DNA of 64,000 nucleotides from NCBI RefSeq assembly GCF_015694705.1, contig NZ_JADQDR010000006.1, forward strand, positions 124,001 to 188,000, given 5' to 3'. Under the pieces are notes generated by a model. It was not told the DNA's origin. It saw only the letters and a program-made list of their open reading frames with translations, and searched no databases. The translations under genes were made by a program, and so were the position numbers. The DNA comes from Pontibacter rufus (GTDB taxonomy: Bacteria > Bacteroidota > Bacteroidia > Cytophagales > Hymenobacteraceae). Positions 1 through 64,000 of this stretch are shown one piece after another. Positions within the stretch are counted from its first letter, which is position 1. Every line of letters starts with the position of its first letter.

Positions 1-138
1 CTGTTTTACTTTCTCCCGCTCCTGTTCCAGTTTCCGGCGCACGGCCGCTACATCATATGGCTGCTGCCGTGCAAAAGCAGGGAAGGCCAATAATAGAAGT
101 ACCAGGCAGGAAAATATTTTGTCAGAAGATGGAGACAT
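1..138 (-). CDS. N-terminus of a secreted coiled-coil protein (cut by window edge)
   Basis: Only the first 46 codons lie inside the window; the gene continues beyond base 1. Reading the minus strand from the ATG at 138 gives a Sec-type signal peptide (hydrophobic core CLVLLLAFPAFA, likely cleavage after AFA), then a highly charged, helix-prone stretch (RRKLEQEREKVK). A signal peptide followed directly by a coiled coil is the layout of EnvC-like or M23-type murein hydrolase activators, but 46 residues cannot settle the family. A TACCTTTG -7-like box lies at 148-155, so the leader would be very short. Confidence 0.6.
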   Translation of the reverse strand, partial: MSPSSDKIFSCLVLLLLAFPAFARQQPYDVAAVRRKLEQEREKVKQ

Positions 139-360
139 GGCGGCAGGCAAAGGTATCAGTAGTATATAAAGCTTTGAAGCCTAAATTTAAAACTATTCCG
201 CGTTTTCAGATCACTGAAACACCTTTTTTTGAGCACACCTCCCCTGCTTCCATACAATCTGGATTTTTACAGCCGTATAATTTTTTGCGATATACCCAGA
301 ATTTGCTATATTCCGTCTGAATAACCCTTTACCCGTAAGGCTATCAGCATAAACCCGACC

Positions 361-567
361 ATGCGACAACTACATTATACCTGCCCCAAATGTGGCCACA
401 ACCAGGCTGATGTTGACCAGTTCAGAGCCACAGGCGGCTTCCTGTCTAAAATATTTGATGTGCAGAACAAGAAGTTCACAACGGTTACCTGCCTTAACTG
501 CACTTACACCGAAATGTACCGCGCCAGCAGCAGCCAGTTGGGCAATATTTTCGACCTGTTTTCCTGA
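361..567 (+). CDS. Small zinc-ribbon nucleic-acid-binding-type protein
   Basis: A 68-residue protein with two knuckles, CPKCG (residues 9-13) and CLNC (44-47), spaced as in a single zinc ribbon. Order, length and the FDLFS-type C-terminus resemble the COG3478 family of predicted nucleic-acid-binding Zn-ribbon proteins; this is recognition by pattern, not a search. The ATG at 361 sits just before the first knuckle and no better start exists. An overlapping 73-codon frame at 392 is a shadow. The cellular role is unknown. Confidence 0.75.
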   Translation: MRQLHYTCPKCGHNQADVDQFRATGGFLSKIFDVQNKKFTTVTCLNCTYTEMYRASSSQLGNIFDLFS

Positions 568-802
568 TGTGCTGTATAGGAGCGAAGACTCATACTTTGT
601 AGAAAGCTTTTAACGGCAGCCATACTTGCGGCCAGGGCGTGTTTTCACCAATAACTTATACTTCTGCAATCTATACCCTGCAGATGCGCCAAATCAGCGT
701 GCGGGCCTCATGGCAAATCACGGAAAAATACCAGCGCCCGGAAATTTTTTATACTTGGTCTGTACGCCTCATGAGGAAGAAAATCCGGCAGGTATAAAAC
801 AA

Positions 803-828
803 AAAAGCCAGTCCGGAGACTGGCTTTT
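803..828. terminator. Bidirectional hairpin terminator beside tRNA-Leu
   Basis: The arms AGCCAGTC and GACTGGCT flank a CGGA loop, with A- and T-runs on either side, so it can act on both strands. It lies ten bases beyond the 3' end of the minus-strand tRNA and is its probable terminator. Confidence 0.8.
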
Positions 829-837
829 AACCTAATG

Positions 838-919
838 TGCGCACGGGGAGATTCGAACTCCCACACCCGAAGGCACAGGCTTCTGAGACCTGCACGTCTA
901 CCAGTTTCGCCACGTGCGC
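838..919 (-). tRNA. tRNA-Leu (anticodon CAG)
   Basis: The minus strand folds as a class II tRNA. The acceptor stem GCGCACG/CGTGCGC is fully paired, the D-loop contains TGGTAGA, and the anticodon stem CAGGT/GCCTG encloses loop CTCAGAA, giving anticodon CAG that reads CUG. The long variable arm (GCC-TTCG-GGT) is expected for leucine. The T-arm is GGGAG-TTCGAAT-CTCCC. The discriminator base is A, and CCA is not encoded. A strong promoter lies about 60 bases upstream and a terminator follows. Confidence 0.95.
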
Positions 920-976
920 GAATGCTGACATTATATTTCAATATTCCATCCCTGTACTGTTACTGGGTTGGGATTG

Positions 977-1006
977 CAAAGGTAGCAGACAGTTTTAAAA
1001 CTGCAA
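977..1006 (-). promoter_or_regulatory. Bacteroidota sigma-type promoter for tRNA-Leu
   Basis: On the minus strand, TTG (complement at 1004-1006) is followed after 19 bases by TACCTTTG (977-984), matching the Bacteroidota consensus TTG-N19-21-TAnnTTTG exactly. The spacer holds the 14-base palindrome CAGTTTTAAAACTG. Transcription would start near 970, about 50 bases before the tRNA. Confidence 0.8.
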
Positions 1007-1025
1007 TAGCTGCTCCGCAAAATTT

Positions 1026-1745
1026 TCATGTTTTTTTATCCTCCTCCTCCATCAGCACCGGCGTAATTTCTTTCTTCGAGAACTTTTCAAGGCTGCGGAG
1101 CAGCTTAAGGCTGATGATAACCCACAGAAAACCAGCTGAGAAACCTGCCAAAACATCGGTAGCATAGTGCACCCGCAGGTAAATGCGGCTGAACCCGATA
1201 AGCAAAATAAACAGTGCCAGCAGCAACACCAGCATATTCCGCAGTGCAGGGCGCTTCACATTTTTCCAGACGAGGTAGATAATCAGCCCATAAAAGGAAG
1301 CGGCTATCATGGAATGTCCGCTCGGGAAGCTAAGGCCGGAGGCATGCACCAGCGGCATCAGGGGCCGGGGCCGGTCGAACAGGTGTTTGAGCACGAGGTT
1401 AAGGCTGATGCTGCCCAGCGCCACCACCGGCACCCGGATAGAATGCCACCGGTGTTTGCGTATAAACAGGAAGTAGGCTATCAGCAGCAGCGCAGCCGGC
1501 GTTATAAACTGCTGCGACGCAAAAAACGTAACACTCTCGATAAAGGCATTCATGGCAGGGCTCACAATCCGGTGGGCAAAAGCAAAAGCTTTTTTATCTA
1601 TACCCAGCTGGTCGCCCTGCAGAATTTCAGCGCCAATGTATAAAAACCCGACAACACAAGCCAGTGATACCCCCAGCACGAAAAGCAGCTCTACAGTAAA
1701 GAGCGTAAACTCCGCTGCCATCTTTTTATAAAAACTTCGAATCAT
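1026..1745 (-). CDS. PAP2-superfamily membrane phosphatase
   Basis: A 239-residue integral membrane protein with the three PAP2 signature blocks: K120-x6-RP (KHLFDRPRP), PSGH at 141-144, and SR-x5-H-x3-D at 186-197 (SRIYLRVHYATD). About six hydrophobic helices surround them. These blocks form the His/Asp phosphatase site used by undecaprenyl-pyrophosphate phosphatases and lipid phosphate phosphatases, so the likely substrate is a lipid (pyro)phosphate at the outer face of the inner membrane. It is convergent with the tRNA and appears to be monocistronic. Exact substrate cannot be read from sequence. Confidence 0.9.
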   Translation of the reverse strand: MIRSFYKKMAAEFTLFTVELLFVLGVSLACVVGFLYIGAEILQGDQLGIDKKAFAFAHRIVSPAMNAFIESVTFFASQQFITPAALLLIAYFLFIRKHRWHSIRVPVVALGSISLNLVLKHLFDRPRPLMPLVHASGLSFPSGHSMIAASFYGLIIYLVWKNVKRPALRNMLVLLLALFILLIGFSRIYLRVHYATDVLAGFSAGFLWVIISLKLLRSLEKFSKKEITPVLMEEEDKKT

Positions 1746-1829
1746 CTCTCCGTTGTATTTAATAACCAGCTGCTGTTCTGTACATAAAGCCCCAGCATCC
1801 CGGCGTAACCCTTATAGAACTATAAAACT

Positions 1830-2384
1830 ATGAAAAACGACATTAGGTTATTTGTAGCAGCCAGCCTGCCCGCTTCGCTTAAGGCACAACTGCAGCAATT
1901 GTTGCTTCCTTTTGAACATCCGGACATCCGCTTTCTGCCCGGGCAAAACCTGCATTTAACCTTATACTTTATGGGCAATGTGCCGCTGGCGCAGCTGCCC
2001 GGCATACAGCAACAGATCCGGCAGGCAGCACAGCAGGAGCCGCCTTTTACTTTGGATTTCGATTGCGTAGAAACAGGGCCAAAGCCAAAATCGCCGCGGC
2101 TGGTGTGGGCGCGTTTTAAGCCCAGCCTTCCTTTTGAACAACTCAGCCGGCAGCTGACACAGGCATTTTCGCCGGTGCCTGTCCGGGAGCAGAAGGTAAT
2201 TCCGCACGTCACGCTGGCCCGCTTCCGCAAAAATGCACCCAAACCCACGGGCCTGCCGCCGGTGTATGCCAGCCAGCCCCTGCAGCTAACGGTTGATTCC
2301 GTTGCGCTCTGGCAATCGGAGCTGGCCTCGCCGCACCCGGTATACACTGTACTGGAAAACTATCCGCTGGGGCAAAACCTGTGA
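1830..2384 (+). CDS. thpR: RNA 2',3'-cyclic phosphodiesterase
   Basis: This 184-residue protein has the two catalytic HxTx motifs of the 2H phosphoesterase superfamily, HLTL at 42-45 and HVTL at 126-129 (IPHVTLARF), at the spacing and total length usual for ThpR/LigT. These enzymes hydrolyse 2',3'-cyclic phosphates to 2'-phosphates and are cytoplasmic. The ATG at 1830 gives the typical beginning RLFVAASLP. It is followed by the pncC-like gene after 52 bases on the same strand, so co-transcription is possible. Confidence 0.9.
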   Translation: MKNDIRLFVAASLPASLKAQLQQLLLPFEHPDIRFLPGQNLHLTLYFMGNVPLAQLPGIQQQIRQAAQQEPPFTLDFDCVETGPKPKSPRLVWARFKPSLPFEQLSRQLTQAFSPVPVREQKVIPHVTLARFRKNAPKPTGLPPVYASQPLQLTVDSVALWQSELASPHPVYTVLENYPLGQNL

Positions 2385-2436
2385 TGGGCAAAATGAGTAA
2401 AACAGGCACTGTTCAGGCACCCTCAACAACACACCT

Positions 2437-2928
2437 ATGAACCAGAATGAACTTACGCAATTAATAATAGCCCTCAAAGACAAAGGCCTGACCGTGGCTT
2501 TTGCTGAAAGCTGCACCGCCGGCATGGTAGCATCCGAATTTGTGAAAGGCAAAGGCAGCAGCGATGTATTGATTGGAAGCGCCGTGGTATACCAGCCAGA
2601 GGCGAAGAAAAAAATGCTGGGCGTAAAACAGGAAACGCTGGACCTGTATACCGCCGAATCGCAGCAGGTAACGAACGAAATGGTAATGGGCCTGCAGAAG
2701 TTGCTTGGCGCCGAAATAAGTGTCGCTACTACGGGGCTGGCAGGTGAAGGCGGCTCCGAAACCCCGCAAAAGCCGGTGGGCACCATGTTTGTGTCGATGC
2801 TGTATGACGGCAAGGTTGAAGAATTCCGGGAGGTATTTGACGGCAACACCGAAAGCCGCCGGAAGGAACTGACAGAGTATATCTTTCAGAAGCTGCACGG
2901 CGTGCTCGATCAACATTACAGCCGCTGA
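2437..2928 (+). CDS. pncC: CinA C-terminal-domain nicotinamide-nucleotide amidase
   Basis: A stand-alone CinA C-terminal domain of 163 residues. AESCTAG (23-29) carries the conserved nucleophile-region serine, and TTGLAGEGG (98-106) matches the family's TGIAGPGG loop. Enzymes of this family deamidate nicotinamide mononucleotide to nicotinic acid mononucleotide in pyridine-nucleotide recycling. The N-terminal molybdopterin-binding-like domain of full-length CinA is absent, as in E. coli PncC. The following methyltransferase starts within about 20 bases. Confidence 0.88.
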   Translation: MNQNELTQLIIALKDKGLTVAFAESCTAGMVASEFVKGKGSSDVLIGSAVVYQPEAKKKMLGVKQETLDLYTAESQQVTNEMVMGLQKLLGAEISVATTGLAGEGGSETPQKPVGTMFVSMLYDGKVEEFREVFDGNTESRRKELTEYIFQKLHGVLDQHYSR

Positions 2929-2943
2929 TTTATACCTTTACGC

Positions 2944-3624
2944 TTGCATTCACCAAGTATACCTTTGCCCGATTTACCTGACAGTGGCTTTCACAGAGTA
3001 GCCCTCTTTTACGACCGCCTGGCCCGGCTGGTGTATGGCGATGCCCAGGAGCAGGCTCAGCTGGTCTTGCTGCCTTTTCTGCCCCGGCAGGCAAAGGTGC
3101 TGGTCATTGGCGGAGGCAGCGGCTGGATACTGGAGCAGTTGCTGGGCACCCAAAAGCAATTCGATATTTTATACCTGGATGCCGCCCCCGCTATGCTGCA
3201 ACTGGCTGAGCAGCGCTTCGCGAAGTATAAATTCCCACACAACAGCAGCGTACGTTTCCGACTGGGCACCGAGCAGGCCCTGCTGCCGCACGAGCAGTTT
3301 GACGTGGTTTTTACGCCTTTCCTGCTGGATCTTTTTCCGCCGCAGCGCCTGCGCCGGCTCATGCAGCGGCTGGATGCCGCGCTGGCGCCCGGCGGGCACT
3401 GGCTTTTTGCTGATTTCTGGCCGGTGCAGCAGCCCGCAACGTGGTGGCAGCGCCTGCTGGTGTTTGGCATGTATGCTTTTTTTGGAACTGTAAGCGGTAT
3501 TAAAGCACGGAAGTTGCCAGACTATGGATTGCATTTTGATGAACTGAACCTGCGCGAAGCGTTCAGCAAATCTTTTTACAGCGGGATGATACAGGGAAAA
3601 GTGTTTGTGAAACAGAAAGTATAG
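2944..3624 (+). CDS. Class I SAM-dependent methyltransferase
   Basis: A 226-residue Rossmann methyltransferase. The SAM-binding motif I is VLVIGGGSGW (52-61), the acidic end of beta-2 is YLDAAP, and FDVVFTPFLLDLF corresponds to motif IV. APGGHWLFADFW is the post-motif segment. The start is uncertain because no ATG exists upstream of the fold; the TTG at 2944 is used here and a second in-frame TTG lies at 2965. A TACCTTTG -7-like box at 2960-2967 overlaps the proposed start and argues for a somewhat later one. The substrate is unknown. Confidence 0.8.
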   Translation: MHSPSIPLPDLPDSGFHRVALFYDRLARLVYGDAQEQAQLVLLPFLPRQAKVLVIGGGSGWILEQLLGTQKQFDILYLDAAPAMLQLAEQRFAKYKFPHNSSVRFRLGTEQALLPHEQFDVVFTPFLLDLFPPQRLRRLMQRLDAALAPGGHWLFADFWPVQQPATWWQRLLVFGMYAFFGTVSGIKARKLPDYGLHFDELNLREAFSKSFYSGMIQGKVFVKQKV

Positions 3625-3725
3625 TTGTTTAATTGTTCTGCGTCCCGATTTAAGAAACAATTTTGCTCCCCAACTTTGCAATTCCTACATTTAGAAGTTT
3701 ATACTTCAACATCCCGCAAACTTTA

Positions 3726-5558
3726 ATGAACCATAAAATATTCAGCCTGTGTGCGCTCATGTTTGGCCTGGCAACACAACCTTTGCTGGCGCAGCAGCAA
3801 GTGGATTACAAGCTCTCTTTTCCCAACCTGGTGCATCATGAGGCAGAGATTCAGGCAACTTTTTCTGATGTAAAAACCGATACATTAAAGGTGCTGATGG
3901 CCCGCAGTTCGCCGGGTCGCTATGCGCTACATGAGTTCGCCAAAAACGTGTATAGCGTGAAAGCCACCGATGCACAGGGCCGCGAATTGCCAATCTCCCG
4001 TCCAGGCATCAATGAGTGGGACATCAGTGGCCACCATGGTACCATAACGATCAGCTATACTTTGTTTGGCGATCATGCTGATGGCACCTACGCCGGTATC
4101 GACGAAACACATGCGCACCTGAACATGCCCGCCACGCTGATGTATGCCAAAGGCTTTGAGGAATCTCCGGCTTACGTAACTTTTAACATCCCGCAGGGCA
4201 AAAACTGGAAAGTGGCTACTCAACTGAAGCCGGAGCAAGGTAACTCATACTTTGCGCCCAACTTCCAGTACCTGATGGACAGCCCCACCGAAATCAGCGA
4301 CTTTGACCTGGCAGAATGGACGGTACAGGAGAACGGCGAAACGAAAACCATACAGGTGGCGATGCACCATCTGGGCTCCAAAGAGCTGTTTAACCAGTAT
4401 GTGGCGCAGGTAAAGAAAATTGTAGCCGAAGAACGCGCGGTGTTCGGCGAGCTGCCGGATTATGATTTCGGGCGTTATACTTTTATTGCCTGCTACATGC
4501 CGCAGGCGATAAGCGATGGCATGGAGCACCGCAACTCGACCATGATTCCGAGCCCGCGTCCGCTGGATACCTCTATGGACAGGCTGCTGAACACGGTGGC
4601 GCATGAGTATTTCCATTCGTGGAACGTGGAGCGCATCCGCCCGAAAAGCCTGGAGCCTTTTAATTTTCAAGAGGCAAATATATCGGAATCACTGTGGCTG
4701 GCAGAGGGCTTTACCAATTATTTCGGCGATTTGATGATGGCGCGCACCGGTATTTTTAACACAAAGGAATATGCCGAAGGTGTGGCCGGCGACCTGAATT
4801 ACGTGTTGCTGTCGCCGGGCCGCCAATACCATACCTTGGTAGAGATGAGCCGGCAGGCGCCCTACGTGGACGCCGCCCGCTCTGTAGATCCCGTAAACCG
4901 CCAGAATACGTTTATTTCCTACTACATCTACGGCAGCATAACGGGCCTCGCCCTGGACATGACCCTGCGTCAGCAATACGACAAAACGCTGGATGACTAC
5001 ATGCAGGCCCTGTGGCGCAAGTATGGCAAACCCGAAAAGCCGTATACTTTAAGTGATTTGGAAGAAACGCTGGCCGAAGTAAGTGGCGACAAAGCCTTCG
5101 CTGCCAGCTTCTTTCAGCATACCATCAACGGAACAGACCTGCCGGATTATGGGCCGCTACTGGCCAGAGCCGGTTTAGAACTCCGCAAAGCACAGCCGGG
5201 AACACCCTCTCTGGGCACATCCGCTTTAAACATTACCAGGGATGGCACTGAGATTACGGCCGGCACTTTGGTAACGTCTGCCGCCTACAAAGCCGGCCTC
5301 GACCGCACCGACATTATACTTACGCTGGATGGCCGCAAAATCCGCTCCGAAAAAGCCCTGCAGAAAGCACTTCGCCAGCACAAGCCCGGCGATACGGTTC
5401 CTGTTACATTCAGGCGCCTCGGCCAGCCCCGCACAACCACTATTACGCTGGATGAAGTGCCTTTGCTGGAAGTAGTTCCTTATGAGGCCATTGGTAAGCA
5501 GCTAACGCCCGAAATGCAGCAATACCGCCAGGCATGGCTGGGCTCCAAAGCAAAGTAG
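3726..5558 (+). CDS. Secreted M61-family metallopeptidase with PDZ domain
   Basis: From the ATG at 3726 the protein has 610 residues. The frame is open to 3663, but only the later start gives a proper signal peptide (MNHKIFSLCALMFGLAT, cleavage near LLAQ). An N-terminal beta domain precedes the gluzincin motif HEYFH (293-297) in VAHEYFHSWNVERIRP, and the third zinc ligand is the Glu in AEGFTNYF (about 327). A PDZ domain occupies roughly residues 505-590. M61 enzymes are glycyl aminopeptidase-like zinc proteases; the product should be periplasmic. Its stop codon is followed after five bases by an RHS fragment, showing a recombination breakpoint. Confidence 0.92.
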   Translation: MNHKIFSLCALMFGLATQPLLAQQQVDYKLSFPNLVHHEAEIQATFSDVKTDTLKVLMARSSPGRYALHEFAKNVYSVKATDAQGRELPISRPGINEWDISGHHGTITISYTLFGDHADGTYAGIDETHAHLNMPATLMYAKGFEESPAYVTFNIPQGKNWKVATQLKPEQGNSYFAPNFQYLMDSPTEISDFDLAEWTVQENGETKTIQVAMHHLGSKELFNQYVAQVKKIVAEERAVFGELPDYDFGRYTFIACYMPQAISDGMEHRNSTMIPSPRPLDTSMDRLLNTVAHEYFHSWNVERIRPKSLEPFNFQEANISESLWLAEGFTNYFGDLMMARTGIFNTKEYAEGVAGDLNYVLLSPGRQYHTLVEMSRQAPYVDAARSVDPVNRQNTFISYYIYGSITGLALDMTLRQQYDKTLDDYMQALWRKYGKPEKPYTLSDLEETLAEVSGDKAFAASFFQHTINGTDLPDYGPLLARAGLELRKAQPGTPSLGTSALNITRDGTEITAGTLVTSAAYKAGLDRTDIILTLDGRKIRSEKALQKALRQHKPGDTVPVTFRRLGQPRTTTITLDEVPLLEVVPYEAIGKQLTPEMQQYRQAWLGSKAK

Positions 5559-5632
5559 ATTAGTTATTCCAGTACAACGGAAAAGAGAAGCAATCAGAGC
5601 TGGGGCTCAACTGGAGTGACTACGGGGCCCGG

Positions 5633-6355
5633 ATGTACGATGCCCAGCTGGGAAGGTGGCACGTGGCGGACCCGCTGGCGGATATGCATCATGACCTTAC
5701 GCCCTACAACTACACGCTGAATAATCCGCTCCGCTTCACGGATCCATTTGGGATGGATACTGTCAGTGTTAACAACATGAACTCTCAGAATTGGAAGTCT
5801 TTCGACACTGATAGTGATGTTATTGGGCTAAATGAAGTAGAGATAACCCCTGGTGGAGGGGACACGCAGCAGGCCAGCCAGCCACAACAAGGAGGGAAAG
5901 AAAGTCCAAGTACAGAAGATATTATTGTTAATGGCATCGGTGGAGGTATAGCCACGAGTTTAGGAACAGTAGAATATATAGATAAGCTGATACCTAAAGA
6001 AACTCTTAGGAAATTAACATATGAAATAGCGAAAGAATCTAAAGGTGGATTAATTGGACTTAAATCAGGGCAGCTTTATCAAGGATTTAAGAGAATAGCT
6101 AGAGCTTCAACTAAATTGGGAACGCGGTTGGGAGCCGCAGGACAAATTGCTTCAACTCTTCAATATGTGGGAGACTTTGATAAAGCAACAACTGGAAAAC
6201 ACACGAATTTTGCTGTTTCAACAGTAATATATGGCTTATCAATTAATCCTGTAACTGCACCTGTATTTGCTCCAATTGGCTTTGTTTATGGTGCTGCTCA
6301 GTTTGGTTCTTTCGTAATGACTGGTAAATCATTGGAGGAAAATATTATTGATTAA
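5633..6355 (+). CDS. Truncated RHS core tip with hydrophobic C-terminal (toxin-like) domain
   Basis: Residues 1-40 carry the end of an RHS-associated core ([25 protein letters not shown]). The same frame reads further upstream, giving RHS-like [14 protein letters not shown] until an in-frame TAG at 5561, so the cage and repeats are missing and this ATG may not be a natural start. After a Gln/Gly-rich linker (LNEVEITP region, 50-85) comes a Gly/Ala-rich hydrophobic domain (about 85-240) without recognisable nuclease residues; such tails in Bacteroidota RHS proteins are often presumed membrane-acting. Base composition becomes much more AT-rich after about 5750, suggesting transfer of the C-terminal module. 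Without its shell the protein may be a silent tip reserve or remnant. Confidence 0.7.
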
Positions 6356-6363
6356 CTTAGTTT

Positions 6364-6780
6364 ATGCTTGACTTATTATTTTATATTAATTGGCGTGTAT
6401 TCAATATGGGTAGAAAGAAAGGCCTTTATATTGAGAATATAGCCGGATTTATAGCAATGAAAGCTCTTACAATTTTTGCTGTGTTATTGATCTTAATACA
6501 ACACCTGTTTGAGTTCAAGATCAGAGAGTTCTACCTTAATAGTTCGCTCAATAGACTATTTACAGGTATTATAGCCATTGTCATTTATTACTTGTTCTAT
6601 AGTACGATTAAATCATACCTTATTAAAGGTAATCACTACCAAGAGCTGTTAAAGAAGCTAGACAAGAAATATAAAGATAAAGGAAACTCTTTCTTCCTCA
6701 CGATTTATCTTTTAGTTACCTTTTTTGTTTTTTTTAGTTTATGGTTTACAAGCTTTAGTATTGCCAAAGGGTGGTGGTAA
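6364..6780 (+). CDS. Small membrane protein, candidate immunity to the RHS tip
   Basis: This 138-residue protein starts eight bases after the RHS fragment and shares its AT-rich composition. It has about three to four hydrophobic segments (LTIFAVLLILIQHLF, LFTGIIAIVIYYLFY, FFLTIYLLVTFFVFF, and a C-terminal one) separated by lysine-rich loops. A membrane protein immediately behind a hydrophobic toxin-like domain fits immunity to a pore-forming effector, where cognate immunity proteins are membrane-embedded. This is inferred from position and topology only; I recognise no family. Confidence 0.6.
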   Translation: MLDLLFYINWRVFNMGRKKGLYIENIAGFIAMKALTIFAVLLILIQHLFEFKIREFYLNSSLNRLFTGIIAIVIYYLFYSTIKSYLIKGNHYQELLKKLDKKYKDKGNSFFLTIYLLVTFFVFFSLWFTSFSIAKGWW

Positions 6781-6884
6781 ATGCCTTGCAGCCCGTGCTT
6801 TTGTTAGATAGCTGACCAGAAGTGGTGCATGTTGCGGCATGTTATAGACGGACCGCAGGAGTTGCAAGTAGAGTTTTTAGATAA

Positions 6885-6917
6885 AAGAAGCCCGGTCAAT
6901 GAGCCGGGCTTCTTTGT
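6885..6917. terminator. Bidirectional hairpin terminator
   Basis: AAAGAAGCCCGG and CCGGGCTTCTTT pair across a short loop with flanking A/T runs. It can end both the plus-strand RHS/immunity transcript and the decayed minus-strand gene next to it. Confidence 0.75.
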
Positions 6918-6918
6918 T

Positions 6919-7045
6919 TTACAGGGCGGCGACGTTCTTCTGGAAGAAGTCCCTGAACTTCTTTTTGGTCAGGGAAGTAACGAGCACGTGCAGGATGTGG
7001 CTTTTGTTATCTTGTCAAGTTCGCTCAGGCGCTGGAGTATGGCCG
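6919..7045 (-). pseudogene. C-terminal remnant of a frameshifted gene
   Basis: On the minus strand the last reading frame ends SLTKKKFRDFFQKNVAAL and a TAA at 6919-6921, directly before the terminator. Upstream, protein-like sequence continues in a different frame (ILQRLSELDKITK, about 7003-7042), with stop codons in the first frame. This pattern fits a decayed gene with one frameshift of which only about 40 codons remain. The family is not recognised. Confidence 0.4.
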
Positions 7046-7225
7046 GGTACTGAGCAGATTAGCTATTGCAGTCCCGGCATCACGTGAAAATACAGGCAGA
7101 CGGGACTGGCAGAACTAAAGGTCATAGTTGCTAAGTATCATCCGATGGGCTAAAATGTTATTGTAAGGTTACTACAAGAAACTATAAAATACGTTATCTT
7201 TATGGTAGAAACAGCAATAAGAGTT

Positions 7226-7468
7226 ATGGATATACAAGCCGAAAAGCTAGCCTTAATCCAATGGCTGGCCGGTATTAACGACAGCCAGGTAATTAGCCGG
7301 TTCCGGGCCTTGAAGCGCACCAGCGAGGAAACAGTACAGGAAACACTAAGCCCGGCGGAAACAGAAGCTATCAGCCAGGGCCTACAGTCTATAAAAGCCG
7401 GTAAGGTTAAATCTCAGGAGGAAGTTATCCGGTTAACGAGAGAAAAGTACCCGCAGCTTTTCCGGTAA
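7226..7468 (+). CDS. Antitoxin of a RelE/ParE-type toxin-antitoxin pair
   Basis: Small acidic helical protein of 80 residues from the ATG at 7226 (MDIQAEKLALIQWLAG), a beginning common among Bacteroidota antitoxins of this type. The frame also allows an ATG at 7202, but TATCTTTA, a near-match to the -7 box, overlaps that codon, favouring the later start. The C-terminal half (SPAETEAISQGLQSIKAG) resembles the toxin-neutralising tail of addiction-module components. The toxin gene starts two bases after its stop, so the pair is translationally linked. Confidence 0.75.
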   Translation: MDIQAEKLALIQWLAGINDSQVISRFRALKRTSEETVQETLSPAETEAISQGLQSIKAGKVKSQEEVIRLTREKYPQLFR

Positions 7469-7470
7469 GC

Positions 7471-7761
7471 ATGAAGCAAATTATATGGTCAGACGATGCC
7501 GTTACTGATTATTACCAAACCATTGATTACCTGCTCTTGGAATGGCCGGAGCAGGTAGCTATTACTTTTATAGAAGAAGTGGAAGCTGTGCTGGATGTTC
7601 TAAAACTACAGCCGGAATTATATCCTTTAAGTTCTTACCCAAACGTCAGAAGGGCAGTTATCAGAAAACAGGTAACGCTGTATTATACCCTTAAGAAAGA
7701 AGAAATAATATTAGTGCGCTTCTGGAATACCTACCAAAACCCTGATAACTTAAAAATATAA
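7471..7761 (+). CDS. RelE/ParE-family toxin
   Basis: This 96-residue protein has the compact RelE/ParE layout: IIWSDDAVTDYYQTIDYL at the N-terminus, a basic strand RRAVIRKQVTLYYTL around 59-73, and the terminal strand EIILVRFWNTYQNP. Family members are either ribosome-dependent mRNA endonucleases (RelE) or gyrase inhibitors (ParE); the sequence does not tell which. It forms an operon with the antitoxin upstream and sits in an accessory pocket behind the RHS fragment. Confidence 0.85.
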   Translation: MKQIIWSDDAVTDYYQTIDYLLLEWPEQVAITFIEEVEAVLDVLKLQPELYPLSSYPNVRRAVIRKQVTLYYTLKKEEIILVRFWNTYQNPDNLKI

Positions 7762-7959
7762 GCCAGGTCAAAAGTTCATGAAATAAAAATCTAACGGTAA
7801 GCCAGCAGCAGGTAAAGCGGTGTTCGGGCGCTGCCCATGTTATTCTGTCCGGCTGATTGATTACAACAATGCTATACTTCCGGCGTTACGGCTATACTTG
7901 CTTTTAAACAACAATAGCCGTAACTTGGTATAAGGATTTATACTTCAGACCTTTCATAC

Positions 7960-8622
7960 GTGAGAAACATACCTAAATTTATACTTGCTGTCTGCCTGCT
8001 TTGCTCAGGGCAGGCGATAGCGCAAACAACGGGCAAACCTGTGCTGGATGCTGCTCCGGTGCCTGCTGCCACTTTAGCGCCGGTTGTTGACTCCGCTCCT
8101 ACTGCTATCGAAGCCGTAAAGCCAAAACCCGCCTGGCAAGGCCCGAAACTCAGCTACGGTTTATCTGCAGGCGCCAGCTTTAGCAACGGCTTTGGTGGCG
8201 CCACTTACCTGGAGCCCTCGGTACGCTACCAGGTAAGCAACCGCTTCCGGGTAAATGCCAGCCTGACTTACGTAAATGTGATGCCCTATAATACTTCTCT
8301 AACTTCATCGGAGGGCAATACCGTAGTATACCGCAACAGTGGCGGCAGCCATTATATCATGAGCGCTGGCGTAGACTACTTGGCCAGCAACCGGCTTATA
8401 CTGAGCGGCAACATCTGGCGCGATTTCTCCAATATGCCGCAAAACAGCTATAACCTTTACAGTCCCGGCCGCATGGGCGCCGACTTTAAGGCAACCTACA
8501 AAATCACCGAGAATCTATCAGTAACAGGCGGTATCCGCTATACTGACGGCGCCTCGCCTTTTGCCAGTCCATACTATAATCCGGGCTACAGCAGCTTCGG
8601 GCCGGGCGGTTTCGGGTACTAA
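7960..8622 (+). CDS. Secreted/outer-membrane protein of unknown function
   Basis: A 220-residue protein with a clear signal peptide (KFILAVCLLCSGQAIA, then QTT). A Pro/Ala-rich linker (about 25-55) is followed by alternating aromatic and polar strands (YGLSAGASF, VRYQVSNRFRVNASLTY, ILSGNIWRDF, LSVTGGIRYTDG), typical of a small outer-membrane beta-barrel. The start is GTG at 7960; no ATG is available before the signal peptide. The C-terminus is Gly/Tyr/Pro-rich. The family is not recognised. A strong hairpin terminator follows. Confidence 0.75.
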   Translation: MRNIPKFILAVCLLCSGQAIAQTTGKPVLDAAPVPAATLAPVVDSAPTAIEAVKPKPAWQGPKLSYGLSAGASFSNGFGGATYLEPSVRYQVSNRFRVNASLTYVNVMPYNTSLTSSEGNTVVYRNSGGSHYIMSAGVDYLASNRLILSGNIWRDFSNMPQNSYNLYSPGRMGADFKATYKITENLSVTGGIRYTDGASPFASPYYNPGYSSFGPGGFGY

Positions 8623-8645
8623 ACAAGACATAGACTTTCACTAAA

Positions 8646-8677
8646 AATGCTTCTCTTTAAACGGAGAAGCATTTTTT
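8646..8677 (+). terminator. Rho-independent terminator
   Basis: AATGCTTCTC and GGAGAAGCATT pair around a seven-base loop, followed by a T-run, 24 bases after the preceding stop codon. Confidence 0.85.
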
Positions 8678-8713
8678 ATACTTACCCGGTCAGATTATGT
8701 ATAAGTATAGCTC

Positions 8714-8747
8714 AAACCTTGCACTGTGCGCAGTTCCTGCAATTGTC
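8714..8747 (+). repeat. Partial copy of a dispersed repeat (also at 17233)
   Basis: The stretch starting AAACCTTGCACTGTGCGCAG is closely related to the left arm of the palindromic element at 17231-17262 (AAACCTCGCAGCGTGCGCAG), differing at only a few positions through the following TCCTG. No matching right arm follows, so it looks like half of a REP-like element. Confidence 0.55.
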
Positions 8748-8766
8748 TGGCCTGCTACAAAGCAAT

Positions 8767-8919
8767 TTGTCTGAATCATGATTTTCAGGATAAAAGGATT
8801 ATCAGGATGGCTTTATTGTAGAGACGCCATATTGTGTGTCTTGCCTGCTATACAGCCTTTAAATTTATACTTCAACATCCTGTTTATCCTAAAAATCCTG
8901 TAAATCCCGATTCAGACAA
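8767..8919. repeat. Large imperfect inverted repeat, interspersed-element type
   Basis: The left arm starts TTGTCTGAATC and runs about 44 bases; the right arm ends GATTCAGACAA and is its imperfect reverse complement over about 45 bases, with repeated CAGGAT units in both. The roughly 63-base centre is not coding. Such TCTGAATC/CAGGAT palindromes are scattered in many Bacteroidota genomes, so this is probably a non-autonomous interspersed repeat. It fills most of the 389-base gap between the neighbouring genes. Confidence 0.7.
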
Positions 8920-9011
8920 TTTCTGCTTCTTATCTTTTCAGAACCCCGGCACTACCTCAACCTAATCCAGCGTTAAGCGGTTAAAGAAACAACAGCAACT
9001 CAAAACAGACC

Positions 9012-10028
9012 TTGTCACAAGAAAATAAACATATCCGCCACATCAGAAACGAACGCCTTAAAACGATAAAACCAGGCTACAGAGGCAACAAAACAGTAGA
9101 TGGCCGCTTCGCCAACACCAATGGCGTTTTTAAACCTGATTTCAGCAATGTGCTGCGCTGGAAACTAAGCAAAAATCCGCAGGCCGAAGAGAAAAAGCGG
9201 GACAACTACACGCCACCTGTGCAGCCCGGCTGTGATTTTATGAACTCGCAGGAGGACATGGTGGTATGGTTGGGGCATGCCAGTTTTTTCATCAGGCTAC
9301 AGGGGCTTACGTTTCTCATTGACCCCGTTTTTTACGACCTGCCAATGCTGAAGCGCCGCACCAGGCTTCCTTGTGCGCCGGAGCAATTGCGGCCTGTTGA
9401 TTTCCTGCTGCTATCGCACGGCCACCGCGACCATCTTGACAAAGACTCCATCCGTACTGTTTTCCAGAACAATCCGCAGCTAAAGGCCCTGGTACCGTTG
9501 CGTGCCGGGGAGCTGCTGCGAAGTATAAATCCGCATTTACCTTACCAAGAGGCCGGCTGGTACCAGCAGTATGGCCTGGTGCCTGATAATGTGGAAGTAT
9601 ACTACCTGCCGGCTTCGCACTGGCACCGCCGCGGCCTGAATGACATGAACAAAGTGCTGTGGGGCAGCTTTCTCCTTAAAACGCCCGAGCTGACTATATA
9701 CTTCGCCGGAGACACGGCCATGTCGGGCCATTTTGAGGAAATCCAGGAGTTGTTTGGGCCGATGGATGTTTGCATTATGCCCGTTGGTGCTTACAAACCT
9801 GCTTTTATGATGGCCAAAAGTCACGTAAATCCGCATGAGGCGGTGCGCGCTTACAACCTTTTGCAGGGCGGCACCTTTATCCCAATGCACTACGGCACCT
9901 TCGACCTGTCGGATGAGCCGGCCAGCGAACCGGTGCGCCTGCTGGAACAGATTGCCGCTGCCGGTATGCTACAGGGCCTCAAAGTGCCCTCTATCGGTGA
10001 GCCGGTGCTGCTGCGCGAGTTATATTAA
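9012..10028 (+). CDS. MBL-fold metallo-hydrolase (NAPE-PLD/UlaG-like)
   Basis: A 338-residue metallo-beta-lactamase-fold enzyme. WLGHASFF (86-93) and the metal-binding motif HGHRDH (136-141) are followed by PASHWH, the bridging aspartate segment FAGDTAMSGHF and the terminal MHYGTFDLSDEP. This arrangement matches the NAPE-hydrolysing phospholipase D/UlaG-like group (known family); these act on lipid or lactone phosphodiester-like substrates, but the substrate here is unknown. There is no signal peptide; the basic N-terminal 40 residues precede the fold. The start is a TTG at 9012. Confidence 0.88.
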   Translation: MSQENKHIRHIRNERLKTIKPGYRGNKTVDGRFANTNGVFKPDFSNVLRWKLSKNPQAEEKKRDNYTPPVQPGCDFMNSQEDMVVWLGHASFFIRLQGLTFLIDPVFYDLPMLKRRTRLPCAPEQLRPVDFLLLSHGHRDHLDKDSIRTVFQNNPQLKALVPLRAGELLRSINPHLPYQEAGWYQQYGLVPDNVEVYYLPASHWHRRGLNDMNKVLWGSFLLKTPELTIYFAGDTAMSGHFEEIQELFGPMDVCIMPVGAYKPAFMMAKSHVNPHEAVRAYNLLQGGTFIPMHYGTFDLSDEPASEPVRLLEQIAAAGMLQGLKVPSIGEPVLLRELY

Positions 10029-10092
10029 GGTTATTGCTACGGATTTATACTTGCATTTTCATCCTCCAGCCAGTTAGTAGTAATTGTGAATT

Positions 10093-10623
10093 ATGAGAAG
10101 ATACAAAGTTGTAATACTTCTGTTGCTGCTTTCCTGCCAGCCTGAAACTAAACATATTGCTTCAGATGGTTTAGAAGAAGGTAATACAGAGGAACACAAG
10201 TTTTATGACTTTGATTTTGAGTTCACGAGGTACTTCTCCCCAGTAGGTGTAACAGAAAAGTTTGTTCTCAGAAACTCAGGATTGAACCCAAATGAGGCTT
10301 TTAAGGAAAATCATTTATACTATATCAGGTACGCCAGCCAAGAAAAGATAGAAGAGCCTCCTAAGCCCGACACGGCAGTAGTTGAATTGGATAAAGCGCA
10401 CTTAGATTCTCTTTACTCTATTGCTTCAAGTTACATGAAGTTAAAGCACTCAGCAAATGTTTCGCCTAATGAGATACCGCTGCCACCTGTAGCTGACTCT
10501 GAATGGGTATACGCAGAGATTACGCTTGATTTAGGCTTTAGAGGAGACAAGCATTCTGTAACTACTGCTCAGTTCAGCGCATTGTATCAGTACTTGACAA
10601 GAATGAAGAGCAAAAGCCGCTAA
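10093..10623 (+). CDS. Hypothetical lipoprotein
   Basis: A 176-residue protein whose N-terminus MRRYKVVILLLLLSCQPE is a lipoprotein signal with the lipobox LLSC and the acylated cysteine at residue 15. The mature part is acidic and hydrophilic with several aromatic residues (FYDFDFEFTRYF) and a C-terminal alpha/beta-looking segment. It is more AT-rich than the flanking genes. No family is recognised. It follows the MBL-fold gene by 64 bases on the same strand. Confidence 0.65.
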   Translation: MRRYKVVILLLLLSCQPETKHIASDGLEEGNTEEHKFYDFDFEFTRYFSPVGVTEKFVLRNSGLNPNEAFKENHLYYIRYASQEKIEEPPKPDTAVVELDKAHLDSLYSIASSYMKLKHSANVSPNEIPLPPVADSEWVYAEITLDLGFRGDKHSVTTAQFSALYQYLTRMKSKSR

Positions 10624-10929
10624 TACGACACATAAGCAAAGCTTCGGCTGATGGCTCGCGCACTTTATGTACAAACCGCTACAAGTATAAAAAGATTTCG
10701 CGTATTTCAGTACTATACTACAAACCCCTCCCCTGCTTTATTTAAACAAATTTCATATAAGCGCTTCTTTCACCAAACTCCACTTTAATGCTTACCTTTG
10801 TGAGATTTTGCGGGGCTGTGGCATTATTGGCGCAACTTACCTGTTGCATGCACAGCAATCCCGCCGCCGCGGAGGCATTTTCAGGCCAACCGCAGCTTAA
10901 ACATAGTATAAGCAGAGTTTCATAACTAA
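10624..10929. other. Intergenic stretch with a -7 promoter box for the ABC exporter
   Basis: No convincing reading frame exists here. TACCTTTG at 10793-10800 matches the Bacteroidota -7 consensus, 130 bases ahead of the ABC exporter, though no TTG lies at the ideal -33 distance. The remainder shows no terminator or repeat I can support. Confidence 0.45.
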
Positions 10930-12747
10930 ATGGCAAAACGCGGAATCGGGTTAAACGGCGAGCAGGAGAAAGAAGGCAAAAAGCGCATCAGCAAAGAGAG
11001 CCTCCAACGCGGGCTTCAAATCTTTAACTACGTAGTACCCTACAAGTATAAATTCATTGTCGGCCTGGGATTCCTGGTGCTCTCCAGCACCACGTTCATG
11101 GTGTTCCCGTACCTGGTAGGCAAGTTGGTCGATTCCTCTACGGGCAATGCCGATTGGTTCCTGAAAGACATCAACATGATTTCGCTGGGCCTTTTCGTGG
11201 TCATTCTGCTGCAGGGCATCTTCTCCTTTTTCAGGGTATACTTTTTTGCGCAGGTCAGCGAAAATGCCATCGCCGACATTCGCCGCGACCTCTACAGCAA
11301 GTTTGTAATGCTGCCGATTCCGTTTTACGAGAAGCGGCGTGTGGGCGAAATTACCAGCCGCATTACCACCGACGTGGCGCAGGTGCAGGACACCTTCTCA
11401 ATAACGCTGGCCGAGCTGTTCCGGCAAATTACGACGCTGCTGGTTGGTGTCGTTATCATCATGTGGACGTCCATCAAGCTGTCGCTGTTTATGCTGGCTA
11501 CCTTTCCGGTGCTGGTGGCGCTGGCCTTTGTGTTTGGCCGCAAGATAAAAGGGCTGTCTAAACGGACGCAGGACGAACTGGCCAATACCAACGTGATTGT
11601 GGAGGAAACGATGCAGGCCATCAACACGGTGAAGGCTTATACCAACGAAATGTTTGAGGTGGGCCGCTACAAATCCTCCCTGAACAAAGCCGTGAAAACC
11701 GCCTTATCTGCCGCCTATTACCGCGGAGCGTTCATTACCTTTATCATTGTTGGTTTGTTTGGCGGCATTATTCTGGTGATTTGGTACGGCTCCACGCTGG
11801 TGCAGCAGGGCGATATTAAGATTGGCGAACTGATTTCATTTATCATTTATACCGTGTTTATCGGCGCTTCGGTGGGTGGTCTGGGCGAACTGTATGGCAA
11901 AGTGCAGTCCGCATTGGGCGCTACGGAACGCATTCTGGAGATACTCAACGAGCAGGAGGAGCCAACGGATAAGAGCCTGCGCGCCCTAAACGAGGTTCCT
12001 AAACTCAGGGGCGATATCACCTACAGCCATGTCGCTTTCGCCTACCCTACCCGCCCCGATATTCCGGTGCTGCGCGACATGAGCTTTGGCATCAGAGCCG
12101 GCGAGAAGATTGCCCTCGTGGGCCCCAGTGGCGCCGGAAAATCCACGATTGTGCAGCTGCTGATGCGCTTTTATGACGTAGCGGCCGGAAGTATAAGCGT
12201 GGACGGCAAAGATATCCGCGAAATGAACCTGACGACGCTGCGCGCCAACATCGGCATTGTGCCCCAGGAAGTGCTGCTCTTTGGCGGCACCATCCGCGAC
12301 AACATTGCCTACGGTAAACCGGAAGCCACGGAAGACGAAATAATTGCCGCTGCTCAGAAAGCAAACGCCTGGAACTTTATCAAAACCTTTCCGGAAGGCT
12401 TAGACACGCTGGTAGGCGAGCGCGGTGTAAAACTATCGGGTGGGCAGCGCCAGCGCGTGGCTATTGCGCGGGCCATATTGAAGAACCCGGTTATACTTGT
12501 GCTGGATGAAGCTACCAGCGCCCTCGACTCAGAATCGGAGCAGTTGGTGCAGCAGGCCATGGACGAGCTGATGAAAAACCGCACCACCATTGTGATCGCG
12601 CACCGCCTGGCCACCATCCGCAAGGTAGATAAGATCCTGGTGATAGATGGCGGCGAGATTGTAGAAGAAGGCTCGCACGACGATTTATCCAATAATGAGA
12701 ACGGCATTTACGCGAATCTCCTGAAACTGCAGTTTGAATTGAGTTAG
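10930..12747 (+). CDS. ABC exporter, fused permease and ATPase (MsbA/ABCB-like)
   Basis: A 605-residue half-transporter. A basic N-terminus leads into six transmembrane helices (about 35-330), followed by one nucleotide-binding domain with Walker A GPSGAGKST (near 398), signature LSGGQRQRVAIARA (near 502), Walker B VLDEATSALD (near 522) and the switch histidine in IVIAHRLATI. It should function as a homodimer in the inner membrane, exporting lipids, peptides or drugs; the sequence does not identify the cargo. It appears to stand alone as a transcription unit. Confidence 0.93.
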   Translation: MAKRGIGLNGEQEKEGKKRISKESLQRGLQIFNYVVPYKYKFIVGLGFLVLSSTTFMVFPYLVGKLVDSSTGNADWFLKDINMISLGLFVVILLQGIFSFFRVYFFAQVSENAIADIRRDLYSKFVMLPIPFYEKRRVGEITSRITTDVAQVQDTFSITLAELFRQITTLLVGVVIIMWTSIKLSLFMLATFPVLVALAFVFGRKIKGLSKRTQDELANTNVIVEETMQAINTVKAYTNEMFEVGRYKSSLNKAVKTALSAAYYRGAFITFIIVGLFGGIILVIWYGSTLVQQGDIKIGELISFIIYTVFIGASVGGLGELYGKVQSALGATERILEILNEQEEPTDKSLRALNEVPKLRGDITYSHVAFAYPTRPDIPVLRDMSFGIRAGEKIALVGPSGAGKSTIVQLLMRFYDVAAGSISVDGKDIREMNLTTLRANIGIVPQEVLLFGGTIRDNIAYGKPEATEDEIIAAAQKANAWNFIKTFPEGLDTLVGERGVKLSGGQRQRVAIARAILKNPVILVLDEATSALDSESEQLVQQAMDELMKNRTTIVIAHRLATIRKVDKILVIDGGEIVEEGSHDDLSNNENGIYANLLKLQFELS

Positions 12748-12893
12748 AGCAATTACGCTGGAGCGTGGAAGTATAAATAATGACATACTTCTACTACTTA
12801 AAATAAGCGGATTAGTGGCTAAACACCATTCGATTAATCGCGCTATTGTGTGTACTTTTACATATCACAAACTACTGTTTATAGTATCCAAAT

Positions 12894-13760
12894 ATGAAGA
12901 AAACATTTATAAGCTTTGCCTTTGCTGCTGCGCTGCTGGGTGCAGGCGCTACACAGGCACAGGGCATCAAAATGCCGGCGCCAAGTCCATCCTCCAAAGT
13001 AGAGCAGGCGGTAGGCCTTTCTACCGTTACCGTGGATTATTCCCGCCCGTCAGCCAAAGGCCGCACTATTTTTGGTGATCTGGTGCCTTACGACAGGATA
13101 TGGCGCACCGGCGCAAACGGCTCTACCGACATTACTTTCCCGGATGATGTGACGCTGGAAGGAAACAAAGTACCGGCCGGCAAGTATGCGCTTTACACCA
13201 TCCCGGGCAAAAATGAGTGGACCATCATCCTCCATAAAAACACGGAGCTTTGGGGCGATGGCGGTGCCGATTACAAGCCGGAGCAGGACCAGGTTCGTTT
13301 TAAGGTAAAGCCACAGCAAAACCCGCGCAAGGTGGAGACTTTTCTGATCGACTTCGCCAATGTTACCAACAACTCGGCTGACGTGGAGCTGCTCTGGGAC
13401 AATGTGGTGGTGCCGTTTACGATAAAAACGGACGTAGACAGCAAAGTTATGAGCCAGATACAGGAGCAGGTGGTGAACGGCACCAATGTAGAGCCCGGCC
13501 TGTATGCCTCAGCTGCCAACTATTACTACAACACTGACAAAGACCTGCAGCAGGCACTGACCTGGATGAAGAAGGCCAACGAAAAAGACGCCAAGTTCTA
13601 CAACCTGCATGCGCAGGCAAAGATACAGGCCAAACTGAAGAACTATAAAGACGCCATCAAAACCGCTGAGAAATCGATGGAGCTGGCGCAGAAAGAAGGC
13701 AATCAGGATTACGTGGCGCTGAACCAGAAAGCCATTGCCGACTGGAAGAAAATGAAATAG
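12894..13760 (+). CDS. Periplasmic DUF2911-domain protein with TPR-like tail
   Basis: The 288-residue protein has a signal peptide (MKKTFISFAFAAALLGAGA, cleavage near TQA). The DUF2911 domain (about 25-175) shows its usual VTVDYSRPSAKGRTIFGDLVP, WRTGANGSTDITF and GKYALYTIPG segments. The last 100 residues form paired amphipathic helices (NEKDAKFYNLHAQAKIQAK, YKDAIKTAEKSMELAQKEG) like tetratricopeptide repeats. DUF2911 proteins are widespread secreted Bacteroidota proteins with no established function. A strong terminator follows. Confidence 0.9.
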   Translation: MKKTFISFAFAAALLGAGATQAQGIKMPAPSPSSKVEQAVGLSTVTVDYSRPSAKGRTIFGDLVPYDRIWRTGANGSTDITFPDDVTLEGNKVPAGKYALYTIPGKNEWTIILHKNTELWGDGGADYKPEQDQVRFKVKPQQNPRKVETFLIDFANVTNNSADVELLWDNVVVPFTIKTDVDSKVMSQIQEQVVNGTNVEPGLYASAANYYYNTDKDLQQALTWMKKANEKDAKFYNLHAQAKIQAKLKNYKDAIKTAEKSMELAQKEGNQDYVALNQKAIADWKKMK

Positions 13761-13784
13761 AGCTTTCGCAGCTTTTAACGTATA

Positions 13785-13818
13785 AAAAGCCTCTGGTGCA
13801 ATACCAGGGGCTTTTTTG
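13785..13818 (+). terminator. Rho-independent terminator
   Basis: AAAAGCC(T)CTGGT and ACCAGGGGCTTTT pair around GCAAT, followed by a T-run, right after the DUF2911 gene and before the next methyltransferase. Confidence 0.85.
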
Positions 13819-13831
13819 TCCACACTAAAAT

Positions 13832-14764
13832 TTGATTTTATTGGAAGATAATAAAGAGAAAAAACACTCGGAAGAACACCTGGGGCCAGCCCGCGAATAT
13901 TGGTGGAACGACGATTATCTGGAACTGCTGGCCAACCGCCTGTACATCCCCTATACCCAAACGCTGGTAGATATTGGCTGCGGCAAAGGCATGATGGGCT
14001 TCAAATTTTCGAAGTACCTGCCCGACGGCGCCACGGTGTATGGCGTAGACTACGAGCCCGGCTATATTGCCGAGGCGCAACAGCGGGCGCAAAGCATTTA
14101 TGGCCATAACCATATCAACTATGCCTTTAAAGTCGGCAACGCCACCGACATTCCGCTGCCCGATAACATAGCTGACCTTACGCTTTGCCAGACGCTGCTG
14201 ATACATGTAAAAAACCCGCAGCGCGTGATTGACGAGATGATTCGGGTAACGAAGCCAGGCGGCTGGGTGCTGGCACTGGAGCCGAATAACCTCGTGCCTA
14301 ACCTGATGTTCGACCGCTATGGCGAAACGGATTTTGATGTAGAAAGTACGCTGGATGTGCTGGAAATAAAGCTCCGCATCGAGAAAGGAAAGAAAAACCT
14401 GGGCGAAGGCTTTAACTCGCTGGGCGACGTTCTGCCGGATTTATACTTAAAAGCCGGGCTGCTGGATACCAAAGTATGGATTTCGGATAAAGCGCTTGCC
14501 ATCATTCCGCCTTACGACACACAGGAAAAGATGCTCCGCGTGGAACAGATGCTGCAATGGGTAGAAACCGAAGCGATGGGCTACGATTACCAGGACAACC
14601 TGAATTACTACATGGCCGGTGGCGGCACCAAAGAAAAATTTGATGCGTACTGGCAGAAGTTGCTCTACAACAAAATCATGCTAAAGCAGAAGCTCCAAAA
14701 TGAGGAATATGTATCCGCTGGCGGTAGTTTGGTGTATATTGTGGCGGGACGGAAACCGAGATAA
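13832..14764 (+). CDS. SAM-dependent methyltransferase (type 11 domain)
   Basis: A 310-residue protein with motif I LVDIGCGKGMMGFKF (about 45-59), acidic GVDYEPGYI at beta-2, ATDIPLPDN at motif II/III and the postmotif KPGGWVLALEPNN. The C-terminal 110 residues add helices not found in minimal type 11 domains and probably form a lid. The start is non-ATG: TTG at 13832, with a second TTG nine bases on; no ATG precedes the conserved HLGPAREYWWNDDYLEL region. The methyl acceptor is unknown. Confidence 0.82.
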   Translation: MILLEDNKEKKHSEEHLGPAREYWWNDDYLELLANRLYIPYTQTLVDIGCGKGMMGFKFSKYLPDGATVYGVDYEPGYIAEAQQRAQSIYGHNHINYAFKVGNATDIPLPDNIADLTLCQTLLIHVKNPQRVIDEMIRVTKPGGWVLALEPNNLVPNLMFDRYGETDFDVESTLDVLEIKLRIEKGKKNLGEGFNSLGDVLPDLYLKAGLLDTKVWISDKALAIIPPYDTQEKMLRVEQMLQWVETEAMGYDYQDNLNYYMAGGGTKEKFDAYWQKLLYNKIMLKQKLQNEEYVSAGGSLVYIVAGRKPR

Positions 14765-14894
14765 TGATTATAATTTCGGCGGCAGGAGAAATCTATTACA
14801 GGTTCTGTGTTGCTTATACTTGTATTTATACTTTTCGGCTATACTTGATAGCTGCTTTTTATCCTCAGTTTTATACTTGTCTTGTTACACTTTT

Positions 14895-15045
14895 GCTTTG
14901 GTGCCCTCAAGGCCGGGAGGCCTCGTCCCTGGGCATCGCGCGGTGGCGTGAACCTGCGCCGGAGCGCTGCCGCCTGCGCGGCACCGGAACACACCAATCG
15001 AGGGCCCCTACCCCCAGGCGCTCAACCCAGGGACTGGAAATATTT
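14895..15045. other. GC-rich non-coding insert in an AT-rich gap
   Basis: The gap 14765-15357 contains no supported gene. At 14800-14890 TATACTT occurs four times in about 75 bases. From about 14895 to 15045 the composition jumps to very GC-rich, with GGCCGGGAGGCC and GCGCTGCCGCCTGCGCGGC-type words, then falls back. The abrupt borders suggest an inserted repeat, but I see no terminal repeats or target duplications. Confidence 0.4.
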
Positions 15046-15189
15046 CGATAGCTGCTGTTTATACTCTGGTTGAAGAATAAATTGTGCTGCATTGATTATC
15101 CTTTCTGTCATTCTGAAAGAATCCTGGTGAAAGTGAGGTTAAGGTATTACTATGAAACTCGTGCTTTGGCGTGAGCATCAGAGCTCCCT

Positions 15190-15269
15190 CTCCTGTTTTG
15201 GAGGTAGGGGCCCTTGACAACAGGAGATGGTTGGGGTGAGGTAAATTCCCCTCCTTAGAAAAGGAGGGG
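15190..15269. repeat. Tandem pair of interspersed hairpins
   Basis: Two adjacent palindromes lie downstream of the symporter gene: CTCCTGTT (15190-15197) with AACAGGAG (15219-15226), then CCCCTCCTT (15248-15256) with AAGGAGGGG (15261-15269). The linking sequence GGTTGGGGTGAGG and trailing GGTTAGGGGTGG are words commonly seen in scattered Bacteroidota repeats. They may also terminate the minus-strand symporter transcript. Confidence 0.55.
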
Positions 15270-15357
15270 TTAGGGGTGGTTGGATTTGGCTATGCTCTGT
15301 TGCCATGAAGACGCAAGATGCTGCTTCTCTACATCCTCAGCAAGCAGCAACCAACAA

Positions 15358-17049
15358 TTACACCTTCTCCCTTCCCAGCAGCGGCTGAAGTATAAAGCCG
15401 AATAAAATGACACAGGCGCAGCCGATAACGTTGAACCACAGGAAAGCAATATCGGTATAAAAATGGCAGTAAAGCACCACGAGTTCGGCCAGCACAGCCG
15501 CCCAGAAAACGGCATTCCCCCGGATATACTTAAAGTAGAAAGCTACCAGGAAAATGCCAAGTATGGTGCCATAAAAGATGGAGCCGATGATGTTGACAGC
15601 TTGTATCAGGTTATCGAGCAGCGAAGCGTAGGTGGCAAACAGTACCGCTATCAGTCCCCACCCTATCGTAAATAATTTGGAAGCGATAAGATAATGTTTC
15701 GGGCTTGCGTGCTGCTTTACGGAGCGCCTGTAAATATCTACGACCGTGGTGGAGGCCAGGGCGTTTAATTCGGAGGAGGAAGATGACATGGCCGCCGAAA
15801 AAATAACGGCCAGCAGCAATCCGACTAAACCGGCAGGCAAATATTTCATCACGAAAGAGATAAAAACATAGTCTGTGTCTTTGGTTTCGGCCTTTGGTGT
15901 TGCTTTGCTGATAACGCCCTTTACCTCTTCGCGCACGGCTTTGGCAGCCGTAGTCAGGGCATCTACTTTATTCTCAGCAATGACGATGGCTGCTTCATTT
16001 TCCGTTTTTAAAGCGGCCACCAAGCCATGCACTGCTTCCTGCTTTTCCTGGAAAGCAGCCGTATACTTTGTTTCCAGTTCCCGCATTTCGCCGGCGTAAG
16101 GCGTGGCGTATACTTTGCTTCTGGCAGCCTCGTTGAAGAAAACCGGCGGCTGGTTGAACTGGTAAAACACGAATACCATCACCCCGATAAACAGAATCAT
16201 AAACTGCATCGGAATCTTGAGCAGTCCGTTAAACAGCAACCCCAGGCGGCTTTCAGCTATGGATTTTCCGCCGAGGTAGCGTGCCACCTGGCTTTGGTCG
16301 GTGCCGAAGTAGGAAAGGGCCAGAAACAGGCCACCTGTCATGCCCGACCAGAAATTATACCTGTCGTCCCAGTCAAACGAGAAATCCACCACGTTCATCT
16401 TTCCCATTTTACCGGCCACGGCCACGGCATCGCCAAAACTGACGTTTTCCGGCAAGTACTGCACCACCATAAAACCGGCTACCAGCATGCCGCCCATCAT
16501 CACAGCCATCTGCTGCGTCTGCGTTACGCTCACAGCTTTGGTGCCGCCCGATACCGTATAAATAATCACCAGCACGCCAATAATCAGGTTTGTTGCCGTT
16601 AAGCTCCAGCCCAGCATGGTAGAAAGTATAATAGCGGGCGCATAAATCGTAATGCCTGCCGCCAGCCCGCGCTGCACCAGAAACAGCAAGGCCGCCAGAG
16701 AGCGCGTTTTCAGGTCGAAGCGGTTTTCCAGGAACTCATAGGCCGTGAAGACATTCAGCCTATAAAAAATAGGGATGACCGTAATGGAAATAATCACCAT
16801 GGCGATGGGCAGTCCGAAGTAGAACTGGATGAAGCGCATGCCGTCTTCATAGGCCTGACCGGGCGTAGAGAGAAACGTGATGGCGCTGGCCTGTGTCGCC
16901 ATGATGGACAAGCCGATGGTCCACCATTTCATGCTGTTATTGCCTTTCAGGTAACCTTCTATGTCCTGGCTGCCACGCGTTTTCCAGACGCCATAAATCA
17001 CGATAAAGCCAAGCGTACCCAGCAGTACTATCCAGTCAAGTGGCCTCAT
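15358..17049 (-). CDS. Sodium:solute symporter (SSS family)
   Basis: A 563-residue integral membrane protein with about 13 helices. The first helices (DWIVLLGTLGFIVIYGVW, then WWTIGLSIMATQASAITFLSTPGQAY) are the conserved start of the SSS fold, and the sodium-site region of helix 8 is around FSAAMSSSSSELNALASTT. A charged cytoplasmic or periplasmic loop near 290-370 is rich in Glu/Lys/Ala. Substrates in the family include sugars, sialic acid and amino acids; the substrate here is not determined. Its ATG overlaps the stop of a 49-residue membrane protein upstream (ATGA), indicating translational coupling. Confidence 0.93.
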   Translation of the reverse strand: MRPLDWIVLLGTLGFIVIYGVWKTRGSQDIEGYLKGNNSMKWWTIGLSIMATQASAITFLSTPGQAYEDGMRFIQFYFGLPIAMVIISITVIPIFYRLNVFTAYEFLENRFDLKTRSLAALLFLVQRGLAAGITIYAPAIILSTMLGWSLTATNLIIGVLVIIYTVSGGTKAVSVTQTQQMAVMMGGMLVAGFMVVQYLPENVSFGDAVAVAGKMGKMNVVDFSFDWDDRYNFWSGMTGGLFLALSYFGTDQSQVARYLGGKSIAESRLGLLFNGLLKIPMQFMILFIGVMVFVFYQFNQPPVFFNEAARSKVYATPYAGEMRELETKYTAAFQEKQEAVHGLVAALKTENEAAIVIAENKVDALTTAAKAVREEVKGVISKATPKAETKDTDYVFISFVMKYLPAGLVGLLLAVIFSAAMSSSSSELNALASTTVVDIYRRSVKQHASPKHYLIASKLFTIGWGLIAVLFATYASLLDNLIQAVNIIGSIFYGTILGIFLVAFYFKYIRGNAVFWAAVLAELVVLYCHFYTDIAFLWFNVIGCACVILFGFILQPLLGREKV

Positions 17050-17195
17050 TCGTAGAATTTGGTGATGATGTAGAACAAGACAATCAGGAAGGCCAGGTTG
17101 CCCAGCACGAGCCAGTACATACCTGCCCAGCTCTTGAAAAAGGGTGGCTTCTCCAGAGGCGGTTCCGTATCAACCGGTTTTGATTTATCGCTCAT
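17046..17195 (-). CDS. 49-residue single-pass membrane protein coupled to the symporter
   Basis: Reading the minus strand from the ATG at 17195 gives a 49-residue protein: an acidic/proline-rich head (MSDKSKPVDTEPPLEKPP), then one hydrophobic helix (MYWLVLGNLAFLIVLFYII) and the tail TKFYE. Its TGA overlaps the ATG of the symporter in the sequence ATGA, so the two are translated together. The arrangement recalls the small accessory subunits beside some SSS carriers (for example YjcH with ActP), although the sequence itself is not recognised. It probably supports assembly or gating of the carrier. Confidence 0.75.
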   Translation of the reverse strand: MSDKSKPVDTEPPLEKPPFFKSWAGMYWLVLGNLAFLIVLFYIITKFYE

Positions 17196-17232
17196 AGTTT
17201 GTTTTTGATTGAGAAAGGACTTTCTGCAAAAA

Positions 17233-17309
17233 CCTCGCAGCGTGCGCAGCTCCTGTGAATGTCGGGGTCACTGGTTCAGACACTCGCGGGAGCTGCGCAC
17301 ACCGCGAGG
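17233..17309. repeat. REP-like palindromic element
   Basis: The left arm CCTCGCAGCGTGCGCAGCTCC is matched by the right arm GGGAGCTGCGCACACCGCGAGG as an imperfect inverted repeat, with a loop of about 33 bases. It is much more GC-rich than the surroundings. A relative of the left arm occurs at 8714. It fills the space between the 49-codon gene and the PIG-L gene end, where it could also terminate transcripts. Confidence 0.65.
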
Positions 17310-17327
17310 TCAGGGTAGCTGCTTATC

Positions 17328-19862
17328 TCATTTCTCTGCTTTGCTGCCTGTATCAACACTATTCTTCCCCAATGATATTAAATTGGCAAACAGGCGGTAT
17401 GCGCCGGGCACGCCGGCAGGCAGTTCTCTGAAGAAAGCATAGCCTGTATAGATGTAGTTTCCTTTGCCATAAGGCGCTACCAGCAAGCCGCCGTTCAGTG
17501 GCGCTTCGTCGGGGTCGTTGGATGAAAGTATAGGCTGGTATTCTTTGCTCCACTCGCTCGGGAAGTATAAACCGCGTTCCTGCACCCATCCTTTAAAATC
17601 CTGCGCTGTGATTTTGTTAGGCGTGTTGAGTACCGGATGATTGGGCTGCAGAAAACGGACCTCGGCGTCTTCAACCGTCACGCGATCATGTGAAAGCGTG
17701 AGCGGGTATGGTGCGATATTGGGCGTTACCAGGCCATAGCTATTATTGTATTGCACAATCAGGTTGCCGCCGTTCTTCACGTATTCCATCAGAACAGGCT
17801 GATAAAACCGCAGGCGGTCTACAGTATTGTAGGCGCGCGCACCCATGATGATGGCATCGTACTGCTGCAGGTTACTCAGGCGCATGTCCTGGTCTTTCAG
17901 CAGCGTTACGTTATAGCCGATTTGCTCCAGGCTGGCTGGTACTTCATCGCCTGCACCCATTAGGTAGCCAATCTGCTGGCCCTGCTTCTTCAGGTCGAGT
18001 TTTACGATTTTGGCTGTGGCCTCGGGGAATGTTACCTGCGCCGGAATGTGGCTGTACTTTATCTCGTTTAAGCCCTGGGAATAGTTCTTCCCATCTATAG
18101 TGGCAACCGCTCTCAGCGTTCCCTCCTGCTGGTTTTGCGGCGGATGCACTGTAAAAGTCACCAACTGCTCAGCGCCTTTGTTTTTCAGGTTAAAGGGCAC
18201 GGCAGCAGGTTCAGCACGCCATCCCTGCGGCAGTTGCAGCTTTACGTTTCCGGCCAGGTCATCTTTTCCTGCTTTCACCAGCACCTGTACCTGTTTCGGA
18301 TCCTGACTGGCAAACATGTATACTTTGTCGGAGATGTTCACAAAAACCGGTGGCGTTACAATAAACGGCCGGTATACTTCGCCTTCCACCGGGTCTGTGC
18401 GTTTGTACACGACCGGCACCGTCAGCGTGAGCGGCTGGCCCGCTACCTGCAGGTCAAAAGCAACCCGTGCGGCGGGTGCGTTCTCGGGCATACCCACCTC
18501 CTGCTGATTTTCTACGGCATACATGCCCACTGTACCCGGCTTGCGGAGCCAGTAAGGTTGGGCGTATGGCGTGTTTTCAGGTATGGTGAGGGCAGTAGTA
18601 TACTTCAGCGGCTCGTTGTTTGCCAAAGGCTGGTTTATAGCTGTATCTTCCCTGGCGAAAGTATAGGTTATACTTTGCAGCGTAATCGGCACAGCCGAGC
18701 GGTTAATGGCCTCGATTTGCAGCTTTACCGGCGCACCGGGCGTGGCGGCATAATCGGCGGCGATTACTTCTATGTATAGACCCATTGCCTCCTGTATCAC
18801 ATCCTGTAACTCTTCCGCCTTCACACGCTTCCAGTAGCCATCCGGCAGCTTATCCAGCTCTTTTTTGGCTGAAACAAGTATGGGCACTACCGCTGCAGGT
18901 GCTGTCGGTTGGTAAGCCTCAATGGCTTTTTGGATGAGCTTCTCCACTTTTTCGCCGCCTTTCACGCGGCTCCAGCTGGTGCTGATGTTCTCGAACAGCG
19001 CTTCTTCCGCTTTATCGCCTTTTACGTTTTGAAGGTATTCGATGGCGCTGCCACGGGTGCCTGCTGATCCGAATCCCTGGCTTTTGTGCATGCTACGGCT
19101 CTCGGCAGCAATTTCGCCGTAAGATTTGCCCAGCAGCGGGTTATAGCCACCCACATCTATCTTCAGTAAATCCTTGCCATACTTTTCAAACTCCTCCTGG
19201 CTTTTAAACGACCAAGCTCCTGTGTTCCACAGCAGGCGCTTGGTTTGCCATACCTCAACATACTTGAGCTGTTCCGGAAAACGCTTCGGATCTCCGGCAG
19301 CTGTAAAAGCTTCAGCGGCAAGTATGGCCGAAGCTGTATGGTGGCCGTGGCCGGCACGGGCATCGGGCGGAAAGCGCGTAATCATCACATCCGGCCGGAA
19401 CTTGCGGATCACCCACACCATGTCGGCCAGCACCTGCTCTTTGTCCCAGATAGTAAACGTTTCTTCCGGATTCTTAGAGAAGCCGAAATCATTGGCACGG
19501 GTAAAAAACTGGTGCCCGCCATCAGTACGCCGCGCCTGCAATAGCTCCTGCGTGCGGATAATGCCGAGACCTTCGCGTATCTCCGGCCCAATCAGGTTCT
19601 GCCCGCCATCGCCGCGCGTAAGCGCCAGGTAGCCGGTATTGTACAGCTTTTCGTTGCTCAGGTAAGCAATCAGGCGGGTGTTTTCATCGTCGGGATGGGC
19701 AGCCACATACAGCACGGAGCCCAGCACATTGAGCTTTTTGAGGTCCTGCAGCACTTTGGCTGCTGAGGGTTTCGCGGGGGCCTGCGCCTGCAGCTGCTCA
19801 GAACCTGTTAACAGCAGTGCCAGCAATAAGGTACTCCGGAGCAGCAAAAAGTATTTTCTCAT
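17328..19862 (-). CDS. Secreted PIG-L/LmbE-family deacetylase, large multidomain form
   Basis: An 844-residue protein with a signal peptide (LLRSTLLLALLLTG) and an N-terminal PIG-L domain. The metal-binding motif AHPDDEN (55-61) is complemented by the GHGHHTAS histidine cluster near 170. Middle regions are beta-rich (NEW3/Ig-like: LTIPENTPYAQPYWL, VTFTVHPPQNQQEGTL). The C-terminal part (about 640-830) resembles a glutamine-amidotransferase-like flavodoxin fold (YDAIIMGARAYNT, LIVQYNN). Family enzymes deacetylate N-acetylglucosaminyl or similar glycoconjugates. The long version is typical of Bacteroidota; the substrate is unknown and the location is periplasmic or surface. Confidence 0.9.
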   Translation of the reverse strand: MRKYFLLLRSTLLLALLLTGSEQLQAQAPAKPSAAKVLQDLKKLNVLGSVLYVAAHPDDENTRLIAYLSNEKLYNTGYLALTRGDGGQNLIGPEIREGLGIIRTQELLQARRTDGGHQFFTRANDFGFSKNPEETFTIWDKEQVLADMVWVIRKFRPDVMITRFPPDARAGHGHHTASAILAAEAFTAAGDPKRFPEQLKYVEVWQTKRLLWNTGAWSFKSQEEFEKYGKDLLKIDVGGYNPLLGKSYGEIAAESRSMHKSQGFGSAGTRGSAIEYLQNVKGDKAEEALFENISTSWSRVKGGEKVEKLIQKAIEAYQPTAPAAVVPILVSAKKELDKLPDGYWKRVKAEELQDVIQEAMGLYIEVIAADYAATPGAPVKLQIEAINRSAVPITLQSITYTFAREDTAINQPLANNEPLKYTTALTIPENTPYAQPYWLRKPGTVGMYAVENQQEVGMPENAPAARVAFDLQVAGQPLTLTVPVVYKRTDPVEGEVYRPFIVTPPVFVNISDKVYMFASQDPKQVQVLVKAGKDDLAGNVKLQLPQGWRAEPAAVPFNLKNKGAEQLVTFTVHPPQNQQEGTLRAVATIDGKNYSQGLNEIKYSHIPAQVTFPEATAKIVKLDLKKQGQQIGYLMGAGDEVPASLEQIGYNVTLLKDQDMRLSNLQQYDAIIMGARAYNTVDRLRFYQPVLMEYVKNGGNLIVQYNNSYGLVTPNIAPYPLTLSHDRVTVEDAEVRFLQPNHPVLNTPNKITAQDFKGWVQERGLYFPSEWSKEYQPILSSNDPDEAPLNGGLLVAPYGKGNYIYTGYAFFRELPAGVPGAYRLFANLISLGKNSVDTGSKAEK

Positions 19863-20462
19863 TGTACAGAATTCTTTGTTTCGGGTGCAGCAGGATACCG
19901 CTGTTCCGTAAAGCTATTAAATTTTTGCCATGCCAGCATAACCTGAGTTTACGCTGCAGACAGAAACATCCCTGTACCAGACAAACGGCTAAACTATTCA
20001 ATCCGGGCAGCAGTCAATTCCGTATTCATTTAGCCCTGATTCATGAAAGTATCGTAACATCAGACAAAAAGCTTTTGAAGCGTGCAGGGACGCTAAAAGT
20101 ACATGATTAGCAATCCCGGCAGGAGTATACTCGGTTATCCTGGCCTTGTCTTAGCCGGCAGGTTTGAAAACATACAAACCGTGCACAGCTATTGTACTAA
20201 GCCGATATTCCTTTTCGTTAAAAGTGCTGGACTGTTTAGGTTACCCTATAAAAACAAATAAATATTTAAAAAAGTATAGCGATTACTTTATAATATACAC
20301 TTTCGGTCATATATTTGTGATGTACAAAGAAAAAACGAGACATTCTCTACTTTGTAATTCAGAACAAGCTTGCCAGTTATGGTGGTTTATTTATTATGCC
20401 TTGATTGTTATTCAATTATTTAAGCCTCAGATCCTTCCTTTCATCTTAAACAGACATTTTCT
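19863..20462. other. 600-base intergenic region, divergent promoters only
   Basis: I see no supported gene. On the minus strand TAGCTTTA (complement at 19909-19916) is a near-match to the -7 consensus and suits the PIG-L gene. The 108-codon plus-strand frame at 20164 lacks recognisable features and overlaps the next gene, so it is not called. The part from 20200 to 20460 is strongly AT-rich. Confidence 0.4.
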
Positions 20463-21161
20463 ATGGCTAAACTGCAACAAAGCAACATAGAAGACTTTGC
20501 GTATGACTACCTTCATATTTATTACGCTGCCCGCTATCATACGCAGAACATCCTTACAAGCAAGGCTGAGAGAACAAAAAAGGGCGATGCAGCTACCGGG
20601 CTGTTTGCATTAAAGACAAAAGGTAATGCCGCATTTGTAGCCGCACTGAATGCGCGACTTTCAGGGGAGATTGCCAGGCTCCTGACCCGCTATAAAAAGC
20701 AGGGCCTCAGCAAAACCCGATTGATAACGGCTTTTGTTCTGTTTACCACCCTGTTGTTTTCAGGTAAAACCATAGGCTATTATGGGGTTGTGCTGTATCT
20801 GTTGCCGGTAGTTGCAGGGCTTACAGGATTTATACTGCACTCATTGCTCGAAAAAAAATATTTGAAATACCGGCTGAAGCGGTTGGTAGATGAATTGAAA
20901 AAAACGCCTGCAGACGAGCAGTGGATTGGTATATCGGTTAGTAGCCTCACCTTCCGGCACAATGCATTGGCCGCCTATTTTGTTAACATCTGCAAGCGCC
21001 GTGGTATAGGCGTTTTAACGGTGGGCAAACGCGCCAAAGTGGTACAGTTACAGGAACCGCGTACCGTTCATTGCCGCCGTGGCGATTTCCTCTCGTATTA
21101 TAGGTCTGAGGATCAGATACGCCGGGCATTGGGCGATAACACGATGCTGCGGGTAGCTTAA
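20463..21161 (+). CDS. Hypothetical protein with two central membrane helices
   Basis: A 232-residue protein. An N-terminal basic helical part (about 1-85) precedes two adjacent hydrophobic helices (LITAFVLFTTLLFSGKTIGYYGVVLYLLPVV region, about 85-125). The C-terminal soluble part starts WIGISVSSLTFRHNALA and contains ICKRRGIGVLTVGKRAKV, a strand-helix-strand pattern with a basic patch. That layout slightly resembles membrane-anchored proteins with a nuclease-like domain, but no catalytic set is clear, so no function is assigned. A terminator follows. Confidence 0.65.
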   Translation: MAKLQQSNIEDFAYDYLHIYYAARYHTQNILTSKAERTKKGDAATGLFALKTKGNAAFVAALNARLSGEIARLLTRYKKQGLSKTRLITAFVLFTTLLFSGKTIGYYGVVLYLLPVVAGLTGFILHSLLEKKYLKYRLKRLVDELKKTPADEQWIGISVSSLTFRHNALAAYFVNICKRRGIGVLTVGKRAKVVQLQEPRTVHCRRGDFLSYYRSEDQIRRALGDNTMLRVA

Positions 21162-21189
21162 ACTGCTGATAAATCTCTTTTTACAGGTA

Positions 21190-21225
21190 AGGCCTCTTGT
21201 TGTGGATGCAACAAGAGGCCTTTTT
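21190..21225. terminator. Strong bidirectional terminator
   Basis: AGGCCTCTTGTTG and CAACAAGAGGCCT form a perfect 13-pair stem around TGGATG, followed by a T-run, 28 bases after the preceding stop codon. Confidence 0.9.
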
Positions 21226-21262
21226 ATGCAGTAGAAAGAACTTAACCTTAAAGAACAGACTT

Positions 21263-21343
21263 ATGACTTTCATACTAATAATTATTCTGGTGATAATACT
21301 CATTATCGGGATTATCTGGTTTAAATCAAAAACACCGAAGTAA
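21263..21343 (+). CDS. 26-residue single-helix membrane peptide (candidate)
   Basis: ATG at 21263 opens a 26-codon frame: MTF, then an almost pure Ile/Leu/Val/Gly helix (ILIIILVIILIIGIIWF) and a basic tail KSKTPK. It lies just after a strong terminator and 14 bases before the DUF2461 gene, consistent with a tiny membrane protein leading that operon. The composition is very unlikely for random DNA at this GC level, but no family or homologue is known to me. Confidence 0.45.
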   Translation: MTFILIIILVIILIIGIIWFKSKTPK

Positions 21344-21357
21344 ACTGCCGCCCGCCA

Positions 21358-22026
21358 ATGAATATAACCTTCGTCCTGAATTTTTTGCGAGAATTGCAGC
21401 AAAACAACAGCAAAGCCTGGATGGACGCGCACCGAAGCGAGTACCTCCAGGCAAAAAGCTTCTTCAGGGAGTTTGTGGAGCAGTTGCTGGCACAACTCAA
21501 AACCATTGACCCGGCACTGCACGCCACCACAGCTAACGACAGCATTTTCAGGATAAACAAAAACGATTTTTCTAAAAAAGGAGAAGCGCCGTACAAAGGT
21601 CATTTTGCTGCGGGCATATCTCCGGGAGGGCGGCATTCGGCATTCGCCAACTATGTATTTGTACTGGAACCTGGTAACAAATCCAGGGTGGGCGGCGGCA
21701 TCCGGCAACCTGCTCCCGCTTTGCTGGCGCTCCTCCGGCAGGAAATTGATTACAGCCCAGGAGAACTGGAGGCCATACTTGCGGCTCCGGCATTTAAGTC
21801 ACAGTTCGGCACGCTGCAGGGGCAGCAGCGTAAATCAGCGCCCAAAGGCTATGCCAAATCGCACCCGGCCATTGCGTTGCTCAGGTATAATGGCTTCCAG
21901 GCACTTCATTTCTTTACAGACGAAGAGGTGCAGCAACCTGACTTTATTTACCAACTATTACCCCTGTACCGGCAGCTGATGCCATTGCACCATTTCCTGA
22001 ACCGGGTTATAACCAATGAGGCTTGA
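21358..22026 (+). CDS. DUF2461 family protein
   Basis: A 222-residue protein showing DUF2461 hallmarks: FLRELQQNNSKAWMDAHRSEY at the N-terminus, the basic-acidic core DSIFRINKNDFSKKGEAPYKGHFAAGI (about 62-88), the GGIRQPAP turn, and RKSAPKGYAKSHPAIALLRYNGF. The family is widespread and of unknown biochemical function. It is presumably cytoplasmic, lacking any signal sequence. The family assignment is secure by pattern. Confidence 0.88.
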   Translation: MNITFVLNFLRELQQNNSKAWMDAHRSEYLQAKSFFREFVEQLLAQLKTIDPALHATTANDSIFRINKNDFSKKGEAPYKGHFAAGISPGGRHSAFANYVFVLEPGNKSRVGGGIRQPAPALLALLRQEIDYSPGELEAILAAPAFKSQFGTLQGQQRKSAPKGYAKSHPAIALLRYNGFQALHFFTDEEVQQPDFIYQLLPLYRQLMPLHHFLNRVITNEA

Positions 22027-22348
22027 GTAAGCGTTTTTATACTTGTCTTACAGCATAAGAGCCTATATTACAACTGCTGCCAGCTTGCGCGGGAACACAT
22101 CCACTTACCCCTCTCCGGCACACCTGATTACATCAAAGATTTAAATAAGTAACATGCAAAAGGTATAAAGACCGGCTTATTGGACACATAATTCTGCAGT
22201 TTACTGCGCTCGCAGATACCAGCCGCCTGTAAATTATAAAAAATATGAGTTTCTTTAAATAAAGTACGTATATTGTGTACTTTTTCTCCACTGCGGATCG
22301 TATATATTTTATGCAGGGTCTCCGCTAATCCTCCCGAGCTAAGTTATC
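22027..22348. other. Intergenic region with one short inverted repeat
   Basis: No gene is visible in these 322 bases. AAAGTAC and GTACTTT (22261-22283) form an inverted repeat with nine bases between arms, about 70 bases ahead of the next start codon, and could be a weak operator or leader hairpin. Nothing else is supported. Confidence 0.35.
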
Positions 22349-22849
22349 ATGGAAACACCTTCCGGTATTACTCCTTATTACTATGAGTTCGCTCATCTTC
22401 TGGATCAGTGGCCGGCACCTATACAATTAACGCGGCCCGGCGGTGATACTTTTGTAACCCTGCTGATGCATACCAACTGCATTGAGGCTAAATGGGCCGG
22501 ACATATTACTGCAGACGATGTGGTAACAGCAGCAAAGCTGGCTATAAAATTATTGCAGAAAACACCTTGCCATGCTCTGCTCAACGACAAAGGCGATGTA
22601 ACAGGCGACTGGACCGAGGCTAATGACTGGCTGGAATTTGAGTGGCTGCCTCTGGTAATGCAGGCAGGGCTACGGTGCATGGCGCATATTTACTCCGATA
22701 ACATGTTCAGCCGCCTTTCGGCACGCGACCTGCAACAGCGCATAACGCCCACCCTGCAAATGCAGAATTTCAATGACCGCCTGCATGCCGAAATGTGGCT
22801 GGCACAATGCCTGAACCCTCCGCCCGTACCTTCCATATCCAAACTATAG
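22349..22849 (+). CDS. Hypothetical cytoplasmic protein, STAS/SpoIIAA-like pattern
   Basis: A 166-residue protein without signal or membrane segments. The pattern strand-loop-strand (TFVTLLMHTNCIEAKWAGHIT), helix (ADDVVTAAKLAIKLLQK), then PCHALLNDKGDVTGDWTEANDWLEFEWLP resembles SpoIIAA/STAS-like proteins of Bacteroidota, in which a central strand ends with an acidic loop. The resemblance is only structural, so the role (possibly regulatory) is open. It is transcribed toward the convergent 70-codon gene. Confidence 0.6.
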   Translation: METPSGITPYYYEFAHLLDQWPAPIQLTRPGGDTFVTLLMHTNCIEAKWAGHITADDVVTAAKLAIKLLQKTPCHALLNDKGDVTGDWTEANDWLEFEWLPLVMQAGLRCMAHIYSDNMFSRLSARDLQQRITPTLQMQNFNDRLHAEMWLAQCLNPPPVPSISKL

Positions 22850-22885
22850 TTAAGCGATACCTGGCCTTACCAGTTCCCGCACCAG

Positions 22886-23098
22886 CTATCGGGTTGCGTC
22901 GGCTATTGTCACCGGGCCTGTTACCGAGATCTCAATGGTATCCAGCACCACATCCAGTACAGGAGCATCTAAGGTTACAGCAGTGGCTACCGGTGTGGCT
23001 TCGGCAGCTTTTTTCTGAAATTGACCGGCTTGCGTAGCTTCCTGGCATACATATCCGAAACCAAATAAATAAACGGAAAGAATAGCTAAGATTTTCAT
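22886..23098 (-). CDS. Small secreted protein with dedicated promoter
   Basis: A 70-residue minus-strand protein: MKILAILSVYLFGFGYVC forms a hydrophobic leader, possibly a lipoprotein signal ending at Cys18, followed by an Ala/Val/Thr-rich, mildly acidic mature part (LDAPVLDVVLDTIEISVTG). Coding is supported by an ideal promoter 40 bases upstream. The function is unknown; the family is not recognised. Confidence 0.6.
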   Translation of the reverse strand: MKILAILSVYLFGFGYVCQEATQAGQFQKKAAEATPVATAVTLDAPVLDVVLDTIEISVTGPVTIADATR

Positions 23099-23136
23099 GG
23101 CTTTAATTTTTATTGTTTTACATCATTTGAATAGGA

Positions 23137-23170
23137 CAAAGATATTATATACTACCTTGTTATACAAGGT
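23137..23170 (-). promoter_or_regulatory. Consensus promoter overlapped by a palindromic operator-like site
   Basis: On the minus strand TTG (complement 23165-23167), then 20 bases, then TATCTTTG (complement 23137-23144): a full match to the Bacteroidota housekeeping promoter, 39 bases before the 70-codon gene. The -33 region is embedded in the perfect inverted repeat ACCTTGT-TAT-ACAAGGT (23154-23170), well placed for a dimeric repressor. Confidence 0.75.
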
Positions 23171-23674
23171 ACTGTTACACTGATATAAAACGTATTATAC
23201 CAACAACCCAATTTCATCCGCAAAGAAGATTTATTTACAGACAAACCGGCAACATAATTTCATCGTTTTCAGGCATCAGCCGCATTTATCAAACTTATAT
23301 CAGGATACATCAGAATGACAGGCATGAGCGATTTTTAAGTATACCTCTCGGGTTATCCATACTTATATTTAAATAACAGATCCAGGCTTATGGCTCTGCA
23401 GCAAACTAAGAAACAGGTTAAACCCGGTTAAATTCTGAGAACCGGCCCTGAGGTAATATGCCTGGATGCTCTTCTGTTGTTTCTTAAGAAACAAGCCAGG
23501 AAAAAAGGCATAAAAGCATCTCTTATACTTAATCTGATGATACTCTCAGCAATAGTATTCCTCATCCTGGCTACCTGAATCTGTACTGCATCCGGGCAAA
23601 ATTTAAACACAGTGTCCCTGTGTCCGTAGTAAATTGCTAAAGACAGCTTTTTCTATACTTCCTGAACTTCTGAC
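23171..23674. other. Non-coding region with an 18-base palindrome
   Basis: No supported gene lies in these 504 bases. The perfect palindrome TTGTTTCTTAAGAAACAA (23477-23494) is flanked by CCTGG and CCAGG, so a larger hairpin of about 40 bases is possible. A 60-codon minus-strand frame overlapping it has no promoter or protein-like features and is not called. Confidence 0.4.
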
Positions 23675-24238
23675 ATGATGAACAAAGACGAAGGTATACC
23701 ACCCGGGTGGAATTATAATCCTGCCACATGGGGACAGCGCCTGCCTATTATCGGGCTTGCAGCAGTGGGGTTTGGCATCGCCACTTACCTTTCACTGTAC
23801 CAGTTGCACGTTTTCCCTACTATTTGGGAGCCATTTTTTGGCAACGGCAGCCAGAAGGTACTAAATTCCGGCGTGTCGAAGCTGCTGCCTGTACCGGATG
23901 GCGTACTTGGGGCGCTGGGTTACCTGTCTGATGCTGCGTCGGGAGCTATTGGCGGCACACGCCGCTGGAAAACCATGCCATGGATAGTGATTCTGTTCGG
24001 TTTGCTGGTGGGCCCTTTAGGTATGATAAGCATCCTGCTGGTAATACTGCAGCCGGTGCTGTATCATGCCTGGTGCACGCTCTGCCTCTGCTCGGCAGCT
24101 ATATCTGTTATAATGATTGGCCCGGCTATGGACGAAATGCTGGCCAGCCTGCAGTACATGCGGCGTGTAAAAGATTCGGAAGTATCGCTGTGGAAAGCTT
24201 TCTGGGGATATAAAAGTGTGCAGGGAAAAGTAATATAA
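23675..24238 (+). CDS. Vitamin K epoxide reductase-like (VKOR) membrane protein
   Basis: A 187-residue membrane protein with four helices. The active-site CxxC is WCTLC within PVLYHAWCTLCLCSAAI (about 131-147), as in VKOR-family disulfide oxidoreductases that reoxidise via quinones. FFGNGSQKVLNSG sits where canonical bacterial VKORs have the loop cysteine pair, which is absent here; the group with GNGSQKILNS motifs lacks it generally. The enzyme would therefore depend on a partner or act differently. The SPW gene starts two bases after its stop, indicating an operon. Confidence 0.82.
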   Translation: MMNKDEGIPPGWNYNPATWGQRLPIIGLAAVGFGIATYLSLYQLHVFPTIWEPFFGNGSQKVLNSGVSKLLPVPDGVLGALGYLSDAASGAIGGTRRWKTMPWIVILFGLLVGPLGMISILLVILQPVLYHAWCTLCLCSAAISVIMIGPAMDEMLASLQYMRRVKDSEVSLWKAFWGYKSVQGKVI

Positions 24239-24240
24239 CT

Positions 24241-24624
24241 ATGTGGGCGCAAATAATTAATGCAATACTGGGTATCTGGCTGATGGTTTCTCCGGCCATA
24301 CTTGCTTCCGACAAAACGGTTGCCAACAACGATCACATCATCGGCCCGCTAATCGCAGCTTTTGCCGTTATCTCTTGGTGGGAAGCCACCCGGGTTGTCC
24401 GGCTTTACAACCTGTTGCCCGCGGCCTGGCTGTTGCTGGCTCCGTGGGTGCTGGGTTACAGCGATACAACGGCCATCCTGAATGATATGGCGGTTGGCCT
24501 GCTGGTGATTATACTTTGTTTTGTGAAAGGCAAAGTTGACGCCCGCTTTGGCGGTGGCTGGTCAGCTATCTGGGGAAAAGACCCGATACACGCGCAGGAA
24601 GCCGCCCGCCAGCCGCGCGTATAA
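24241..24624 (+). CDS. SPW-repeat membrane protein
   Basis: A 127-residue protein with two SPW-type repeats: ILGIWLMVSPAILA followed later by LLPAAWLLLAPWVLGY, each with a short helix pair, and a cytoplasmic tail containing GWSAIWGKDP. SPW proteins are small inner-membrane proteins of unknown function that frequently lie beside VKOR-like genes, as here, where the start is two bases after the VKOR stop. A role in redox or envelope homeostasis is inferred from that linkage only. Confidence 0.85.
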   Translation: MWAQIINAILGIWLMVSPAILASDKTVANNDHIIGPLIAAFAVISWWEATRVVRLYNLLPAAWLLLAPWVLGYSDTTAILNDMAVGLLVIILCFVKGKVDARFGGGWSAIWGKDPIHAQEAARQPRV

Positions 24625-24678
24625 ACGGCAGCCGGGGTTTGGTGCCTTTAAAGCTGTCTGTATTCAGCAGTACTTGTT

Positions 24679-24713
24679 AAAGTTTTTAGCCTGCTGTGCA
24701 GGTTAAAAACTTT
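24679..24713 (+). terminator. Terminator after the VKOR-SPW operon
   Basis: AAAGTTTTTA-GCCTGC and GCAGG-TAAAAACTTT pair around TGT, 55 bases past the SPW stop codon. The outer stem is A/T-only and provides the T-tract. Confidence 0.75.
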
Positions 24714-24730
24714 AGATAATTGAAAATAGA

Positions 24731-24876
24731 CTGTGGTATACAATGAATGATGAATTGATATAAGTGGTGAATAAACAAATGTAAAACCTTCCTTTAGGCA
24801 AAGACAAGGCGGTTCCGGTTTATACTTGTGCCACGTGCCAATTCAGTTAAAACCCATCATACATTGTATACCACAG
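24731..24876. mobile_element. 146-bp MITE-like element with 22-bp terminal inverted repeats
   Basis: The left end (24731-24752) begins CTGTGGTATACAATG and the right end (24855-24876) is its reverse complement at 21 of 22 positions. The interior of about 100 bases has no reading frame. Well-defined termini with a short non-coding centre define a miniature inverted-repeat element, presumably moved by a transposase elsewhere. AAAATA occurs just outside both ends but not flush, so no target duplication is claimed. Confidence 0.65.
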
Positions 24877-24938
24877 CCTTAAAATAATCTCTATTAAACT
24901 TATAAAAAAAATATTTATACAATAAGATCATTTTATAT

Positions 24939-25000
24939 CATACAAATTTATATATATTGCACAAAAAATATATATAAATATAAATGCATAAATTTGTATG
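24939..25000 (+). promoter_or_regulatory. Inverted repeat whose right arm contains a start codon
   Basis: CATACAAATTTAT (24939-24951) and ATAAATTTGTATG (24988-25000) are perfect 13-base reverse complements separated by 36 AT-rich bases. The last three bases of the right arm are the ATG of the following gene. In RNA this would sequester the start codon in a weak A/U stem, a possible temperature- or ligand-sensitive switch; as DNA it could be an operator. Confidence 0.45.
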
Positions 25001-25690
25001 AAGATCAATCTCACTTTCTCTAATCAAAAGAATACTTTGTCAGGAGCAGCAGTTTTATACCTGATGGCCTTTTTGGTGATAACGGCTATTGCTGTGCAGC
25101 CCTTTGTGGAAATTGGCTATCTCACCCGGGACCCAATGGCTATTGCAAAAGGGAGCTTTTATTACGGGATGCTATCTAACATTGGCGTCTTACTGTGGTG
25201 CGCCACCGCTACCATTTGTCTGCTTAGCTTCTTTCTGCTAAAGCTCGTAGAATATAACCGCAAGTGTTACTTTATTTTAGCAGCAGGAGCAGTTTCATTG
25301 TTTCTTCTCCTTGACGATCTTTTTATGATACATGAAGAGGTATTCCCCAGATATCTCCATCTAAGCGAGAAGCTCGTTCTGGCTTTATATCCAATTTTGA
25401 TTTGCTGGCTGCTGCTACGCTATAGTAAAGAAATATTGAATTCTTCTTACCTGATTTTACTCTCTTCCTTAGGATTTCTCGCATTTTCAGAAATCGTTGA
25501 TGTGCTGGCGCCTCAGAATATGGAACTGGAATTTCTGTTGGAAGACGGATTTAAGTTCATGGGCATTGTAGGTTGGTGCTATTATTTTGCCAGCACCTGC
25601 TATTACACTATAAAAAACTCTTTTATCCCAGACAGAACAGACATATTACAAAGTCTCGATCCGGAAGAGCAAATAATACAGTTTTCCTGA
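24998..25690 (+). CDS. Hypothetical six-helix membrane protein
   Basis: A 230-residue integral membrane protein with about six to seven hydrophobic helices. Polar residues sit inside or next to helices (LLLDDLFMIHEEVFPRYLHL near 105-125, LAFSEIVDVLAP near 165-175, LLEDGFKFMGIVGW near 183-195); such conserved-looking D/H/E clusters recall membrane hydrolases of the CREST type, but this is speculation. The acidic tail DILQSLDPEEQ is cytoplasmic by charge. AT-rich, preceded by the start-codon hairpin and the MITE-like element. Confidence 0.65.
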   Translation: MKINLTFSNQKNTLSGAAVLYLMAFLVITAIAVQPFVEIGYLTRDPMAIAKGSFYYGMLSNIGVLLWCATATICLLSFFLLKLVEYNRKCYFILAAGAVSLFLLLDDLFMIHEEVFPRYLHLSEKLVLALYPILICWLLLRYSKEILNSSYLILLSSLGFLAFSEIVDVLAPQNMELEFLLEDGFKFMGIVGWCYYFASTCYYTIKNSFIPDRTDILQSLDPEEQIIQFS

Positions 25691-25767
25691 TCCTGATGAT
25701 TCCGACCCAAGTATGGCCAATCAGCTAATCGGAATAAACAACTTATAAGCTCATCGTACAACCATAC

Positions 25768-26670
25768 ATGAGCAAAGTATACTTTATCAGTGGCCTGGGT
25801 GCCGACTGGCGGATGTTTCAGTTCCTGAAGCTGCCCCGTTATTGGTCGCAGCAGCAGGTGGAATGGATGGAGCCGCTGCACCTGGATGAGCCGCTGCCTG
25901 ACTATGTGCAACGCCTGCAGGTACAGATAACCACCCCGGGCCCTATACTGGTTGGCTTGTCTTTTGGTGGCGTAGTAGCCATTGAGCTGGCTAAAATTCT
26001 GCAGCCGCGCAAAGTTATACTTATCTCCAGCCTGGCCACCCGCCACGCGCTGCCATGGTACTACCGGGTAGCGGGCAAAACCCGAATGCAGCGTTGGATG
26101 CCAATGCAGCTGATGAAAAACATTTATCCACTCGCGCCGCTGTTTTTTGGTGCGCATACCAGGCCGGAGAAAAAGCTGCTGAAGGAGGTAATTCTGGATA
26201 TGGATGAAAAATTCCTGCGCTGGTCGCTGGGGCAACTGCTGGCCTGGCCGCAGCAGGAAGTGCTGCCGGACCTAGTGCAAATTCATGGTACAGCCGATCT
26301 GGTACTACCACTTCACGACAGGCCCGATATTATTAAAGTGCAGGGCGGCGAGCACCTGATGGTGATGCACCGGGCCGAAGAAATAAGTGCTATCTTGAGC
26401 AAAATTTTAGAAGACGATATGCCCAACAGCAAATTTATAGTTACGCTGGCCAATGGCGAGCAGGTAGATCTAACCCAGGCCACTATCCTCAAAAGCAATA
26501 ACCTGTATCCGTTTGGCCAGCACAACTACGCCATCTACGAAACCCCGGAAGGTGTTTTTGTAAAAGGCCTGAACAAGGGCGAACGCGAAATCATGCTCAC
26601 ACACTTTGAACTGATTGACGAAGCCACTGCCCGCTCCTACAGCCATCCTTACCTCCGGGAGGACGAATAA
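25768..26670 (+). CDS. Alpha/beta hydrolase with an extra C-terminal domain
   Basis: A 300-residue protein. Residues 1-210 form a short alpha/beta hydrolase: oxyanion segment FISGLGADWRMF, nucleophile elbow GLSFGG (Ser near 68), acid region HGTADLVLP and the histidine in GGEHLMVMH. The last 85 residues (from DDMPNSKFIVTLANGEQVDL) are a separate beta-rich domain ending SYSHPYLREDE, not part of the hydrolase fold; I do not recognise it. It overlaps functionally with the FAD oxidoreductase that begins three bases after its stop, so both are co-expressed. Confidence 0.8.
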   Translation: MSKVYFISGLGADWRMFQFLKLPRYWSQQQVEWMEPLHLDEPLPDYVQRLQVQITTPGPILVGLSFGGVVAIELAKILQPRKVILISSLATRHALPWYYRVAGKTRMQRWMPMQLMKNIYPLAPLFFGAHTRPEKKLLKEVILDMDEKFLRWSLGQLLAWPQQEVLPDLVQIHGTADLVLPLHDRPDIIKVQGGEHLMVMHRAEEISAILSKILEDDMPNSKFIVTLANGEQVDLTQATILKSNNLYPFGQHNYAIYETPEGVFVKGLNKGEREIMLTHFELIDEATARSYSHPYLREDE

Positions 26671-26673
26671 ACC

Positions 26674-27813
26674 ATGCAGCTCAGTTTCTGGGAACGCGAT
26701 ACTTATTTCAGCAACATTGATGTGTTGATTGTCGGCAGCGGCTTGGTAGGCCTAAGCGCAGCGCTGCACCTGAAAACCACACAACCGCGGTTAAAGGTAC
26801 TGGTGGCGGAGCGGGGTTTGCTGCCCATGGGCGGCAGCTCAAAAAATGCCGGTTTTGCCTGTTTCGGCAGCCCCTCCGAATTGCTGGAAGACTTAGCCCA
26901 CCACTCCGAAGATGCTGTTTTCGGTTTGGTGGAGCGCCGCTGGAAGGGCCTGCAACGGCTGCGCCACAACCTCGGCGACACCGCCATTGACTATCACCGC
27001 TGGGGAGGCTACGAGTTGTTCGGGTCGCAACAGGAGCAGTTACACGATGCATGTATGGAGCGCCTGCCTTACCTGAACAGACACCTGCAAAGTATAACCG
27101 GAGAAACCAACATTTACTGCAGTGCCGATAGCAAAACCGGCAGCTTTGGCTTTAAGCAGGTATGTCATTTACTTGAAAGCACCGCCGAAGGCCAGATAGA
27201 TACAGGCAAAATGATCCTGGCCCTGACGCAGAAAGTGCAGCAGTTGGGCGTGCTGGTGCTTAATGGGCTGGAAGTACAACAGCTTCAGGAGGAGGGAACA
27301 GGCATACGCGCCACCACTTTGCAGGGTATACAGCTACAGGCCCGTGCAGCGCTGGTTGCCACCAACGGCTTTGCCCGGCAATTGCTGCCGCACCTGTCCA
27401 TTGTGCCGGCACGGGCGCAGGTACTCGTCACCAGGCCTATTGCGGCGCTGCCGTTTAAAGGCACTTTTCATTACGACAAAGGCTATTATTATTTCCGCAA
27501 CATTGGCAACCGGGTATTATTCGGAGGCGGCCGCAACCTGGATTTTGAAACAGAAGAAACACCCGAACTGGGACTAACAAACCTGGTGCAGGATAAACTG
27601 GAAGAATTGCTGCGCACCGTTATACTTCCGGACACGCCTTTTGAAATAGAGCAGCGCTGGAGTGGCATCATGGGCTTTGGCGCAGAAAAAACGACGATCG
27701 TACAGCAGGTCTCCGGGCGCATCAGTTGCGCGATTCGTCTCAGCGGCATGGGCATCGCTATTGGGTCGCTGGTAGGGGAAGAAGGTGCAGAACTGGTGCT
27801 GCAGCAGCTTTAA
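26674..27813 (+). CDS. FAD-dependent oxidoreductase (DAO family)
   Basis: A 379-residue D-amino-acid-oxidase/glycine-oxidase-type flavoenzyme. The dinucleotide motif DVLIVGSGLVGLSAALHL (16-33) is followed by the acidic ribose-binding end VLVAERG and the flavin-positioning GGSSKNAGFACFGSPSE. A substrate-binding centre and RVLFGGGRNLDFETEE, then GRISCAIRLSGMGIAIG near the C-terminus complete the fold. Substrate is unknown; related Bacteroidota enzymes are generically called FAD-dependent oxidoreductases. Tightly linked to the alpha/beta hydrolase upstream. Confidence 0.88.
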   Translation: MQLSFWERDTYFSNIDVLIVGSGLVGLSAALHLKTTQPRLKVLVAERGLLPMGGSSKNAGFACFGSPSELLEDLAHHSEDAVFGLVERRWKGLQRLRHNLGDTAIDYHRWGGYELFGSQQEQLHDACMERLPYLNRHLQSITGETNIYCSADSKTGSFGFKQVCHLLESTAEGQIDTGKMILALTQKVQQLGVLVLNGLEVQQLQEEGTGIRATTLQGIQLQARAALVATNGFARQLLPHLSIVPARAQVLVTRPIAALPFKGTFHYDKGYYYFRNIGNRVLFGGGRNLDFETEETPELGLTNLVQDKLEELLRTVILPDTPFEIEQRWSGIMGFGAEKTTIVQQVSGRISCAIRLSGMGIAIGSLVGEEGAELVLQQL

Positions 27814-28035
27814 GAAAGCCGCACCTGTCAACTGTTTAAGTATAAAGCAGTACCTGTACAAGAATAGCCTGAAGTATAAACAGATGCTGTTATTCTGAAA
27901 GTTGAAAGTCCCGGACCGAATTCGGGTAATCCCGGTAGCGGGCATCGCCGGCACTTATTTTGCTGACAAACTCCCCCGTAAATAGTGCGGGATTTATACT
28001 TGCAGGAGGGTGAGCTACCGCTGGCCGGGCATAAA

Positions 28036-28063
28036 AAAAGCAAACCGGTTATGCCAGTTTGCC
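28036..28063 (-). terminator. Terminator for the 70-residue minus-strand gene
   Basis: Read on the minus strand, GCAAAC and GTTTGC pair around the loop and are followed by seven T residues, 26 bases after the gene's stop codon. Confidence 0.7.
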
Positions 28064-28088
28064 TTTCATACTTGCCAGGAGGAATAGT

Positions 28089-28301
28089 TTAGTAAGCCGC
28101 AGCCCATCTGTTTTGTGTTTGATTATACATAGGTTTATAGCTTGCCAGTGCCTCTTTTTCGGCACGATAAAAGGCTTGGTACTCTTCTTCGCTCAGTTCT
28201 TCGCGCAGGGCAATATGGAACCGGGCCAGTTTTGGGTATAAACTGTTACGTTCGCGCCGCTCCTGCGGGCTGTTTCTGTTAAATTCATAAAAGCTTTTCA
28301 T
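28089..28301 (-). CDS. Small conserved-looking hydrophilic protein
   Basis: A 70-residue charged, helical protein (MKSFYEFNRNSPQERRERN, then ELSEEEYQAFYRAEKEAL). It has no signal peptide or membrane segment. The predicted long helix and heptad-like charge pattern, plus a proper terminator, support it as a real gene; the function is unknown. Confidence 0.55.
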   Translation of the reverse strand: MKSFYEFNRNSPQERRERNSLYPKLARFHIALREELSEEEYQAFYRAEKEALASYKPMYNQTQNRWAAAY

Positions 28302-28440
28302 AGCAGTTACTTTAGGTGAATAGATTTATTAATAGCAAAATCCGCGAAGTCTAACTTACTACTAACCAGCCTATTTGGTTGCTTTCTTTTATGGAATTTT
28401 CTTTAAAACAGAGAATACATTATAAATATGATAAACAAAC

Positions 28441-28471
28441 AAGGGTCAGTACCAATATGGTACTGACCCTT
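28441..28471 (-). terminator. Terminator for the M49-like peptidase gene
   Basis: AAGGGTCAGTACC and GGTACTGACCCTT form a perfect 13-pair stem around AATAT, about 50 bases beyond the peptidase stop on the minus strand and followed by a T-rich stretch there. Confidence 0.8.
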
Positions 28472-28522
28472 GTCCGATACTATACCTCCTTACAAGCTTT
28501 TAATTTATACTTCGTGGATGTC

Positions 28523-30187
28523 TTATTTTAAACCCAGCACCGCCGGGCCCTGCTCAAATACAATGTCCACCGGAATGTTTTTCTCCGACAGGCGATCCAG
28601 GTCGGCCTGCAGTTGCGGACTGATGATGCCTTTTTCGTCAACCAGCTTTTGCACACCTTCGTAGTCGCCGTTGCCCTGCAGGGTCAGGATGGTTTCGGAT
28701 AGTTTGTTCATGGCTTCGCGCATCTTCTGGTAGTTTACGCGGTACTTGCCTGTTGCCTCATCGCGCTCAAAAGCGCCATTGTCTTTAAAAAAGTTGAAGC
28801 GCACCATGTTGGCTTTGCCATGCGCATCGGCAGCCCCGAAACGCACTGAACGGAAAATACCGGCCAGGAAAGTAGTATAATAATCTTCCAGGCTGCCTTC
28901 CAGTTCGCCCTTCTCTTTCAGCTGCGTAATCATGTAAAGGCCAAGTATGTCAGCCTTGCCTTCTTCCAGCGCCGAAGCATGTTCTTTAAGCGCTTCGCGC
29001 ACAGTGCCTTTGCCGTTGATGGTATTTTTGATACCCAGGCCGTGCGCCACCTCATGGAACATGGTATTGGCAAAAAAAGCATCGAAGGTTACATGCTGCT
29101 GTTGATCTTCGGCAATCAGTTCTTCGGCAATCGGCACCATAATCTTATCGAACTTGGCACGCATGGCATTTTTAAGCTGCAGGCGGCGTGTGCCTCTGGT
29201 CAGCTGCACTTCCTCGTCGTTGGGCAGGTTGATGGCGATGGTTTTACCGCCGGCATTGCTGTCGCCGGCATAGTATACTACATCGTATGCATTCAGATCG
29301 GCATCGGAACCAGGGGTTTCCTTTTTATACTTAGCCGCAACCGGAAGCCCGCGCTGCAGCTCCGGCAGAAAAGCCGCAAACCTGGCCAGGCGCTGGCTCC
29401 AGTCCATGTCTTTTACCAGCACATAAGCCTCGTGCGAGGCTTTGTAGCCAAACAGCTTGTCTTCATACGTTTCGATGGGCCCAATCACCAGGTCCAGTTT
29501 GTTGCTTTTCATGTCCATCCAGGCAAGGTCGCTGGGCTGATAGTTATCAGTCAGCAGCGCCTCGGCCCGCAGGTTCAGGTATTTTTTCAGCCCTGCGTCT
29601 TCAGTCAGGTCAGCGGCCCGCTTCAGCAGGCCGGCGGCACGTTGCACCTCCTCTTCAAACTGCACATGATAGGGCACCGTTACCAGCTTTCCGTTTTCGT
29701 CACGACGCAGGAAAGTATACTGGCTGGCTTTGTCGGGTAAATCAGCCTGCTCAAACTCCTCTTTCGTCATATCTTCGGGATAGAAATTAGCGCCGGCCGG
29801 CTTTGGCCCTACACCCGCAATAAAAGGCTCATTGCCGTTCAGCCGGTCCCAGGGGCCATAGTTCAGTTGCACAAACTTTTTGACAGGTTCGCTGTCCAGC
29901 GCAGCTAACAGGGAGTCGCCTTTGCCATAGGTTTCGTACCAGTACAGCTCATTCATGATGTCAGAGGCTTGCATGAGTAACGGCAGCATCTGCTTTTCCT
30001 TTTCGCTCAGTTTGCTCAGGTCAGTAGTCAGGCGGACGGTGGCATACATATCCAGTTTCTGCTGAATGCTGTCGTCTGCCTGCACGGCTGTAGGGTTCCC
30101 GGCTCCTGCTTCGCCGGTAGTTTTGCTGTTGCAGCTAAAGGTTGCTGCCGCTAACACAGAGGCAAAAAATAGGTGGCGTGATTTCAT
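28523..30187 (-). CDS. Zinc-peptidase lipoprotein related to dipeptidyl peptidase III (M49)
   Basis: From the ATG at 30187 the protein has 554 residues and a lipoprotein signal (FFASVLAAATFSC, then NSK); the frame extends 13 codons further upstream but without sense. The body shows YGPWDRLNGN, GVGPKPAGANFYP and the zinc site HEVAHG (about 376-381) with the third ligand in EEGKADILG. This resembles the Bacteroidota DPP3-family/Zn-dependent hydrolases, although the canonical M49 site is HExxGH with one extra residue. It is probably anchored in the periplasm and cleaves short peptides. Confidence 0.82.
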   Translation of the reverse strand: MKSRHLFFASVLAAATFSCNSKTTGEAGAGNPTAVQADDSIQQKLDMYATVRLTTDLSKLSEKEKQMLPLLMQASDIMNELYWYETYGKGDSLLAALDSEPVKKFVQLNYGPWDRLNGNEPFIAGVGPKPAGANFYPEDMTKEEFEQADLPDKASQYTFLRRDENGKLVTVPYHVQFEEEVQRAAGLLKRAADLTEDAGLKKYLNLRAEALLTDNYQPSDLAWMDMKSNKLDLVIGPIETYEDKLFGYKASHEAYVLVKDMDWSQRLARFAAFLPELQRGLPVAAKYKKETPGSDADLNAYDVVYYAGDSNAGGKTIAINLPNDEEVQLTRGTRRLQLKNAMRAKFDKIMVPIAEELIAEDQQQHVTFDAFFANTMFHEVAHGLGIKNTINGKGTVREALKEHASALEEGKADILGLYMITQLKEKGELEGSLEDYYTTFLAGIFRSVRFGAADAHGKANMVRFNFFKDNGAFERDEATGKYRVNYQKMREAMNKLSETILTLQGNGDYEGVQKLVDEKGIISPQLQADLDRLSEKNIPVDIVFEQGPAVLGLK

Positions 30188-30431
30188 TATAGCTGTTGTT
30201 TTAGTTCTGTGGATGAAGGTAATCATTTTTGACGGCGCGCCAAGTATAGAAAAGCAGCACCGGCAAGGCAGATCAATCTCTGTTCCAAAGTATAAATACG
30301 CGCTCCTGCGGATTTGTAATCAGCGCTGGCGAACAGGCCAGAAGATAAATCACCAGCAAGCGCCTGTTTAGATTAAAACGCGGAACAGCTTTAAGGTATA
30401 AGTGCTTACTTCACAAAGTATACATCAGGTA

Positions 30432-31046
30432 CTAAAACAGGCCGAACAGCTCTACCTGGATCTTTTCGATGATGGTTCCCAAATCTTCCGGGCTGGCCAC
30501 AAAATCAAGGTTGTTGACGTCGATGACCAGCAGTTTGCCCTGGTCATACTGGCTTATCCAGGTGTTGTAATGTTCGTTCAGGTTGCGCAGGTAGTTGATG
30601 CTGATGCTGCTTTCGTAATCGCGGTTGCGTTTCTCAATTTGTCCGATCAGTTTCGGCAGGTCGGCTTTCAGGTATATCATCAGATCAGGCGCTTTTACCA
30701 TGCTGATCATCGACTGGAACAGCGCAAAATAATTGTCGTAATCGCGGGTGCTCATGAAGCCGGACTGGTGCAGGTTTTTGGCGAAGATAAAAGCGTCTTC
30801 GTAAATGGTGCGATCCTGGATAACGTTGCGCTTGTTGGCCTGGATCTGCTGCACCTGGTTAAAACGGCTGTTGAGGAAAAATACCTGCAGGTGGAAAGCC
30901 CAGCGCTCCATGTCTTCGTAAAAATCCTTCAGATACGGATTGTTCTCTACTGCCTCCAGGTACAAATCCCATTTAAAATGCTGCGCCAGTTTGGCGGCCA
31001 GGGTGGTTTTGCCGGCGCCAATGTTGCCCACTATTGCGATGTGCAT
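30432..31046 (-). CDS. Deoxynucleoside kinase
   Basis: A 204-residue enzyme with the P-loop GNIGAGKTT (7-15), the catalytic-base region LYLEAVENNPYLKDFY (Glu31), and DRTIYEDAFIFA (78-89), the dNK signature. The LID region is IEKRNRDYE. It phosphorylates deoxyadenosine or deoxycytidine with ATP in deoxynucleotide salvage. Length and motif order match the Bacteroidota/Firmicutes dAK/dCK type. It is a single-gene unit on the minus strand. Confidence 0.92.
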   Translation of the reverse strand: MHIAIVGNIGAGKTTLAAKLAQHFKWDLYLEAVENNPYLKDFYEDMERWAFHLQVFFLNSRFNQVQQIQANKRNVIQDRTIYEDAFIFAKNLHQSGFMSTRDYDNYFALFQSMISMVKAPDLMIYLKADLPKLIGQIEKRNRDYESSISINYLRNLNEHYNTWISQYDQGKLLVIDVNNLDFVASPEDLGTIIEKIQVELFGLF

Positions 31047-31210
31047 AATTTACTGCTGTTTATTAAAAGCCTGCTGCAAAAGTATAGCTTTTTGCCGGAT
31101 GTGTGTCGCTGCGCTTTACAAATCGGGAGGAATAAGCTTACCCGTGGCAGCTATACTTAACGCTTCGTTTTAGGAGCCGTACAAACAAGTATAACTAAAA
31201 TCCGAAAGCT

Positions 31211-31387
31211 ATGACCAAAGGACATAACCAGGAGCCGGGCAAGCAAAGCAAGCCATTCGGCAAAGATCCTGACGACAAAAAAGAAAACCGCCACCTGACA
31301 GATCAGAAGCAGAACAAAAGCCCCGACCAGGGCCGCAACGAAAACAAAGAACAATCGGGCGGCACCAAAGGCCAGAACGCTATTTAA
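31211..31387 (+). CDS. 58-residue very hydrophilic protein
   Basis: ATG at 31211 to TAA at 31387 encodes a 58-residue peptide composed almost entirely of Lys, Asp, Glu, Gln, Asn and Gly (KGHNQEPGKQSKPFGKDPDD at the start, EQSGGTKGQNAI at the end), with no hydrophobic core. Such proteins are typically disordered stress-protein-like polypeptides. Codon use matches the neighbours and an excellent terminator follows 12 bases later, which supports a real gene. No family is recognised. Confidence 0.6.
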   Translation: MTKGHNQEPGKQSKPFGKDPDDKKENRHLTDQKQNKSPDQGRNENKEQSGGTKGQNAI

Positions 31388-31398
31388 ATAAGTTTAAG

Positions 31399-31447
31399 GC
31401 CAAAAAACAGCAGCCCCGGCAGTTTTATACCTGCCGGGGCTGCTGTT
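31399..31447. terminator. Very strong bidirectional terminator
   Basis: AACAGCAGCCCCGGCAG and CTGCCGGGGCTGCTGTT form a perfect 17-pair stem with loop TTTTATAC, flanked by A- and T-runs. It serves both the 58-codon gene and the convergent minus-strand gene. Confidence 0.92.
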
Positions 31448-31479
31448 TTAAAGTATAAATCTTTGTGGCCTGTACCGCG

Positions 31480-32112
31480 TTAGTGTTCCTCGCGCACATT
31501 TTCGTACGCATCTTTGGCTTCGCGGCTTTTTTTGAGGGTGGCAAACTCTACCTGCAAAGCAGCTATCTTTATTTTATCGCTGTTGCTCAATTTGTCAAGC
31601 ACCTCGTTTTTCCGGGTGTTCATCTCTCCCATCACCAGTTCGGCATAATCCCAGTCGCGCAGGCTCCAGTCGCGGCGCTGCGTGCGCGTAAGTTCCAGCG
31701 CCTGCACAAAGCTATCGCGCAGATTTGCTGGCCTGATGCGGCCAATCTGCGAGGTGCCCGTCATCCGGCGCTCCCAGTTCTCCAGTTCACGTCCATTTGG
31801 GTTGGTCGCCTTGCGGGTTTCATTTTGCGCTTCCCACTGCTGGTAACGCTGCTTTATGCTGTTATACTCCGCCCGCGATGAATCCGACAATTCCTTGGCG
31901 TTCTGATCCAGCGTGGAAGTTTTAGCTTTATACTCTTTCTTCACCAACGGCCACTCGGCACGGATGGTGCTGTCTGCCATACTTGATTTTTCACGCATCC
32001 AGGCGCGCAGGTTGTTCAGATCTGTTTCCACCTGCGATTGTGACTGGGCCTGCACACCGCAGGTAAGGCCGGTGAGCAGCAGCGTCAGCAGCCAGGTTGT
32101 TAGTTTTTTCAT
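31480..32112 (-). CDS. Secreted helical protein of unknown function
   Basis: A 210-residue protein with signal peptide MKKLTTWLLTLLLTGLTCG (cleavage near VQA). The mature part is almost entirely charged amphipathic helix (LDQNAKELSDSSRAEYNSIK, NTRKNEVLDKLSNSDKIK), likely a periplasmic coiled coil. Trp-containing repeats such as YQQWEAQNE and LRDWDYAELV occur in it. No enzymatic motif or family is recognised. Confidence 0.65.
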   Translation of the reverse strand: MKKLTTWLLTLLLTGLTCGVQAQSQSQVETDLNNLRAWMREKSSMADSTIRAEWPLVKKEYKAKTSTLDQNAKELSDSSRAEYNSIKQRYQQWEAQNETRKATNPNGRELENWERRMTGTSQIGRIRPANLRDSFVQALELTRTQRRDWSLRDWDYAELVMGEMNTRKNEVLDKLSNSDKIKIAALQVEFATLKKSREAKDAYENVREEH

Positions 32113-32522
32113 AAGTGTTTAAATATAAATACAGGTATAAATTATCAGATAACAAACAATGCCTTCAATTCAAAACATGCTGGTATAAAACTTGTTGTAA
32201 TTTCAAATTAAGCAGCACTTAATAACATATTAGGTTATAGGTACTGCCTAAGTATAAACAACACGTAGCATGATGGCAGTATCGGGGGTAGTATAAAATG
32301 ATAATTGCAGCACAAAGTTAATGCCGTGCCTGTATTTAACCGCTATCAATTTAAAATATTGTGTGATGGCAGGCGCGGCAGTAGCGCAGATTACATTAAC
32401 ATGACCTGTACCAGGCCATAATTTGTACTACCCTTTATGCTGCATATCCGTTTATATGCCGTAAAAGTACGTGAGCCATTTCTGAAATGCGCTGTAAAAC
32501 ACAACAACATTAACCCCAATGT
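32113..32522. other. AT-rich divergent intergenic region
   Basis: These 410 bases separate the secreted helical protein and the GAF gene, which diverge. I find no reading frame with coding character and no strong TTG/TAnnTTTG pair. Several TATACTT-type words are present. Promoters for both genes must be here but I cannot place them confidently. Confidence 0.4.
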
Positions 32523-34973
32523 ATGGCAAGCCATCACCGAAGCAGCTTTCATGAATCTGTCGTTTCGATAACCAGTCACGATGACATTATCCTCGGCGTG
32601 GATGATTTTCCGTTCAAAACCACGCTTAGCCTCTCTACACTGATTGCCTACTGGGAAAACAAGGCCGTTAACGACCCCAGCTGCAATGTAGCGCGCGTGC
32701 GGGAACTGGCTAGCCTGCTGCGCCAGAAGCAGGAATTGCTGGAGCCGATACAGGATCAGCGCATTATCGAGAAGCACATTGATACTGTGGATATTCTGAT
32801 GGAGGATATTTTCCCGAGCGCCCTTTGGGAGAACGATCTCAAAGCTGCCGTGCTTCCTTTTCATTTTGAGAGCTTTTACGCCACCCCGCGCCTCGACGAG
32901 TTGAAACTGCTGGGCAGCGGCAGTTACGCCAGCTATACCGAAAAACTGAACCTGGACCTTAAAACGCTCCTTTTCCGGCTTACGCTCTCTGCTTATACTT
33001 TAATCCTGGAGCAGTTTTATAAAGCCAACTTCCGGGTTGATGAGCCCTTTATCTTTACCATTAAAGATAAATTCACAACCCTGGAGCGCCATTACAAGCT
33101 CAGCATCGACCTTAAATTTATGGAAGTAAGAACCATTGGCAAGCTGAAACACCTGAAGGCGCAGGAAATTAATTACCTGATAAACCGCTACAACGACCTG
33201 GAACTCTGGATGGAGAAACTGCCGCCTGAGAATTTTGAGTTTACGGGTTTTGCCATTTATGATTTTACGGATGTAACCAACGAGGAAACCATCTCGTCGC
33301 TGCGCCTGGATTTACTTGATCGGGATGCAGTAGGCACGGAGGAGGGCTTTCTGAACCTGCAACAAAAGCTACGGGTGCTTTTCAGCCTGCCAGGTATCCG
33401 GCTGGGCCTGGCTTCCCTCCCCGCCCTGCATGAGTTCGACACGTCCTATGCCCGCAAAATCTGGAACGGCCTTATACTTACCCAGGAATGCGATCTGAAA
33501 CTGTCTGACTTCGCAGACTCGGTGTATGAGCCTGTTCTCAGCAAAGGGCACACCATTGTGGTAGAAGATCTGACTATATTCCCGAACCCCACCAAAATCG
33601 AGCGGCAATTGCTGGAACAGGGTATTCGTAACCTGATTATCGCACCCTTGCTGTATGAAGGCCGGACTATTGGGCTGATAGAGCTTGCCTCGCCCATTCC
33701 GGGGGAGCTTAATGCTTTGTCTACCATCAAGCTGAAAGATATTCTGCCACTGTTTGCCCTGTCTATGAACCGCGGGCTGGAAGAACTGCGCAACAGCATT
33801 CAGCGCATCATCAAAGAAAAGTATACCGCCATACACCCGATTGTGGAATGGCGCTTTACGCAGGCGGCCGCCAACCTGCTCGAAAAAATGGAACGCAACG
33901 CCACCCCGGAAATCGAACCCATTGTGTTCCAGGAAATTTACCCGCTGTATGGCGCCTCCGATATTCGTGGATCGGCTATTGAGCGAAACAAGGCCATTCA
34001 GGGCGATTTGCTGGAGCAGCTGGTGCTGGCCAAAGAAATAATACTATCTGCCAAGGACGACCTGTCGCTCTCTATTCTGGATGAACTGATTTTTAAAATC
34101 GACAAGTTCTCGCAGGGCCTGCTTAACGAGCTGGCTTCCGGCGATGAGGGTATTATCCTGGACTTTTTGCGAAGTGAAATCGAACCGCTCTTCGACCATT
34201 TTAGCCGCCGCAGTCCCGACACCCGGCATGATATACAGATTTACCAGGCTGCCATCAACAACCCTTACCGGGTGGTGTACAACAAGCGCCGCGCCTACGA
34301 GGAAAGCCTTTTCATGATCAATGAGACTATCTCGACCTTTCTGGAGCGGGAGGAGGAAAAAGCCCAGCAGATTTTTCCGCACTACTTCGAGAAGTATAAA
34401 ACCGATGGGCTGGAGTATAATATTTACATCGGGGCTTCGCTGCTCAACAACGGCGACTTTCAGCCTTTATACCTGAAGAACATGCGCCTCTGGCAACTCA
34501 TGCTTACCTGCGAGATTGCCCGCCGCATTCATAAACTGCGCGCCAACCTGAAGCTGCCGCTGGAGATAACGCAACTTATACTGGTGCACAGCGACCCAAT
34601 TTCCATCCGTTTCCGGCTGGATGAGAAGAAGTTTGATATTGATGGCGCCAACAACATTCAATATGAAATCGTGAAGAAAAGACTGGACAAAGCCATGCTG
34701 CGCGACTCTGAAGAACGGCTGACGCAGCCGGGCAAGATAGCCATTGTATATGCGCTCCAAAAAGAAGGGCAGGAATACCAGCGGTATATCGAATTTCTGG
34801 AATCAGAAGGCTACATCAGCGGCGAAACAGAGCACCTGGAGCTGGAGGAAATGCAGGGTGTGCAGGGCCTGCGGGCGCTTCGTGTAACCGTAAACTTTAA
34901 CGAACGGCTCCGCCACAACATCGATAAAGGCGACGAATTACTGAGCATCGCGCAGGGCGCCAGCCTGAATTAA
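32523..34973 (+). CDS. Large cytoplasmic GAF-domain protein
   Basis: An 816-residue soluble protein. The N-terminal part (1-270) is helical. A GAF-like sensor domain lies at about 275-430 with ECDLKLSDFADSVYEPVLSK, IVVEDLTIFPNPTKIE and LIIAPLLYEGRTIGLIEL, the usual GAF strand pattern. The remainder (430-816) is helical with long charged segments and no kinase, cyclase or EAL/GGDEF motif, so no output is visible. Such long GAF proteins are found in Bacteroidota without known function. Likely a ligand- or stress-responsive regulator. Confidence 0.78.
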   Translation: MASHHRSSFHESVVSITSHDDIILGVDDFPFKTTLSLSTLIAYWENKAVNDPSCNVARVRELASLLRQKQELLEPIQDQRIIEKHIDTVDILMEDIFPSALWENDLKAAVLPFHFESFYATPRLDELKLLGSGSYASYTEKLNLDLKTLLFRLTLSAYTLILEQFYKANFRVDEPFIFTIKDKFTTLERHYKLSIDLKFMEVRTIGKLKHLKAQEINYLINRYNDLELWMEKLPPENFEFTGFAIYDFTDVTNEETISSLRLDLLDRDAVGTEEGFLNLQQKLRVLFSLPGIRLGLASLPALHEFDTSYARKIWNGLILTQECDLKLSDFADSVYEPVLSKGHTIVVEDLTIFPNPTKIERQLLEQGIRNLIIAPLLYEGRTIGLIELASPIPGELNALSTIKLKDILPLFALSMNRGLEELRNSIQRIIKEKYTAIHPIVEWRFTQAAANLLEKMERNATPEIEPIVFQEIYPLYGASDIRGSAIERNKAIQGDLLEQLVLAKEIILSAKDDLSLSILDELIFKIDKFSQGLLNELASGDEGIILDFLRSEIEPLFDHFSRRSPDTRHDIQIYQAAINNPYRVVYNKRRAYEESLFMINETISTFLEREEEKAQQIFPHYFEKYKTDGLEYNIYIGASLLNNGDFQPLYLKNMRLWQLMLTCEIARRIHKLRANLKLPLEITQLILVHSDPISIRFRLDEKKFDIDGANNIQYEIVKKRLDKAMLRDSEERLTQPGKIAIVYALQKEGQEYQRYIEFLESEGYISGETEHLELEEMQGVQGLRALRVTVNFNERLRHNIDKGDELLSIAQGASLN

Positions 34974-35003
34974 CACAGGATACGCCCGGCTACCGGATGC
35001 AGA

Positions 35004-35055
35004 AGAGCGCGTGCAGCCATACTCTAAACTGAAGTATGGCTGCACGCGCTCTTTT
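35004..35055 (+). terminator. Strong terminator after the GAF gene
   Basis: AGAGCGCGTGCAGCCATAC and GTATGGCTGCACGCGCTCT form a perfect 19-pair stem with an 11-base loop, followed by TTTT, starting 31 bases past the GAF stop codon. Confidence 0.9.
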
Positions 35056-35396
35056 ACCTTTTCACGTCTAAAACACGCCATGCCAACTCCTGCATTATAC
35101 TTGCGCGCCCTACCTCACTTACAGGTATAAAGCAGAATTTATAGCCGGTTTTATCAAATATTCAAAATTCCGCATTCATTTATTTCTAAAAATATCAGAT
35201 AAAATCGCAACCTTTTTAAAACATGTAAATCATTATATATCAGGAACATACATAGCTAAATCATACTTGCGATACTGTTCTGTCTGAGATTTTATTGCAA
35301 CAGGTGCAATTATTTTGGCTTGATGTCCGTTTTCCATCCAAACAAGCCGGCAACAGTAGCCGGAACATCATTTTTTATAATTTCAACTTTAGCCAA

Positions 35397-36212
35397 ATGA
35401 AATTGAAAAACAGAATTTTACCTGCCATGTTCCTTTTTGGCGTGGTAGCGCTTTCCGCCTGCGAACAAAATGAAGATCAGGACTCCGTAAGCCCGAATGC
35501 AGTGCTGCAGGCACAAGGACAGATTTCGCATGTGATGCTGGATTCTGCGGAGGTAACATCTTACAACTTTGCGAACACGCTCCTGAGCCAGGTAAACCAT
35601 TACAACAAAGAAACAGGAGAACTGGAAAGCACTGAGAAGTATGAGCGCGACCCGAAAGGCAAAGTAGTAAAAGCCAGCACCTATGCTGCCGACGGCAATA
35701 CCCTGCTGGCACAACAGGCCTTTACCTATGATTCGAACGGCCTGCTGAACAAAACACTTACCAGCTACTTTAACGGCAACGCGGTAGAATACGCGGTTTA
35801 CGCAACGTATGAGTATAATGCGGACAGAAAACTGGTAAAGAAGTCGTTTTTTGAAGGCAAGGAAGGCATAGCCGCCGCCGCAAAATCATTTACCAAGTAT
35901 GAGGTACTGCCTAACGGTAATTACGGGCAGGAGAAGCAATACGTACTGAACAGCAAAGGCGAAGCAGTGCTCTTCTCTACCACCACTTACTCTTACGACA
36001 CCAACAAAAATCCTTTCTATGCCTTTGCAGAACCCGGCAAAATCAGCAGCCCCAACAACCTGATTGCCGCTTCCACAGAAGTGCACGCCAGCAAGAAAAC
36101 ATACAACTACAAGTATACTTACGATTATGATGCGCAGGGCTTGCCAATAAGCCAGACAGTAACCACGCCCAAGGGCAAAAGCGAAACATTTGCTTACCTG
36201 TACAGCAACTAA
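35397..36212 (+). CDS. YD/RHS-like repeat lipoprotein
   Basis: The 271-residue product starts at 35397, giving a lipoprotein signal (ILPAMFLFGVVALSAC, then EQNED). The open frame from 35295 adds 34 codons without signal sequence and is discarded. The mature part consists of short YD-type repeats with aromatic strands (KYERDPKGKVVKAST, FTYDSNGLLNKTLTSY, YEYNADRKLVKKSF, YTYDYDAQGLPISQT), like the beta-hairpin wrapping found in RHS shells. Isolated YD-repeat lipoproteins occur in Bacteroidota; the role is unknown. A terminator follows within 15 bases. Confidence 0.78.
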   Translation: MKLKNRILPAMFLFGVVALSACEQNEDQDSVSPNAVLQAQGQISHVMLDSAEVTSYNFANTLLSQVNHYNKETGELESTEKYERDPKGKVVKASTYAADGNTLLAQQAFTYDSNGLLNKTLTSYFNGNAVEYAVYATYEYNADRKLVKKSFFEGKEGIAAAAKSFTKYEVLPNGNYGQEKQYVLNSKGEAVLFSTTTYSYDTNKNPFYAFAEPGKISSPNNLIAASTEVHASKKTYNYKYTYDYDAQGLPISQTVTTPKGKSETFAYLYSN

Positions 36213-36226
36213 TCCATTATAACAGC

Positions 36227-36259
36227 AAAAAAGGCCCTGCGTACAGCAGGGCCTTTTTT
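36227..36259 (+). terminator. Terminator after the YD lipoprotein
   Basis: AAAAAGGCCCTGC and GCAGGGCCTTTTT pair around GTACA with a final T-run; 15 bases past the stop codon. Confidence 0.9.
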
Positions 36260-36357
36260 GTTTTAGATTAAACCTGTTCCGGTTCATGTATGCTGATTTG
36301 GTAGCAGCACGTTGGCACATTAATTAATCAGCGCGTTTACTTATCGCCCGAAATGCT

Positions 36358-36365
36358 TATATTTG
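36358..36365 (+). promoter_or_regulatory. -7 promoter box for the CDGSH/DUF2007 pair
   Basis: TATATTTG matches TAnnTTTG exactly, 22 bases before the CDGSH start codon. No TTG lies at the -33 distance, so the promoter is partial. Confidence 0.5.
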
Positions 36366-36387
36366 TTTGCTATTATACCTGCGCAGC

Positions 36388-36609
36388 ATGGCAACAACAA
36401 AAATAACAGTTAACAACAACGGCTCCCTCCGTGTGGAAGGCGATTTTGAGATTGTGGACAAGGACGGAAACGCCTATGGCCTGGGTGGCCGCACGCTGGT
36501 ATCTATCTGCCGTTGCGGTCAATCGAAGAACAAGCCTTTCTGCGACGGTTCGCACAAAGGTCACTTTGAGCATGAGGCTGTCGCTTTTGACCTTCCTCCC
36601 AAGAAATAA
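36388..36609 (+). CDS. CDGSH-type iron-sulfur protein
   Basis: Starting at the ATG at 36388 (the frame opens at 36367) the protein has 73 residues with one CDGSH motif: C41-x-C43-x8-C52-D-G-S-H56 (CRCGQSKNKPFCDGSH). This 3Cys-1His set binds a redox-active, acid-labile 2Fe-2S cluster. Bacterial single-domain CDGSH proteins are soluble and take part in iron-sulfur or electron transfer, function not fixed. A short N-terminal beta region (ITVNNNGSLRVEGDF) is usual. The next gene starts 20 bases later. Confidence 0.92.
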   Translation: MATTKITVNNNGSLRVEGDFEIVDKDGNAYGLGGRTLVSICRCGQSKNKPFCDGSHKGHFEHEAVAFDLPPKK

Positions 36610-36629
36610 CGTCTTTTTATACCGCAACC

Positions 36630-37070
36630 ATGGCAGAACGCCTGATTACGATTGCCACCTGCAACGAGTTGACAGAAGCCCACATTCTGAAGGGCCGCCT
36701 GGAAGCGGAAGGTATTCTTTGTTTTCTGGGTGATGAGCATATCGTGGGGGCGCAACCGTTTTACGCAGTTGCTGTGGGCGGCATTAAGCTAAAAGTGCCC
36801 GAAAACGATGCAGACGAAGCCAAAGCCATACTTGCTACCATACAAGGCGGCCATGCTGATTATATGCTTGATGAAATAGACCTTGCCCCGCCCATGCAGG
36901 AGCACGCGCAGGTACAGACCTGCCCTCGTTGCAGTTCCGACAATATCACCCAGGAGAAGCATAACAAGGCTGGTTTTTCGTTGCGCTCCCTTCTTCCGGA
37001 TTTCCTGCTGTCTTTCCTGAACCAGCGGTACAAGTGCTACAACTGCGGGCACCAATGGAAAGACAAATAA
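36630..37070 (+). CDS. DUF2007 protein with C-terminal zinc ribbon
   Basis: A 146-residue protein. Residues 1-75 match DUF2007 (putative signal-transducing protein): ATCNELTEAHILKGRLEAEGI, then CFLGDEHIVG and LKVPENDADEAKAIL, a ferredoxin-like PII fold. The C-terminus adds a zinc ribbon with CPRC (98-101) and CYNCG (136-140) around a basic linker. It lies 20 bases after the CDGSH gene on the same strand and is probably co-transcribed. Confidence 0.85.
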   Translation: MAERLITIATCNELTEAHILKGRLEAEGILCFLGDEHIVGAQPFYAVAVGGIKLKVPENDADEAKAILATIQGGHADYMLDEIDLAPPMQEHAQVQTCPRCSSDNITQEKHNKAGFSLRSLLPDFLLSFLNQRYKCYNCGHQWKDK

Positions 37071-37143
37071 AAAAGAGGAGCCTGTAAACTCTTCATCTTA
37101 TAGCCGCTAGTCCTTTAAGTATACCTTTTACTGCGCTTATATT

Positions 37144-37398
37144 TTAGCCTGCCAGTTGGTTTACCAGCTGCACATAGGCATCCTGCGCTTCCTCCCGGCT
37201 TTTGCCTTCCATGCTTTTCCAAGCATCCCATTTGGCTATATTTTTAAAATCGAACCCTCCGGGCCTGGCCGTTTGTATGTCTCCCTCCGTTGCCTGCTTG
37301 TAAAGCGCGTATAGTTGCAGCAGCACATCGTTCGCCGGGCGCTCTGTCAGCGTTTTAGAACGTTCTGTTGCATTAACAAACTCTTCTTGTGTAGCCAT
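37144..37398 (-). CDS. Acyl-CoA-binding protein (ACBP)
   Basis: An 84-residue four-helix protein with ACBP hallmarks: FVNATERSKTLTERPANDVLLQLYALYKQATEGD at the ligand-binding front and KWDAWKSMEGKSREEAQDAYVQLV at the back. ACBPs bind medium- to long-chain acyl-CoA esters in the cytoplasm. The length is standard. It faces the DUF2007 gene convergently with 73 bases between stops. Confidence 0.92.
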   Translation of the reverse strand: MATQEEFVNATERSKTLTERPANDVLLQLYALYKQATEGDIQTARPGGFDFKNIAKWDAWKSMEGKSREEAQDAYVQLVNQLAG

Positions 37399-37556
37399 AT
37401 ATTGTTGGTTGCTTCAGGTAATTATAAGTTTACAGAGTATAAATATAATCTATACTGATTAATACATAGCAGCTTTAACGTGATTTTGTTTCTTCCCTAA
37501 TTTTTATAAATTAGCTTACCGGTAAAAACGGCTTCTGAAAATCAACCCCAAACACG

Positions 37557-39755
37557 ATGAAGAAATCTTATACAAGCTTAGCAGGCACCGCCATGCTGCT
37601 TACGGCAGGGCTTATACTGGGTTCAGGCTGCTCCTCCGGCAACATCCAAACCCCCGCCGCCACTACAACAGCTACAACCGAGCAAACCGTAACAGCCGAA
37701 GCGGCGCCGCAGCCGCCTGTAGCTGCAAAAAAGCCTAAAGAGCTTACCACGCTCGGCCATACCCGTGTAGATAATTATTACTGGCTGAACGAGCGCGAAA
37801 ACCCGGAGGTAATTGCTTACCTGGAGGCTGAGAACAAGTATACCAGCCAGATGCTGGAGAACACCGAAGATTTGCAGCAGCAGCTTTACCAGGAAATTAT
37901 AGGCCGCATTAAGCAGCAGGATGAGTCGGTGCCGTTTAAAGACGACGGTTACTGGTATTATACCCGCTACGAGGCAGGCAGGGAATATCCCGTTTATGTC
38001 CGTAAAAAAGGCACTTTAGAAGCACCCGAGCAGGTAATGGTTAATGCAAACGAGCGTGCCGAAGGACTGGAATACTATGCGGCGGCCGGTATGAACGTGA
38101 GTCCTGACAACCGCCTGCTAGCCTTTGGCGAAGACACTGTGAGCCGCCGCAAGTATACCATCCGCTTTAAAGACCTGAGCACCGGCAAACTGCTGGCAGA
38201 TGCTATCCCCAACACGACCGGCGCTGCCGTTTGGGCCAACGATAATAAAACGGTGTTTTATACGATGAAAGATCCGGCACTGCGCTCCTACAAAATATTT
38301 AAGCACACCCTGGGCACGCCAACCGCCGAAGACAAGCAAGTATACCACGAGGCCGATGAAACATTCAGCACGTTTGTGTATAAAACCAAATCAGATAAGT
38401 ACCTCATCATCGGCAGCAACAGCACCATGGCCAACGAGTACCGTTTCCTGGATGCCGACAACCCGAATGGTACTTTTAAAGTAATACAGCCGCGCGAACG
38501 GGGATTGGAGTATAGCGTAGATCACTTCGGTGATAAATTTTATATTGTAACCAACAAGGATGGCGCCACGAACTTTAAGCTGATGCAGACGCCGGTAAGC
38601 AAACCCGGCAAAGCCAACTGGAAAGATGTGATTCCGCCGCGCGAGGACGTATTGCTTGAGGGCATCGAGATTTTCCGAGATTACCTGGCGCTGCAGGAAC
38701 GCAAAAACGGGCTCTCGCAGATACGCATCAAAAAGTGGAACGACCCGAAAGCGGATTACTACATCGACTTTGGTGAGGAAGCCTATACTGCCTACATCAG
38801 CACCAACCCTGATTTCGACAGCAAGACGCTGCGCTATGAGTATAGCTCTCTAACAACGCCCAACTCTACCTACGACTATAACATGCAAACCAAGCAGCAG
38901 GAACTGCTGAAGCGCCAGGAAGTAGTAGGCGATTTTGATCCGGCAAACTACGAGGCCAAACGCATTTACGCCACCGCCCAGGATGGCACCAGAATTCCTA
39001 TATCGCTGGTGTACCGTAAAGGGCTGGAATTGGATGGCAATAACCCGGCACTTATTTATGGCTATGGCTCCTACGGCAACAGCACGAACCCGAGTTTCAG
39101 CTCCGTACGCCTCAGCCTCCTCGACCGGGGCTTTGTGTACGCCATTGCCCACATCCGGGGCGGCCAGGAGATGGGACGCCAATGGTATGAAAACGGCAAA
39201 CTGCTGAAAAAGAAGAACACTTTCACTGATTTTATAGATGCTTCCGAATACCTAATCACGCAGAAGTATACCAGCCCCGACAAACTGTTTGCCATGGGCG
39301 GCAGCGCGGGCGGATTGCTGATGGGCGCGGTCGTAAACATGCGTCCGGATTTGTACAAAGGTGTGATAGCAGCGGTGCCTTTTGTGGATGTGGTAACGAC
39401 CATGCTCGACACCAGCATACCGCTTACAACAGGTGAGTTTGACGAGTGGGGCAACCCGGCGCAGCAACCCTACTACGACTACATGCTCTCGTACTCGCCT
39501 TACGACAACGTGGAAGCAAAGGATTATCCGAACATGCTCGTAACCACCGGCCTCCACGACTCGCAGGTACAGTACTGGGAACCAGCCAAATGGGTAGCTA
39601 AGCTCCGCGACATGAAAACCGACAACAACATGCTGCTGCTGCACACCAACATGGCTGCCGGACATGGCGGCGCCTCCGGCCGGTTCGAGCGCTACAAAGA
39701 AACAGCCATGGAATACGCTTTCCTGCTCAATCTGCTGGACGGGCAGAATCAGTAA
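37557..39755 (+). CDS. S9-family oligopeptidase (oligopeptidase B/prolyl oligopeptidase type), lipoprotein
   Basis: A 732-residue protein with a lipoprotein signal (TAMLLTAGLILGSGC, then SSGN). The beta-propeller covers about 60-480 (GHTRVDNYYWLNE, ENPEVIAYLEAEN at its start). The catalytic domain has the nucleophile in MGGSAGGLLMGAV (Ser583), the acid in TTGLHDSQVQYWEP (Asp668) and the histidine in AGHGGASGRF (His703). S9A enzymes cleave short peptides after Pro or basic residues; which applies is not evident. The anchor suggests a periplasmic or outer-surface location. A hairpin terminator follows. Confidence 0.92.
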   Translation: MKKSYTSLAGTAMLLTAGLILGSGCSSGNIQTPAATTTATTEQTVTAEAAPQPPVAAKKPKELTTLGHTRVDNYYWLNERENPEVIAYLEAENKYTSQMLENTEDLQQQLYQEIIGRIKQQDESVPFKDDGYWYYTRYEAGREYPVYVRKKGTLEAPEQVMVNANERAEGLEYYAAAGMNVSPDNRLLAFGEDTVSRRKYTIRFKDLSTGKLLADAIPNTTGAAVWANDNKTVFYTMKDPALRSYKIFKHTLGTPTAEDKQVYHEADETFSTFVYKTKSDKYLIIGSNSTMANEYRFLDADNPNGTFKVIQPRERGLEYSVDHFGDKFYIVTNKDGATNFKLMQTPVSKPGKANWKDVIPPREDVLLEGIEIFRDYLALQERKNGLSQIRIKKWNDPKADYYIDFGEEAYTAYISTNPDFDSKTLRYEYSSLTTPNSTYDYNMQTKQQELLKRQEVVGDFDPANYEAKRIYATAQDGTRIPISLVYRKGLELDGNNPALIYGYGSYGNSTNPSFSSVRLSLLDRGFVYAIAHIRGGQEMGRQWYENGKLLKKKNTFTDFIDASEYLITQKYTSPDKLFAMGGSAGGLLMGAVVNMRPDLYKGVIAAVPFVDVVTTMLDTSIPLTTGEFDEWGNPAQQPYYDYMLSYSPYDNVEAKDYPNMLVTTGLHDSQVQYWEPAKWVAKLRDMKTDNNMLLLHTNMAAGHGGASGRFERYKETAMEYAFLLNLLDGQNQ

Positions 39756-39780
39756 CGGCTAAGAGATTTTGCTATTGTTT

Positions 39781-39830
39781 AAAGTATCCCCGCTTCAGAT
39801 TTTCAGTTTGGAGTAGGGATACTTTAAAAA
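39781..39830 (+). terminator. Terminator after the S9 peptidase
   Basis: AAAGTATCCC and GGGATACTTT pair exactly over a loop of about 25 bases, followed by A/T-rich sequence, 25 bases past the stop codon. Confidence 0.6.
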
Positions 39831-39864
39831 CAGCTTAAAAGAAAATTCGTAGCTTTAATGTTAT

Positions 39865-39870
39865 AGGAGG
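39865..39870 (+). promoter_or_regulatory. Unusually strong Shine-Dalgarno sequence
   Basis: AGGAGG stands seven bases before the antitoxin ATG at 39878. Such a site is rare in this window, where most genes have none, and may mark recent transfer of the toxin-antitoxin pair. Confidence 0.65.
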
Positions 39871-39877
39871 TAAAATT

Positions 39878-40108
39878 ATGAGAACACTCAGCATTACAAT
39901 ATCCGACCTTGAGTTTAATAAATTCGGAATAAAGACGGACAAATTAAGTTTCTCCGACTTCGTAGACATAGTAAGTAAAGAACTAACCCGGCAAAATTTA
40001 AGCAAAAGCATTGAGCTTGCAGAAAAACATGGTCTTTCCAAAATGACTATGGAAGACATAACAAAAGAAGTAAAAGCTGTAAGGGGAAATGCAAAGAATA
40101 ATTCTTGA
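39878..40108 (+). CDS. Antitoxin partner of a PIN-domain toxin
   Basis: A 76-residue helical protein with an amphipathic C-terminus (IELAEKHGLSKMTMEDITKEVKAVR), the usual form of PIN-toxin antitoxins. It is preceded by an AGGAGG ribosome site and overlaps the toxin gene by 20 bases, which couples translation. There is no recognisable ribbon-helix-helix or AbrB motif, so the DNA-binding mode is unclear. The pair is more AT-rich than its neighbours. Confidence 0.75.
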   Translation: MRTLSITISDLEFNKFGIKTDKLSFSDFVDIVSKELTRQNLSKSIELAEKHGLSKMTMEDITKEVKAVRGNAKNNS

Positions 40109-40508
40109 CACTAATGTTCTGGTATCATCACTTATCCAGCGGAATTTTCCTTACCTAATCATAAACAAACTTTTTATTGATGATAAAATCATCCTTTGCA
40201 TTTCTGACGAACTCATATCCGAGTATTATGAAGTCCTGCAACGTGAAAAATTTGCCAGGTATCCGGATTTTATAAAAGCCGCGGAAGCACTTTTAGCTAC
40301 TGTAGAGGCAAAAGCCCTGAAATTTTATCCTCAAACAGAAGTATCCCTCATAAACGACCAGGCCGATAACAGGCTTTTAGAACTTGCGGAAGAAAGTAAA
40401 GCAAACTACCTTATTACGGGTAACTCCAACGATTTTACAATGGAGAAGTATAAAGAAACCAGCATTGTAACGCCAAAAGAATACTGGGAAGATTATCAGC
40501 CGAAGTAA
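40089..40508 (+). CDS. PIN-domain toxin (putative toxin-antitoxin endoribonuclease)
   Basis: A 139-residue PIN-domain protein of the putative toxin-antitoxin PIN family. The acidic metal-binding set is visible: D7 in IILDTNVLVSSL, E45 in ISDELISEYYEVL, D90 and D93 in LINDQADNRLLELA, and D115 in LITGNSNDF. These residues coordinate magnesium for RNA cleavage. The start lies within the antitoxin gene (20-base overlap). Together they form a type II system that targets RNA by inference from the family. Confidence 0.88.
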   Translation: MQRIILDTNVLVSSLIQRNFPYLIINKLFIDDKIILCISDELISEYYEVLQREKFARYPDFIKAAEALLATVEAKALKFYPQTEVSLINDQADNRLLELAEESKANYLITGNSNDFTMEKYKETSIVTPKEYWEDYQPK

Positions 40509-40697
40509 AAGAAACTATACGCTTAACAAAAGTTAAAAAATATTAAAGAACTTTTAGCGGAAACAGTTTATACATCTGCCTGTATACCCGATTCAAGCTG
40601 AAAACCTGGGCTAGGTATGCAGGCAAGCTTTTATAAGGAAGTATAAAGTAGATGAGAAAGTTTTTAAGTATAACAGCGGCATTACCAAAAGCAAGAA

Positions 40698-40735
40698 GAA
40701 ATCTGCTGTCATATTTTAGCGGCAGATTTCTCTTT
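40698..40735. terminator. Convergent terminator
   Basis: GAAATCTGC (40698-40706) pairs with GCAGATTTC (40722-40730) and is followed by a T-rich run. It lies between the toxin gene and the convergent dehydrogenase gene. Confidence 0.65.
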
Positions 40736-40755
40736 GCTCTTAAGTATAAACCGGC

Positions 40756-41754
40756 TCACTGCACCCGCAGCACAATTTTGCCGAACTGCTTTCCTTCTTC
40801 CATACGCCGGAAGGCCTGCGCTGCGTCCTCCAATGGGTATACTTTGTCGATGACCGGCTTTATTTTTTTATCGCTTACAAAAGCTGCCATTCGGGCAAAA
40901 TCTTCGGCGGTACCCATGGTGCTGCCAAGTATAGAAATCTGCTTCCAGAAAAGCTCGGCGGGGTTCAGTTCTTTTATTATGCCAGCCGTGCGGCCATAAA
41001 TGCCGATGCGGGCGCCCGGATTGGCAATCCTTACCAGTTGGGCAAAACCTTCTCCGCCCGCCGAATCTATCATCACGTCAAAGCCTCCAGCCTGATCTTT
41101 CAGCTTTCTGCCCCAGTCTTCGGTTTTATAGTTGATGCCGCCTTTCGCGCCCAGTTGTTTCGCCTGTTCAATCTTTTCTGCTGTGCCGGAGGTTACCCAT
41201 ACTTCGGCGCCAGCGGCCAGAGCAAACTGCAGGGCTAAAAGCGCCACGCCCCCGCCGGCCCCTGTTACCAGCACCCGCTCACCTGACTTTAACCCGCACC
41301 TGGTAAACAAAACACGGTAAGCCGTAACGCCGCCCAAAGGCAGCGCGGCAGCTTCCTCAAAATTCAGGTGGGTTGGTTTAGGGTATACGTTGGCCGCAGG
41401 CACTTTCACAAATTCTGCCAGTGTTCCTTCCTCCGGCATTCCCAGGATCTTAAAGTCCCTGCCCTGGGCCCTCGGGTTTTCGCCCCAGGCGGTGGATGGA
41501 TCAATGATAACCTCTTTGCCCTGCCAGCTTTCCGCTACACCTGCTCCTACGCCGGCCACTACACCGGCGCCATCAGAACCGGGCACGGCTGGCAGCTTAA
41601 TATTAGCGTATTGCCCCAGCTGAATCCAGACATCGCGATGGTTGAGGGCGGCGGCGTGTACTTTTATGAGCACCTCGCCTTCGCCGGGGATTGGCTTCTC
41701 TTTTTCAATAATTTCCGGTGGTTTTCCTGTTTCTCTTAAAGTAACTGCTTTCAT
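40756..41754 (-). CDS. Quinone-oxidoreductase-like zinc-binding dehydrogenase (MDR family)
   Basis: A 332-residue medium-chain dehydrogenase/reductase. N-terminal GroES-like half contains HAAALNHRDVW, VPGSDGAGVV and the C-terminal Rossmann half VLVTGAGGGVALLALQFALAAGA (NAD(P)H-binding GxGxxG-like). The structural Cys cluster of zinc alcohol dehydrogenases is absent, and the catalytic cysteine is replaced, as in the quinone reductase/acryloyl-CoA group, so it is probably zinc-independent. The electron acceptor is unknown. Confidence 0.88.
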   Translation of the reverse strand: MKAVTLRETGKPPEIIEKEKPIPGEGEVLIKVHAAALNHRDVWIQLGQYANIKLPAVPGSDGAGVVAGVGAGVAESWQGKEVIIDPSTAWGENPRAQGRDFKILGMPEEGTLAEFVKVPAANVYPKPTHLNFEEAAALPLGGVTAYRVLFTRCGLKSGERVLVTGAGGGVALLALQFALAAGAEVWVTSGTAEKIEQAKQLGAKGGINYKTEDWGRKLKDQAGGFDVMIDSAGGEGFAQLVRIANPGARIGIYGRTAGIIKELNPAELFWKQISILGSTMGTAEDFARMAAFVSDKKIKPVIDKVYPLEDAAQAFRRMEEGKQFGKIVLRVQ

Positions 41755-41892
41755 TTAATGTATACTTAGTGTTAATATTTGCGTGGCAAGTACAAGATGG
41801 CGCTGCTTTACAGGTGTATAAAGTTAATCCCTCTCTTTTTGTTTTTTGCTGCCAGCGCTTATCTTTCGGTTTATCCGCAGATAAACCTTTTT

Positions 41893-42393
41893 ATGGCAGC
41901 TAATTATTTTATACGCGAAGCCTCGCTTGCCGATATCCCCCTATTGCATCACCTGGCAAGCTTAACCTGGGCGCCTACCTATGGCAGCATCCTGCCGGAA
42001 GAGCAGGTTGCCTATATGTTTGAGGTGATTTATACCGAAACTGCCCTGCAGCAGCAGGTGCGAGAGGGGCAAACTTTCTTGCTGCTGTATGCCGGTGATA
42101 AACCGGTGGGCTTTGCTTCGTTTTCTGAAAAAGAGGCAGCTGCGAAAGTATATAAGCTTAACAAATTATACTTATTACCTGATTGCCAGGGCAGCGGGCT
42201 CGGCAAAAAGCTTATTACGTTTGTAGAAAAGGAGGTAAAGAAACGGGGCGCTGCCATACTTGACCTGAACGTGAACCGCTACAACAAGGCAAAAGCCTTT
42301 TACGAGCACTGCGGCTACCATGCGCACCTGCAGGAAGACATCCCCATCGGGCCGTACTGGATGAACGATTACGTGATGCGGAAACAGCTTTAA
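41893..42393 (+). CDS. GNAT-family N-acetyltransferase
   Basis: Starting from the ATG at 41893 the protein has 166 residues; the open frame from 41779 would add a pseudo-signal of 38 residues that the fold does not need. The acetyl-CoA pyrophosphate loop is QGSGLGKKL, after the typical strand KLNKLYLLP, and the C-terminal AKAFYEHCGYHAHLQED completes the GNAT fold. The N-terminus FIREASLADIPLLHHLAS is the usual first helix. Acceptor substrate is unknown. Confidence 0.87.
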   Translation: MAANYFIREASLADIPLLHHLASLTWAPTYGSILPEEQVAYMFEVIYTETALQQQVREGQTFLLLYAGDKPVGFASFSEKEAAAKVYKLNKLYLLPDCQGSGLGKKLITFVEKEVKKRGAAILDLNVNRYNKAKAFYEHCGYHAHLQEDIPIGPYWMNDYVMRKQL

Positions 42394-42411
42394 GCTATAC
42401 TTGTACAAATA

Positions 42412-42440
42412 AAAAGAGGCAGCCTGAAGCTGCCTCTTTT
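42412..42440. terminator. Convergent terminator
   Basis: AGAGGCAGC and GCTGCCTCT with A/T flanks pair around CTGAA between the acetyltransferase and the convergent S8 protease gene. Confidence 0.88.
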
Positions 42441-42471
42441 CCACTTACTTTAAACTTGAACACTACTTTTA

Positions 42472-43695
42472 TTAATGATGTGCAATCGGATCAGGGTTGC
42501 CATCCGGATCGCCGATGGCGGTACCACTTGAATTAACAGCTCCTAGCAGCAGCAGGCCCGCTACGTGTGGCGATGCCATGGAAGTACCGCTGATGGTGTT
42601 ATAGGCTCCGCCTTTCCAGGTAGACAGAATGCTTACGCCAGGCGCTGCAAAGTCTACCGGTGGATTGCCGAAGTTTGAGAAGTAGGCAAACTTATCGCCC
42701 GCATCAACCGCGGAGACAGTATACACATTTGCATGGTTTACGTGGGCCGGAGAAGAGTTATTGGCATCTTCGGACTCGTTACCGGCAGCCAGGGCAAATT
42801 TTACACCTTTATTTGCCGCTGCGATAATAGCATCATCCAGCGCTGTAGAAATAGGCCCGCCCAGGCTCATGTTCGCCACATCACCAGATTTTGCATTAGC
42901 TGCTACATAATCCACGCCTGCAATAACAGTAGAGTATGCACCGCTGCCGCGTGAATCCAGCACCTTAACAGCTACAACTGTAGTGCCTGGCGCTACACCT
43001 ACCACACCAATGTCATTATCTTTAGCCGCAATGGTACCTGCTACGTGCGAACCATGTCCGTTGCCATCATCCGGGCTGTCGGCATCTCTGCCATTCGTAA
43101 AGAAAGTTCTGCTGCGGTTTACATCCACATTTAAATCGGGGTGATCCAAATCAATTCCGGTATCAATAATCCAGGCGGTAGCTGTGGAAGCCGTTGTGCC
43201 CCCTCCTACACGCGTAATACCGGCTGGTATAGTTTCGCCTGGAGACGAAGTACCGCCGCCACCCGGCTTACCCAGTGCTACGATTCTGTCCTGCTCCACA
43301 TAAGCTACACGTGGATCTGTGGCGAGTTTTGCAGCCTCTGCCGCGCTAATTCTTACTGCCATACCAGTGATAGCTTTACCGTATGCCTGCTCAATCGTTG
43401 CTCCCTGAATGCTATTTTCAGATAAGATGTTGCTGCCGGTCTGGCGTACTGCTTCCACGCGCTGCGCATAGGTGGCATTGGCATCCATTCTAAGGTTACC
43501 ACCTTGGCTAAATACAACTATGTATTGACCCGGAATTAGCGCACCATTCTCTGTATCGTCCTGTGAAACGGCCTGTGTAGCGACCGGATCAATGCCTTCG
43601 TTATCGCAGGCTGTAAAAGTACAGGCGGCAGCGGCCATAGCTGTTCCGAACAGCACCGAGCGCATAATTTTTTGGAAATGTAAATTCTGTTTCAT
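42472..43695 (-). CDS. Subtilisin-like S8 protease with inhibitor propeptide, lipoprotein
   Basis: A 407-residue preproenzyme. A lipoprotein-like signal ends at FTAC (Cys30), the I9 propeptide follows (PGQYIVVFSQGG to VAYVEQD, 55-136), and the catalytic triad is complete: Asp178 (WIIDTGID), His214 (GNGHGSHVAG), oxyanion Asn306 (ALAAGNESED) and Ser372 (SGTSMASPHVAG). The Gly-rich linker GKPGGGGTSSPG separates prodomain and catalytic domain. It is self-activated by propeptide cleavage and likely surface-anchored or secreted; a second ATG at M11 is possible. Confidence 0.93.
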   Translation of the reverse strand: MKQNLHFQKIMRSVLFGTAMAAAACTFTACDNEGIDPVATQAVSQDDTENGALIPGQYIVVFSQGGNLRMDANATYAQRVEAVRQTGSNILSENSIQGATIEQAYGKAITGMAVRISAAEAAKLATDPRVAYVEQDRIVALGKPGGGGTSSPGETIPAGITRVGGGTTASTATAWIIDTGIDLDHPDLNVDVNRSRTFFTNGRDADSPDDGNGHGSHVAGTIAAKDNDIGVVGVAPGTTVVAVKVLDSRGSGAYSTVIAGVDYVAANAKSGDVANMSLGGPISTALDDAIIAAANKGVKFALAAGNESEDANNSSPAHVNHANVYTVSAVDAGDKFAYFSNFGNPPVDFAAPGVSILSTWKGGAYNTISGTSMASPHVAGLLLLGAVNSSGTAIGDPDGNPDPIAHH

Positions 43696-43752
43696 GCTTA
43701 GTTAGGTAGATGTTTAGACTATTCAATTTAAATTATAAGTATGATGTGAATC

Positions 43753-43783
43753 CTAAACTACTGATTAGCTATTTTATATGCAA
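43753..43783 (-). promoter_or_regulatory. Promoter for the S8 protease
   Basis: On the minus strand TTG (complement 43781-43783), 20 bases, then TAGTTTAG (complement 43753-43760): a one-mismatch version of TAnnTTTG with ideal spacing, 58 bases before the start codon. The remaining gap up to 44108 has no other feature I can support. Confidence 0.65.
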
Positions 43784-44108
43784 GAATTATTTTCACTTTA
43801 TTTATCCACAATTTTTAAATGCTTTTATAAAAATATGGATGCCTGAACTATGTTTGAGTTAAAAGTTGCAGGCGAATGTTCTTCTTCCGGCAGGTTGCGG
43901 AGGCAAAGCAAACAGGTAAAATTTTTCTTCGCGAGGGCATTTTATGAAAAAAGGCAAAATTATACGCAACATGTTTTCCGAAGGATGCAGCAAGGCGGTA
44001 TTTACAGGATAAATACAATTTTAAATCGTCATCATAATGCCTTTGCCTTCAGGCTGGATAGTTTGCTGAATAATCTTTAACTTCGGGTTTCAGCCAAAAA
44101 CAAGAACT

Positions 44109-44870
44109 ATGGAAATAACCCGCTTTCCCGCCCTGCGCTCCTGTACTACTCTGATATTAACCGGCATGCTTGCTTTTACCGCCTGCAACCAAACCAAACC
44201 AGACACCCAGGAAACACAGAACACGGTAGCAGAACCGAAGCTGGAGCCGCTCACTTCAGAAAGTGTGGTAGGCGTGCTGCAGCAGTATGGCAAAAACAAC
44301 CCGGATAGCATCGCCGTTATCAGCACCCGCCTGGGCGATATCAAGGTGCGCCTTTACAAAGATACGCCGCTGCACCGGGCCAACTTTGTCCGGCTTGCCA
44401 AAGCGGGCTTTTACAACCAGGGAGAGTTTTACCGCGTGGTAAAAGGCTTTGCCATACAGGGCGGCGATTCGGATGAGCGTGAAATGAAACAGGGCGCCTA
44501 TAAAATACCACAGGAAATAACGCCGGAGCATATCCATAAAAAAGGAGCGCTGGCGATGGCCCGCTACGGCGATGAGCGAAACCCTGAGAAAGAATCCTCC
44601 TCGCATAACTTTTACATCGTGCAGGGGCAGCCGCGCACCGAGGCCGAACTGCGGGCCTTTGAGGCCCAGCACCACATCAAGTATACGCCGGAGCAAATCG
44701 AGATTTACAAGACCATAGGCGGTGAGCCCGGCCTGGATACAGAGTACACGGTTTTTGGCGAAGTGATAGACGGTTTAGATGTGGTAGACTCGATTGCCAA
44801 CGTGGAAGTAGACCCCAGTAACTGGCCGAAGGAACTGGTAAAACACACCATTAAAGTCACCAATAAGTAA
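44109..44870 (+). CDS. Cyclophilin-type peptidyl-prolyl isomerase lipoprotein
   Basis: A 253-residue protein with a lipoprotein signal (LILTGMLAFTAC, then NQTK). A cyclophilin domain covers about 70-250: VRLYKDTPLHRANFVRLAKAGFYN, then FYRVVKGFAIQGGD with the catalytic arginine region, and YTVFGEVIDGLDVVDSIA at the end. The inserted segment around 150-185 is longer than in minimal cyclophilins. It catalyses cis-trans isomerisation of X-Pro bonds and should help fold envelope proteins in the periplasm. Confidence 0.92.
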   Translation: MEITRFPALRSCTTLILTGMLAFTACNQTKPDTQETQNTVAEPKLEPLTSESVVGVLQQYGKNNPDSIAVISTRLGDIKVRLYKDTPLHRANFVRLAKAGFYNQGEFYRVVKGFAIQGGDSDEREMKQGAYKIPQEITPEHIHKKGALAMARYGDERNPEKESSSHNFYIVQGQPRTEAELRAFEAQHHIKYTPEQIEIYKTIGGEPGLDTEYTVFGEVIDGLDVVDSIANVEVDPSNWPKELVKHTIKVTNK

Positions 44871-44902
44871 ATAGCTTTTTTATACTTGCTGAGGTTGCTG
44901 AA

Positions 44903-44944
44903 AAAAGGAACAGGCACTGCATTACCGCAGTGCCTGTTCCTTTT
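44903..44944. terminator. Strong convergent terminator
   Basis: AAAAGGAACAGGCACTGC and GCAGTGCCTGTTCCTTTT form a perfect 18-pair stem between the cyclophilin gene and the convergent M13 peptidase gene. Confidence 0.93.
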
Positions 44945-44970
44945 CAGTTATTTAAAGCCATTCGTTATAC

Positions 44971-47070
44971 TTACCAGATTTTAGCACGGTTTTCCTCGCT
45001 GCGCACCATGTTATCGCCCGGCTCACAGTTAAAGGCTTTGTAAAAGGCCGGCATGTTGGACACAGGCCCGTTGGTACGGAACCTGCCCGGAGAGTGCGGG
45101 TCTGTGAGTATCTGCTGGTTTTGTGCCTGGTCGCGGATGTTGGTGCGCCAGATCTGCGCCCAGGCCAGGAAGAAGCGCTGCTCCGGCGTTAGGCCGGCTA
45201 TCTTGCCCGGGTTATTTTTCTCCAGCGCTTTCTGCAGAGCCGTATAAGCAATGCTCAGGCCACCAATGTCGGCCATGTTCTCGCCGAGCGTCAGTTTGCC
45301 GTTTACATGCATATTGTCCAGCACGGTATATTGGTCGTACTGTTCGGCAACAGCATTTGCCCGGGCCGTGAACTGCTCTTTGTCTTCTTTGGTCCACCAG
45401 TCTTTCAGGTTACCCTGCGGGTCGTATTGTGCGCCCTGATCATCGAAGCCGTGGGTGAGTTCGTGCCCGATGACGGCGCCCATACCGCCGTAATTTACCG
45501 CATCATCTGCCTTCGGATCGAAGAAAGGTGGCTGCAGGATGCCGGCAGGAAACACAATCTCGTTCATACTTGGGTTGTAGTAGGCATTTACAGTCGGCGG
45601 TGTCATGCCCCATTCCGTGCGATCAATAGGCTGGCCGATTTTGCTGATATTCTCGCGGAACTCAAACTGGTTGGCACGCATCACGTTTTCGGCATAAGAA
45701 TCACGGCTGATGTCCAGGCCCTCATAATCTTTCCACTTATCCGGGTAACCGATCTTTACGGCAAAAGCATCCAGTTTGGCCAGGGCACGCTGTTTGGTTT
45801 CCTCGCTCATCCAGTCTAAGCCGCGCACATGCTCTCTGAAAGATTCCTGAATGTTGTGCACCATCTCCAGAGCCTTTTGCTTGGCCTCCGGCGAGAAGTT
45901 TTCTTTTACATACAGCTGGCCGAGCGCTTCGCCCAGGGCATTGTCTGTCGTGTACAACACGCGCTTCCAGCGGGGCTGCATTTCTTTGGCGCCGCTCAGC
46001 ACTTTGCCATAGAAGTTAAAGTTCTCCTGTACGAAATCCTGGCTCAGGTAAGGCGCCATCGACCGCAGCAGGTGCCACTGCGCATAAGTTTTCCAGTCGC
46101 TCAGCGGAATGTTGTTGAGCATGCTGTTCAGGTCTTTAAAGAACGCCGGCTGCCCCACAATCACATCTTTTGCCGTTTCTGCTCCCATACTTGTCAGCAA
46201 CTGGCTGACTTTCAGGTTCGGGTTTTGCTTCGCAAATTCCTGCACCGTCATCTTGTTATAGTTGGCATAAGGGTCGCGCAGGTCTACACGGGCTTTAGAC
46301 GATTTGGCCAGTTTCATCTCGATGTCCATCACTGTCTGTGCCTTTTTCTGCGCGGTAGCCGCATCATCGCCAATCAGCTGAAACATGTTTTGCAGGTGCG
46401 TTTTGTATGCTGCGCGTACATTCTGCGAACGCTCATCCTCCTTCAGGTAGTAATCGCGATCGGGCAAACTTAAGCCGCCCTGCCCCGCCTGCAGCGCATA
46501 TTGTGTGCTGTTCTTATCGTCCTGAGACACATACATGTTAAAGAACCCGCCAACACCCTTCGACTTCAGGTCAGCAATGGTCTTCACCAGGTCTTCTTTT
46601 GTTTTGATGGAAGCAATTTGCTCCAGCTCAGGTTTGATAGGCGTATAGCCCGCCTGGTTTACAGCCACAGAGTCCATACCGGCAGCGTAGAAATCACCGA
46701 CAAGTTGGGCAGGCGTGCCTTCCGGAGCCGCGGTGTTAGAAGCAGCTCCTGTCAGCAGTTGGCGCAGTACTTTGTTGTTGCGCTCGGCCAGTTCGTTAAA
46801 GGAGCCCCAGCGGCTTTCGGCGGCAGGTATGGGGTTGTTTTTGATCCAGCCACCATTAGCGTACTGGTAAAAATCGGTGCAAGGATCTACGGTGGTGTCC
46901 ATGTTGGCCAGATCCAGGCCGTGGCCCATGTCCATTTCAGGCGCGACAGCTGCTTCGGCTGTTTCAGTTGTTTCGGCTGTACCCGTACTGGTTGTAGACG
47001 AGGAGCTACAGCTGCCCAGCATCAGTCCGGACAGCAAAGCCGAATAAGATAACAGGTGTGATTTTCTCAT
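44971..47070 (-). CDS. M13-family (neprilysin-type) metallopeptidase lipoprotein
   Basis: A 699-residue protein with a lipoprotein signal (LLSYSALLSGLMLGSC, then SSSST). The M13 N-domain (MDTTVDPCTDFYQYANGGW at its start) is followed by the gluzincin site HELTH (near 536) in IGHELTHGFDDQGAQYD and the third ligand in GENMADIGGL (near 595). The C-terminal FYKAFNCEPGDNMVRSEENR is the expected end of the family. Such zinc endopeptidases degrade peptides in the periplasm or at the surface. Confidence 0.95.
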   Translation of the reverse strand: MRKSHLLSYSALLSGLMLGSCSSSSTTSTGTAETTETAEAAVAPEMDMGHGLDLANMDTTVDPCTDFYQYANGGWIKNNPIPAAESRWGSFNELAERNNKVLRQLLTGAASNTAAPEGTPAQLVGDFYAAGMDSVAVNQAGYTPIKPELEQIASIKTKEDLVKTIADLKSKGVGGFFNMYVSQDDKNSTQYALQAGQGGLSLPDRDYYLKEDERSQNVRAAYKTHLQNMFQLIGDDAATAQKKAQTVMDIEMKLAKSSKARVDLRDPYANYNKMTVQEFAKQNPNLKVSQLLTSMGAETAKDVIVGQPAFFKDLNSMLNNIPLSDWKTYAQWHLLRSMAPYLSQDFVQENFNFYGKVLSGAKEMQPRWKRVLYTTDNALGEALGQLYVKENFSPEAKQKALEMVHNIQESFREHVRGLDWMSEETKQRALAKLDAFAVKIGYPDKWKDYEGLDISRDSYAENVMRANQFEFRENISKIGQPIDRTEWGMTPPTVNAYYNPSMNEIVFPAGILQPPFFDPKADDAVNYGGMGAVIGHELTHGFDDQGAQYDPQGNLKDWWTKEDKEQFTARANAVAEQYDQYTVLDNMHVNGKLTLGENMADIGGLSIAYTALQKALEKNNPGKIAGLTPEQRFFLAWAQIWRTNIRDQAQNQQILTDPHSPGRFRTNGPVSNMPAFYKAFNCEPGDNMVRSEENRAKIW

Positions 47071-47245
47071 AAAGTTGGTTTGGTTTAGATCTAAGTATAG
47101 AACGTACTAAGATACGCAAATCTGAAGCCTTTTCAGCTTTATATACCTGAAAAAGCACAGAACCTTATAATGAGAAAAAGTATAGAGATACAGCTGTAAT
47201 CAGGAATTCAGTATTCATTTATACCATCTTATCCTTAATATATAG

Positions 47246-47253
47246 TATATTTG
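47246..47253 (+). promoter_or_regulatory. -7 promoter box ahead of the cassette array
   Basis: TATATTTG is an exact TAnnTTTG match, 66 bases before the GTTAGGC junction and 85 before the first cassette gene. No TTG stands at the ideal -33 distance. It may be the shared promoter of the cassettes, which carry no strong promoter of their own. Confidence 0.5.
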
Positions 47254-47318
47254 CTAGCTCAGTTCCGCATAACCATCTATATTGGTAATATAGCAGGAAT
47301 ACTTCCTGGTAGCTGGTA

Positions 47319-47325
47319 GTTAGGC
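47319..47325 (+). other. Cassette 1 left junction (R'-type box GTTAGGC)
   Basis: GTTAGGC fits the integron core site GTTRRRY. The bases after the G (TTAGGC) are the first of cassette 1 and are exactly complementary to the R'' box GCCTAAC of the site at its far end (47759-47765). About 40 bases upstream GCATAAC pairs with it at six of seven positions, so a degenerate attI- or attC-like site may be present. Confidence 0.55.
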
Positions 47326-47337
47326 AACATTGTAAAT

Positions 47338-47721
47338 ATGAAAATTATTACTGAAGCTATAAATCAAGAACCATCTCACTCTGTGACTAAGAAGGATATT
47401 GAGACTGTAATTAAATATGTTCCTAAGGACTGGATTGGCGTGGCTCATGTATTTTTGATTGCAGAACAAAAATTTGAAAATTCTAATTGGGACAGGCCAG
47501 TAGTACAAAACCAAACTACTTTCAGGATTCTTTCACGGGGCTTAGAAAAGAAGATAGTGATAAAAGAGTTATTGATTGAGCTGGCTGTAACCCCTGCAAG
47601 GATTTACCCGATGAAATCTCACAAACTGAACAAAGAGCAGAGAAGAAAATTAGAAGAAATGATTCAACCATATTACAAGCGGATATCAGCGGAACTTCAA
47701 CTGGATGAGCAAGGGATATAA
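47338..47721 (+). CDS. Cassette 1 gene: hypothetical protein
   Basis: A 127-residue soluble protein, basic at both ends (SHSVTKKDIETVIKYVPKDW, then LNKEQRRKLEEMI). It contains a strand-rich centre (VAHVFLIAEQKFENS) but no catalytic motif or known family I can recognise. It begins 18 bases after the cassette junction, is AT-rich and lacks an upstream Shine-Dalgarno. It is the first of six same-strand genes in the proposed cassette array. Confidence 0.6.
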   Translation: MKIITEAINQEPSHSVTKKDIETVIKYVPKDWIGVAHVFLIAEQKFENSNWDRPVVQNQTTFRILSRGLEKKIVIKELLIELAVTPARIYPMKSHKLNKEQRRKLEEMIQPYYKRISAELQLDEQGI

Positions 47722-47758
47722 ATCAAAAGGGAATAAAGTACTAGTAAAAAACAACGCT

Positions 47759-47825
47759 GCCTAACAACAGCTAAGCGCCAGCATCGGCCGACGGCCTCCG
47801 CCGCCGCTTAGCCTAACCGTTGGCG
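47759..47825 (+). other. attC-like site of cassette 1
   Basis: R'' is GCCTAAC (47759-47765), L'' GCTAAGCG (47770-47777) pairs perfectly with L' CGCTTAGC (47805-47812), and the R' position reads GTTGGCG (47819-47825). The intervening 27 bases are GC-rich and self-complementary. The R'' box matches the first bases of its own cassette, as expected when the cassette circularises. Confidence 0.7.
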
Positions 47826-47865
47826 TGCATAGGTAATTAATAGAACTCGAAATGAAAGTATAATT

Positions 47866-48060
47866 ATGTCAAAAAGTTATCATGTAACCCGCAAGGATTT
47901 AAAAGGACTTTCGAAAAGGGAGCTTGATGAAATGGCAGAAGATAAAGACTCATTGCTTAATGAATATGCTGAGAAGAGTAGTGTTAAGCGTGAAGTCAAG
48001 AAAAAACGAAAAGAAGAAAAAGATAAGAACAACGATACGCCAACAAACCCTATAAGTTAG
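47866..48060 (+). CDS. Cassette 2 gene: small charged protein
   Basis: A 64-residue, extremely charged protein (KGLSKRELDEMAEDKDSLL in the middle, then KREVKKKRKEEKDK near the end). It resembles a disordered or nucleic-acid-associated peptide. The 3' end of the gene overlaps the R'' box CGCCAAC of the following site, a typical arrangement for cassette genes. No family is recognised. Confidence 0.55.
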   Translation: MSKSYHVTRKDLKGLSKRELDEMAEDKDSLLNEYAEKSSVKREVKKKRKEEKDKNNDTPTNPIS

Positions 48061-48091
48061 CTACGCCACCTTATTGCCCAGCACGTTATGA
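48038..48091 (+). other. attC-like site of cassette 2
   Basis: R'' CGCCAAC (48038-48044) is the exact complement of GTTGGCG that begins cassette 2. L'' CTATAAG and L' CTTATTG pair at six of seven positions. The R' position GTTATGA (48085-48091) begins cassette 3. Confidence 0.65.
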
Positions 48092-48103
48092 GTAAAAGAA
48101 GAT

Positions 48104-48658
48104 ATGAAAACAGCCTTTACCATCTTCACATTATTAGTTTGCTTTACTGCATTTGCCCAACAACCACAAGAAGTAAAAAATGGGGAGTTGATTCCATGGA
48201 GCCAAAGTAATAAGTTGAAGTGGAGTGATTTTCGAGGAGAAGTTAATGGCTCATCTACAGCAGCAACTTGCGCTGTATGGAATTCTTCATTCAAGTACAC
48301 AGATGGTGTACTTGAATGTGAGTGTGTTAATTTGTTTGATAGGTTTCAGTCGTGGACAACTGATACTACATCTACTCAATTATTAGAACATGAGCAATTA
48401 CATTTTGACATTAGCGAAGTCTTCTGTCGAAAAGTTAGAAAGGGAATTGTTGAGCTGCTGGCAACAGAAGATATTTCTGTTGCTGCATATGAAGCATTAG
48501 TGGATAGCTTGGGAAATGAAAGAGATTGTTACCAAGCCTTATTTGACAAGGAGACAGCTTACGGAGTATATGGAACAAAACAGCTTAAATGGAGAAAGAA
48601 AACAGATAGTGAGCTTGATAATCTTAATAGTTTCGCTAACACCACTATAAAAGAATAA
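48104..48658 (+). CDS. Cassette 3 gene: secreted DUF922-type zinc-protease-like protein
   Basis: A 184-residue protein with signal peptide MKTAFTIFTLLVCFTAFA (cleavage before QQPQ). The mature part shows LKWSDFRGEV, a DUF922-like start, and the metal-binding motif HEQLH in LLEHEQLHFDISE (around 108-112), as in DUF922 proteins, which are predicted secreted zinc proteases. Cysteines in CAVWNSS, CEC and CRKV suggest disulfides. It starts 18 bases after the cassette junction. Its function in a cassette context is unknown. Confidence 0.75.
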   Translation: MKTAFTIFTLLVCFTAFAQQPQEVKNGELIPWSQSNKLKWSDFRGEVNGSSTAATCAVWNSSFKYTDGVLECECVNLFDRFQSWTTDTTSTQLLEHEQLHFDISEVFCRKVRKGIVELLATEDISVAAYEALVDSLGNERDCYQALFDKETAYGVYGTKQLKWRKKTDSELDNLNSFANTTIKE

Positions 48659-48671
48659 TAAGAACTTTTGC

Positions 48672-48725
48672 TCATAACCACACCTATACGACCGCTACGC
48701 AGCCGCATAGTCAAGCATATGGGTA
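48672..48725 (+). other. attC-like site of cassette 3
   Basis: R'' TCATAAC (48672-48678) is the exact complement of GTTATGA that begins cassette 3. L'' CTATACG and L' CGCATAG pair at six of seven positions and are followed by TCAAG. The R' position is degenerate, ATGGGTA (48719-48725). Confidence 0.6.
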
Positions 48726-48754
48726 TCAAATCATAATTTATAAAATCAGCACAA

Positions 48755-49282
48755 ATGAAATTTCTTCTTAAGCTAAAGCACTGGCAACTTTTTCTCCTGA
48801 CGTGGGGACTTCCAATGTTGATAAACATCTTCACCTTCTCTCATCCTGAGTTAATGCTTCAAATGTTTCCAGTCATGATGGTTTTCTTTACCCTTGGAAC
48901 CTTAGGGTGGGTATGGGCGATAGCAACAGAGTTAAATCAAAAACTCCCATCAGATGTAAGGCTGAATTCTGGAAGGTTCAAAATCTACTTCTCCATTCCG
49001 ATATTATACATCCTGGGAATCACCATATACATAGCTTTTGTAACAAACGGTTCTGGAGATAGCTCAAATATGGCTGTGGCTGGAGTTGCTATAGTTGTTT
49101 TACACCTGCTTTCTATGGTTTTCATCTTTATGGGTTTACGATTTGCTGCAAAGACAATGAAAACAGTTGAATTAGGAAGGGTCGCAAAGTTCGGGGACTA
49201 TGCAGGTGAGTTTTTCTTAATATGGTTCTCCATTATTGGATATTGGGTGTTGCAGCCACGCATCAACAAGTTAGTAGACTAA
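48755..49282 (+). CDS. Cassette 4 gene: hypothetical membrane protein
   Basis: A 175-residue protein with five hydrophobic helices (LFLLTWGLPMLINIFTF, MFPVMMVFFTLGTLGWVWAI, IYFSIPILYILGITIYIAF, MAVAGVAIVVLHLLSMVFIFMG, EFFLIWFSIIGYWVL). Loops contain basic stretches (KTMKTVELGR). No catalytic motif or family is recognised. It starts about 35 bases after the degenerate junction. Confidence 0.65.
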   Translation: MKFLLKLKHWQLFLLTWGLPMLINIFTFSHPELMLQMFPVMMVFFTLGTLGWVWAIATELNQKLPSDVRLNSGRFKIYFSIPILYILGITIYIAFVTNGSGDSSNMAVAGVAIVVLHLLSMVFIFMGLRFAAKTMKTVELGRVAKFGDYAGEFFLIWFSIIGYWVLQPRINKLVD

Positions 49283-49297
49283 TCAGAGAAGCTCTCA

Positions 49298-49358
49298 TAC
49301 CAACCCAGTGCATGCTTAACCCTTAATGTGAGTCGGGCTTCCTCTATACCTGTCGGTT
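49298..49358 (+). other. Degenerate attC-like site of cassette 4
   Basis: R'' TACCAAC (49298-49304) complements the cassette-4 left edge at five of seven core positions, and the extension ATACC/GGTAT matches fully. The junction GTCGGTT (49352-49358) leads cassette 5. The L'' and L' arms are not clearly paired, so this site is weak. Confidence 0.4.
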
Positions 49359-49377
49359 CAACTTTAACAATGAAAAT

Positions 49378-49785
49378 ATGAAAAAATCAATTTTTACTAA
49401 CGTAGTCTTTTATTGGGCAATTGTTTCAATTCTTGGCGTGCTATTATTATGGAATTTATACTTGACAATTGCTCACTCAAGGCTTGCTGGTCTTTTACCA
49501 ATAAGCATTCAAGCAACTTTACTGGTGCTAATATTTAAAAGGCATGAATATGCAAAGAATGGAATAAAGATTTGGGCTATCATATTTTTAATCGCAAGTT
49601 CAGGATTGCAGCTTTTTGGACGTCTTCTTAAAGACTTATCTGATAGTTTTACGAATGTGGATTTACAACACTATTTAACAACAGGAATAACTATTATAGT
49701 TGGAATTCTAATCGTGAATTATACCAACAAAACTGTAGAAGTAGTAGAGATTATCAAAGAAGAAACTGAACCTAACCACAACTAA
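49378..49785 (+). CDS. Cassette 5 gene: hypothetical membrane protein
   Basis: A 135-residue protein with four hydrophobic helices (VVFYWAIVSILGVLLLW, LLPISIQATLLVLIF, IWAIIFLIASSGLQLFG, YLTTGITIIVGILIV) and a glutamate-rich tail (EVVEIIKEETEPNHN). Its last codons overlap the R'' box ACCTAAC and the L'' arm of the next site. AT-rich, no family recognised. Confidence 0.65.
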   Translation: MKKSIFTNVVFYWAIVSILGVLLLWNLYLTIAHSRLAGLLPISIQATLLVLIFKRHEYAKNGIKIWAIIFLIASSGLQLFGRLLKDLSDSFTNVDLQHYLTTGITIIVGILIVNYTNKTVEVVEIIKEETEPNHN

Positions 49786-49823
49786 ACATCAACTATGCCG
49801 CCGTTTAGTCAAGTCCATTAACC
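49770..49823 (+). other. attC-like site of cassette 5
   Basis: R'' is ACCTAAC (49770-49776, RYYYAAC). L'' ACTAAAC (49781-49787) pairs perfectly with L' GTTTAGT (49803-49809), followed by CAAG as in the cassette-3 site. R' is degenerate, ATTAACC (49817-49823). The extension GAACC matches GGTTC at the cassette-5 left edge. Confidence 0.6.
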
Positions 49824-49836
49824 ACAAAAGAAGAGT

Positions 49837-50385
49837 ATGAAGTTAACACTACCAATGATTGTAGTAGGCCTGCTGTGGTCCTTTACAGCTTATGGGCAGC
49901 ATAGTCTTACAGTGAAGGAAGTTAAATTTGACGGAATATTTGGGGCAGCAGTGAACACTTCTTCAAATGTGCAAACCATATATTGTCTTCTCGGTTTGGG
50001 CTATTTTTTAGCACCAGAATCGGATAATATAGATGTTATTATAGCTAAATGGATTGAAGACCATCCAAATGCAAGAATCATTCCGGTATATACTTTTGGC
50101 CCTATCGCAACAGATGATAAAAGTTCAACGATGACGTACTGCTGGGTAAGTGACAAAGAAGAAAATCTTAATATATGGTTAGTGAAGCAGGGGTGCGTGC
50201 ATGGACAGAATTTGCAGTATCCAACGAAAGAGATTAAGAAGCAAATGGGAATGGACCAGTTAGATAATAATAGCTACGAACGGGTTCATATCAATGATTC
50301 TGAATATCAGAAATTTATACAACTCGCCAAGGATGCTACGACTTACGCTTTTGAAAATAAACTTGGCATCTGGAAAGTAAAATAG
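49837..50385 (+). CDS. Cassette 6 gene: secreted, weakly nuclease-like protein
   Basis: A 182-residue protein with signal peptide MIVVGLLWSFTAYG (cleavage before QHSL). The C-terminus resembles the end of staphylococcal-nuclease-like domains (LNIWLVKQGCVHGQ, then ATTYAFENKLGIWK, matching the pattern LV-x-x-G and A-x3-GLW), but the catalytic arginines are not obvious, so activity is doubtful. It begins 19 bases after the preceding junction and is AT-rich. Confidence 0.55.
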   Translation: MKLTLPMIVVGLLWSFTAYGQHSLTVKEVKFDGIFGAAVNTSSNVQTIYCLLGLGYFLAPESDNIDVIIAKWIEDHPNARIIPVYTFGPIATDDKSSTMTYCWVSDKEENLNIWLVKQGCVHGQNLQYPTKEIKKQMGMDQLDNNSYERVHINDSEYQKFIQLAKDATTYAFENKLGIWKVK

Positions 50386-50393
50386 TAACCTGT

Positions 50394-50424
50394 GGGTAAC
50401 AAAAGCATTATGCAAACGTCCCAC
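50394..50424 (+). other. Terminal attC-like site of the array
   Basis: R'' GGGTAAC (50394-50400) with its CTGT extension complements the start of cassette 6 (TTAACCACAA) at eight of ten positions. CTGTGGG and CCCACAG at the two ends pair perfectly around a 23-base loop. It marks the right end of the array, 17 bases before the convergent deacetylase gene ends. Confidence 0.5.
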
Positions 50425-50440
50425 AGCCATTCAACCATAC

Positions 50441-51241
50441 TTATCGGTTTGTCTTTTTAGCTGTGCCAGATGCTTTTATATACTTCGTGGCTTCCATAAA
50501 GGTAGGATTCCAGATTTCCTTTTCGTGATCTTTGAGGAAATGCAGCAGTTTACTGTGTGCGGCAAGCGATACGTTTAGCGAATGTTCTCCTCCAACCCCA
50601 TGAAAAAGGAACACAATCATACTGTGTGTCTGCATGGCTTTCTTCACCATGTCTATCAGTTCGTCGCCGGATTGCCCGTTTATCATGTAAGAACCGACGT
50701 TGTATAAATCAACATTGCCTTTCTGCACCATTTCGCCCTGCACGCCGCGTGCGGCAACAAAATTCTCTTTTATAGCATCCGTATATGAGGCCTCTCCTGC
50801 TTTTGTATCGCCGCAAGGGTAGGCAAATGTCCGTTCGGTTTTGCCATCTACAGCATGCAGCAGCGTATTGGTAGTCGTCATTTCATCCGTTATGCGGCGG
50901 ACAGAATAGCTGGCGAGGTCGTAATCCGGCGTAACGAAGTTCCTGCCCGGCAGGCTTCCGTTGCAGGGATGAAAAAGGGTGTGGTTGGCCAACTCGTGCT
51001 GATGAGAAGCCACGATTTTCCATTCATCTATGCGTTTGGTAAAAGCCGGCGAAGAGCCAATCAGGAAGAATGTTCCTTTCAGGTTTAAGGAGTCCAAAGC
51101 AGGAATGGCATTGTCCAGGTGCACGTTTAGGGCATCATCGTAGGTAAGCACCACAGCTGCTTTCTTTTTATTCCAGTCCTGCGCCGAAGCAGCCAAGCTA
51201 TACAAGCAGAGCAGCAGGGCAACGATTTTTTTTGAGTGCAT
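50441..51241 (-). CDS. Secreted polysaccharide deacetylase (CE4)
   Basis: A 266-residue protein with signal peptide KKIVALLLCLYSLAASA (cleavage before QDW). The NodB-type domain has motif 1 TYDDAL (34-39; catalytic base Asp35 and metal Asp36) and motif 2 HELANHTLFHP with metal histidines 87 and 91. The RTFAYPCGD segment is motif 3. Its fold removes N- or O-acetyl groups from peptidoglycan or another polysaccharide in the envelope. Convergent with the cassette array. Confidence 0.9.
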   Translation of the reverse strand: MHSKKIVALLLCLYSLAASAQDWNKKKAAVVLTYDDALNVHLDNAIPALDSLNLKGTFFLIGSSPAFTKRIDEWKIVASHQHELANHTLFHPCNGSLPGRNFVTPDYDLASYSVRRITDEMTTTNTLLHAVDGKTERTFAYPCGDTKAGEASYTDAIKENFVAARGVQGEMVQKGNVDLYNVGSYMINGQSGDELIDMVKKAMQTHSMIVFLFHGVGGEHSLNVSLAAHSKLLHFLKDHEKEIWNPTFMEATKYIKASGTAKKTNR

Positions 51242-51581
51242 TTTACTTTAAAGTTATTTTTCAGCCGAAGAGGAACGTTGAAGATACTGCAACAAGGTAA
51301 TAAACTTCCTGCCAATTTATACTTACTGATGCGGCTATCTTTATAGTTCCGGCTGTATGCGCATGGCTGACCATCAATATCGACTAAAAAGTGTATGTTT
51401 ATGTATACCGTAGTTCAGGTGGCGGCAATATGAAAGATAGTGTACTAAAAGTAAGGATGAGGATTTCTTTAACTCTCAATATCTCAGCCGTATCATAAGC
51501 ACTTTGCTTTTACAAATACACAACTAAGAAGCCACCTAAAGACTTTAATGGTTTTACCAACAGTTTGACTAAATTTACCTT

Positions 51582-52907
51582 ATGGATGATCTTGTAGCTG
51601 CCCGCCTGCAAATGGCAATATCGCTGGGGTGGCATATTGTATTTGCCTGTATTGGCATGACCATGCCAGTGCTGATGGCTTTCAGCGAATGGAAATGGCT
51701 GCGAACCGGCAAGCAGGTATACATCGATGTGGCCAAAGCCTGGTCGAAGGGGGTGGCTATTTTCTTTGCAGTAGGGGCTGTTTCGGGTACGGTTTTGTCT
51801 TTCGAGCTGGGGCTGCTTTTCCCGGGATTTATGAAACATGCCGGCGCTATTATCGGGATGCCCTTTTCCTGGGAGGGAACAGCCTTTTTTGTGGAAGCCA
51901 TAGCGCTGGGTATTTTCCTGTATGGCTGGGACAGGCTGAACAAATGGGCGCACTGGCTATCGGGCGTAGTTGTGGGTATTTCGGGCGTGATGTCGGGCAT
52001 TTTTGTAGTATCAGCCAATGCCTGGATGAACAGCCCGGCCGGTTTTACCTGGCAGAACGGCAAAGCCATCAACATAGACCCCGTGGCTGCGATGTTTAAC
52101 GATGCCTGGTTTTCGCAGGCCCTGCACATGACCTTAGCGGCATTTGTAGCTACCTCTTTTGCCGTAGCTGGCGTACATGCTTTTTTGTTGCTTAAAAACA
52201 GGACGAATGCCTTTCACCGGACAGCCGTCCGGATAGCTTTGTCCTTCGGGGCCGTGGCAGCTTTTTTACAACCTATCAGCGGCGATATTTCGGCCAAAGA
52301 CATTGCGGAAAGGCAACCTGCCAAGCTGGCCGCTCTGGAGGCTTTGTATCATACCAGCCAGCCTGCTGATCTGATAATTGGCGGCATTCCCAACAACGAA
52401 ACACAGGAAGTCGACTATGCCATTCATATTCCGGCTATGCTCAGTTTTCTGGCCCACGGCGATTTTGACGCGAAAGTAACCGGGCTTGATAAATTTCCGG
52501 AAGCAGAAAGGCCGCCGGTGCTTGTTACGCATTTCGCCTTTCAGATAATGGTGGCCTGCGGCTTTTTACTAGCTTTTGCGGGCTTGCTGTACTTTATTTT
52601 CAGTGCGCGGTGGCAAGCTGTTTTAGAGAAGAAGTGGTGGCTGACCTTTATTGCCTGCCTTACGCCGCTTGGCTTTATAGCCGTAGAAGCAGGCTGGACA
52701 GTAACCGAGGTCGGTCGCCAGCCCTGGATTATTTATGGGGTCATGAAAACCGAAGATGCCGTATCGCCCATACCCGGGCTGCAATTCTCTTTTTATATGA
52801 TAACGGGCATTTACCTGTTGCTGACACTGATACTTATATGGCTGATGCGGCGGCAGATAGCAACCGTTCCTACTTATTATCCTTCGGCCAGAAATATAAA
52901 TGAATAA
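51582..52907 (+). CDS. cydA: Cytochrome bd ubiquinol oxidase subunit I
   Basis: A 441-residue membrane protein with about nine helices. Haem ligands are His18 (GWHIVF, haem b595 side) and His182 (ALHMTLAAF, haem b558), with conserved Glu98 and Glu105 in SWEGTAFFVEA. GRQPWI near the end (375-380) is the family signature. The quinone-loop region is short, typical of the shorter bd forms (including cyanide-insensitive-type oxidases). It reduces oxygen to water with quinol and is not a proton pump. The CydB gene starts three bases after its stop. Confidence 0.95.
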   Translation: MDDLVAARLQMAISLGWHIVFACIGMTMPVLMAFSEWKWLRTGKQVYIDVAKAWSKGVAIFFAVGAVSGTVLSFELGLLFPGFMKHAGAIIGMPFSWEGTAFFVEAIALGIFLYGWDRLNKWAHWLSGVVVGISGVMSGIFVVSANAWMNSPAGFTWQNGKAINIDPVAAMFNDAWFSQALHMTLAAFVATSFAVAGVHAFLLLKNRTNAFHRTAVRIALSFGAVAAFLQPISGDISAKDIAERQPAKLAALEALYHTSQPADLIIGGIPNNETQEVDYAIHIPAMLSFLAHGDFDAKVTGLDKFPEAERPPVLVTHFAFQIMVACGFLLAFAGLLYFIFSARWQAVLEKKWWLTFIACLTPLGFIAVEAGWTVTEVGRQPWIIYGVMKTEDAVSPIPGLQFSFYMITGIYLLLTLILIWLMRRQIATVPTYYPSARNINE

Positions 52908-52910
52908 ACC

Positions 52911-53936
52911 ATGCTGCAGCTAATTATCATCATCTTGGGGGTAGCGTTCATACTTTATACGCTGCTTGGAGGAGCCGATTTCGGGGCCGGCATTGTAGAA
53001 ACCTTTGCAGGCCGCAAAGGCGAAAAAACCATTTCAAAAGCGATAGCGCCGGTGTGGGAAGCAAACCATGTATGGCTGATCCTGGCAATTGTTATCCTGT
53101 TTACCGCCTTCCCGCTCGTGTATTCCACCATCAGCATCGCGCTGCACATTCCGCTTATGATAGTGCTGATAGGTATTGTTCTGCGCGGCTCTTCCTTTAC
53201 GTTCCGCCACTACGATGTTGCCCATGGCATTACACATAAATACTACACCGCCTTTTTTCAGATATCGAGTTTTATGACGCCCGTGTTTTTAGGTATCACG
53301 CTGGGCGCCATGATACTGGGAGACATTAGCGTAGAAAATACCGGCAGCTTTTACGGGTTGTACGTCCAGCCCTGGTTCAATATATTTTGCCTGGTGATGG
53401 GCTTGTTTACCGCCTCCCTCTTTGGCTATATTGCAGCGGTATTCCTCATCAGCGAGGCCACTTATCCAGTCGAACAGGAAAGATATATCAGGCTATCCAA
53501 AATGTTCCTGTTGCTGACCTTTGTAATGGGGCTTCTGGTTTTTACAACTGCCGAACTTAAAAACCACCACCTGTTTGATGCATTTTTTAACTCCCGCTTA
53601 AGCATTGCCGCTTTTAGTGCTGTTATCCTGCTAATACCTTTTATACTTTACTTGTTCAGGCATCCGCATACTTTATACTTAAGGGCAGCCATTGGTTTGC
53701 AGGTTACCCTCGTGATGCTGGGCTGGTTTGCTATCCAGTTCCCGATACTGGTGTATGAAAGACATGGCCATCACCTCACTTTTTATAACACGCAGGCACC
53801 CGCCGCCACCCTTTACCAATTGCTGATTGCTTTGTTTGCCGGATTGCTCCTGATTATACCTTCCTTCTACTTTCTTTTTAAAGTATTTAAGATAAACAAC
53901 GGGCAGAATAGTAGCCTGAGACAAACCCGGCATTAA
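52911..53936 (+). CDS. cydB: Cytochrome bd ubiquinol oxidase subunit II
   Basis: A 341-residue polytopic protein: LLGGADFGAGIVETFAG near the N-terminus is the CydB signature, with about eight to nine helices. It partners CydA in the inner membrane. The gene begins three bases after cydA and both end at a gap before the convergent glycosyltransferase. No CydX-type small subunit is visible in the 40 bases after its stop. Length is normal for this family. Confidence 0.95.
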   Translation: MLQLIIIILGVAFILYTLLGGADFGAGIVETFAGRKGEKTISKAIAPVWEANHVWLILAIVILFTAFPLVYSTISIALHIPLMIVLIGIVLRGSSFTFRHYDVAHGITHKYYTAFFQISSFMTPVFLGITLGAMILGDISVENTGSFYGLYVQPWFNIFCLVMGLFTASLFGYIAAVFLISEATYPVEQERYIRLSKMFLLLTFVMGLLVFTTAELKNHHLFDAFFNSRLSIAAFSAVILLIPFILYLFRHPHTLYLRAAIGLQVTLVMLGWFAIQFPILVYERHGHHLTFYNTQAPAATLYQLLIALFAGLLLIIPSFYFLFKVFKINNGQNSSLRQTRH

Positions 53937-53976
53937 ACCCGAAGACAGTATTGAAGCCATGTAAGCAGATATTATA

Positions 53977-54648
53977 TCAGCTCAGCAGCCACTTATAGAC
54001 CTGCATCAGCCGCTGCTGCGATATGCCCAGCCGGTACAAAGTATAAATAAGAAAGTAGCCGGCCTGCAGCCGGTAAATGCCATGCTGCTTATACTTGCGC
54101 GCCGAGGTAATGACCGCATGCGGCAGCACCACAAAAGGAGCCAGCTGCCGCAGCCGACCCACTATCTCCTGATCTTCGAGCAGCAACATGCGTTCATCAA
54201 AGCCGCCGGCCTGTGTAAATAAGTCCCGCTTTACAAACAGGCTCTGATCCCCGAACCGGATGGCATCTGAATCGAAGCGCGTAAACCAGGCATTGGCACG
54301 CAAAAACCAATGCCGCTCATCAAACTGCAACCTGAAACAGCCACTCCCACTCCCCTGCTGCAAAGCCTGTCCTATCAGTTCCGCAAAATTTCCGGGCGGA
54401 AAAGTATCTGCGTGCAGGAAGTACAACGCATTGCCAGTGGCCACAGCAGCAGCCTCGTTCATTTGTGGTGCCCTGCCCTTCCTTTCGCAACGGACTACCC
54501 GCACGCCGAAATCTGCCGCTATACTTCGGGTAGCATCTGTACTTCCTCCATCGGCCACTATAATCTCCGCACTTGTATGGCGCAGCAGGTATGGCAGCAA
54601 CCCTCCGATTGCAGCCTCCTCGTTGTAGGCAGGTATGATGATACTCAG
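53977..54648 (-). CDS. TIGR04283-type glycosyltransferase (family 2), start codon unclear
   Basis: The body matches GT2 transferases of the TIGR04283 (arsenosugar-biosynthesis-like) group: EIIVADGGSTDATRSIAADFG, then KGRAPQMNEAAA, FLHADTFPP (DxD-like HAD) and FGDQSLFVKRD. The nucleotide-binding start SIIIPAYNEEAAIGG lies upstream of the first conventional start (TTG at 54600), so that start would cut the fold. In frame up to a TGA at 54703 there is no ATG, GTG or TTG; CTG at 54648 is the position adopted here. Either an unusual start or a frameshift is present. Confidence 0.65.
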   Translation of the reverse strand: MSIIIPAYNEEAAIGGLLPYLLRHTSAEIIVADGGSTDATRSIAADFGVRVVRCERKGRAPQMNEAAAVATGNALYFLHADTFPPGNFAELIGQALQQGSGSGCFRLQFDERHWFLRANAWFTRFDSDAIRFGDQSLFVKRDLFTQAGGFDERMLLLEDQEIVGRLRQLAPFVVLPHAVITSARKYKQHGIYRLQAGYFLIYTLYRLGISQQRLMQVYKWLLS

Positions 54649-54870
54649 TTCCGTATGGCGGTCGTTATGTGTCAGGCTGGCCTGGTATGGCTTACGGTTT
54701 ATTCATACGCTGATACTCCGGAAAAATTTGCAGCATGCCGGCATATCGCATAAAGAGCCTGTTCTGGAGGGCTTGCCGAACGCCTGAATTTATTTCATGC
54801 CACAGCTCCTGATTCCGGAATGATTCAGCATACTTCGTCCATACTTTGGCAGAAATGCGTAAAAGCATGC

Positions 54871-55164
54871 ATGAGCAAATCATTTGATACTCCGGAGAAA
54901 GTAATTTATGTATGCACGGGCAGCAAGTGCAAAAAGAAGGGTGGCAAAGAACTGGGTAAGTTTTTTAAAGAGATGATTAAAGAGGCGGGGCTGAAAGGCC
55001 GGGTAGAAGTAGTAAAAACCGATTGCACCGATCGCTGCGATTTTGCCCCCGTTACCTGCATGCAACCAGATAATGCCTGGATGCCGCAGACCACCGAAGA
55101 AAAAGCAAGAGCAGCATTCCGGGAGCACATACTTCATGGAGGCCCCACGAACCCTGCGGCATAA
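54871..55164 (+). CDS. 2Fe-2S ferredoxin, thioredoxin-like type
   Basis: A 97-residue protein starting at the ATG at 54871 (the frame opens at 54820 but adds an unfolded leader). Cluster ligands are Cys in YVCTGSKCKKKGG and in TDCTDRCDFAPVTCMQPDNAW; the spacing is that of thioredoxin-fold 2Fe-2S proteins such as NuoE-like or shethna-type ferredoxins. It is a soluble electron carrier, with the partner unknown. It is divergent from the glycosyltransferase. Confidence 0.82.
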   Translation: MSKSFDTPEKVIYVCTGSKCKKKGGKELGKFFKEMIKEAGLKGRVEVVKTDCTDRCDFAPVTCMQPDNAWMPQTTEEKARAAFREHILHGGPTNPAA

Positions 55165-55167
55165 AAA

Positions 55168-55193
55168 AGCCTTTGGGTTTTAACCAAAGGCTT
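55168..55193. terminator. Convergent terminator
   Basis: AAGCCTTTGGGTT and AACCAAAGGCTT pair with A-rich and T-rich flanks between the ferredoxin gene and the convergent ferritin gene. Confidence 0.8.
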
Positions 55194-55219
55194 CATAGTT
55201 TTATTTTGTACCGGCGCAG

Positions 55220-55753
55220 CTATTCATACTTGTTCTCATACGTAATTTTGGGTACGCGTTTGTCAATCTCATAGTGGCCGGTACCTTCTTCTCCTATAAC
55301 TTCAAACAACTCCAGCGCACGCCGGGCCACATATTCTTCTTCGATCTGTTCTTTCAGGAACCACTGCAGAAAAGCAAAGGTCACGTAGTCTTTGGCTTTC
55401 TGACATCTGTCGGCCAGGCGGTTAAATGATTGTGTAACGGCAATTTCCTGCTGCAGCGCCTGCTCAAATACATTTCTGAAAGATTCAAACTCTACCTGTA
55501 TGTTGGTAACGTCCGGCGAAACAGCGCGGCCACCCATATCTGACACGAACTTGAAAAGGCGCAGCATGTGTTCGCGCTCCTCATCCGACTGCTCTTTAAA
55601 ATAACCAGCGCTGAAGTCAAACCCATTGCGGTCGCACCAGCTCGACATAGCGAGGTAAGTGGCCGAAGATTCTGCCTCCATTTTTATCTGGGCATTCAGC
55701 AGTTGTTCTATTTCTTCCGTCAGGGATGTTCGTAATCTTAATAAATCTTTCAT
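55220..55753 (-). CDS. Ferritin
   Basis: A 177-residue four-helix ferritin. Ferroxidase-site ligands are visible in MEAESSATYLAMSSWCD (Glu near 27), EQSDEEREHMLRLFKF (Glu and His near 60-65), and FLKEQIEEEYVARR (Glu and Gln near 130-138). The absence of a haem-ligand methionine pattern favours non-haem bacterial ferritin over bacterioferritin. It oxidises Fe(II) and stores iron in a 24-mer shell in the cytoplasm. Confidence 0.95.
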   Translation of the reverse strand: MKDLLRLRTSLTEEIEQLLNAQIKMEAESSATYLAMSSWCDRNGFDFSAGYFKEQSDEEREHMLRLFKFVSDMGGRAVSPDVTNIQVEFESFRNVFEQALQQEIAVTQSFNRLADRCQKAKDYVTFAFLQWFLKEQIEEEYVARRALELFEVIGEEGTGHYEIDKRVPKITYENKYE

Positions 55754-55874
55754 AGTTGCCAGGGTGTAATGAATCAGGATAGTTCTGTTTCCGCAGATAC
55801 TTTACTTAAATACTAACTTGCTGAAAATAAGTTGTGCAGCCGTCTGTATCCGGGCAAATATGAAAACAGTCTAA

Positions 55875-55900
55875 ATAAAAAAGCACGGCCGGGGCCGTGC
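55875..55900 (-). terminator. Terminator for the small hypothetical gene at 55932
   Basis: On the minus strand GCACGGCC pairs with GGCCGTGC and is followed by a T-run, 32 bases past the stop codon. Confidence 0.85.
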
Positions 55901-55931
55901 CTGAATATAAATGCTGATGTATAAGGTATTG

Positions 55932-56282
55932 TCACGCAACTTCTGCATGCAGGCATTCGTGCAGCATGCTGTTCAGTTCCAGCATAAACCTGGCGCCGTC
56001 GAGCAGCTCCTTAAAAGCAATCAGCTCCGGCAGCGTCAGCACAAAGCAACGGTCGCAGCCACATATCGTTATAACCTCAAAATCAGAGCAGCGGTTTGTG
56101 CTGGTCGCCATTTCGTGCAGGTTTATACCTTCCACTACCTTCCTGAGCCGCAGGAAAGCTTCAACTTTCAGGGTAGTTTGTGTGCCGGCAAAGTGCAGCC
56201 GCAAACGGTTACGGCGGTTACATTGGTAAACGGCTCCTGCTTCGGAAGTATAAATTTCAACTAATGGGGCGACAGTTTGCAT
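55932..56282 (-). CDS. Hypothetical cytoplasmic protein (DUF6686-like)
   Basis: From the ATG at 56282 the protein has 116 residues (the frame opens at 56333 but adds a weak extension). YQCNRRNRLRLHFAGTQTTLKVEAFLRLRKVVE is similar to Bacteroidota proteins I recall as DUF6686, and CGCDRC with nearby histidines (ECLHAE) could bind metal. A consensus promoter lies directly upstream. The link to the adjacent ferritin suggests an iron-related role, but this is only context. Confidence 0.6.
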   Translation of the reverse strand: MQTVAPLVEIYTSEAGAVYQCNRRNRLRLHFAGTQTTLKVEAFLRLRKVVEGINLHEMATSTNRCSDFEVITICGCDRCFVLTLPELIAFKELLDGARFMLELNSMLHECLHAEVA

Positions 56283-56320
56283 ATCTTCTCTTAAATCAAA
56301 ATGCTGTATGCTTGATGTTA

Positions 56321-56351
56321 CAAATCTACACACTGTTTAGAATTAGTCCAA
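56321..56351 (-). promoter_or_regulatory. Consensus promoter for the 55932-56282 gene
   Basis: On the minus strand TTG (complement 56349-56351), 20 bases, then TAGATTTG (complement 56321-56328), an exact TTG-N20-TAnnTTTG match, about 38 bases before the ATG at 56282. It lies between this gene and the divergent cupin gene. Confidence 0.8.
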
Positions 56352-56378
56352 ATAAATTTAGATGATCTATATCATAAA

Positions 56379-56756
56379 ATGGAAAATCACGAAATAAACA
56401 AAGTAAACCTGGCAGAGAAGTTCGGCCTGTTCAGCGACCACTGGAACCCGCGCATTATAGGTGAGTTGAATGGCCAGCACGTTAAAATTGCCAAATTCCT
56501 GGGCCCTTTCGAGTGGCACCACCACGCGCACGAAGATGAATTTTTTCTGGTAATCAAAGGCCGTTTCGAACTGCACCTCCGCGACAAAGTAGTAACGCTG
56601 AACCCGGGCGAGTTTATCATTGTGCCGCGCGGTGTAGAACACAAACCTGTAGCCAGCGAAGAAGCCGAAGTACTGATGTTCGAACCTGCCGGCACTGTTA
56701 ACACCGGCAACCTGGAGCACAGCGATCGCACCCGTGCTAACCTGGACAGACTGTAG
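56379..56756 (+). CDS. Cupin-domain protein
   Basis: A 125-residue single-domain cupin. Motif 1 is WHHHAHEDEFFLVIKGRFEL (46-65; metal histidines and Glu), and motif 2 is PGEFIIVPRGVEHKP (85-99; Pro-Gly and His). The N-terminus NKVNLAEKFGLFSDHWNP is the usual helical lead. Single-domain cupins bind a metal and may be isomerases, dioxygenases or sensors; no function is evident. AT-rich palindromic repeats follow. Confidence 0.88.
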   Translation: MENHEINKVNLAEKFGLFSDHWNPRIIGELNGQHVKIAKFLGPFEWHHHAHEDEFFLVIKGRFELHLRDKVVTLNPGEFIIVPRGVEHKPVASEEAEVLMFEPAGTVNTGNLEHSDRTRANLDRL

Positions 56757-56760
56757 ATTT

Positions 56761-56790
56761 CGTTTTTCGTTGATCGTTTTTCGTTTTTCG
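56761..56790 (+). repeat. Short tandem CGTTTTTCG repeat
   Basis: CGTTTTTCG occurs three times within 30 bases (56761, 56774, 56782) after the cupin stop codon, followed by the inverted version CGAAAGACGAA. It is an AT-rich intergenic repeat of the kind frequent in this group. Confidence 0.5.
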
Positions 56791-56823
56791 GAACAGAATG
56801 AACTATCAACGAAAGACGAATAA

Positions 56824-57870
56824 CTATACTTTACCGGCAGCTATCTGGGGCACTTTTACTAATGTAGTTTTCAGGTGGAGGCGCACCACATCGCCCATAC
56901 TCCGGCACTTCAGAAAATCGTTGGTGTTGTGGTGGCGGGCCAGTTCCTGCTTCAGTTGCTCTACTTTTTCGGGTGTCGAAATGGTATCGCGGCGCATGTT
57001 GTCGATGAGGTCTTTGAGGCGGTAACGGGCCGATCGCAGGCGGCGATACATAAGTGTGCGTTCCTCGTTCTGATACTGCGTAATGGTTTTGGGCTTGAGC
57101 AACTTCGTTACCAGCTCCACAATCACGTTGTTATCTTTAAAAAACTGCGGCAGGTACATGGTTTTGCGGCCTTCATAAGATTGCTGGTCAAAGTCGATGG
57201 CGCGCACCCGGTATTGCTCGTCCTCAAAATCAGGCGTTACGTCTATTACATAGTTGTAGGAGCGCATGTCGCCCAGCAGGCGTACAAAGCAGCGTTCGTT
57301 AAATTTCACAAACTCTTTGGCAATGCGCACTTTGTTGGTGTTCGGCCGGTTCAGTACATCTTTGATAAACACATCGCCGGGTATGCCGGCAATATGTTCT
57401 TCTATCAGCGTGTCGCCGTCGGCCAGGTAATTGATGCGGCTAGGCGACAAAATGTGCTCCAGTTCCAGCCCATACACGCGCGAAGCATCGGCCCGCTTCA
57501 CATAAAAATACTCGTAATTGTCGTTGAGCTGGTTCATGATCTGCACCCGGAAAGGATTGGAATTACCAAACGTGCAGTAGTCAATCCGCGACACGTACAG
57601 GTGCTCCATCACCGACATATCGCCGTCCGTTTTCAGCAGGGCATAAATCATCGTCAGGCCCTTGTTCAATTCCTGCTGCGTTTGCTGATCATACATCACC
57701 GATTCCCACAGCGTGTCCAGACCCTTTTTGTCGAAGTATGGAAACGAGTCGGTATAGTGCTGCAGATCACCGTAGTGCACAGGCAGTTTTGTTTCGCGGT
57801 CGTAATAATGCAGATACTTCCGCAAGCCCGGCGAAATAATATAAAACAGCTTCTTTTTGGAAATGTACAC
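56824..57870 (-). CDS. Hypothetical protein with phosphotransferase-like features
   Basis: A 348-residue soluble protein. LADGDTLIEEHIAGIPGDVF looks like the hinge of kinase-like enzymes, and GDMRSYNYVIDVT (a DxRxxN motif with N near 208) followed by VRAIDFDQQSYEG (a DFD-like metal-binding loop, about 222-232) fits the catalytic end of an aminoglycoside-phosphotransferase/HipA-type fold. The rest is unusual and no family is recognised. It lies 118 bases after the response-regulator gene on the same strand, so it may belong to the LytTR operon. Confidence 0.6.
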   Translation of the reverse strand: MYISKKKLFYIISPGLRKYLHYYDRETKLPVHYGDLQHYTDSFPYFDKKGLDTLWESVMYDQQTQQELNKGLTMIYALLKTDGDMSVMEHLYVSRIDYCTFGNSNPFRVQIMNQLNDNYEYFYVKRADASRVYGLELEHILSPSRINYLADGDTLIEEHIAGIPGDVFIKDVLNRPNTNKVRIAKEFVKFNERCFVRLLGDMRSYNYVIDVTPDFEDEQYRVRAIDFDQQSYEGRKTMYLPQFFKDNNVIVELVTKLLKPKTITQYQNEERTLMYRRLRSARYRLKDLIDNMRRDTISTPEKVEQLKQELARHHNTNDFLKCRSMGDVVRLHLKTTLVKVPQIAAGKV

Positions 57871-57988
57871 CTTTTGGAATTACGAATTAATAATTACGAA
57901 TGAGTGATCAAGCTTGCTTTTATCAGCGGAGCAGGAGCGCTGCCCTTACAATTTCTAACTTTTAATTCTTAATTCATAACGAAAGCAA

Positions 57989-58732
57989 CTACGCTTCCAG
58001 CAGGTTGTTCTGGTTGAGGATCTGGAGCACTTCGGTTTTGTAGAAGCGGCCGATGGGGATTTCGCTTTTGCCGATATCGACGGCGGTGGCGGAAAAAGCC
58101 TGTATTTTATCGAGGGCAACGATGAATGAGCGGTGAATGCGCAGGAACTTACCGGCAGGCAGCTTCTCCTCCAGAAAACTTATTTTCTGGTATGAGATAA
58201 TTTCCTTCGACTCCGTTTTTACCCGGATATAATCTTTCAGGCTCTCTATGTATAAAATTTCGGAAAGCAGCACTTTCACCATTTTCTTATCCGCTTTGAG
58301 GTAGATGAATGCTTCCTTATAATCCGGCGCCGAAGTGATCGCAACCGGGCTGGCAGGTGCTGTAACCGGAACCGGCTGCTCCTGGGGCGTAACTTTAGCA
58401 ACAGCTTTCAGAAAGCGCTCAAAAGCGATGGGCTTGAGCAGGTAGTCTGCCGCATTCAGGTCGTAGCTATCGAGCGCATAATCGCGGTAGGCGGTGGTAA
58501 AAATAACCTGGGGCGGACGGGCCAGCGACTTCAGAAAATCAATGCCTGTGAGCTTCGGCATCTGAATATCAAGGAACATAAGGTCGATGTGCTCGCGCTG
58601 CAGGCAGTTATAAGCCTCCACGGCATTACTGCAGCGGCACACCAGTTCCAGGTTATCCAGCCGCTGAATAAACGTTTCCAGCACATCCAGGGCCAGGGGT
58701 TCATCATCCACCAGCATACATCTGATTTTCAT
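57989..58732 (-). CDS. LytTR-family response regulator
   Basis: A 247-residue regulator from the ATG at 58732 (the frame opens 21 bases earlier). The receiver has DD (9-10) and phospho-acceptor Asp55 (LMFLDIQMPKLTG), with Thr and Lys switch residues in FTTAYRDYALD and LLKPIAF. A LytTR DNA-binding domain follows at about 145-245 (LSEILYIESLKDYIRVKT, FLRIHRSFIVALDKI). It activates genes in response to the histidine kinase upstream on the same strand. Confidence 0.93.
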   Translation of the reverse strand: MKIRCMLVDDEPLALDVLETFIQRLDNLELVCRCSNAVEAYNCLQREHIDLMFLDIQMPKLTGIDFLKSLARPPQVIFTTAYRDYALDSYDLNAADYLLKPIAFERFLKAVAKVTPQEQPVPVTAPASPVAITSAPDYKEAFIYLKADKKMVKVLLSEILYIESLKDYIRVKTESKEIISYQKISFLEEKLPAGKFLRIHRSFIVALDKIQAFSATAVDIGKSEIPIGRFYKTEVLQILNQNNLLEA

Positions 58733-58820
58733 AGGTAGTTCTATTTTGGACAAAAGACGAAAGACTTAATGAACAGATTGCTAAATACAACACTGTTCCC
58801 ATACTTATACACGGGCATCC

Positions 58821-59930
58821 TTACTCCTCCCCCAAATCCAGCTCTAACCTCGCCGCATAGCTGTCAGTCTCGTCTTCTGTTTCTAACGTGAAACATCCGT
58901 CGTAGAGTAATTCGAGGCGGCGTTGCAGGTTTTTGAGGCCGATGCCGGAGGCCATATCGCGCGGGCTTTTACGCGTATTGTCACCACATTTGCAGTTTTC
59001 TACCAGCAGCACCAGCAGGTTGTCCTGCATTTTTACGTCTATCCGCACCCAGGCATTGGTGGTTTCGGTGCTCACGCCATGTTTAAAAGCATTTTCTACA
59101 AAAGGCAACAGCAGCATCGGCGCTATCTGCCGGCCGGCTATACTTCCGGATTCGGTGTAGCTGATGTCCACACGGGCGCCATACCGGATGCGTTCGAGTG
59201 AGATATAATTGCGGATGTAAGCCAGCTCTTTCTCCAGTGGTACTTCGGCCGCGTTGGCCTCATACAACATATAATCCATCAGGCTCGAGAGCTTGAGGAC
59301 TACCTCGGGCGCATTATCTGATTTCTTTAACGTAAGTGAGTAGAGGCTGTTGAGGGTGTTGAACAGGAAGTGCGGGTGTATCTGGGCTTTCAGGATTTTG
59401 AGCTCTGCCTCCAGTTTGTCCTGCGTCAGGTTGCGGGCTGCCTGCTGGTGGCGGTACCAGTTCTTGAGCAGCGCAATTACCGCCGTAATGGCCACCACAT
59501 AGCTGATGTTCACCTCGTTCTTCACAAAGCGGTAAAAAGTCAGGTTGTCTTCGGTGCAGGTAGTGGGGCAAAACAGCGGATGGATGAGAAAGGGCAGCAG
59601 CACAAACTGCATCAGCCCGGCAATCAGCGCAATCAGCGAGAGCAGGTATACGGCAAACTCCAGGTAGCGATTTTGCAGCAGGTAGCGCGGCAGCAGGTAG
59701 TACATGTTAAAGTATACCAAGGCCATCTTAAAGGGAAGCTCCACCAGCTCCACCATAAAGGCGTTGTAATAATCGTCGATGTAGCTGCCGTAGAGCAAGC
59801 CAAAAAACACCACGTAACACACCCAGAAAAGCAGGTGCTGCACCAGGCGGTGCTGCGTGATGTTGCGCACATCCGGCAGGCCCCACAACTTCAGATCCAA
59901 CGCCCGCGCCGGGCTCAACTTTGCTTCCAT
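58821..59930 (-). CDS. LytS-type sensor histidine kinase
   Basis: A 369-residue kinase with four membrane helices (HLLFWVCYVVFFGLLYG, MALVYFNMYYLLP, VYLLSLIALIAGLMQFVLL, NISYVVAITAVIALL) and no large sensor domain. The His-kinase motif HPHFLFNTLNSLYSL contains the phosphorylated His (187), and the ATPase has APMLLLPFVENAFKHG and the glycine loop SGIGLKNLQRRLELLY. The gene ends 88 bases before the cognate LytTR regulator. The signal probably concerns the membrane or cell wall. Confidence 0.93.
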   Translation of the reverse strand: MEAKLSPARALDLKLWGLPDVRNITQHRLVQHLLFWVCYVVFFGLLYGSYIDDYYNAFMVELVELPFKMALVYFNMYYLLPRYLLQNRYLEFAVYLLSLIALIAGLMQFVLLPFLIHPLFCPTTCTEDNLTFYRFVKNEVNISYVVAITAVIALLKNWYRHQQAARNLTQDKLEAELKILKAQIHPHFLFNTLNSLYSLTLKKSDNAPEVVLKLSSLMDYMLYEANAAEVPLEKELAYIRNYISLERIRYGARVDISYTESGSIAGRQIAPMLLLPFVENAFKHGVSTETTNAWVRIDVKMQDNLLVLLVENCKCGDNTRKSPRDMASGIGLKNLQRRLELLYDGCFTLETEDETDSYAARLELDLGEE

Positions 59931-60313
59931 GTTACAAATTTACGATTTCTGAAGTATATGCTGCCATGCCTCTCCGGGTATTAGACTACCAGCAATCATA
60001 ACCGCACCGGCTACAGGTATTATCTCCTCAACAGCGTTGGTACTATAATAGATGAGTGACCGGTAATGCCGGAAAGGGGAAGATACTTGTTAACTGGCCT
60101 GTTTTAACCTGCTGTTAACACATCCTGTTCGTCGGTAAACTTTTTTCTCCTCAACATGCTGATACAAAAAAAGCAACCCTAAGTATAGGCCTCGCCCGCG
60201 TTAGTCTAAAAGAAAAGCATCGTCTTATAAAACAGGTTATACTTGTCCTGTTATCCGGCACTTAATCAGCAGTCTGGTAATAAGCATCCGTAAACCTATA
60301 ACCTCATAAAACG
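59931..60313. other. Divergent intergenic region without supported features
   Basis: These 383 bases separate the divergent kinase and secreted-protein genes. I find no TTG/TAnnTTTG promoter pair, no hairpin and no coding frame of note. Two TATACTT-type words are present near 60180 and 60238. Confidence 0.4.
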
Positions 60314-60889
60314 ATGAAAAAAGCAGTAATCTTCCTGCTGGCAGTTATACTGCTGGCAGGAGCCGCGCCAACAACACAGGCGCAAAAAAACGCAAAAATC
60401 TCAGTGGCAGAAGCCAACGCCATACTTCAGAAAATGAAGGGCGACTGGCAGGTAAAAACATTGATCTGGCAGCCGGATCAGAAAAGTTTTTTTGAATCGG
60501 ACGGTATGGTCAGCTACAGCACCGATGACAACAAAGCGGTACGCGAACAGTTTGACATTACGCAGCCAGATGGCAGCACGAAACATTACGAAGGTACGTT
60601 GCGCTACGCAGAAGACAAACAGCGTTTTGAGTTTGTAGGGCTGGATGACGAAGGCAAAGCAAGCGTTATGATGCAGGGCAAATGGGATCCGCGATTTAGC
60701 ATGTTATACTTTAAACCGGTGAAAGGGCAAATGCGGGCAGATGGTAAAAAGAAGCTCCGCCAGCAACTGCAATACTTCTTCTTCGACGATGGCTCCCTTA
60801 AAAAAGTAACCAAAATACCAGACGGCAAAGGCAATTACCTGATAGCGGCCGAGTACCACTGCAAGCAACAGGAAACCGTTGGCTTGTAA
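60314..60889 (+). CDS. Secreted protein, DUF1579-like
   Basis: A 191-residue protein with signal peptide KKAVIFLLAVILLAGAAPT (cleavage near TQA). The mature domain starts with a helix (ISVAEANAILQKMKGDWQV) followed by antiparallel beta-strands (FFESDGMVSYSTD, HYEGTLRYAEDKQRFEFVG, ASVMMQGKWDP), matching lipocalin-like/DUF1579 proteins. Function unknown; location periplasmic. A hairpin terminator lies 124 bases downstream. Confidence 0.72.
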   Translation: MKKAVIFLLAVILLAGAAPTTQAQKNAKISVAEANAILQKMKGDWQVKTLIWQPDQKSFFESDGMVSYSTDDNKAVREQFDITQPDGSTKHYEGTLRYAEDKQRFEFVGLDDEGKASVMMQGKWDPRFSMLYFKPVKGQMRADGKKKLRQQLQYFFFDDGSLKKVTKIPDGKGNYLIAAEYHCKQQETVGL

Positions 60890-61012
60890 GTAGATTTGGA
60901 AATTCGGAGATGTATAAATTTGAAAATAAAGTGCTTCTATTTGAGGCTTTACTAAATACAGGAACACCGGTTTAGTTTATCTCCCTGCCTGACACCGCTT
61001 TGAGCTTTATGC

Positions 61013-61064
61013 AAAACAGGAAACCTGTGCCACTGCTTAGCACCGGCACAGGTTTCCTGTTTTT
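61013..61064 (+). terminator. Strong hairpin terminator
   Basis: AAAACAGGAAACCTGTGCC and GGCACAGGTTTCCTGTTTT form an exact 19-pair stem around a 13-base loop. It is 124 bases after the secreted-protein gene; the remaining gap to 61235 has no other supported feature. Confidence 0.88.
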
Positions 61065-61235
61065 ATACTTTACGCAGCACAAAAGCTCTATATTTGTTTG
61101 GCGGCTCGCGCTGTAGGTGATGTGGCAGGGCCGGTAAAAGAGGATCACTCAGATCTACTCCTTTATTCTTTATAGGAGAACAACAAGTAAACCTGTGCCA
61201 CATCCATCAGCAACTTTTAACTCTTAATTCTAAAC

Positions 61236-61571
61236 TTACAGCAGTTCCTTTCCCGGGTCCCAGAACAGCTTTTCAAAATCCACCACCTTGTCTTGTTCTA
61301 CTTTTACGCCGTCCTGCTCCAGGCGCACCTGCATGGCGTTTAGTTCGCCGAAATGCTGTTTGCCCGTCAGCAGGCCATTGCGGTTTACCACACGGTGCGC
61401 GGGTATTTTGGCAAAGGGCTGCGAGGCTATCAAGGCCCACCCTACCATGCGGGCCGAGCCTTTGGCCCCGAGGTAAGCGGCAATAGCGCCATAAGAAGTT
61501 ACCCTGCCTTTGGGAATCAGTTTTACCACTTCGTATACATTTTCAAAGAAATTCTCTTTACCCGCTGCCAT
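61236..61571 (-). CDS. Alkyltransferase-like protein (MGMT family, Cys to Ala)
   Basis: A 111-residue protein with the MGMT active-site fold: GRVTSYGAIAAYLG (helix-turn-helix part), RMVGWALIASQ and IPAHRVVNRNGLL. The usual PCHRV carries alanine (PAHRVV, Ala58) in place of the alkyl-accepting cysteine. This replacement defines the ATL class, which binds O6-alkylguanine lesions without repairing them and recruits nucleotide excision repair. Length is standard for ATLs. It should be a cytoplasmic DNA-lesion sensor. Confidence 0.92.
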   Translation of the reverse strand: MAAGKENFFENVYEVVKLIPKGRVTSYGAIAAYLGAKGSARMVGWALIASQPFAKIPAHRVVNRNGLLTGKQHFGELNAMQVRLEQDGVKVEQDKVVDFEKLFWDPGKELL

Positions 61572-61776
61572 ACTTTAATTTTTTTGTCTGCTGTTTTAAA
61601 CCAATTTCACTACCGTTTGTCTTACAGTTACACCTGTTTGTAGTGTAAAGCTACGGCTGGTTTCAATTCCAGCAATAATGTTGTAACTTTAAACGTCCTG
61701 TTGCGGCACTTCTGCCAGATAAGCCTGTTTTATACAATATCCTTATACCATCAAATATAATCGCCCGGAAGCATAC

Positions 61777-62853
61777 ATGAACAAATCCGTCAAAACTATT
61801 CTTATACTTGTGGCTGTTGCAGCAGTAGTATACCTTATTGTGAGCAAATTTACTGGCGGAGAGCAGGCGCAGGCAGGCCCCTCCAAAGGCCCTTTGCCCG
61901 ACCTGGTAGCGGTTAAAGTATACGTTGTTTCTCCTTCCTCCTTTCAGAATAAGATTACGGCTACCGGCTCCGTGCTTCCCAACGAAGAAGTGGAACTGCG
62001 CAGCGAGATAGCAGGCCGCGTAACCAACATTAATTTTAAAGAAGGCACCCGCGTGAAAGAAGGACAGCTGCTGCTCACGATAAACGATGCTGAAATGCGT
62101 GCGCAGCTGCAAAAGCTTCAATCCAATCAAAAGCTTTACAAAGACATGGAGGAGCGCCAGCACACGCTGCTCGAAAAAGAATACATCAGCAGGCAGGAGT
62201 ACGATCAGGTATCCAACCAGCTGGCAACCGCCAATGCCGACATCGGGGCGCTGAAAGCCTTGATGGATAAAGCTTATATCAAAGCACCTTTTGACGGCGT
62301 GATTGGCCTGCGCAATGTGAGCGAGGGCAGCTATGTTTCGGCGGCTACACCCATCGTCAGCGTAGTGGATATCAGCCCTGTGAAAATTGATTTTGGCATA
62401 CCCGGCCGCTATAGCAGCGAGGTGAAAGTAGGCGACTCTATTTCTTTTACAACAGAGGGAGATCCTAAACCCTACACGGCCCGCATTTATGCCATAGAAC
62501 CCAACATCGACCCGGCTACCCGCACCCTGCAAATCCGGGCCTTATACCCGAACACCAACGAGGAAGTGAAGCCAGGTGCTTTTGTAAATATCCAGTTGGC
62601 TTTAGAGAATACAGATCAGGCCATACTTATTCCAACAGAGTCCATCGTGCCGGAGGCTACAGGCCAGAAAGTATTCCTGGTGAAAGATGGCAAGGCGGTT
62701 CCGAAGATGGTAAAGATCGGGCAGCGTACAGAGCGCATGATTCAGATCCTGGATGGGCTGGCGCCGGGCGATACCATTATCCGCTCCGGCGTGTTGCAGG
62801 CACGCCCTGGCTCAGAACTTGATATCAGGGAAGTAAAAACCGGTGAAATTTAA
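61777..62853 (+). CDS. RND efflux pump periplasmic adaptor (HlyD/MFP family)
   Basis: A 358-residue membrane-fusion protein. One N-terminal helix (KTILILVAVAAVVYLIV) anchors it, followed by the lipoyl halves (ATGSVLPNEEVELRSEIAGRV, then YIKAPFDGVIGLRNVSEGSYV), a short alpha-hairpin (LQKLQSNQKLYKDMEERQHTL) and a beta-barrel (IDPATRTLQIRALYPNTNE). The C-terminal domain ends LQARPGSELDIREV. It links the pump (next gene) to an outer-membrane channel not in the window. 187 bases separate the two genes. Confidence 0.93.
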   Translation: MNKSVKTILILVAVAAVVYLIVSKFTGGEQAQAGPSKGPLPDLVAVKVYVVSPSSFQNKITATGSVLPNEEVELRSEIAGRVTNINFKEGTRVKEGQLLLTINDAEMRAQLQKLQSNQKLYKDMEERQHTLLEKEYISRQEYDQVSNQLATANADIGALKALMDKAYIKAPFDGVIGLRNVSEGSYVSAATPIVSVVDISPVKIDFGIPGRYSSEVKVGDSISFTTEGDPKPYTARIYAIEPNIDPATRTLQIRALYPNTNEEVKPGAFVNIQLALENTDQAILIPTESIVPEATGQKVFLVKDGKAVPKMVKIGQRTERMIQILDGLAPGDTIIRSGVLQARPGSELDIREVKTGEI

Positions 62854-63040
62854 AGCAGTTGCTTTAAGATAAGCTTTTTATAGTATCATAAAGGGAGGTT
62901 TTCAGCTGCTTTGCTGTTGATAGCTCTAGTCGAGACAAGGGGCAGGCAGGTGACGCATACGCCGGCAGATGCATTGGTAAATTAATTTGTGACATTACAA
63001 TTCCGGATGCAACGCCGGCATTTTATAAGTGTAAGTAGAT

Positions 63041-64000
63041 ATGGCAAGCTTATCGTCTATAAGTATAAAGCGCCCCGTACTGGCCATCGTGATGAGTATC
63101 ACGATTATGCTGTTCGGGGTCATCGGGATTTCCTTTCTGGGTGTGCGGGAGTACCCGAGCGTAGATCCGCCTATCGTGAATGTGTCGATGTCGTACACGG
63201 GCGCCAACTCGCAAACCATTGAGGCCGAGATTACAGAACCGCTTGAGGAATCCATCAACGGTATTGCCGGTATCCGCACGCTGACGTCTACCAGCCAGGA
63301 AGGCCGCAGCAACATTACCGTAGAGTTTGACTTGGGCGTAGACATGGAGGCTGCCACCAACGATGTGCGTGACCGCGTATCGCGGGCGCAGCGCCAGTTG
63401 CCGGACGATGCTGATCCGCCTACCGTATCCAAAGCCGATGCCGACTCAAACCCGATTCTGATGCTGGGCATCAAAAGCGATACCCGCTCGCTGCTCGACC
63501 TGACAGACATTGCCACCAACAACTTTAAAGAACGCCTGCAAACCATACCGGGCGTAAGCTCTGTGGATATATGGGGCGAAAAACGTTATTCCATGCGCCT
63601 GTGGCTAAACCCCGACAAGCTGGCTGCCCTGAAAATAACTCCCATTGAAGTACAAAACGCTATCCTCCGCCAGAACATTGAACTGCCCTCCGGTAGTATC
63701 GAAGGATCTACTACCGAACTTTCAGTACGTACCATGGGCCGCATTTCCACGGCTGAAGAATTCAACAACCTCGTTATCAAGCAGGATAGCGACAGGCTGA
63801 TCCGCTTCAGGGATGTAGGCTATGCAGAGCTGGCGCCTGAAAACGTTAAAACAGCCCTGCGCTACAACGGCATCCCAATGGTGGGTGTCGTGCTGATTCC
63901 GCAGCCGGGCTCAAACCAGGTAGCTATTGCCGAAGACTTCTACAAACGCCTGGAACTTATCAAAAAGGATCTCCCGAAAGACATAGAACTGGTGATTGGT
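63041..64000 (+). CDS. RND efflux pump (AcrB/MexF-type), N-terminal 320 codons
   Basis: The gene starts at ATG 63041 and continues past the window. SISIKRPVLAIVMSITIMLFG is the first transmembrane helix of HAE-1 RND pumps, and the periplasmic porter region follows (PSVDPPIVNVSMSYTGAN, EEINGIAGIRTLTSTS-like ESINGIAGIRTLTSTSQEG, RDRVSRAQRQLP, PGVSSVDIWGEK). Together with the adaptor upstream it forms a proton-driven tripartite multidrug pump. The catalytic Asp/Lys residues of later helices are outside the window. Confidence 0.93.
   Translation, partial: MASLSSISIKRPVLAIVMSITIMLFGVIGISFLGVREYPSVDPPIVNVSMSYTGANSQTIEAEITEPLEESINGIAGIRTLTSTSQEGRSNITVEFDLGVDMEAATNDVRDRVSRAQRQLPDDADPPTVSKADADSNPILMLGIKSDTRSLLDLTDIATNNFKERLQTIPGVSSVDIWGEKRYSMRLWLNPDKLAALKITPIEVQNAILRQNIELPSGSIEGSTTELSVRTMGRISTAEEFNNLVIKQDSDRLIRFRDVGYAELAPENVKTALRYNGIPMVGVVLIPQPGSNQVAIAEDFYKRLELIKKDLPKDIELVIG

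Follow-up and report, generated by a model that had tools for sequence, protein, structure and literature searches.

The genes and features of the locus

The window analysed here is a stretch of 64,000 nucleotides from a contig of Pontibacter rufus. Within it, a host gene for an M61 family peptidase (PF17899, E 9.8e-48; PF05299, E 1.1e-34; syntenic in congeners) is followed by a fragment of an RHS core, a variable tip and a small gene for a polytopic membrane protein. The features of the locus are listed below.

3723-5558, + strand: M61 family peptidase with a PDZ domain, the host gene to the left of the insertion and outside the RHS element (Pfam, synteny)
5559-7890, no strand: inserted stretch between the M61 gene and an outer-membrane gene, approximate (empty site in congeners)
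5561-5563, + strand: in-frame TAG immediately 5′ of the RHS core (sequence)
5564-5758, + strand: C-terminal part of an RHS core, from the (L)FQYNGKE start to the DPxG motif at its end (TIGR03696)
5759-5914, + strand: linker between core and toxin domain, the first part of which resembles the tip of congener G047
5915-6355, + strand: putative membrane-depolarising toxin domain, hydrophobic, glycine-rich and predicted to be all-helical (distant relatives, weak model)
6364-6780, + strand: candidate immunity protein, 138 aa, polytopic membrane protein (hydrophobicity; gene order in L070, L073 and L129)
6785-6878, + strand: 3′ stem-loop tail (CTTGCAGCCC ... GTTGCAAG), sharing 74% identity with the tail that follows the solo G035 tip
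6879-6921, + strand: intrinsic-terminator-like hairpin (AGAAGCCCGG ... CCGGGCTTCT and a T run; strong hairpin in the fold)
7202-7761, + strand: RelB/ParD-like antitoxin (weak) and ParE toxin, inside the insertion (PF05016, NF050811)

The M61 gene ends at the TAG at 5556-5558, and the RHS frame (5564-6355, + strand), which is intact along its whole length, opens five bases 3′ of that stop, directly behind the in-frame TAG. The first-pass annotation had described this arrangement together with a lack of upstream repeats, and both the coordinates and the TIGR03696 match agree with it. TIGR03696 aligns with residues 2-64 of the tip at 56.3 bits (E 3.5e-15; cut-off 32.5 bits) over model positions 17-76 of 76; the match enters the model only at position 17, and the core is thus reduced to its C-terminal part. 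No YD repeats or N-terminal delivery part lie upstream of the core, where the frame stops at the TAG at 5561 and the M61 gene lies. The tip had also been described as fused behind the M61 gene, a wording that has to be dropped: since the M61 gene is read in frame 0 and the RHS sequence in frame 2, each with its own stop, the two are adjacent and not fused.

The core closes with a PxxxxDPxG motif followed by the variable tip, as orphan rhs-CT/rhsI modules do, and, again as in orphan modules, no in-frame ATG marks the 5′ end of the tip. The first such codon (5633) is inside the core, and a second (5753) is found just past DPFG.

An insertion into a conserved gene order

The order PAP2, thpR, cinA, methyltransferase and M61 is kept in 19 congeners (tblastn). 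In 18 of these genomes the outer-membrane gene, which here starts from 7960, comes directly after the M61 gene with a gap of ~100-250 bases; in the 19th (G007), no such gene was found within the 2.1 kb remaining on the contig. In the window the outer-membrane gene stands 2.4 kb from the M61 gene, and the adjacency of the two genes in the 18 congeners therefore indicates that ~2.3 kb were inserted here. The left end of the insertion is the M61 stop, and the right end is uncertain (7845-7897), with the promoter region common to congeners resuming at 7895-7898. Between these ends lie the tip, the immunity candidate, the stem-loop and terminator, and the parDE pair. No RHS sequence occurs at the M61 locus in any of the 19 congeners examined, and a search of 49 congeners with the DNA of positions 6900-7900 gave no match. 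More than one event may have contributed to the insertion.

A 7-bp repeat, GTTATTC, flanks the insertion at 5563 and 7839, an arrangement with a chance of ~0.08 among shuffles. Together with a G^TT at both ends, this repeat raised the question of an integron gene cassette, which was judged by inspection against an attC site with R'' (RYYYAAC) and R' (GTTRRRY). The integron cassette was rejected in view of that chance level and as no AAC-type R'' could be seen by eye within the 3′ tail or ahead of it.

The terminator-like hairpin has copies of 81-84% similarity elsewhere; an Rfam match here, to a leucine leader and below the gathering threshold, reflects no more than this hairpin. That the 3′ tail is an element of tips only was rejected in part, as its middle resembles a dispersed intergenic Pontibacter repeat. 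This repeat, of ~45 bases (CAGAAGTGGTGCAGGTTGCGGCATGTTATAYACAGGCCGCA), is present in several Pontibacter genomes (near position 1500 in L143, L144, L146 and L148) and has a copy at 6817-6861 of the window. Within parDE, PF05016 matches with E 2.4e-08 and NF050811 with E 0.009, under its cut-off. The idea of a minus-strand transposase remnant at ~6920-7010 (DNKSHILHVLVTSLTKKKFRDFFQKNVAAL*) was discarded, the reading having no Pfam family and no DNA match in congeners, and this stretch stays unassigned.

The putative toxin domain and the candidate immunity protein

GC content falls stepwise, being 0.55 in the core, 0.36 in the toxin domain and 0.31 in the 138-aa ORF, and the 400-bp interval at 6301 has the second lowest GC content in the whole 64 kb. 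With these values, and with three clear hydrophobic stretches in the 138-aa protein (Kyte-Doolittle), the early description of a hydrophobic, AT-rich C-terminal domain followed by a polytopic membrane protein of matching composition holds good. AlphaFold2 models from shallow alignments are all-helical at low confidence (pLDDT 44 for the toxin domain and 59 for the membrane protein).

Neither the toxin domain nor the membrane protein belongs to a family above cut-off in Pfam, NCBIfam, PHROGs or PADLOC. A scan of 84,980 species genomes, confirmed by tblastn, returned no close relative, and plasmid and phage collections gave no match. Distant relatives of the toxin domain, with 16-28% identity in a four- or five-row alignment, are carried by two detached tips (L067 in G035 and L073 in G015) and by two full RHS genes, one of 2023 aa (L070 in G021) and one with a frame of 2142 codons (L129 in G581, a genome of another family than the Pontibacter genomes). 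The gene directly 3′ of the related tips in G015, G021 and G581 encodes a hydrophobic membrane protein of 116-136 aa; two of these three tips (G021 and G581) sit on full-length RHS genes and that of G015 is detached. On inspection of the sequence, the counterpart of the membrane-protein gene in G035 is apparently broken by a frameshift.

The gene at 6364-6780 agrees with the downstream genes of these relatives in gene order and in membrane character. That full-length RHS genes, too, show this gene order is the main evidence for the 138-aa protein as an immunity protein. The first-pass annotation had named the occurrence of the membrane protein apart from RHS tips as a finding that would speak against this pairing, and no reliable homologue of the protein, with or without a tip, was present in 390 genomes of the order; matches with E values from 6e-4 to 9e-3 were not accepted, being mostly long unrelated or stop-containing frames. 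By analogy with published toxins, the pair is a candidate membrane-depolarising toxin with a putative membrane immunity protein.

Detached RHS tips and their junctions across Pontibacter

A search of the genus with TIGR03696 located 46 cores in 18 of 50 Pontibacter genomes. Twenty-two of the cores are on full RHS genes, with frames of 1417-3184 codons, and 24 are detached tips of 263-343 codons, many of them close to a full gene or grouped in arrays. A full RHS gene is present in 16 of the 18 RHS-positive genomes; among the 50, the window genome and G035 are the only two with a detached tip and no full gene, and the assembly of the window genome contains no RHS core other than that of the window tip. 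The frequency of detached cores in the genus and the three related tips that are followed by membrane proteins give good support to the proposal of a displaced effector tip with its candidate immunity gene.

G029 has an array of 11 detached tips, borne on both strands beside a single full RHS gene (L064, 8300-19001; L065, 1900-8500); these tips are varied and most stand behind one and the same leader. The solo tip of G035 (L067, 7178 and 8654) is located just behind a sulfatase gene, between the two copies of an imperfect 18-base direct repeat (CCTGAAATAGATTGACAC / CCTGATATAGCTTGACAC); a resolvase-like gene and transposase-like genes come after it, and this setting suggests that the tip is carried on mobile DNA.

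Detached tips begin at two constant points of the core. Nineteen tips, from G029, G035, G021, G015, G009, G041 and G038 (loci L064, L065, L067, L071, L073, L074, L076 and L077), start at a first junction (AGCACTACGAYCC, protein HYDPWGLN), a few of them with base changes at the junction; full RHS genes read GAGAACCACTACGA (VQENHYDPWG) at this point. The leader in front of most of these tips contains a TATCTTTA-like box as well as an imperfect palindrome, TGCACC-N5-GGTGCA, the latter absent from the G035 tip and from one G038 tip. Pairing within the palindrome amounts to 85.6%, compared with 82.2% in shuffles (28 of 500 shuffles as high), and four pairs are changed on both sides (19 of 500 as high). 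Pair counts are above those of slid controls but only moderately above those of shuffles, so that the support from pairing is suggestive.

At a second, rarer junction, four tips (one in G047, two in G021 and one in G039) start ~63 bases later, at TTCCAGTACAACGG, behind a conserved leader that differs from the first and occurs nowhere else in the genus. These second leaders are found in L066 (7700-8395), L068 (upstream of 6540 and 15584, minus strand) and L075 (13300-14012), and in three of the four FQYNGKE tips the leader runs upstream into a stretch with the minus-strand reading of an XRE-type helix-turn-helix gene. The window tip starts at the second junction (FQYNGKE) to within a few bases and is without the second leader. 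Its nearest relative at the DNA level is the detached tip of G047, with 77% identity over 5564-5838, that is, the core and the start of the linker, and with the same start codon. The tips with this junction may descend from a common ancestor, the window tip having lost the leader, or the breakpoint may have been used again. The two junctions are each common to several or many unrelated tips across species, which could, though with rather low probability, reflect a dedicated or hotspot-driven movement of toxin and immunity genes.

Origin and present role of the tip

Our data are best explained by a model where the locus is a stranded orphan Rhs-CT/immunity module, probably acquired horizontally and of a putative membrane-depolarising type. 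The tip, the immunity gene, the 3′ stem-loop and the terminator would have been inserted into the short gap between the M61 and outer-membrane genes, and the parDE pair would have arrived with the tip module or next to it. Because the tip has no 5′ start codon and is preceded by an in-frame stop, its export is not to be expected, and at most weak translation might begin at one of the internal ATG codons (5633 or 5753). No obvious terminator separates the M61 gene from the tip, and so a transcript reading through from M61 and ending at the terminator at 6879-6921 may express the immunity protein. If it acts like the ionophore-type toxins of CDI and Rhs systems, a delivered toxin domain would enter the inner membrane of the target cell and collapse the potential there, an action that the membrane protein would prevent. 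The present role of the module is most likely protection against RHS-armed neighbours, or none at all if it is a recent relic.

It is conceivable, if rather unlikely, that RHS tips travel through Pontibacter as discrete cassettes whose 5′ end is constant, and that the window tip is such a unit, which reached an RHS-free genome and lost its leader on insertion. Several other accounts of the locus compete with the model of a stranded module. One, which is unlikely, is that the tip is the remnant of a full RHS locus 3′ of M61, in which a deletion removed the delivery part and joined the 3′ end of the M61 gene to the core. The two constant junctions of the other detached tips could then be read as breaks recurring at fixed points, and most RHS-positive congeners do have a full gene. 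However, the M61 locus is free of RHS sequence in the congeners examined, the window genome has no second RHS core, and the deletion would have had to end both a few bases from the M61 stop and at the very junction used in G047, G021 and G039.

We see a small chance of a chromosomal role akin to that of toxin-antitoxin systems, with an internally started tip neutralised by the membrane protein inside the cell. The orphan rhs of Salmonella is a published precedent (PMC7043789), the tip has two in-frame ATG codons, and a parDE pair is part of the same insertion; against this, no promoter above background was found 5′ of the tip, which also lacks the leader that precedes other tips. The first-pass annotation had likened the locus to RHS/CDI tip reservoirs. 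That the tip is in working use as such a reservoir, to be joined to a full RHS gene through recombination within the core in the way proposed for RHS/CDI loci, seems very improbable. Tips and full genes do have TTCCAGTACAACGG and the neighbouring core in common, an identity that may suffice for recombination, and reservoir-like arrays are present in G029 and other congeners. But the window genome, with its single RHS core, holds no recipient gene, and a recipient could come only with newly acquired DNA; for this genome, acquired immunity or a relic is likelier than a reservoir. An assembly chimera is barely credible: the locus rests on one assembly only, yet its junctions are ~130 kb inside a 346-kb contig with the congener gene order intact on both sides, and the check for a full RHS gene elsewhere in the assembly, which the first-pass annotation had proposed, revealed no other source of RHS sequence.

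A stranded module with empty sites in close relatives is a clean case of a toxin tip and immunity gene kept without a delivery gene, and bears on why bacteria keep orphan tips: as there is no recipient here, the explanations left are acquired immunity, action within the cell or a transient relic. The constant junctions across the genus make the mode of tip movement testable, and represent a more interesting lead than the tip itself.

Comparison with known systems

Standalone polymorphic-toxin cassettes (Zhang et al. 2012, PMC3482391) resemble the window pair in that toxin and immunity gene travel as one unit; unlike them, the window pair falls into no family of the libraries searched. As regards mode of action, the alpha-helical ionophore toxins of CDI systems are divergent and are accompanied by polymorphic membrane immunity proteins (PMC11630599), and Tse5 is an Rhs pore-former with the membrane immunity protein Tsi5 (PMC9637101). 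The window pair is like both in its hydrophobic C-terminal domain (here predicted to be helical), its small polytopic membrane protein as immunity candidate and the great divergence between pairs. The likeness is one of analogy, and the window protein has at least three hydrophobic stretches compared with two in Tsi5.

The orphan rhs of Salmonella Typhimurium acts as a type II toxin-antitoxin pair that is expressed from internal promoters (PMC7043789). It shares with the window locus a detached tip with its immunity gene and possible internal expression, but it adjoins a full rhs gene and has mapped promoters, neither of which was found for the window tip. The closest counterparts are the orphan cdiA-CT/cdiI and rhs-CT/rhsI modules, which are usually without translation starts and of which the orphan immunity genes are expressed (Poole et al. 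2011, PMC3150448). Like these, the window tip consists of a core fragment with the demarcating motif, has no delivery part and no 5′ start, and is directly followed by its candidate immunity gene. Those modules are found downstream of the main gene, whereas the window tip stands solo behind an unrelated host gene, in a genome that lacks the full rhs gene which is usual, though not required, for orphan modules. The finding is mostly ordinary, as orphan Rhs-CT/immunity modules are a known kind; what is unusual is that this one stands alone in its genome, at a site that is cleanly empty in its relatives.

Follow-up and report, generated by a model that had tools for sequence, protein, structure and literature searches.

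A partly decayed cassette array in Pontibacter rufus, probably a satellite of an integron-like system whose integrase lacks the I2 domain

The window analysed here (the whole 64 kb stretch of Pontibacter rufus DNA under study) carries, at positions 47246-50440, an array of six cassettes that is in partial decay and adjoins an attI-like stub. Our preferred interpretation, to which we give a probability of roughly 85%, is that this small array is a satellite of an integron-like system that is indigenous to Pontibacter and its relatives and whose integrase lacks the I2 domain. An earlier note, made from the letters of the sequence alone, had described six small plus-strand genes alternating with palindromic sites, in an AT-rich segment of a Bacteroidota chromosome. 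These genes and sites are present, the host, a Pontibacter, does belong to the Bacteroidota, and the G+C content of the array is 37.7%, as compared to 48.3% for the window. From left to right, the features are:

47251-47318, plus strand: putative left end, attI-like and lacking an integrase; hairpin AGCAGGAATACTTCCTGGT..., terminating in GGTA^GTT
47319-47818, plus strand: cassette 1, starting GTTAGGC; exact reverse-complement pairing with R'' (GCCTAAC, at 47759)
47338-47721, plus strand: cassette 1 gene, 127 aa, without a Pfam match
47759-47825, plus strand: attC-like site 1, 67 nt, intact; 54.7 bits, E 1.1e-10 (other-species model)
47819-48084, plus strand: cassette 2, starting GTTGGCG; R'' (CGCCAAC) is the exact reverse complement
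47866-48060, plus strand: cassette 2 gene, 64 aa, without a Pfam match
48038-48091, plus strand: attC-like site 2, 54 nt, intact; 58.7 bits, E 1.2e-11 (other-species model)
48085-48715, plus strand: cassette 3, starting GTTATGA; R'' (TCATAAC, at 48672); exact self-pairing
48104-48658, plus strand: cassette 3 gene, 184 aa, with a weak DUF922 match below the cut-off
48672-48722, plus strand: attC-like site 3; 21.2 bits, E 0.01; R' core decayed from GTT to ATA
48716-49355, plus strand: cassette 4, with homologues at 70-83% identity in other Pontibacter
48755-49282, plus strand: cassette 4 gene, 175 aa, hydrophobic
49298-49362, plus strand: attC-like site 4, of another subtype (TACCAAC ... GTTCAAC), from alignment with a homologue
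49356-49816, plus strand: cassette 5, with junction GTTCAAC at 49356; its gene has a homologue in another genome
49378-49785, plus strand: cassette 5 gene, 135 aa, without a Pfam match
49770-49823, plus strand: attC-like site 5; 39.9 bits, E 3.7e-7; R' decayed to ATTAACC
49817-50430, plus strand: tentatively, cassette 6, its end degenerate (hairpin 50390-50396 / 50420-50426)
49837-50385, plus strand: cassette 6 gene, 182 aa, without a Pfam match

The window was scanned with a covariance model whose training sites came from other species, all those of its own genome having been left out. This model matched four sites of the array (E 1e-11 to 0.01) and gave no further match on either strand of the 64 kb; an Rfam search of the array returned no match. 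The cassette logic proposed in the earlier note holds. Site 4 (49298..49362) matched neither model R1 nor model R2 and was recognised via an intact homologue in another genome (TGCCAAC...GTTATGC), while the site of cassette 6 was recognised by neither model. Three of the array's sites are decayed, and at the decayed R' of site 3 the homologues of cassette 4 keep GTTGGCA. The exact pairs of R'' and own cassette start reported for cassettes 1-3 were reproduced. The further claim, that cassettes 4-6 obey the same rule with a few mismatches, held in part: in cassette 4 pairing persists at the four variable bases despite decay of the GTT core (start ATGGGTA, R'' TACCAAC at 49298-49304), but cassettes 5 and 6 fit the rule poorly, the pairing of start and R'' being poor in cassette 5. 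Two site positions were also corrected, site 2 starting at 48038 and cassette 4's own site, of the other subtype, being the one at 49298-49362.

Moderate evidence points to the left end being attI-like, as 47251..47318 is the window's best match to such leaders, above all to that of its own genome (score 31-33, with shuffled sequences at 18 ± 2.3, a maximum of 26 among 300, and the next window site at 30). A search of the window's contig stretch for the integron-integrase family gave no match at E<=0.001, in agreement with the earlier note. With four model matches and no neighbouring integrase, the array has the make-up of a CALIN (two or more attC-like sites without an integrase close by), yet its parent system differs in having a non-IntI recombinase. 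We consider it best read as a CALIN-like satellite of what appears to be a functioning lineage of integrons whose integrase lacks I2. The array would be either a relic left after integrase loss or the product of cassette capture at a secondary site.

Comparisons across genomes indicate that the cassettes move, with exact breakpoints. Counterparts of cassettes 2 and 4 are present at other places, and their breakpoints fall at the junctions: homologues of cassette 2, one at 91% on contig C21 of the same genome and one at 84% in another Pontibacter, show identity confined to the cassette and breaking at the predicted GTT junction, as the earlier note had anticipated, and those of cassette 4 occupy unrelated locations in four other Pontibacter genomes. 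Array contents differ among species. No empty orthologous site for the window array was found in other Pontibacter genomes, because the two flanking genes (a peptidase and a deacetylase) are never adjacent in those searched. In 148 consecutive sites, R'' matched its own cassette start at a mean of 3.09 of the 4 variable bases (4/4 in 89), as compared to 1.57 ± 0.08 in shuffled controls and 1.68 for the adjacent junction; the same self-pairing rule recovered class 1 cassettes as a positive control. All 129 of 129 cassette genes lie on the array strand. They are mostly small and of unknown function. A defence role for the cassettes was considered and set aside: PADLOC matches were few, with a number of candidate systems and a single DarG-like macro domain.

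Attachment sites of this kind were found in 24/24 genomes of the genus (5-49 per genome) and in only 2/14 from other families of the order; the genome of P. rufus itself holds 56. Covariation in their stems is higher than in any of 500 shuffles or any slid control, and the bottom strand folds more stably in 184/186 sites (canonical control, 13/14). In minimum-energy folds, an inner bulge of extrahelical bases occurs in 22/146 sites versus 10/10 canonical ones (a comparison of only 10-14 canonical sites), and a symmetric 1x1 mismatch in 102/146, so that extrahelical bases are scarce. The sites on which the models were trained come mostly from this one genus. Class 1 attC sites went undetected by the Pontibacter-trained model, the best scoring 14.5 bits; an alignment of class 1 attC sites was too poor for a model to be built from it. 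In a class-wide scan the Pontibacter-trained model gave mainly single weak matches outside Hymenobacteraceae, and it responds only weakly to the longer sites of arrays in other families. The site families are lineage-specific.

In complete versions of the system, a tyrosine recombinase of ~485 aa is followed by a conserved attI-like leader and then by a same-strand array. The leader, a hairpin-bearing segment of ~150-190 nt behind the recombinase stop codon, is conserved across about 28 loci up to TA^GTT and divergent beyond, ending at the array start in G^TT, the predicted point of cleavage. Sites lie downstream on the integrase strand in 132/132 and 32/32 cases (together 164/164), a linkage that is correlative. 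The architecture, the self-pairing and this linkage can all be read from sequence. A candidate Pc promoter reading into the array, TTG-N19/20-TAtATTAG, stands where the recombinase gene ends in 34/43 box-bearing loci, the box being absent from 19/62 loci. Complete systems are also carried on mobilizable plasmids, and some genomes (G006, G014) have arrays but not this integrase. In P. rufus itself, a long array of the same kind lies on contig C19 directly downstream of a non-IntI tyrosine recombinase, a point that the earlier note had missed.

The linked recombinase is not IntI, and by profile and spacing it is devoid of the additional (I2) domain near patch III that defines the integron integrase (PMC9668308, PMC4792948). 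The distance from the KDR box to HxxRH is 103 residues in 27/27 IntI proteins versus a median of 61 in 18 Pontibacter/Rufibacter enzymes; the latter lack positions 180-241 of the TIGR02249 profile, on which Pontibacter recombinases score about 208 bits, the cut-off being 265. In a tree from which insert columns were left out, an IntI clade of 17 that includes IntI1 (SH-aLRT 100) excludes the Pontibacter-type integrases, and Xer proteins group elsewhere from them. Canonical IntI was above the curated cut-off in 0/50 Pontibacter genomes, making the 'Bacteroidota-type intI' that had been suggested the wrong search target; it is found in 105/396 genomes elsewhere in the phylum, and in one of class Bacteroidia. 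The best solved-structure matches of the catalytic core, by sequence and by fold, are XerA proteins. The recombinase also carries a new duplicated N-terminal module of ~200 aa, for which there was no Pfam family over cut-off, no PDB sequence match below E 0.018 and no fold match below 4e-3 (with low probabilities).

We propose that the active form consists of the ~485 aa recombinase gene, the attI-like leader and a same-strand array of promoterless genes, each closed by an attC-like site. A cassette would be excised in circular form and integrate again at G^TT, the substrate being the site's folded bottom strand; R'' would therefore pair with the start of its own cassette and not with that of the next. 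The duplicated N-terminal module would stand in place of I2, and strand polarity would be kept by conserved mismatches that form G-T pairs on the bottom strand only. We infer that the linked integrase carries out the reaction on a single strand; the N-terminal module may take part in it.

Could the arrays instead be dead relics of a system that once worked, their cassettes no longer moving? Decayed junctions in the window and recombinase remnants adjoining sites on the genome's own contigs C2 and C21 would fit such an account, but complete recombinase genes are open in dozens of species (59-93% identity) with invariant catalytic residues, junction breakpoints and species-variable contents imply movement, and self-pairing is intact in most cassettes, leaving it unlikely. 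Slightly less probable still is that canonical IntI from other hosts or mobile elements moves the cassettes, the linked recombinase being incidental and the Pontibacter arrays passive CALINs. The sites are attC-like and fold on the bottom strand as class 1 attC sites do, and canonical IntI exists elsewhere in the phylum; however, none of the 50 Pontibacter genomes has it over cut-off, every one of the 164 sites is downstream of the linked recombinase, the conserved leader between the two ends at G^TT, the extrahelical bases that IntI reads are mostly missing, and class 1 attC escapes the Pontibacter-trained model. An ordinary operon with intergenic palindromes, which would also give one-strand genes with hairpins between them, is barely credible, as each R'' is matched to the start of the gene before it, unlike in terminators or REPs, and gene-plus-site units recur singly in unrelated neighbourhoods. 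Self-pairing and cassette recurrence rule out terminators and REP-like repeats as candidates.

The integron-like system with an I2-less integrase shares with integrons (class 1, the Vibrio cholerae superintegron) its one-orientation cassettes of gene and site, R''/R' self-pairing, G^TT junction, better-folding bottom strand, small unknown genes and an array beginning at a site adjoining the recombinase gene. It differs in a recombinase outside the IntI clade, with the N-terminal module and without I2, in an array that starts behind the recombinase 3' end on the same strand, in sites mostly free of extrahelical bases and in a hairpin attI-like leader. Canonical integrons of other Bacteroidota classes (Salinibacter, PMC9024848) belong to the same GTDB phylum and have attC arrays, yet encode true IntI, most at about 280-497 bits over the whole profile. 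XerA/XerC/XerD with dif resemble it in the catalytic core, which is closest to XerA; unlike them, the Pontibacter recombinase falls outside the Xer group and comes with the module, a leader site and multi-copy cassette arrays (tens of sites per genome versus a single dif).

I2 has been presented as the one domain by which integrases are able to read attC. Escudero et al. 2016 (PMC4792948) see a chicken-and-egg paradox in its origin, since either attC sites or the domain must have arisen first. Here, attC-like, fully self-pairing cassettes, whose sites mostly lack the extrahelical bases bound by I2, stand beside I2-less integrases, and the question is therefore directly testable. Our search of the open-access literature (subscription papers and preprints lying outside its scope) found no report of an I2-less integron-like system. 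The Pontibacter-type system may show how integrons evolved: conceivably, though at somewhat under even odds, this distinct Bacteroidia lineage reflects the ancestral, pre-I2 state of IntI integrons, and if so, attC-type cassettes preceded the recognition domain. Complete Pontibacter arrays would probably be classed as CALINs, or go unseen, in searches that rely on IntI. In IntI-based surveys Bacteroidia look nearly integron-free, whereas sites occur in every Pontibacter genome that was searched for them. Pontibacter and its relatives widely carry this integron-like gene-capture system, and integron gene capture has been overlooked in this whole group.

The window array, with a G+C content of 37.7% against 48.3% for the window, comprises the following features:

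47338-50385, plus strand: six short genes alternating with palindromic sites
47251-47318: left end of the array; the window's best match to attI-like leaders (the stretch between a recombinase stop and the first cassette), most like the leader of the same genome

An earlier note had proposed that these genes are integron-type cassettes, in which the outer R'' box of each site is the reverse complement of its own cassette's first seven bases. This holds exactly for cassettes 1, 2 and 3; in cassette 4 the four variable bases pair with the cassette's own R'' but the GTT core is mutated, and in cassettes 5 and 6 the pairing is worse than in cassettes 1-4. In a covariance-model search, a second model, with no training sites from the P. 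rufus genome, returned exactly four sites in the 64-kb window. The expected junction breakpoints were borne out by cassette 2, in which identity begins at the GTT junction and stops at the next one; a second copy lies on contig C21 of the same genome (91% identity) and another in another species. Four other genomes carry homologues of cassette 4 in unrelated contexts; the junction there, where readable, is an intact GTTGGCA. Judged by its sequence, the window array thus belongs to a mobile set of cassettes and has partly decayed.

The attC-like sites exceed chance. Stem covariation of the first covariance model, built from 42 sites, was greater than in any of 500 shuffles or any slid control. 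Comparing the window region with relatives, we found that sites recur across the genus Pontibacter more than genes do. By covariance model, 24 genomes of the genus and the P. rufus genome itself each had 5-49 sites, and the same model found sites in only 2 of 14 genomes from other families of the order (4 and 1 sites), the training sites coming largely from one genus and the genomes compared being mostly drafts. If an array arises from circular cassettes, each R'' has to be complementary to the start of the cassette that carries it and not to the junction that comes next. Scored at the four variable bases in 148 pairs of consecutive sites, R'' matched its own start at 3.09 positions on average (perfectly in 89), versus 1.68 for the neighbouring junction and 1.57 ± 0.08 in shuffled data. 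As a positive control, the self-pairing rule recovered the known cassettes of plasmid class 1 integrons. All 129 cassette genes tested have the same orientation as their array (median length 172 aa, 25 nt past the junction). Most of 81 scanned cassette genes have no Pfam family, the recurring matches being SUKH/SMI1 immunity-type and other small domains; in the window, five of six have no Pfam match of note and one matches DUF922 weakly.

The main arrays in Pontibacter have a tyrosine recombinase gene (product about 485 aa) directly upstream. Across 78 named loci, all 132 model hits at E<=0.01, and all 32 at E<=0.5, are downstream of this recombinase and on its strand. The full-length enzyme was found at >=55% identity in named hosts of the genera Pontibacter, Rufibacter, Botryobacter, Adhaeribacter and Sabulibacter. 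Mobilizable plasmids of P. kalidii (NZ_CP111080.1, a 73841-base replicon carrying the integrase) and Rufibacter tibetensis hold complete copies of the system. IS110/IS1111 elements target attC sites, and IS110-family transposases were seen within both plasmid arrays (P. kalidii locus L153, 23207-24562; R. tibetensis locus L154, 27286-28344). In the P. rufus genome contig C19 ends within the recombinase gene, and the sites start about 1 kb downstream of it. Many recombinase genes in the named loci lie at contig ends, a position that assembly breaks at the repetitive array would explain.

The linked recombinase is not an IntI, as its sequence indicates. It scores about 208 bits against the integron-integrase profile TIGR02249 (cut-off 265), leaving profile positions 180-241 unmatched, and its KDR-to-HxxRH stretch has a median of 61 residues versus 103 in 27/27 IntI. 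The additional domain (I2) is the defining trait of IntI (PMC9668308) and is required for its activity (Messier and Roy 2001, cited in PMC9668308). In a tree leaving out the insert columns, 17 IntI including IntI1 form one clade (support 100) with the linked recombinases outside it, in a wider group shared with IntI and separate from XerC/XerD; the inner branches around IntI are supported at 84-94, and some branches are long. Canonical IntI over the TIGR02249 cut-off was found in 0/50 Pontibacter genomes and, across the phylum, in 105/396 genomes, only one of them in class Bacteroidia (genome G459, C40:3592-4530). In other Cytophagales families, related I2-less recombinases (40-55% identity) adjoin self-pairing arrays (loci L096, L145, L142 and L147), some with sites about 130 nt long. 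The L145 array (499-13383) has sites of about this length, several of them nearly identical (CCCCAACAATAGCTATAAGAGACC...), and in length they recall Vibrio cholerae repeats. I2 may have arisen along the branch leading to IntI, or the Pontibacter-type lineage may have lost it. A 326-aa relative of the recombinase occurs in eight near-identical copies in G028, a genome of the same order (e.g., C1:337967-338590), and TnpF-type proteins about 50% identical to it are on many Acinetobacter plasmids; these may be transposon recombinases that belong to one broad family with it.

Folded as DNA, the bottom strand was more stable than the top in 184/186 sites, with 2.3 versus 0.14 G-T pairs per site, and class 1 attC controls behaved in the same direction (13/14). 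An inner-stem bulge of one or two bases was present in only 22/146 sites versus 10/10 class 1 sites, a symmetric 1x1 mismatch taking its place in 102/146. Extrahelical bases drive strand choice by IntI (PMC2727003), and I2 accommodates them (PMC4792948); the missing I2 and the scarcity of such bases are consistent with each other. In the structure prediction (mean pLDDT 80, pTM 0.45), recombinase residues 1-205 form a small beta-alpha fold twice over, at 9-75 and 111-179; sequence and fold searches returned no confident relative for this region. Recognition of the sites may have passed to this N-terminal module.

The recombinase stop and the first cassette lie about 130-180 nt apart. The leader between them shows conservation (CACATAGTGCAGATAA... 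hairpin ...CAGTA) up to TA^GTT, where unrelated cassettes start, and by its likeness to such leaders 47251-47318 is, with moderate confidence, a putative orphan attI-like site. A TTG-N19/20-TAtATTAG motif spans the recombinase stop codon in 34 loci (L193-L249; last 30 bases of the gene and first 30 past the stop). Bacteroidota promoters have the layout TTTG/TAnnTTTG, which the motif fits, and it is a candidate promoter for the cassettes.

Recombinase-family remnants are also present in the P. rufus genome, at C2:11599-11865 (loci L011 and L095), beside attC-like sites at C2:10307 and 10754, and at C21:224558-224674 (locus L013), beside a site at C21:225374. These remnants represent a second and a third copy of the system, both decayed, and decay of such copies is likely a route by which orphan arrays arise.

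Follow-up and report, generated by a model that had tools for sequence, protein, structure and literature searches.

Integrons usually carry the integrase gene intI transcribed away from the cassette array. Among the closest described systems is the sedentary chromosomal integron of Vibrio cholerae (integrase IntI4, PDB 2a3v), and the Bacteroidota arrays reported here share with it attC sites composed of R'', L'', L' and R' boxes with AAC/GTT ends and a crossover at GTT, an attI-like region beside the integrase gene, and tandem short genes of unknown function running in one direction. In contrast to that system, the Bacteroidota recombinase lacks the IntI patch, has N-terminal repeats and often a divergent partner gene, and is co-directional with the cassettes, i.e., recombinase and cassettes lie on one strand, unlike in the usual integron layout. 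XerA, XerC and XerD (PDB 4a8e, 5hxy and 1a0p) share the core and catalytic domains and likewise lack a patch; however, the Xer sequences used here have no N-terminal repeats and were not seen tied to attC arrays.

In the excerpts of the literature accessible to us, the IntI patch is described as unique to IntI and required for activity, and the accessible text of two published surveys (PMC2426708, PMC8352920) has integrases chosen by this patch. The accessible part of a large survey (PMC9024848) names one complete integron in Bacteroidetes proper, that of Salinibacter ruber. A search of titles and abstract beginnings in the open-access literature, a scope that leaves out preprints and most subscription journals, found no paper on patch-less integron recombinases or on Pontibacter or Flavobacteriaceae integrons.

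The window, i.e., the 64,000-nt stretch of Pontibacter rufus DNA subjected to our analysis, contains six short plus-strand genes (47338-50385), flanked by genes for an M13 peptidase and a polysaccharide deacetylase on the opposite strand. Sites between these genes were scored using R1, a two-stem covariance model built from 12 clear attC sites of this genome, with filters off. A simple box-and-stem scan of the window had proved too noisy, and the covariance model and later a chain test were used instead. The features of the array are as follows:

47290-47326, plus strand: attI-like remnant at the head of the array, ending in TAGTT, with the GTT at 47319-47321
47338-47721, plus strand: cassette 1 ORF, 127 aa, no Pfam family
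47756-47827, plus strand: attC site 1, intact, R1 score 55.7 bits (E 3.1e-12 over the window), a member of the R1 training set
47866-48060, plus strand: cassette 2 ORF, 64 aa, no Pfam family
48038-48093, plus strand: attC site 2, short, with GTT, R1 score 43.7 bits, a member of the R1 training set
48104-48658, plus strand: cassette 3 ORF, 184 aa, DUF922 at E 3.6e-5, below the cut-off
48672-48724, plus strand: attC site 3, decayed, without GTT, R1 score 4.1 bits (E 6), aligns to site 5
48755-49282, plus strand: cassette 4 ORF, 175 aa, 86% amino acid identity to a homologue in an array of another genome (G093, locus L045)
49296-49359, plus strand: attC site 4, decayed, R'' CATACCAAC and R' GTCGGTTC as read by eye, no R1 match in the window even with filters off
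49378-49785, plus strand: cassette 5 ORF, 135 aa, no Pfam family
49768-49825, plus strand: attC site 5, decayed, without GTT, R1 score 14.5 bits (E 0.012 in 4 kb, 0.18 over the window)
49837-50385, plus strand: cassette 6 ORF, 182 aa, no Pfam family

At E<=0.01, Pfam returned no family for five of the six array genes and only a weak DUF922 match for the third, and R1 found no attC downstream of the cassette 6 ORF. A lone attC match also lies far from the array, at 10615-10686 on the plus strand (33.8 bits, E 1.7e-6 over the window), overlapping the end of an ORF at 10093-10623.

The first-pass annotation had singled out sites 3 and 5 as homologous sequences that share the same words in the same order between unrelated genes. 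Site 3 reads AACCACACCTATAC..GCTACGCAGCCG..TAGTCAAG and site 5 reads AACCACAACTAAAC..ACTATGCCGCCG..TAGTCAAG. Their local alignment score of 43 was reached by none of 2,000 two-base-block shuffles, which bears out the homology and the order of the words; 2 of 2,000 random 75-nt windows of the 64 kb also reached this score, possibly by overlapping the sites themselves. The genes flanking the two sites have no known family in common, as that annotation had held. Since both sites lack GTT at the crossover, we regard them as weak, decayed members of the array, whereas sites 1 and 2 are clear.

A five-by-five comparison of cassette ends with cassette starts revealed that, for cassettes 1, 2, 3 and 5, the start that pairs best with the end is that of the cassette itself; an own-start complement at the cassette end is the signature of circle insertion. 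The end of cassette 4 does not pair best with its own start, as expected because that start is decayed; the R' of site 4 has its best pairing partner in the end of cassette 5. In L045, the junction matching cassette 4 keeps its GTT, which has been lost in the window. The attI-like remnant aligned to the attI regions of three loci (L009, L044 and L046) with scores reached by 0 of 500 shuffles in each case, while its alignments to L043 and L053 were not significant (72 and 149 of 500 shuffles, respectively).

Single-strand folding of window sites 1 to 5 was no better than that of shuffled sequences, so stem energy alone gives the sites, including sites 3, 4 and 5, no support as attC; the support comes from covariation over 150 aligned attC sites. 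In this alignment, which had been fitted to the R1 structure, the L stem is paired in 92.5% of cases, six of its seven pairs have changed on both sides, the covariation was reached by 0 of 500 shuffles, and the AAC/GTT pairs are present in 148-150 of the 150 sites. The folding result, together with the intergenic position of sites 3 and 5 and their inverted repeat, would also suit a conserved terminator, a small RNA or a REP-like repeat. We consider such an origin extremely improbable, since cassettes 1, 2, 3 and 5 each end in a box that matches the start of that cassette, mobile cassettes are delimited by related sites, and arrays elsewhere contain this site subtype. We therefore describe sites 3 and 5 as attC-type sites of an integron cassette array, in agreement with the initial proposal that they are cassette recombination sites and not ordinary spacers.

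A tblastn search of the window with the recombinase described below found no integrase (best E 3.7), and a decayed integrase within the window was rejected on the same value. Since sites 3 to 5 are decayed, the array begins in an attI-like sequence, and no integrase remnant is present, the window array is, judging by its sequence, a decaying cassette cluster without an integrase. With two clear attC sites close together and no integrase nearby, it falls under the CALINs, as these are given in the accessible part of PMC9024848. It differs from a CALIN in its attI-like remnant and in having relatives that are complete, with a recombinase that a search for the IntI patch would not detect. Hence, the idea that the cassettes were captured by the same integrase stands as far as the cassette reading goes, although the integrase itself is absent from the window and the recombinase linked to related arrays is not a canonical IntI.

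In this genome, R1 gave 90 matches at E<=10 and 68 at E<=0.001, training sites counted in. They stand in runs between short unrelated genes and cluster on contigs C19, C13, C7, C14, C1 and C21, with short groups elsewhere in the genome. Extending the search to 150 genomes of the family Hymenobacteraceae uncovered matches at E<=0.001 in 77 of them: all 50 Pontibacter genomes (that of the window counted), 26 genomes spread over three more genera, and a single genome of yet another genus, which had one match. Genus g4 had no R1 match and genus g5 had one. Locus L009 illustrates the arrangement, with short ORFs and attC sites between them forming tandem, mostly single-gene cassettes in one direction. 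The subtype of sites 3 and 5 is not confined to the same two genes, since AACCAC sites adjoin other genes elsewhere; AACCAC occurs in 11 of the 150 aligned sites, 10 of them at the AAC box, and contig C2 of this genome and G093 each contribute one such site. The search of Hymenobacteraceae genomes that had been suggested from the window alone therefore came out in favor of cassette sites.

No gene of this genome reached the cut-off of the IntI model TIGR02249. The best match is located where contig C19 ends, so that the gene is interrupted, and a run of attC-bearing cassettes stands behind it on the same strand. Its complete relatives are about 485 aa long. Relatives at E<=1e-45 were found in 42 of the 50 Pontibacter genomes; genera g2, g3 and g6 have them as well, and none from genus g4 is among the matches listed; the other eight Pontibacter genomes have attC sites but no close recombinase. 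Across 22 loci, 232 of 234 R1 matches lie on the recombinase strand, the exceptions being in L050 and L057; the upstream flanks covered here were short. For 80 named loci with flanks of up to 10 kb on each side, all 81 matches are downstream of the recombinase and 80 are on its strand. Draft contigs often stop inside or just behind the recombinase gene (L047, L048, L068, L095, L102, and C19 of this genome), as would happen if assembly broke off at repeated cassette sites. In addition, locus L010 on contig C2, beside a gyrB-like gene, contains a decayed recombinase copy with a stop (L010 11602-11900) and two attC sites on the strand of that copy (10305-10364 and 10752-10823).

The recombinase lacks the IntI patch. 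The patch region comprises 24 residues in the family profile versus 67 in IntI4, to which the profile aligns in two blocks, and archaeal XerA and XerC-like chains align to the profile throughout. Likewise, GKGxKDR and HxLRH delimit a span of 70-71 residues in 98 of 101 family loci (the other three missed the pattern), compared with 112 in IntI1. XerA and XerC-like chains were also the best fold matches, led by 4a8e (Z 21.6, rmsd 8.8, 253 residues aligned), and 2a3v had Z 18.5 and rmsd 3.8 over 256 residues.

In principle, these arrays could be CALINs of ordinary integrons that depend for their movement on a canonical IntI from elsewhere, with the adjacent patch-less recombinase a bystander. 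Their attC architecture is indeed canonical, CALINs are a known kind of element in the accessible text of PMC9024848, and a patch-bearing IntI above the cut-off is present in 2 of the 150 family genomes, both of genus g3 (0 of 50 in Pontibacter). Both genes look broken, however, since one has a stop and the other has YxLRH in place of HxLRH, and no credible R1 site was found near either in the 14-19 kb examined. Moreover, one recombinase family heads same-strand arrays across many genera, and a conserved attI-like region precedes the first cassette. We therefore judge a bystander role unlikely and continue with the patch-less recombinase as the one belonging to the arrays.

In 18 putative attI regions, which were anchored on TAGTT so that this word is constant by construction, ungapped identity drops from 0.56 over the 20 bases preceding GTT to 0.40 between +3 and +10 and 0.28 between +30 and +60. 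In Arenibacter arenosicollis, a 777 bp cassette is repeated at 100% identity with CGTT at both ends, one copy standing directly behind the recombinase, and a 454 bp cassette repeat in G014, also 100% identical, likewise ends at CGTT. A 1,111 bp cassette shared at 98.5% identity is located at attI in G049 and within the array, at attC, in P. mangrovi, and its identity begins at GTT on the left. Flaviramulus repeats a two-cassette block at 99.8% identity that extends to the end of the locus. Others of the 38 pairs listed (e.g., L067/L076 and L063/L083) are not counted as GTT-bounded.

The arrays are not restricted to chromosomes. Plasmid pls1 of Pontibacter kalidii (NZ_CP111080.1, L141) contains a complete recombinase, the partner gene and six attC matches; it is typed mobilizable, tra genes adjoin, and its annotation lists mostly the recombinase and hypothetical proteins. 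An IS110 transposase gene lies within this plasmid array.

With the aim of following the arrays beyond the family, we examined recombinase relatives of 37-55% identity in Flavobacteriaceae, Bacteroidales, Marinilabiliaceae and other Cytophagales. Since R1 was made for Pontibacter, two model-free tests were used on these distant loci. In Flaviramulus, Cesiribacter, Maribacter, Arundinibacter, Gillisia and others, self-comparison uncovered dispersed direct repeats downstream of the recombinase, and it showed no inverted repeats in the loci of the five named genera; we read the direct repeats as putative longer attC sites. Many other distant loci, often with little flanking DNA, gave no dispersed direct repeats by this comparison. 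The second test searches for chains in which the end of each cassette pairs with the start of that cassette and each site contains a stem. An earlier version without the stem condition was dropped, as it was symmetric under reverse complementation and often at shuffle level in distant loci. Of 58 loci having 2 kb or more of downstream sequence, 44 exceeded all ten shuffles and 35 had chains of at least four, while 14 did not beat their own shuffles; chains of four occurred in none of 36 upstream flanks. Chains of at least four were found in 13 of 27 distant loci (L087, L093, L097, L101, L103, L105, L106, L117, L123, L133, L135, L138 and L140), and the Prolixibacteraceae locus L137 had a chain of three. 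The same layout is accordingly seen in Flavobacteriaceae and in Cytophagales outside the family.

Ten genomes of genus g5 have a recombinase of 48-51% identity that is shorter, at about 370 aa (L143-L153). It is followed by an attI-like region ending in ATGTT and then by one or a few cassettes with long, different attC sites. An exact 9-mer of the own start recurs downstream in 9 of 10 loci, where chance would give about 1.5% each by arithmetic alone; the chain test was barely above shuffles. Two pairs of g5 loci (L149/L152 and L144/L145) have a near-identical attI followed by unrelated genes.

The N-terminal part of the recombinase is modeled as two copies of a strand-strand-helix-strand-strand-helix unit (mean pLDDT 82.5 for the whole protein and 84.4 for the N-terminal part alone), and by eye other lineages have one or three copies. 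HARP and XPB domains read DNA structure. The same repeat is found in HARP (PF07443) and in the XPB damage-recognition domain (2fz4), whereas here it is fused to a tyrosine recombinase and, in the Pontibacter proteins, the similarity is weak or unreported. The Pfam HARP cut-off of 25 was passed by 1 of 14 proteins scanned (Spirosoma L138, 31.1 bits), with sub-threshold matches in L125, L113 and L088 (E<=0.01) and in L060 and L117; no match was reported for the Pontibacter protein in the Pfam scan. When the N-terminal part was compared using VIA-align, XPB chains took ranks 1-6, the best with a Z of 6.3 (weak, under 8) and 2.1 A over 56 residues. A SMARCAL1 HARP chain was absent among the matches listed, which we do not count against the link to HARP, and Foldseek gave no match for the N-terminal part at E<=0.001.

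In a sample of 395 genomes of the phylum, 110 matched profile A4 at E<=1e-80. Among stretches picked by hand from this sample, 39 contain the recombinase and one contains a patch-bearing IntI. Of the loci with more than 2 kb downstream, those that have the N-terminal part exceeded shuffles in 10 of 18 cases, six of them with chains of at least five, and the other eight did not beat shuffles. The corresponding figure without the N-terminal part was 1 of 17, one of the 17 being a 226 aa fragment; four further loci with too little downstream DNA were left out of this comparison. The one locus is L209 (G319), which has a seven-link array without N-terminal repeats and is an exception to the association. 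Given 10 of 18 versus 1 of 17, the arrays go mainly with the N-terminally extended recombinase, with at least one exception.

The divergent partner is a small gene of about 125-130 aa with N-terminal cysteine pairs and a predicted zinc ribbon. A profile built from five proteins detected it in 77 of 183 loci, and it has no Pfam family. It was found in 19 of 20 loci of L041-L060 and 47 of 80 of L061-L140; the profile found none in the g5 loci L143-L153, and none was found in the loci without the N-terminal part (L203-L221), nearly all of which have upstream flanks too short for a verdict. In loci with a listed recombinase position, the partner stands close upstream on the opposite strand (e.g., 16780-17217 in L044). 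Long palindromic repeats that look operator-like by eye occur between the divergent genes in L041-L058, up to about 150 bp upstream of the recombinase. CTAA-N5-TTAG, given as the Hymenobacteraceae LexA motif in the accessible text of PMC8565304, was found within 600 bp of none of 21 integrase starts, L009 being incomplete and the start in L059 uncertain.

In a 50-row tree, the three patch-bearing IntI rows form one group (100/99), most Xer/XerA rows form another that is set apart (100/96), and 19 of 25 array-linked recombinases form a third (96/82), with relatives lacking the N-terminal part nearby. Descent of the recombinase from an IntI that lost its patch is weakly disfavored: forcing the IntI and array-linked rows into one clade gave an AU p of 0.027, from a thin sample with three IntI rows and long branches. 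The tree also bears on whether the housekeeping XerC/XerD pair moves the cassettes. Homologues of both are present, but the arrays stand behind a separate recombinase placed apart from Xer in the tree, and their sites have the form of attC-like hairpins, with AAC/GTT boxes and with stems that show compensating changes, so we deem movement by XerC/XerD very improbable.

Collectively, the sites with their compensating stem changes, the co-linearity of arrays and recombinase, the missing patch, the attI similarity and the GTT-ended duplicated or shared cassettes can be seen in the sequences themselves, and we read the arrays as an overlooked integron class of the Bacteroidota whose activity we infer. 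The recombinase lacks the IntI patch, and the class is therefore not filed as a canonical integron; by its sites, cassettes and breakpoints, it probably works like one. We are fairly confident that 47319-50385 of the window is a decaying, integrase-less array and the remains of this kind of integron with a patch-less recombinase, a kind that would be widespread in the Bacteroidota.

In its complete form, such an integron would consist of the divergent small zinc-ribbon gene (in many cases, not all), the recombinase, attI and tandem cassettes. The recombinase, of about 370-600 aa, would combine N-terminal HARP/XPB-DRD-like repeats with a core-binding domain and a patch-less catalytic domain. 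The putative attI ends in GTT just past the recombinase gene, and short-gene cassettes with attC sites would follow, all on the recombinase strand. The recombinase may cut at GTT and join a folded single-stranded attC to attI or to another attC, like IntI. Its N-terminal repeats may recognize the folded hairpin and stand in for the missing patch, and our guess is that the divergent gene would regulate or assist the recombinase. More tentatively, and with somewhat more doubt than belief, we suggest that these integrons may form a class of their own, in which a patch-less Xer-like recombinase gained tandem HARP/XPB-DRD-like readers of folded attC that replaced the patch, the same chemistry arose from different recombinase branches, and the zinc-ribbon protein is a new dedicated partner.

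If this is true, integrons are numerous in a phylum that is common in soil, sea and animals, some of these integrons carry more than 12 cassettes of unknown genes, and at least one sits on a plasmid typed mobilizable. It also becomes testable whether the patch is truly needed for the recombination of folded single-stranded DNA, or whether it may be replaced by another structure-reading domain.
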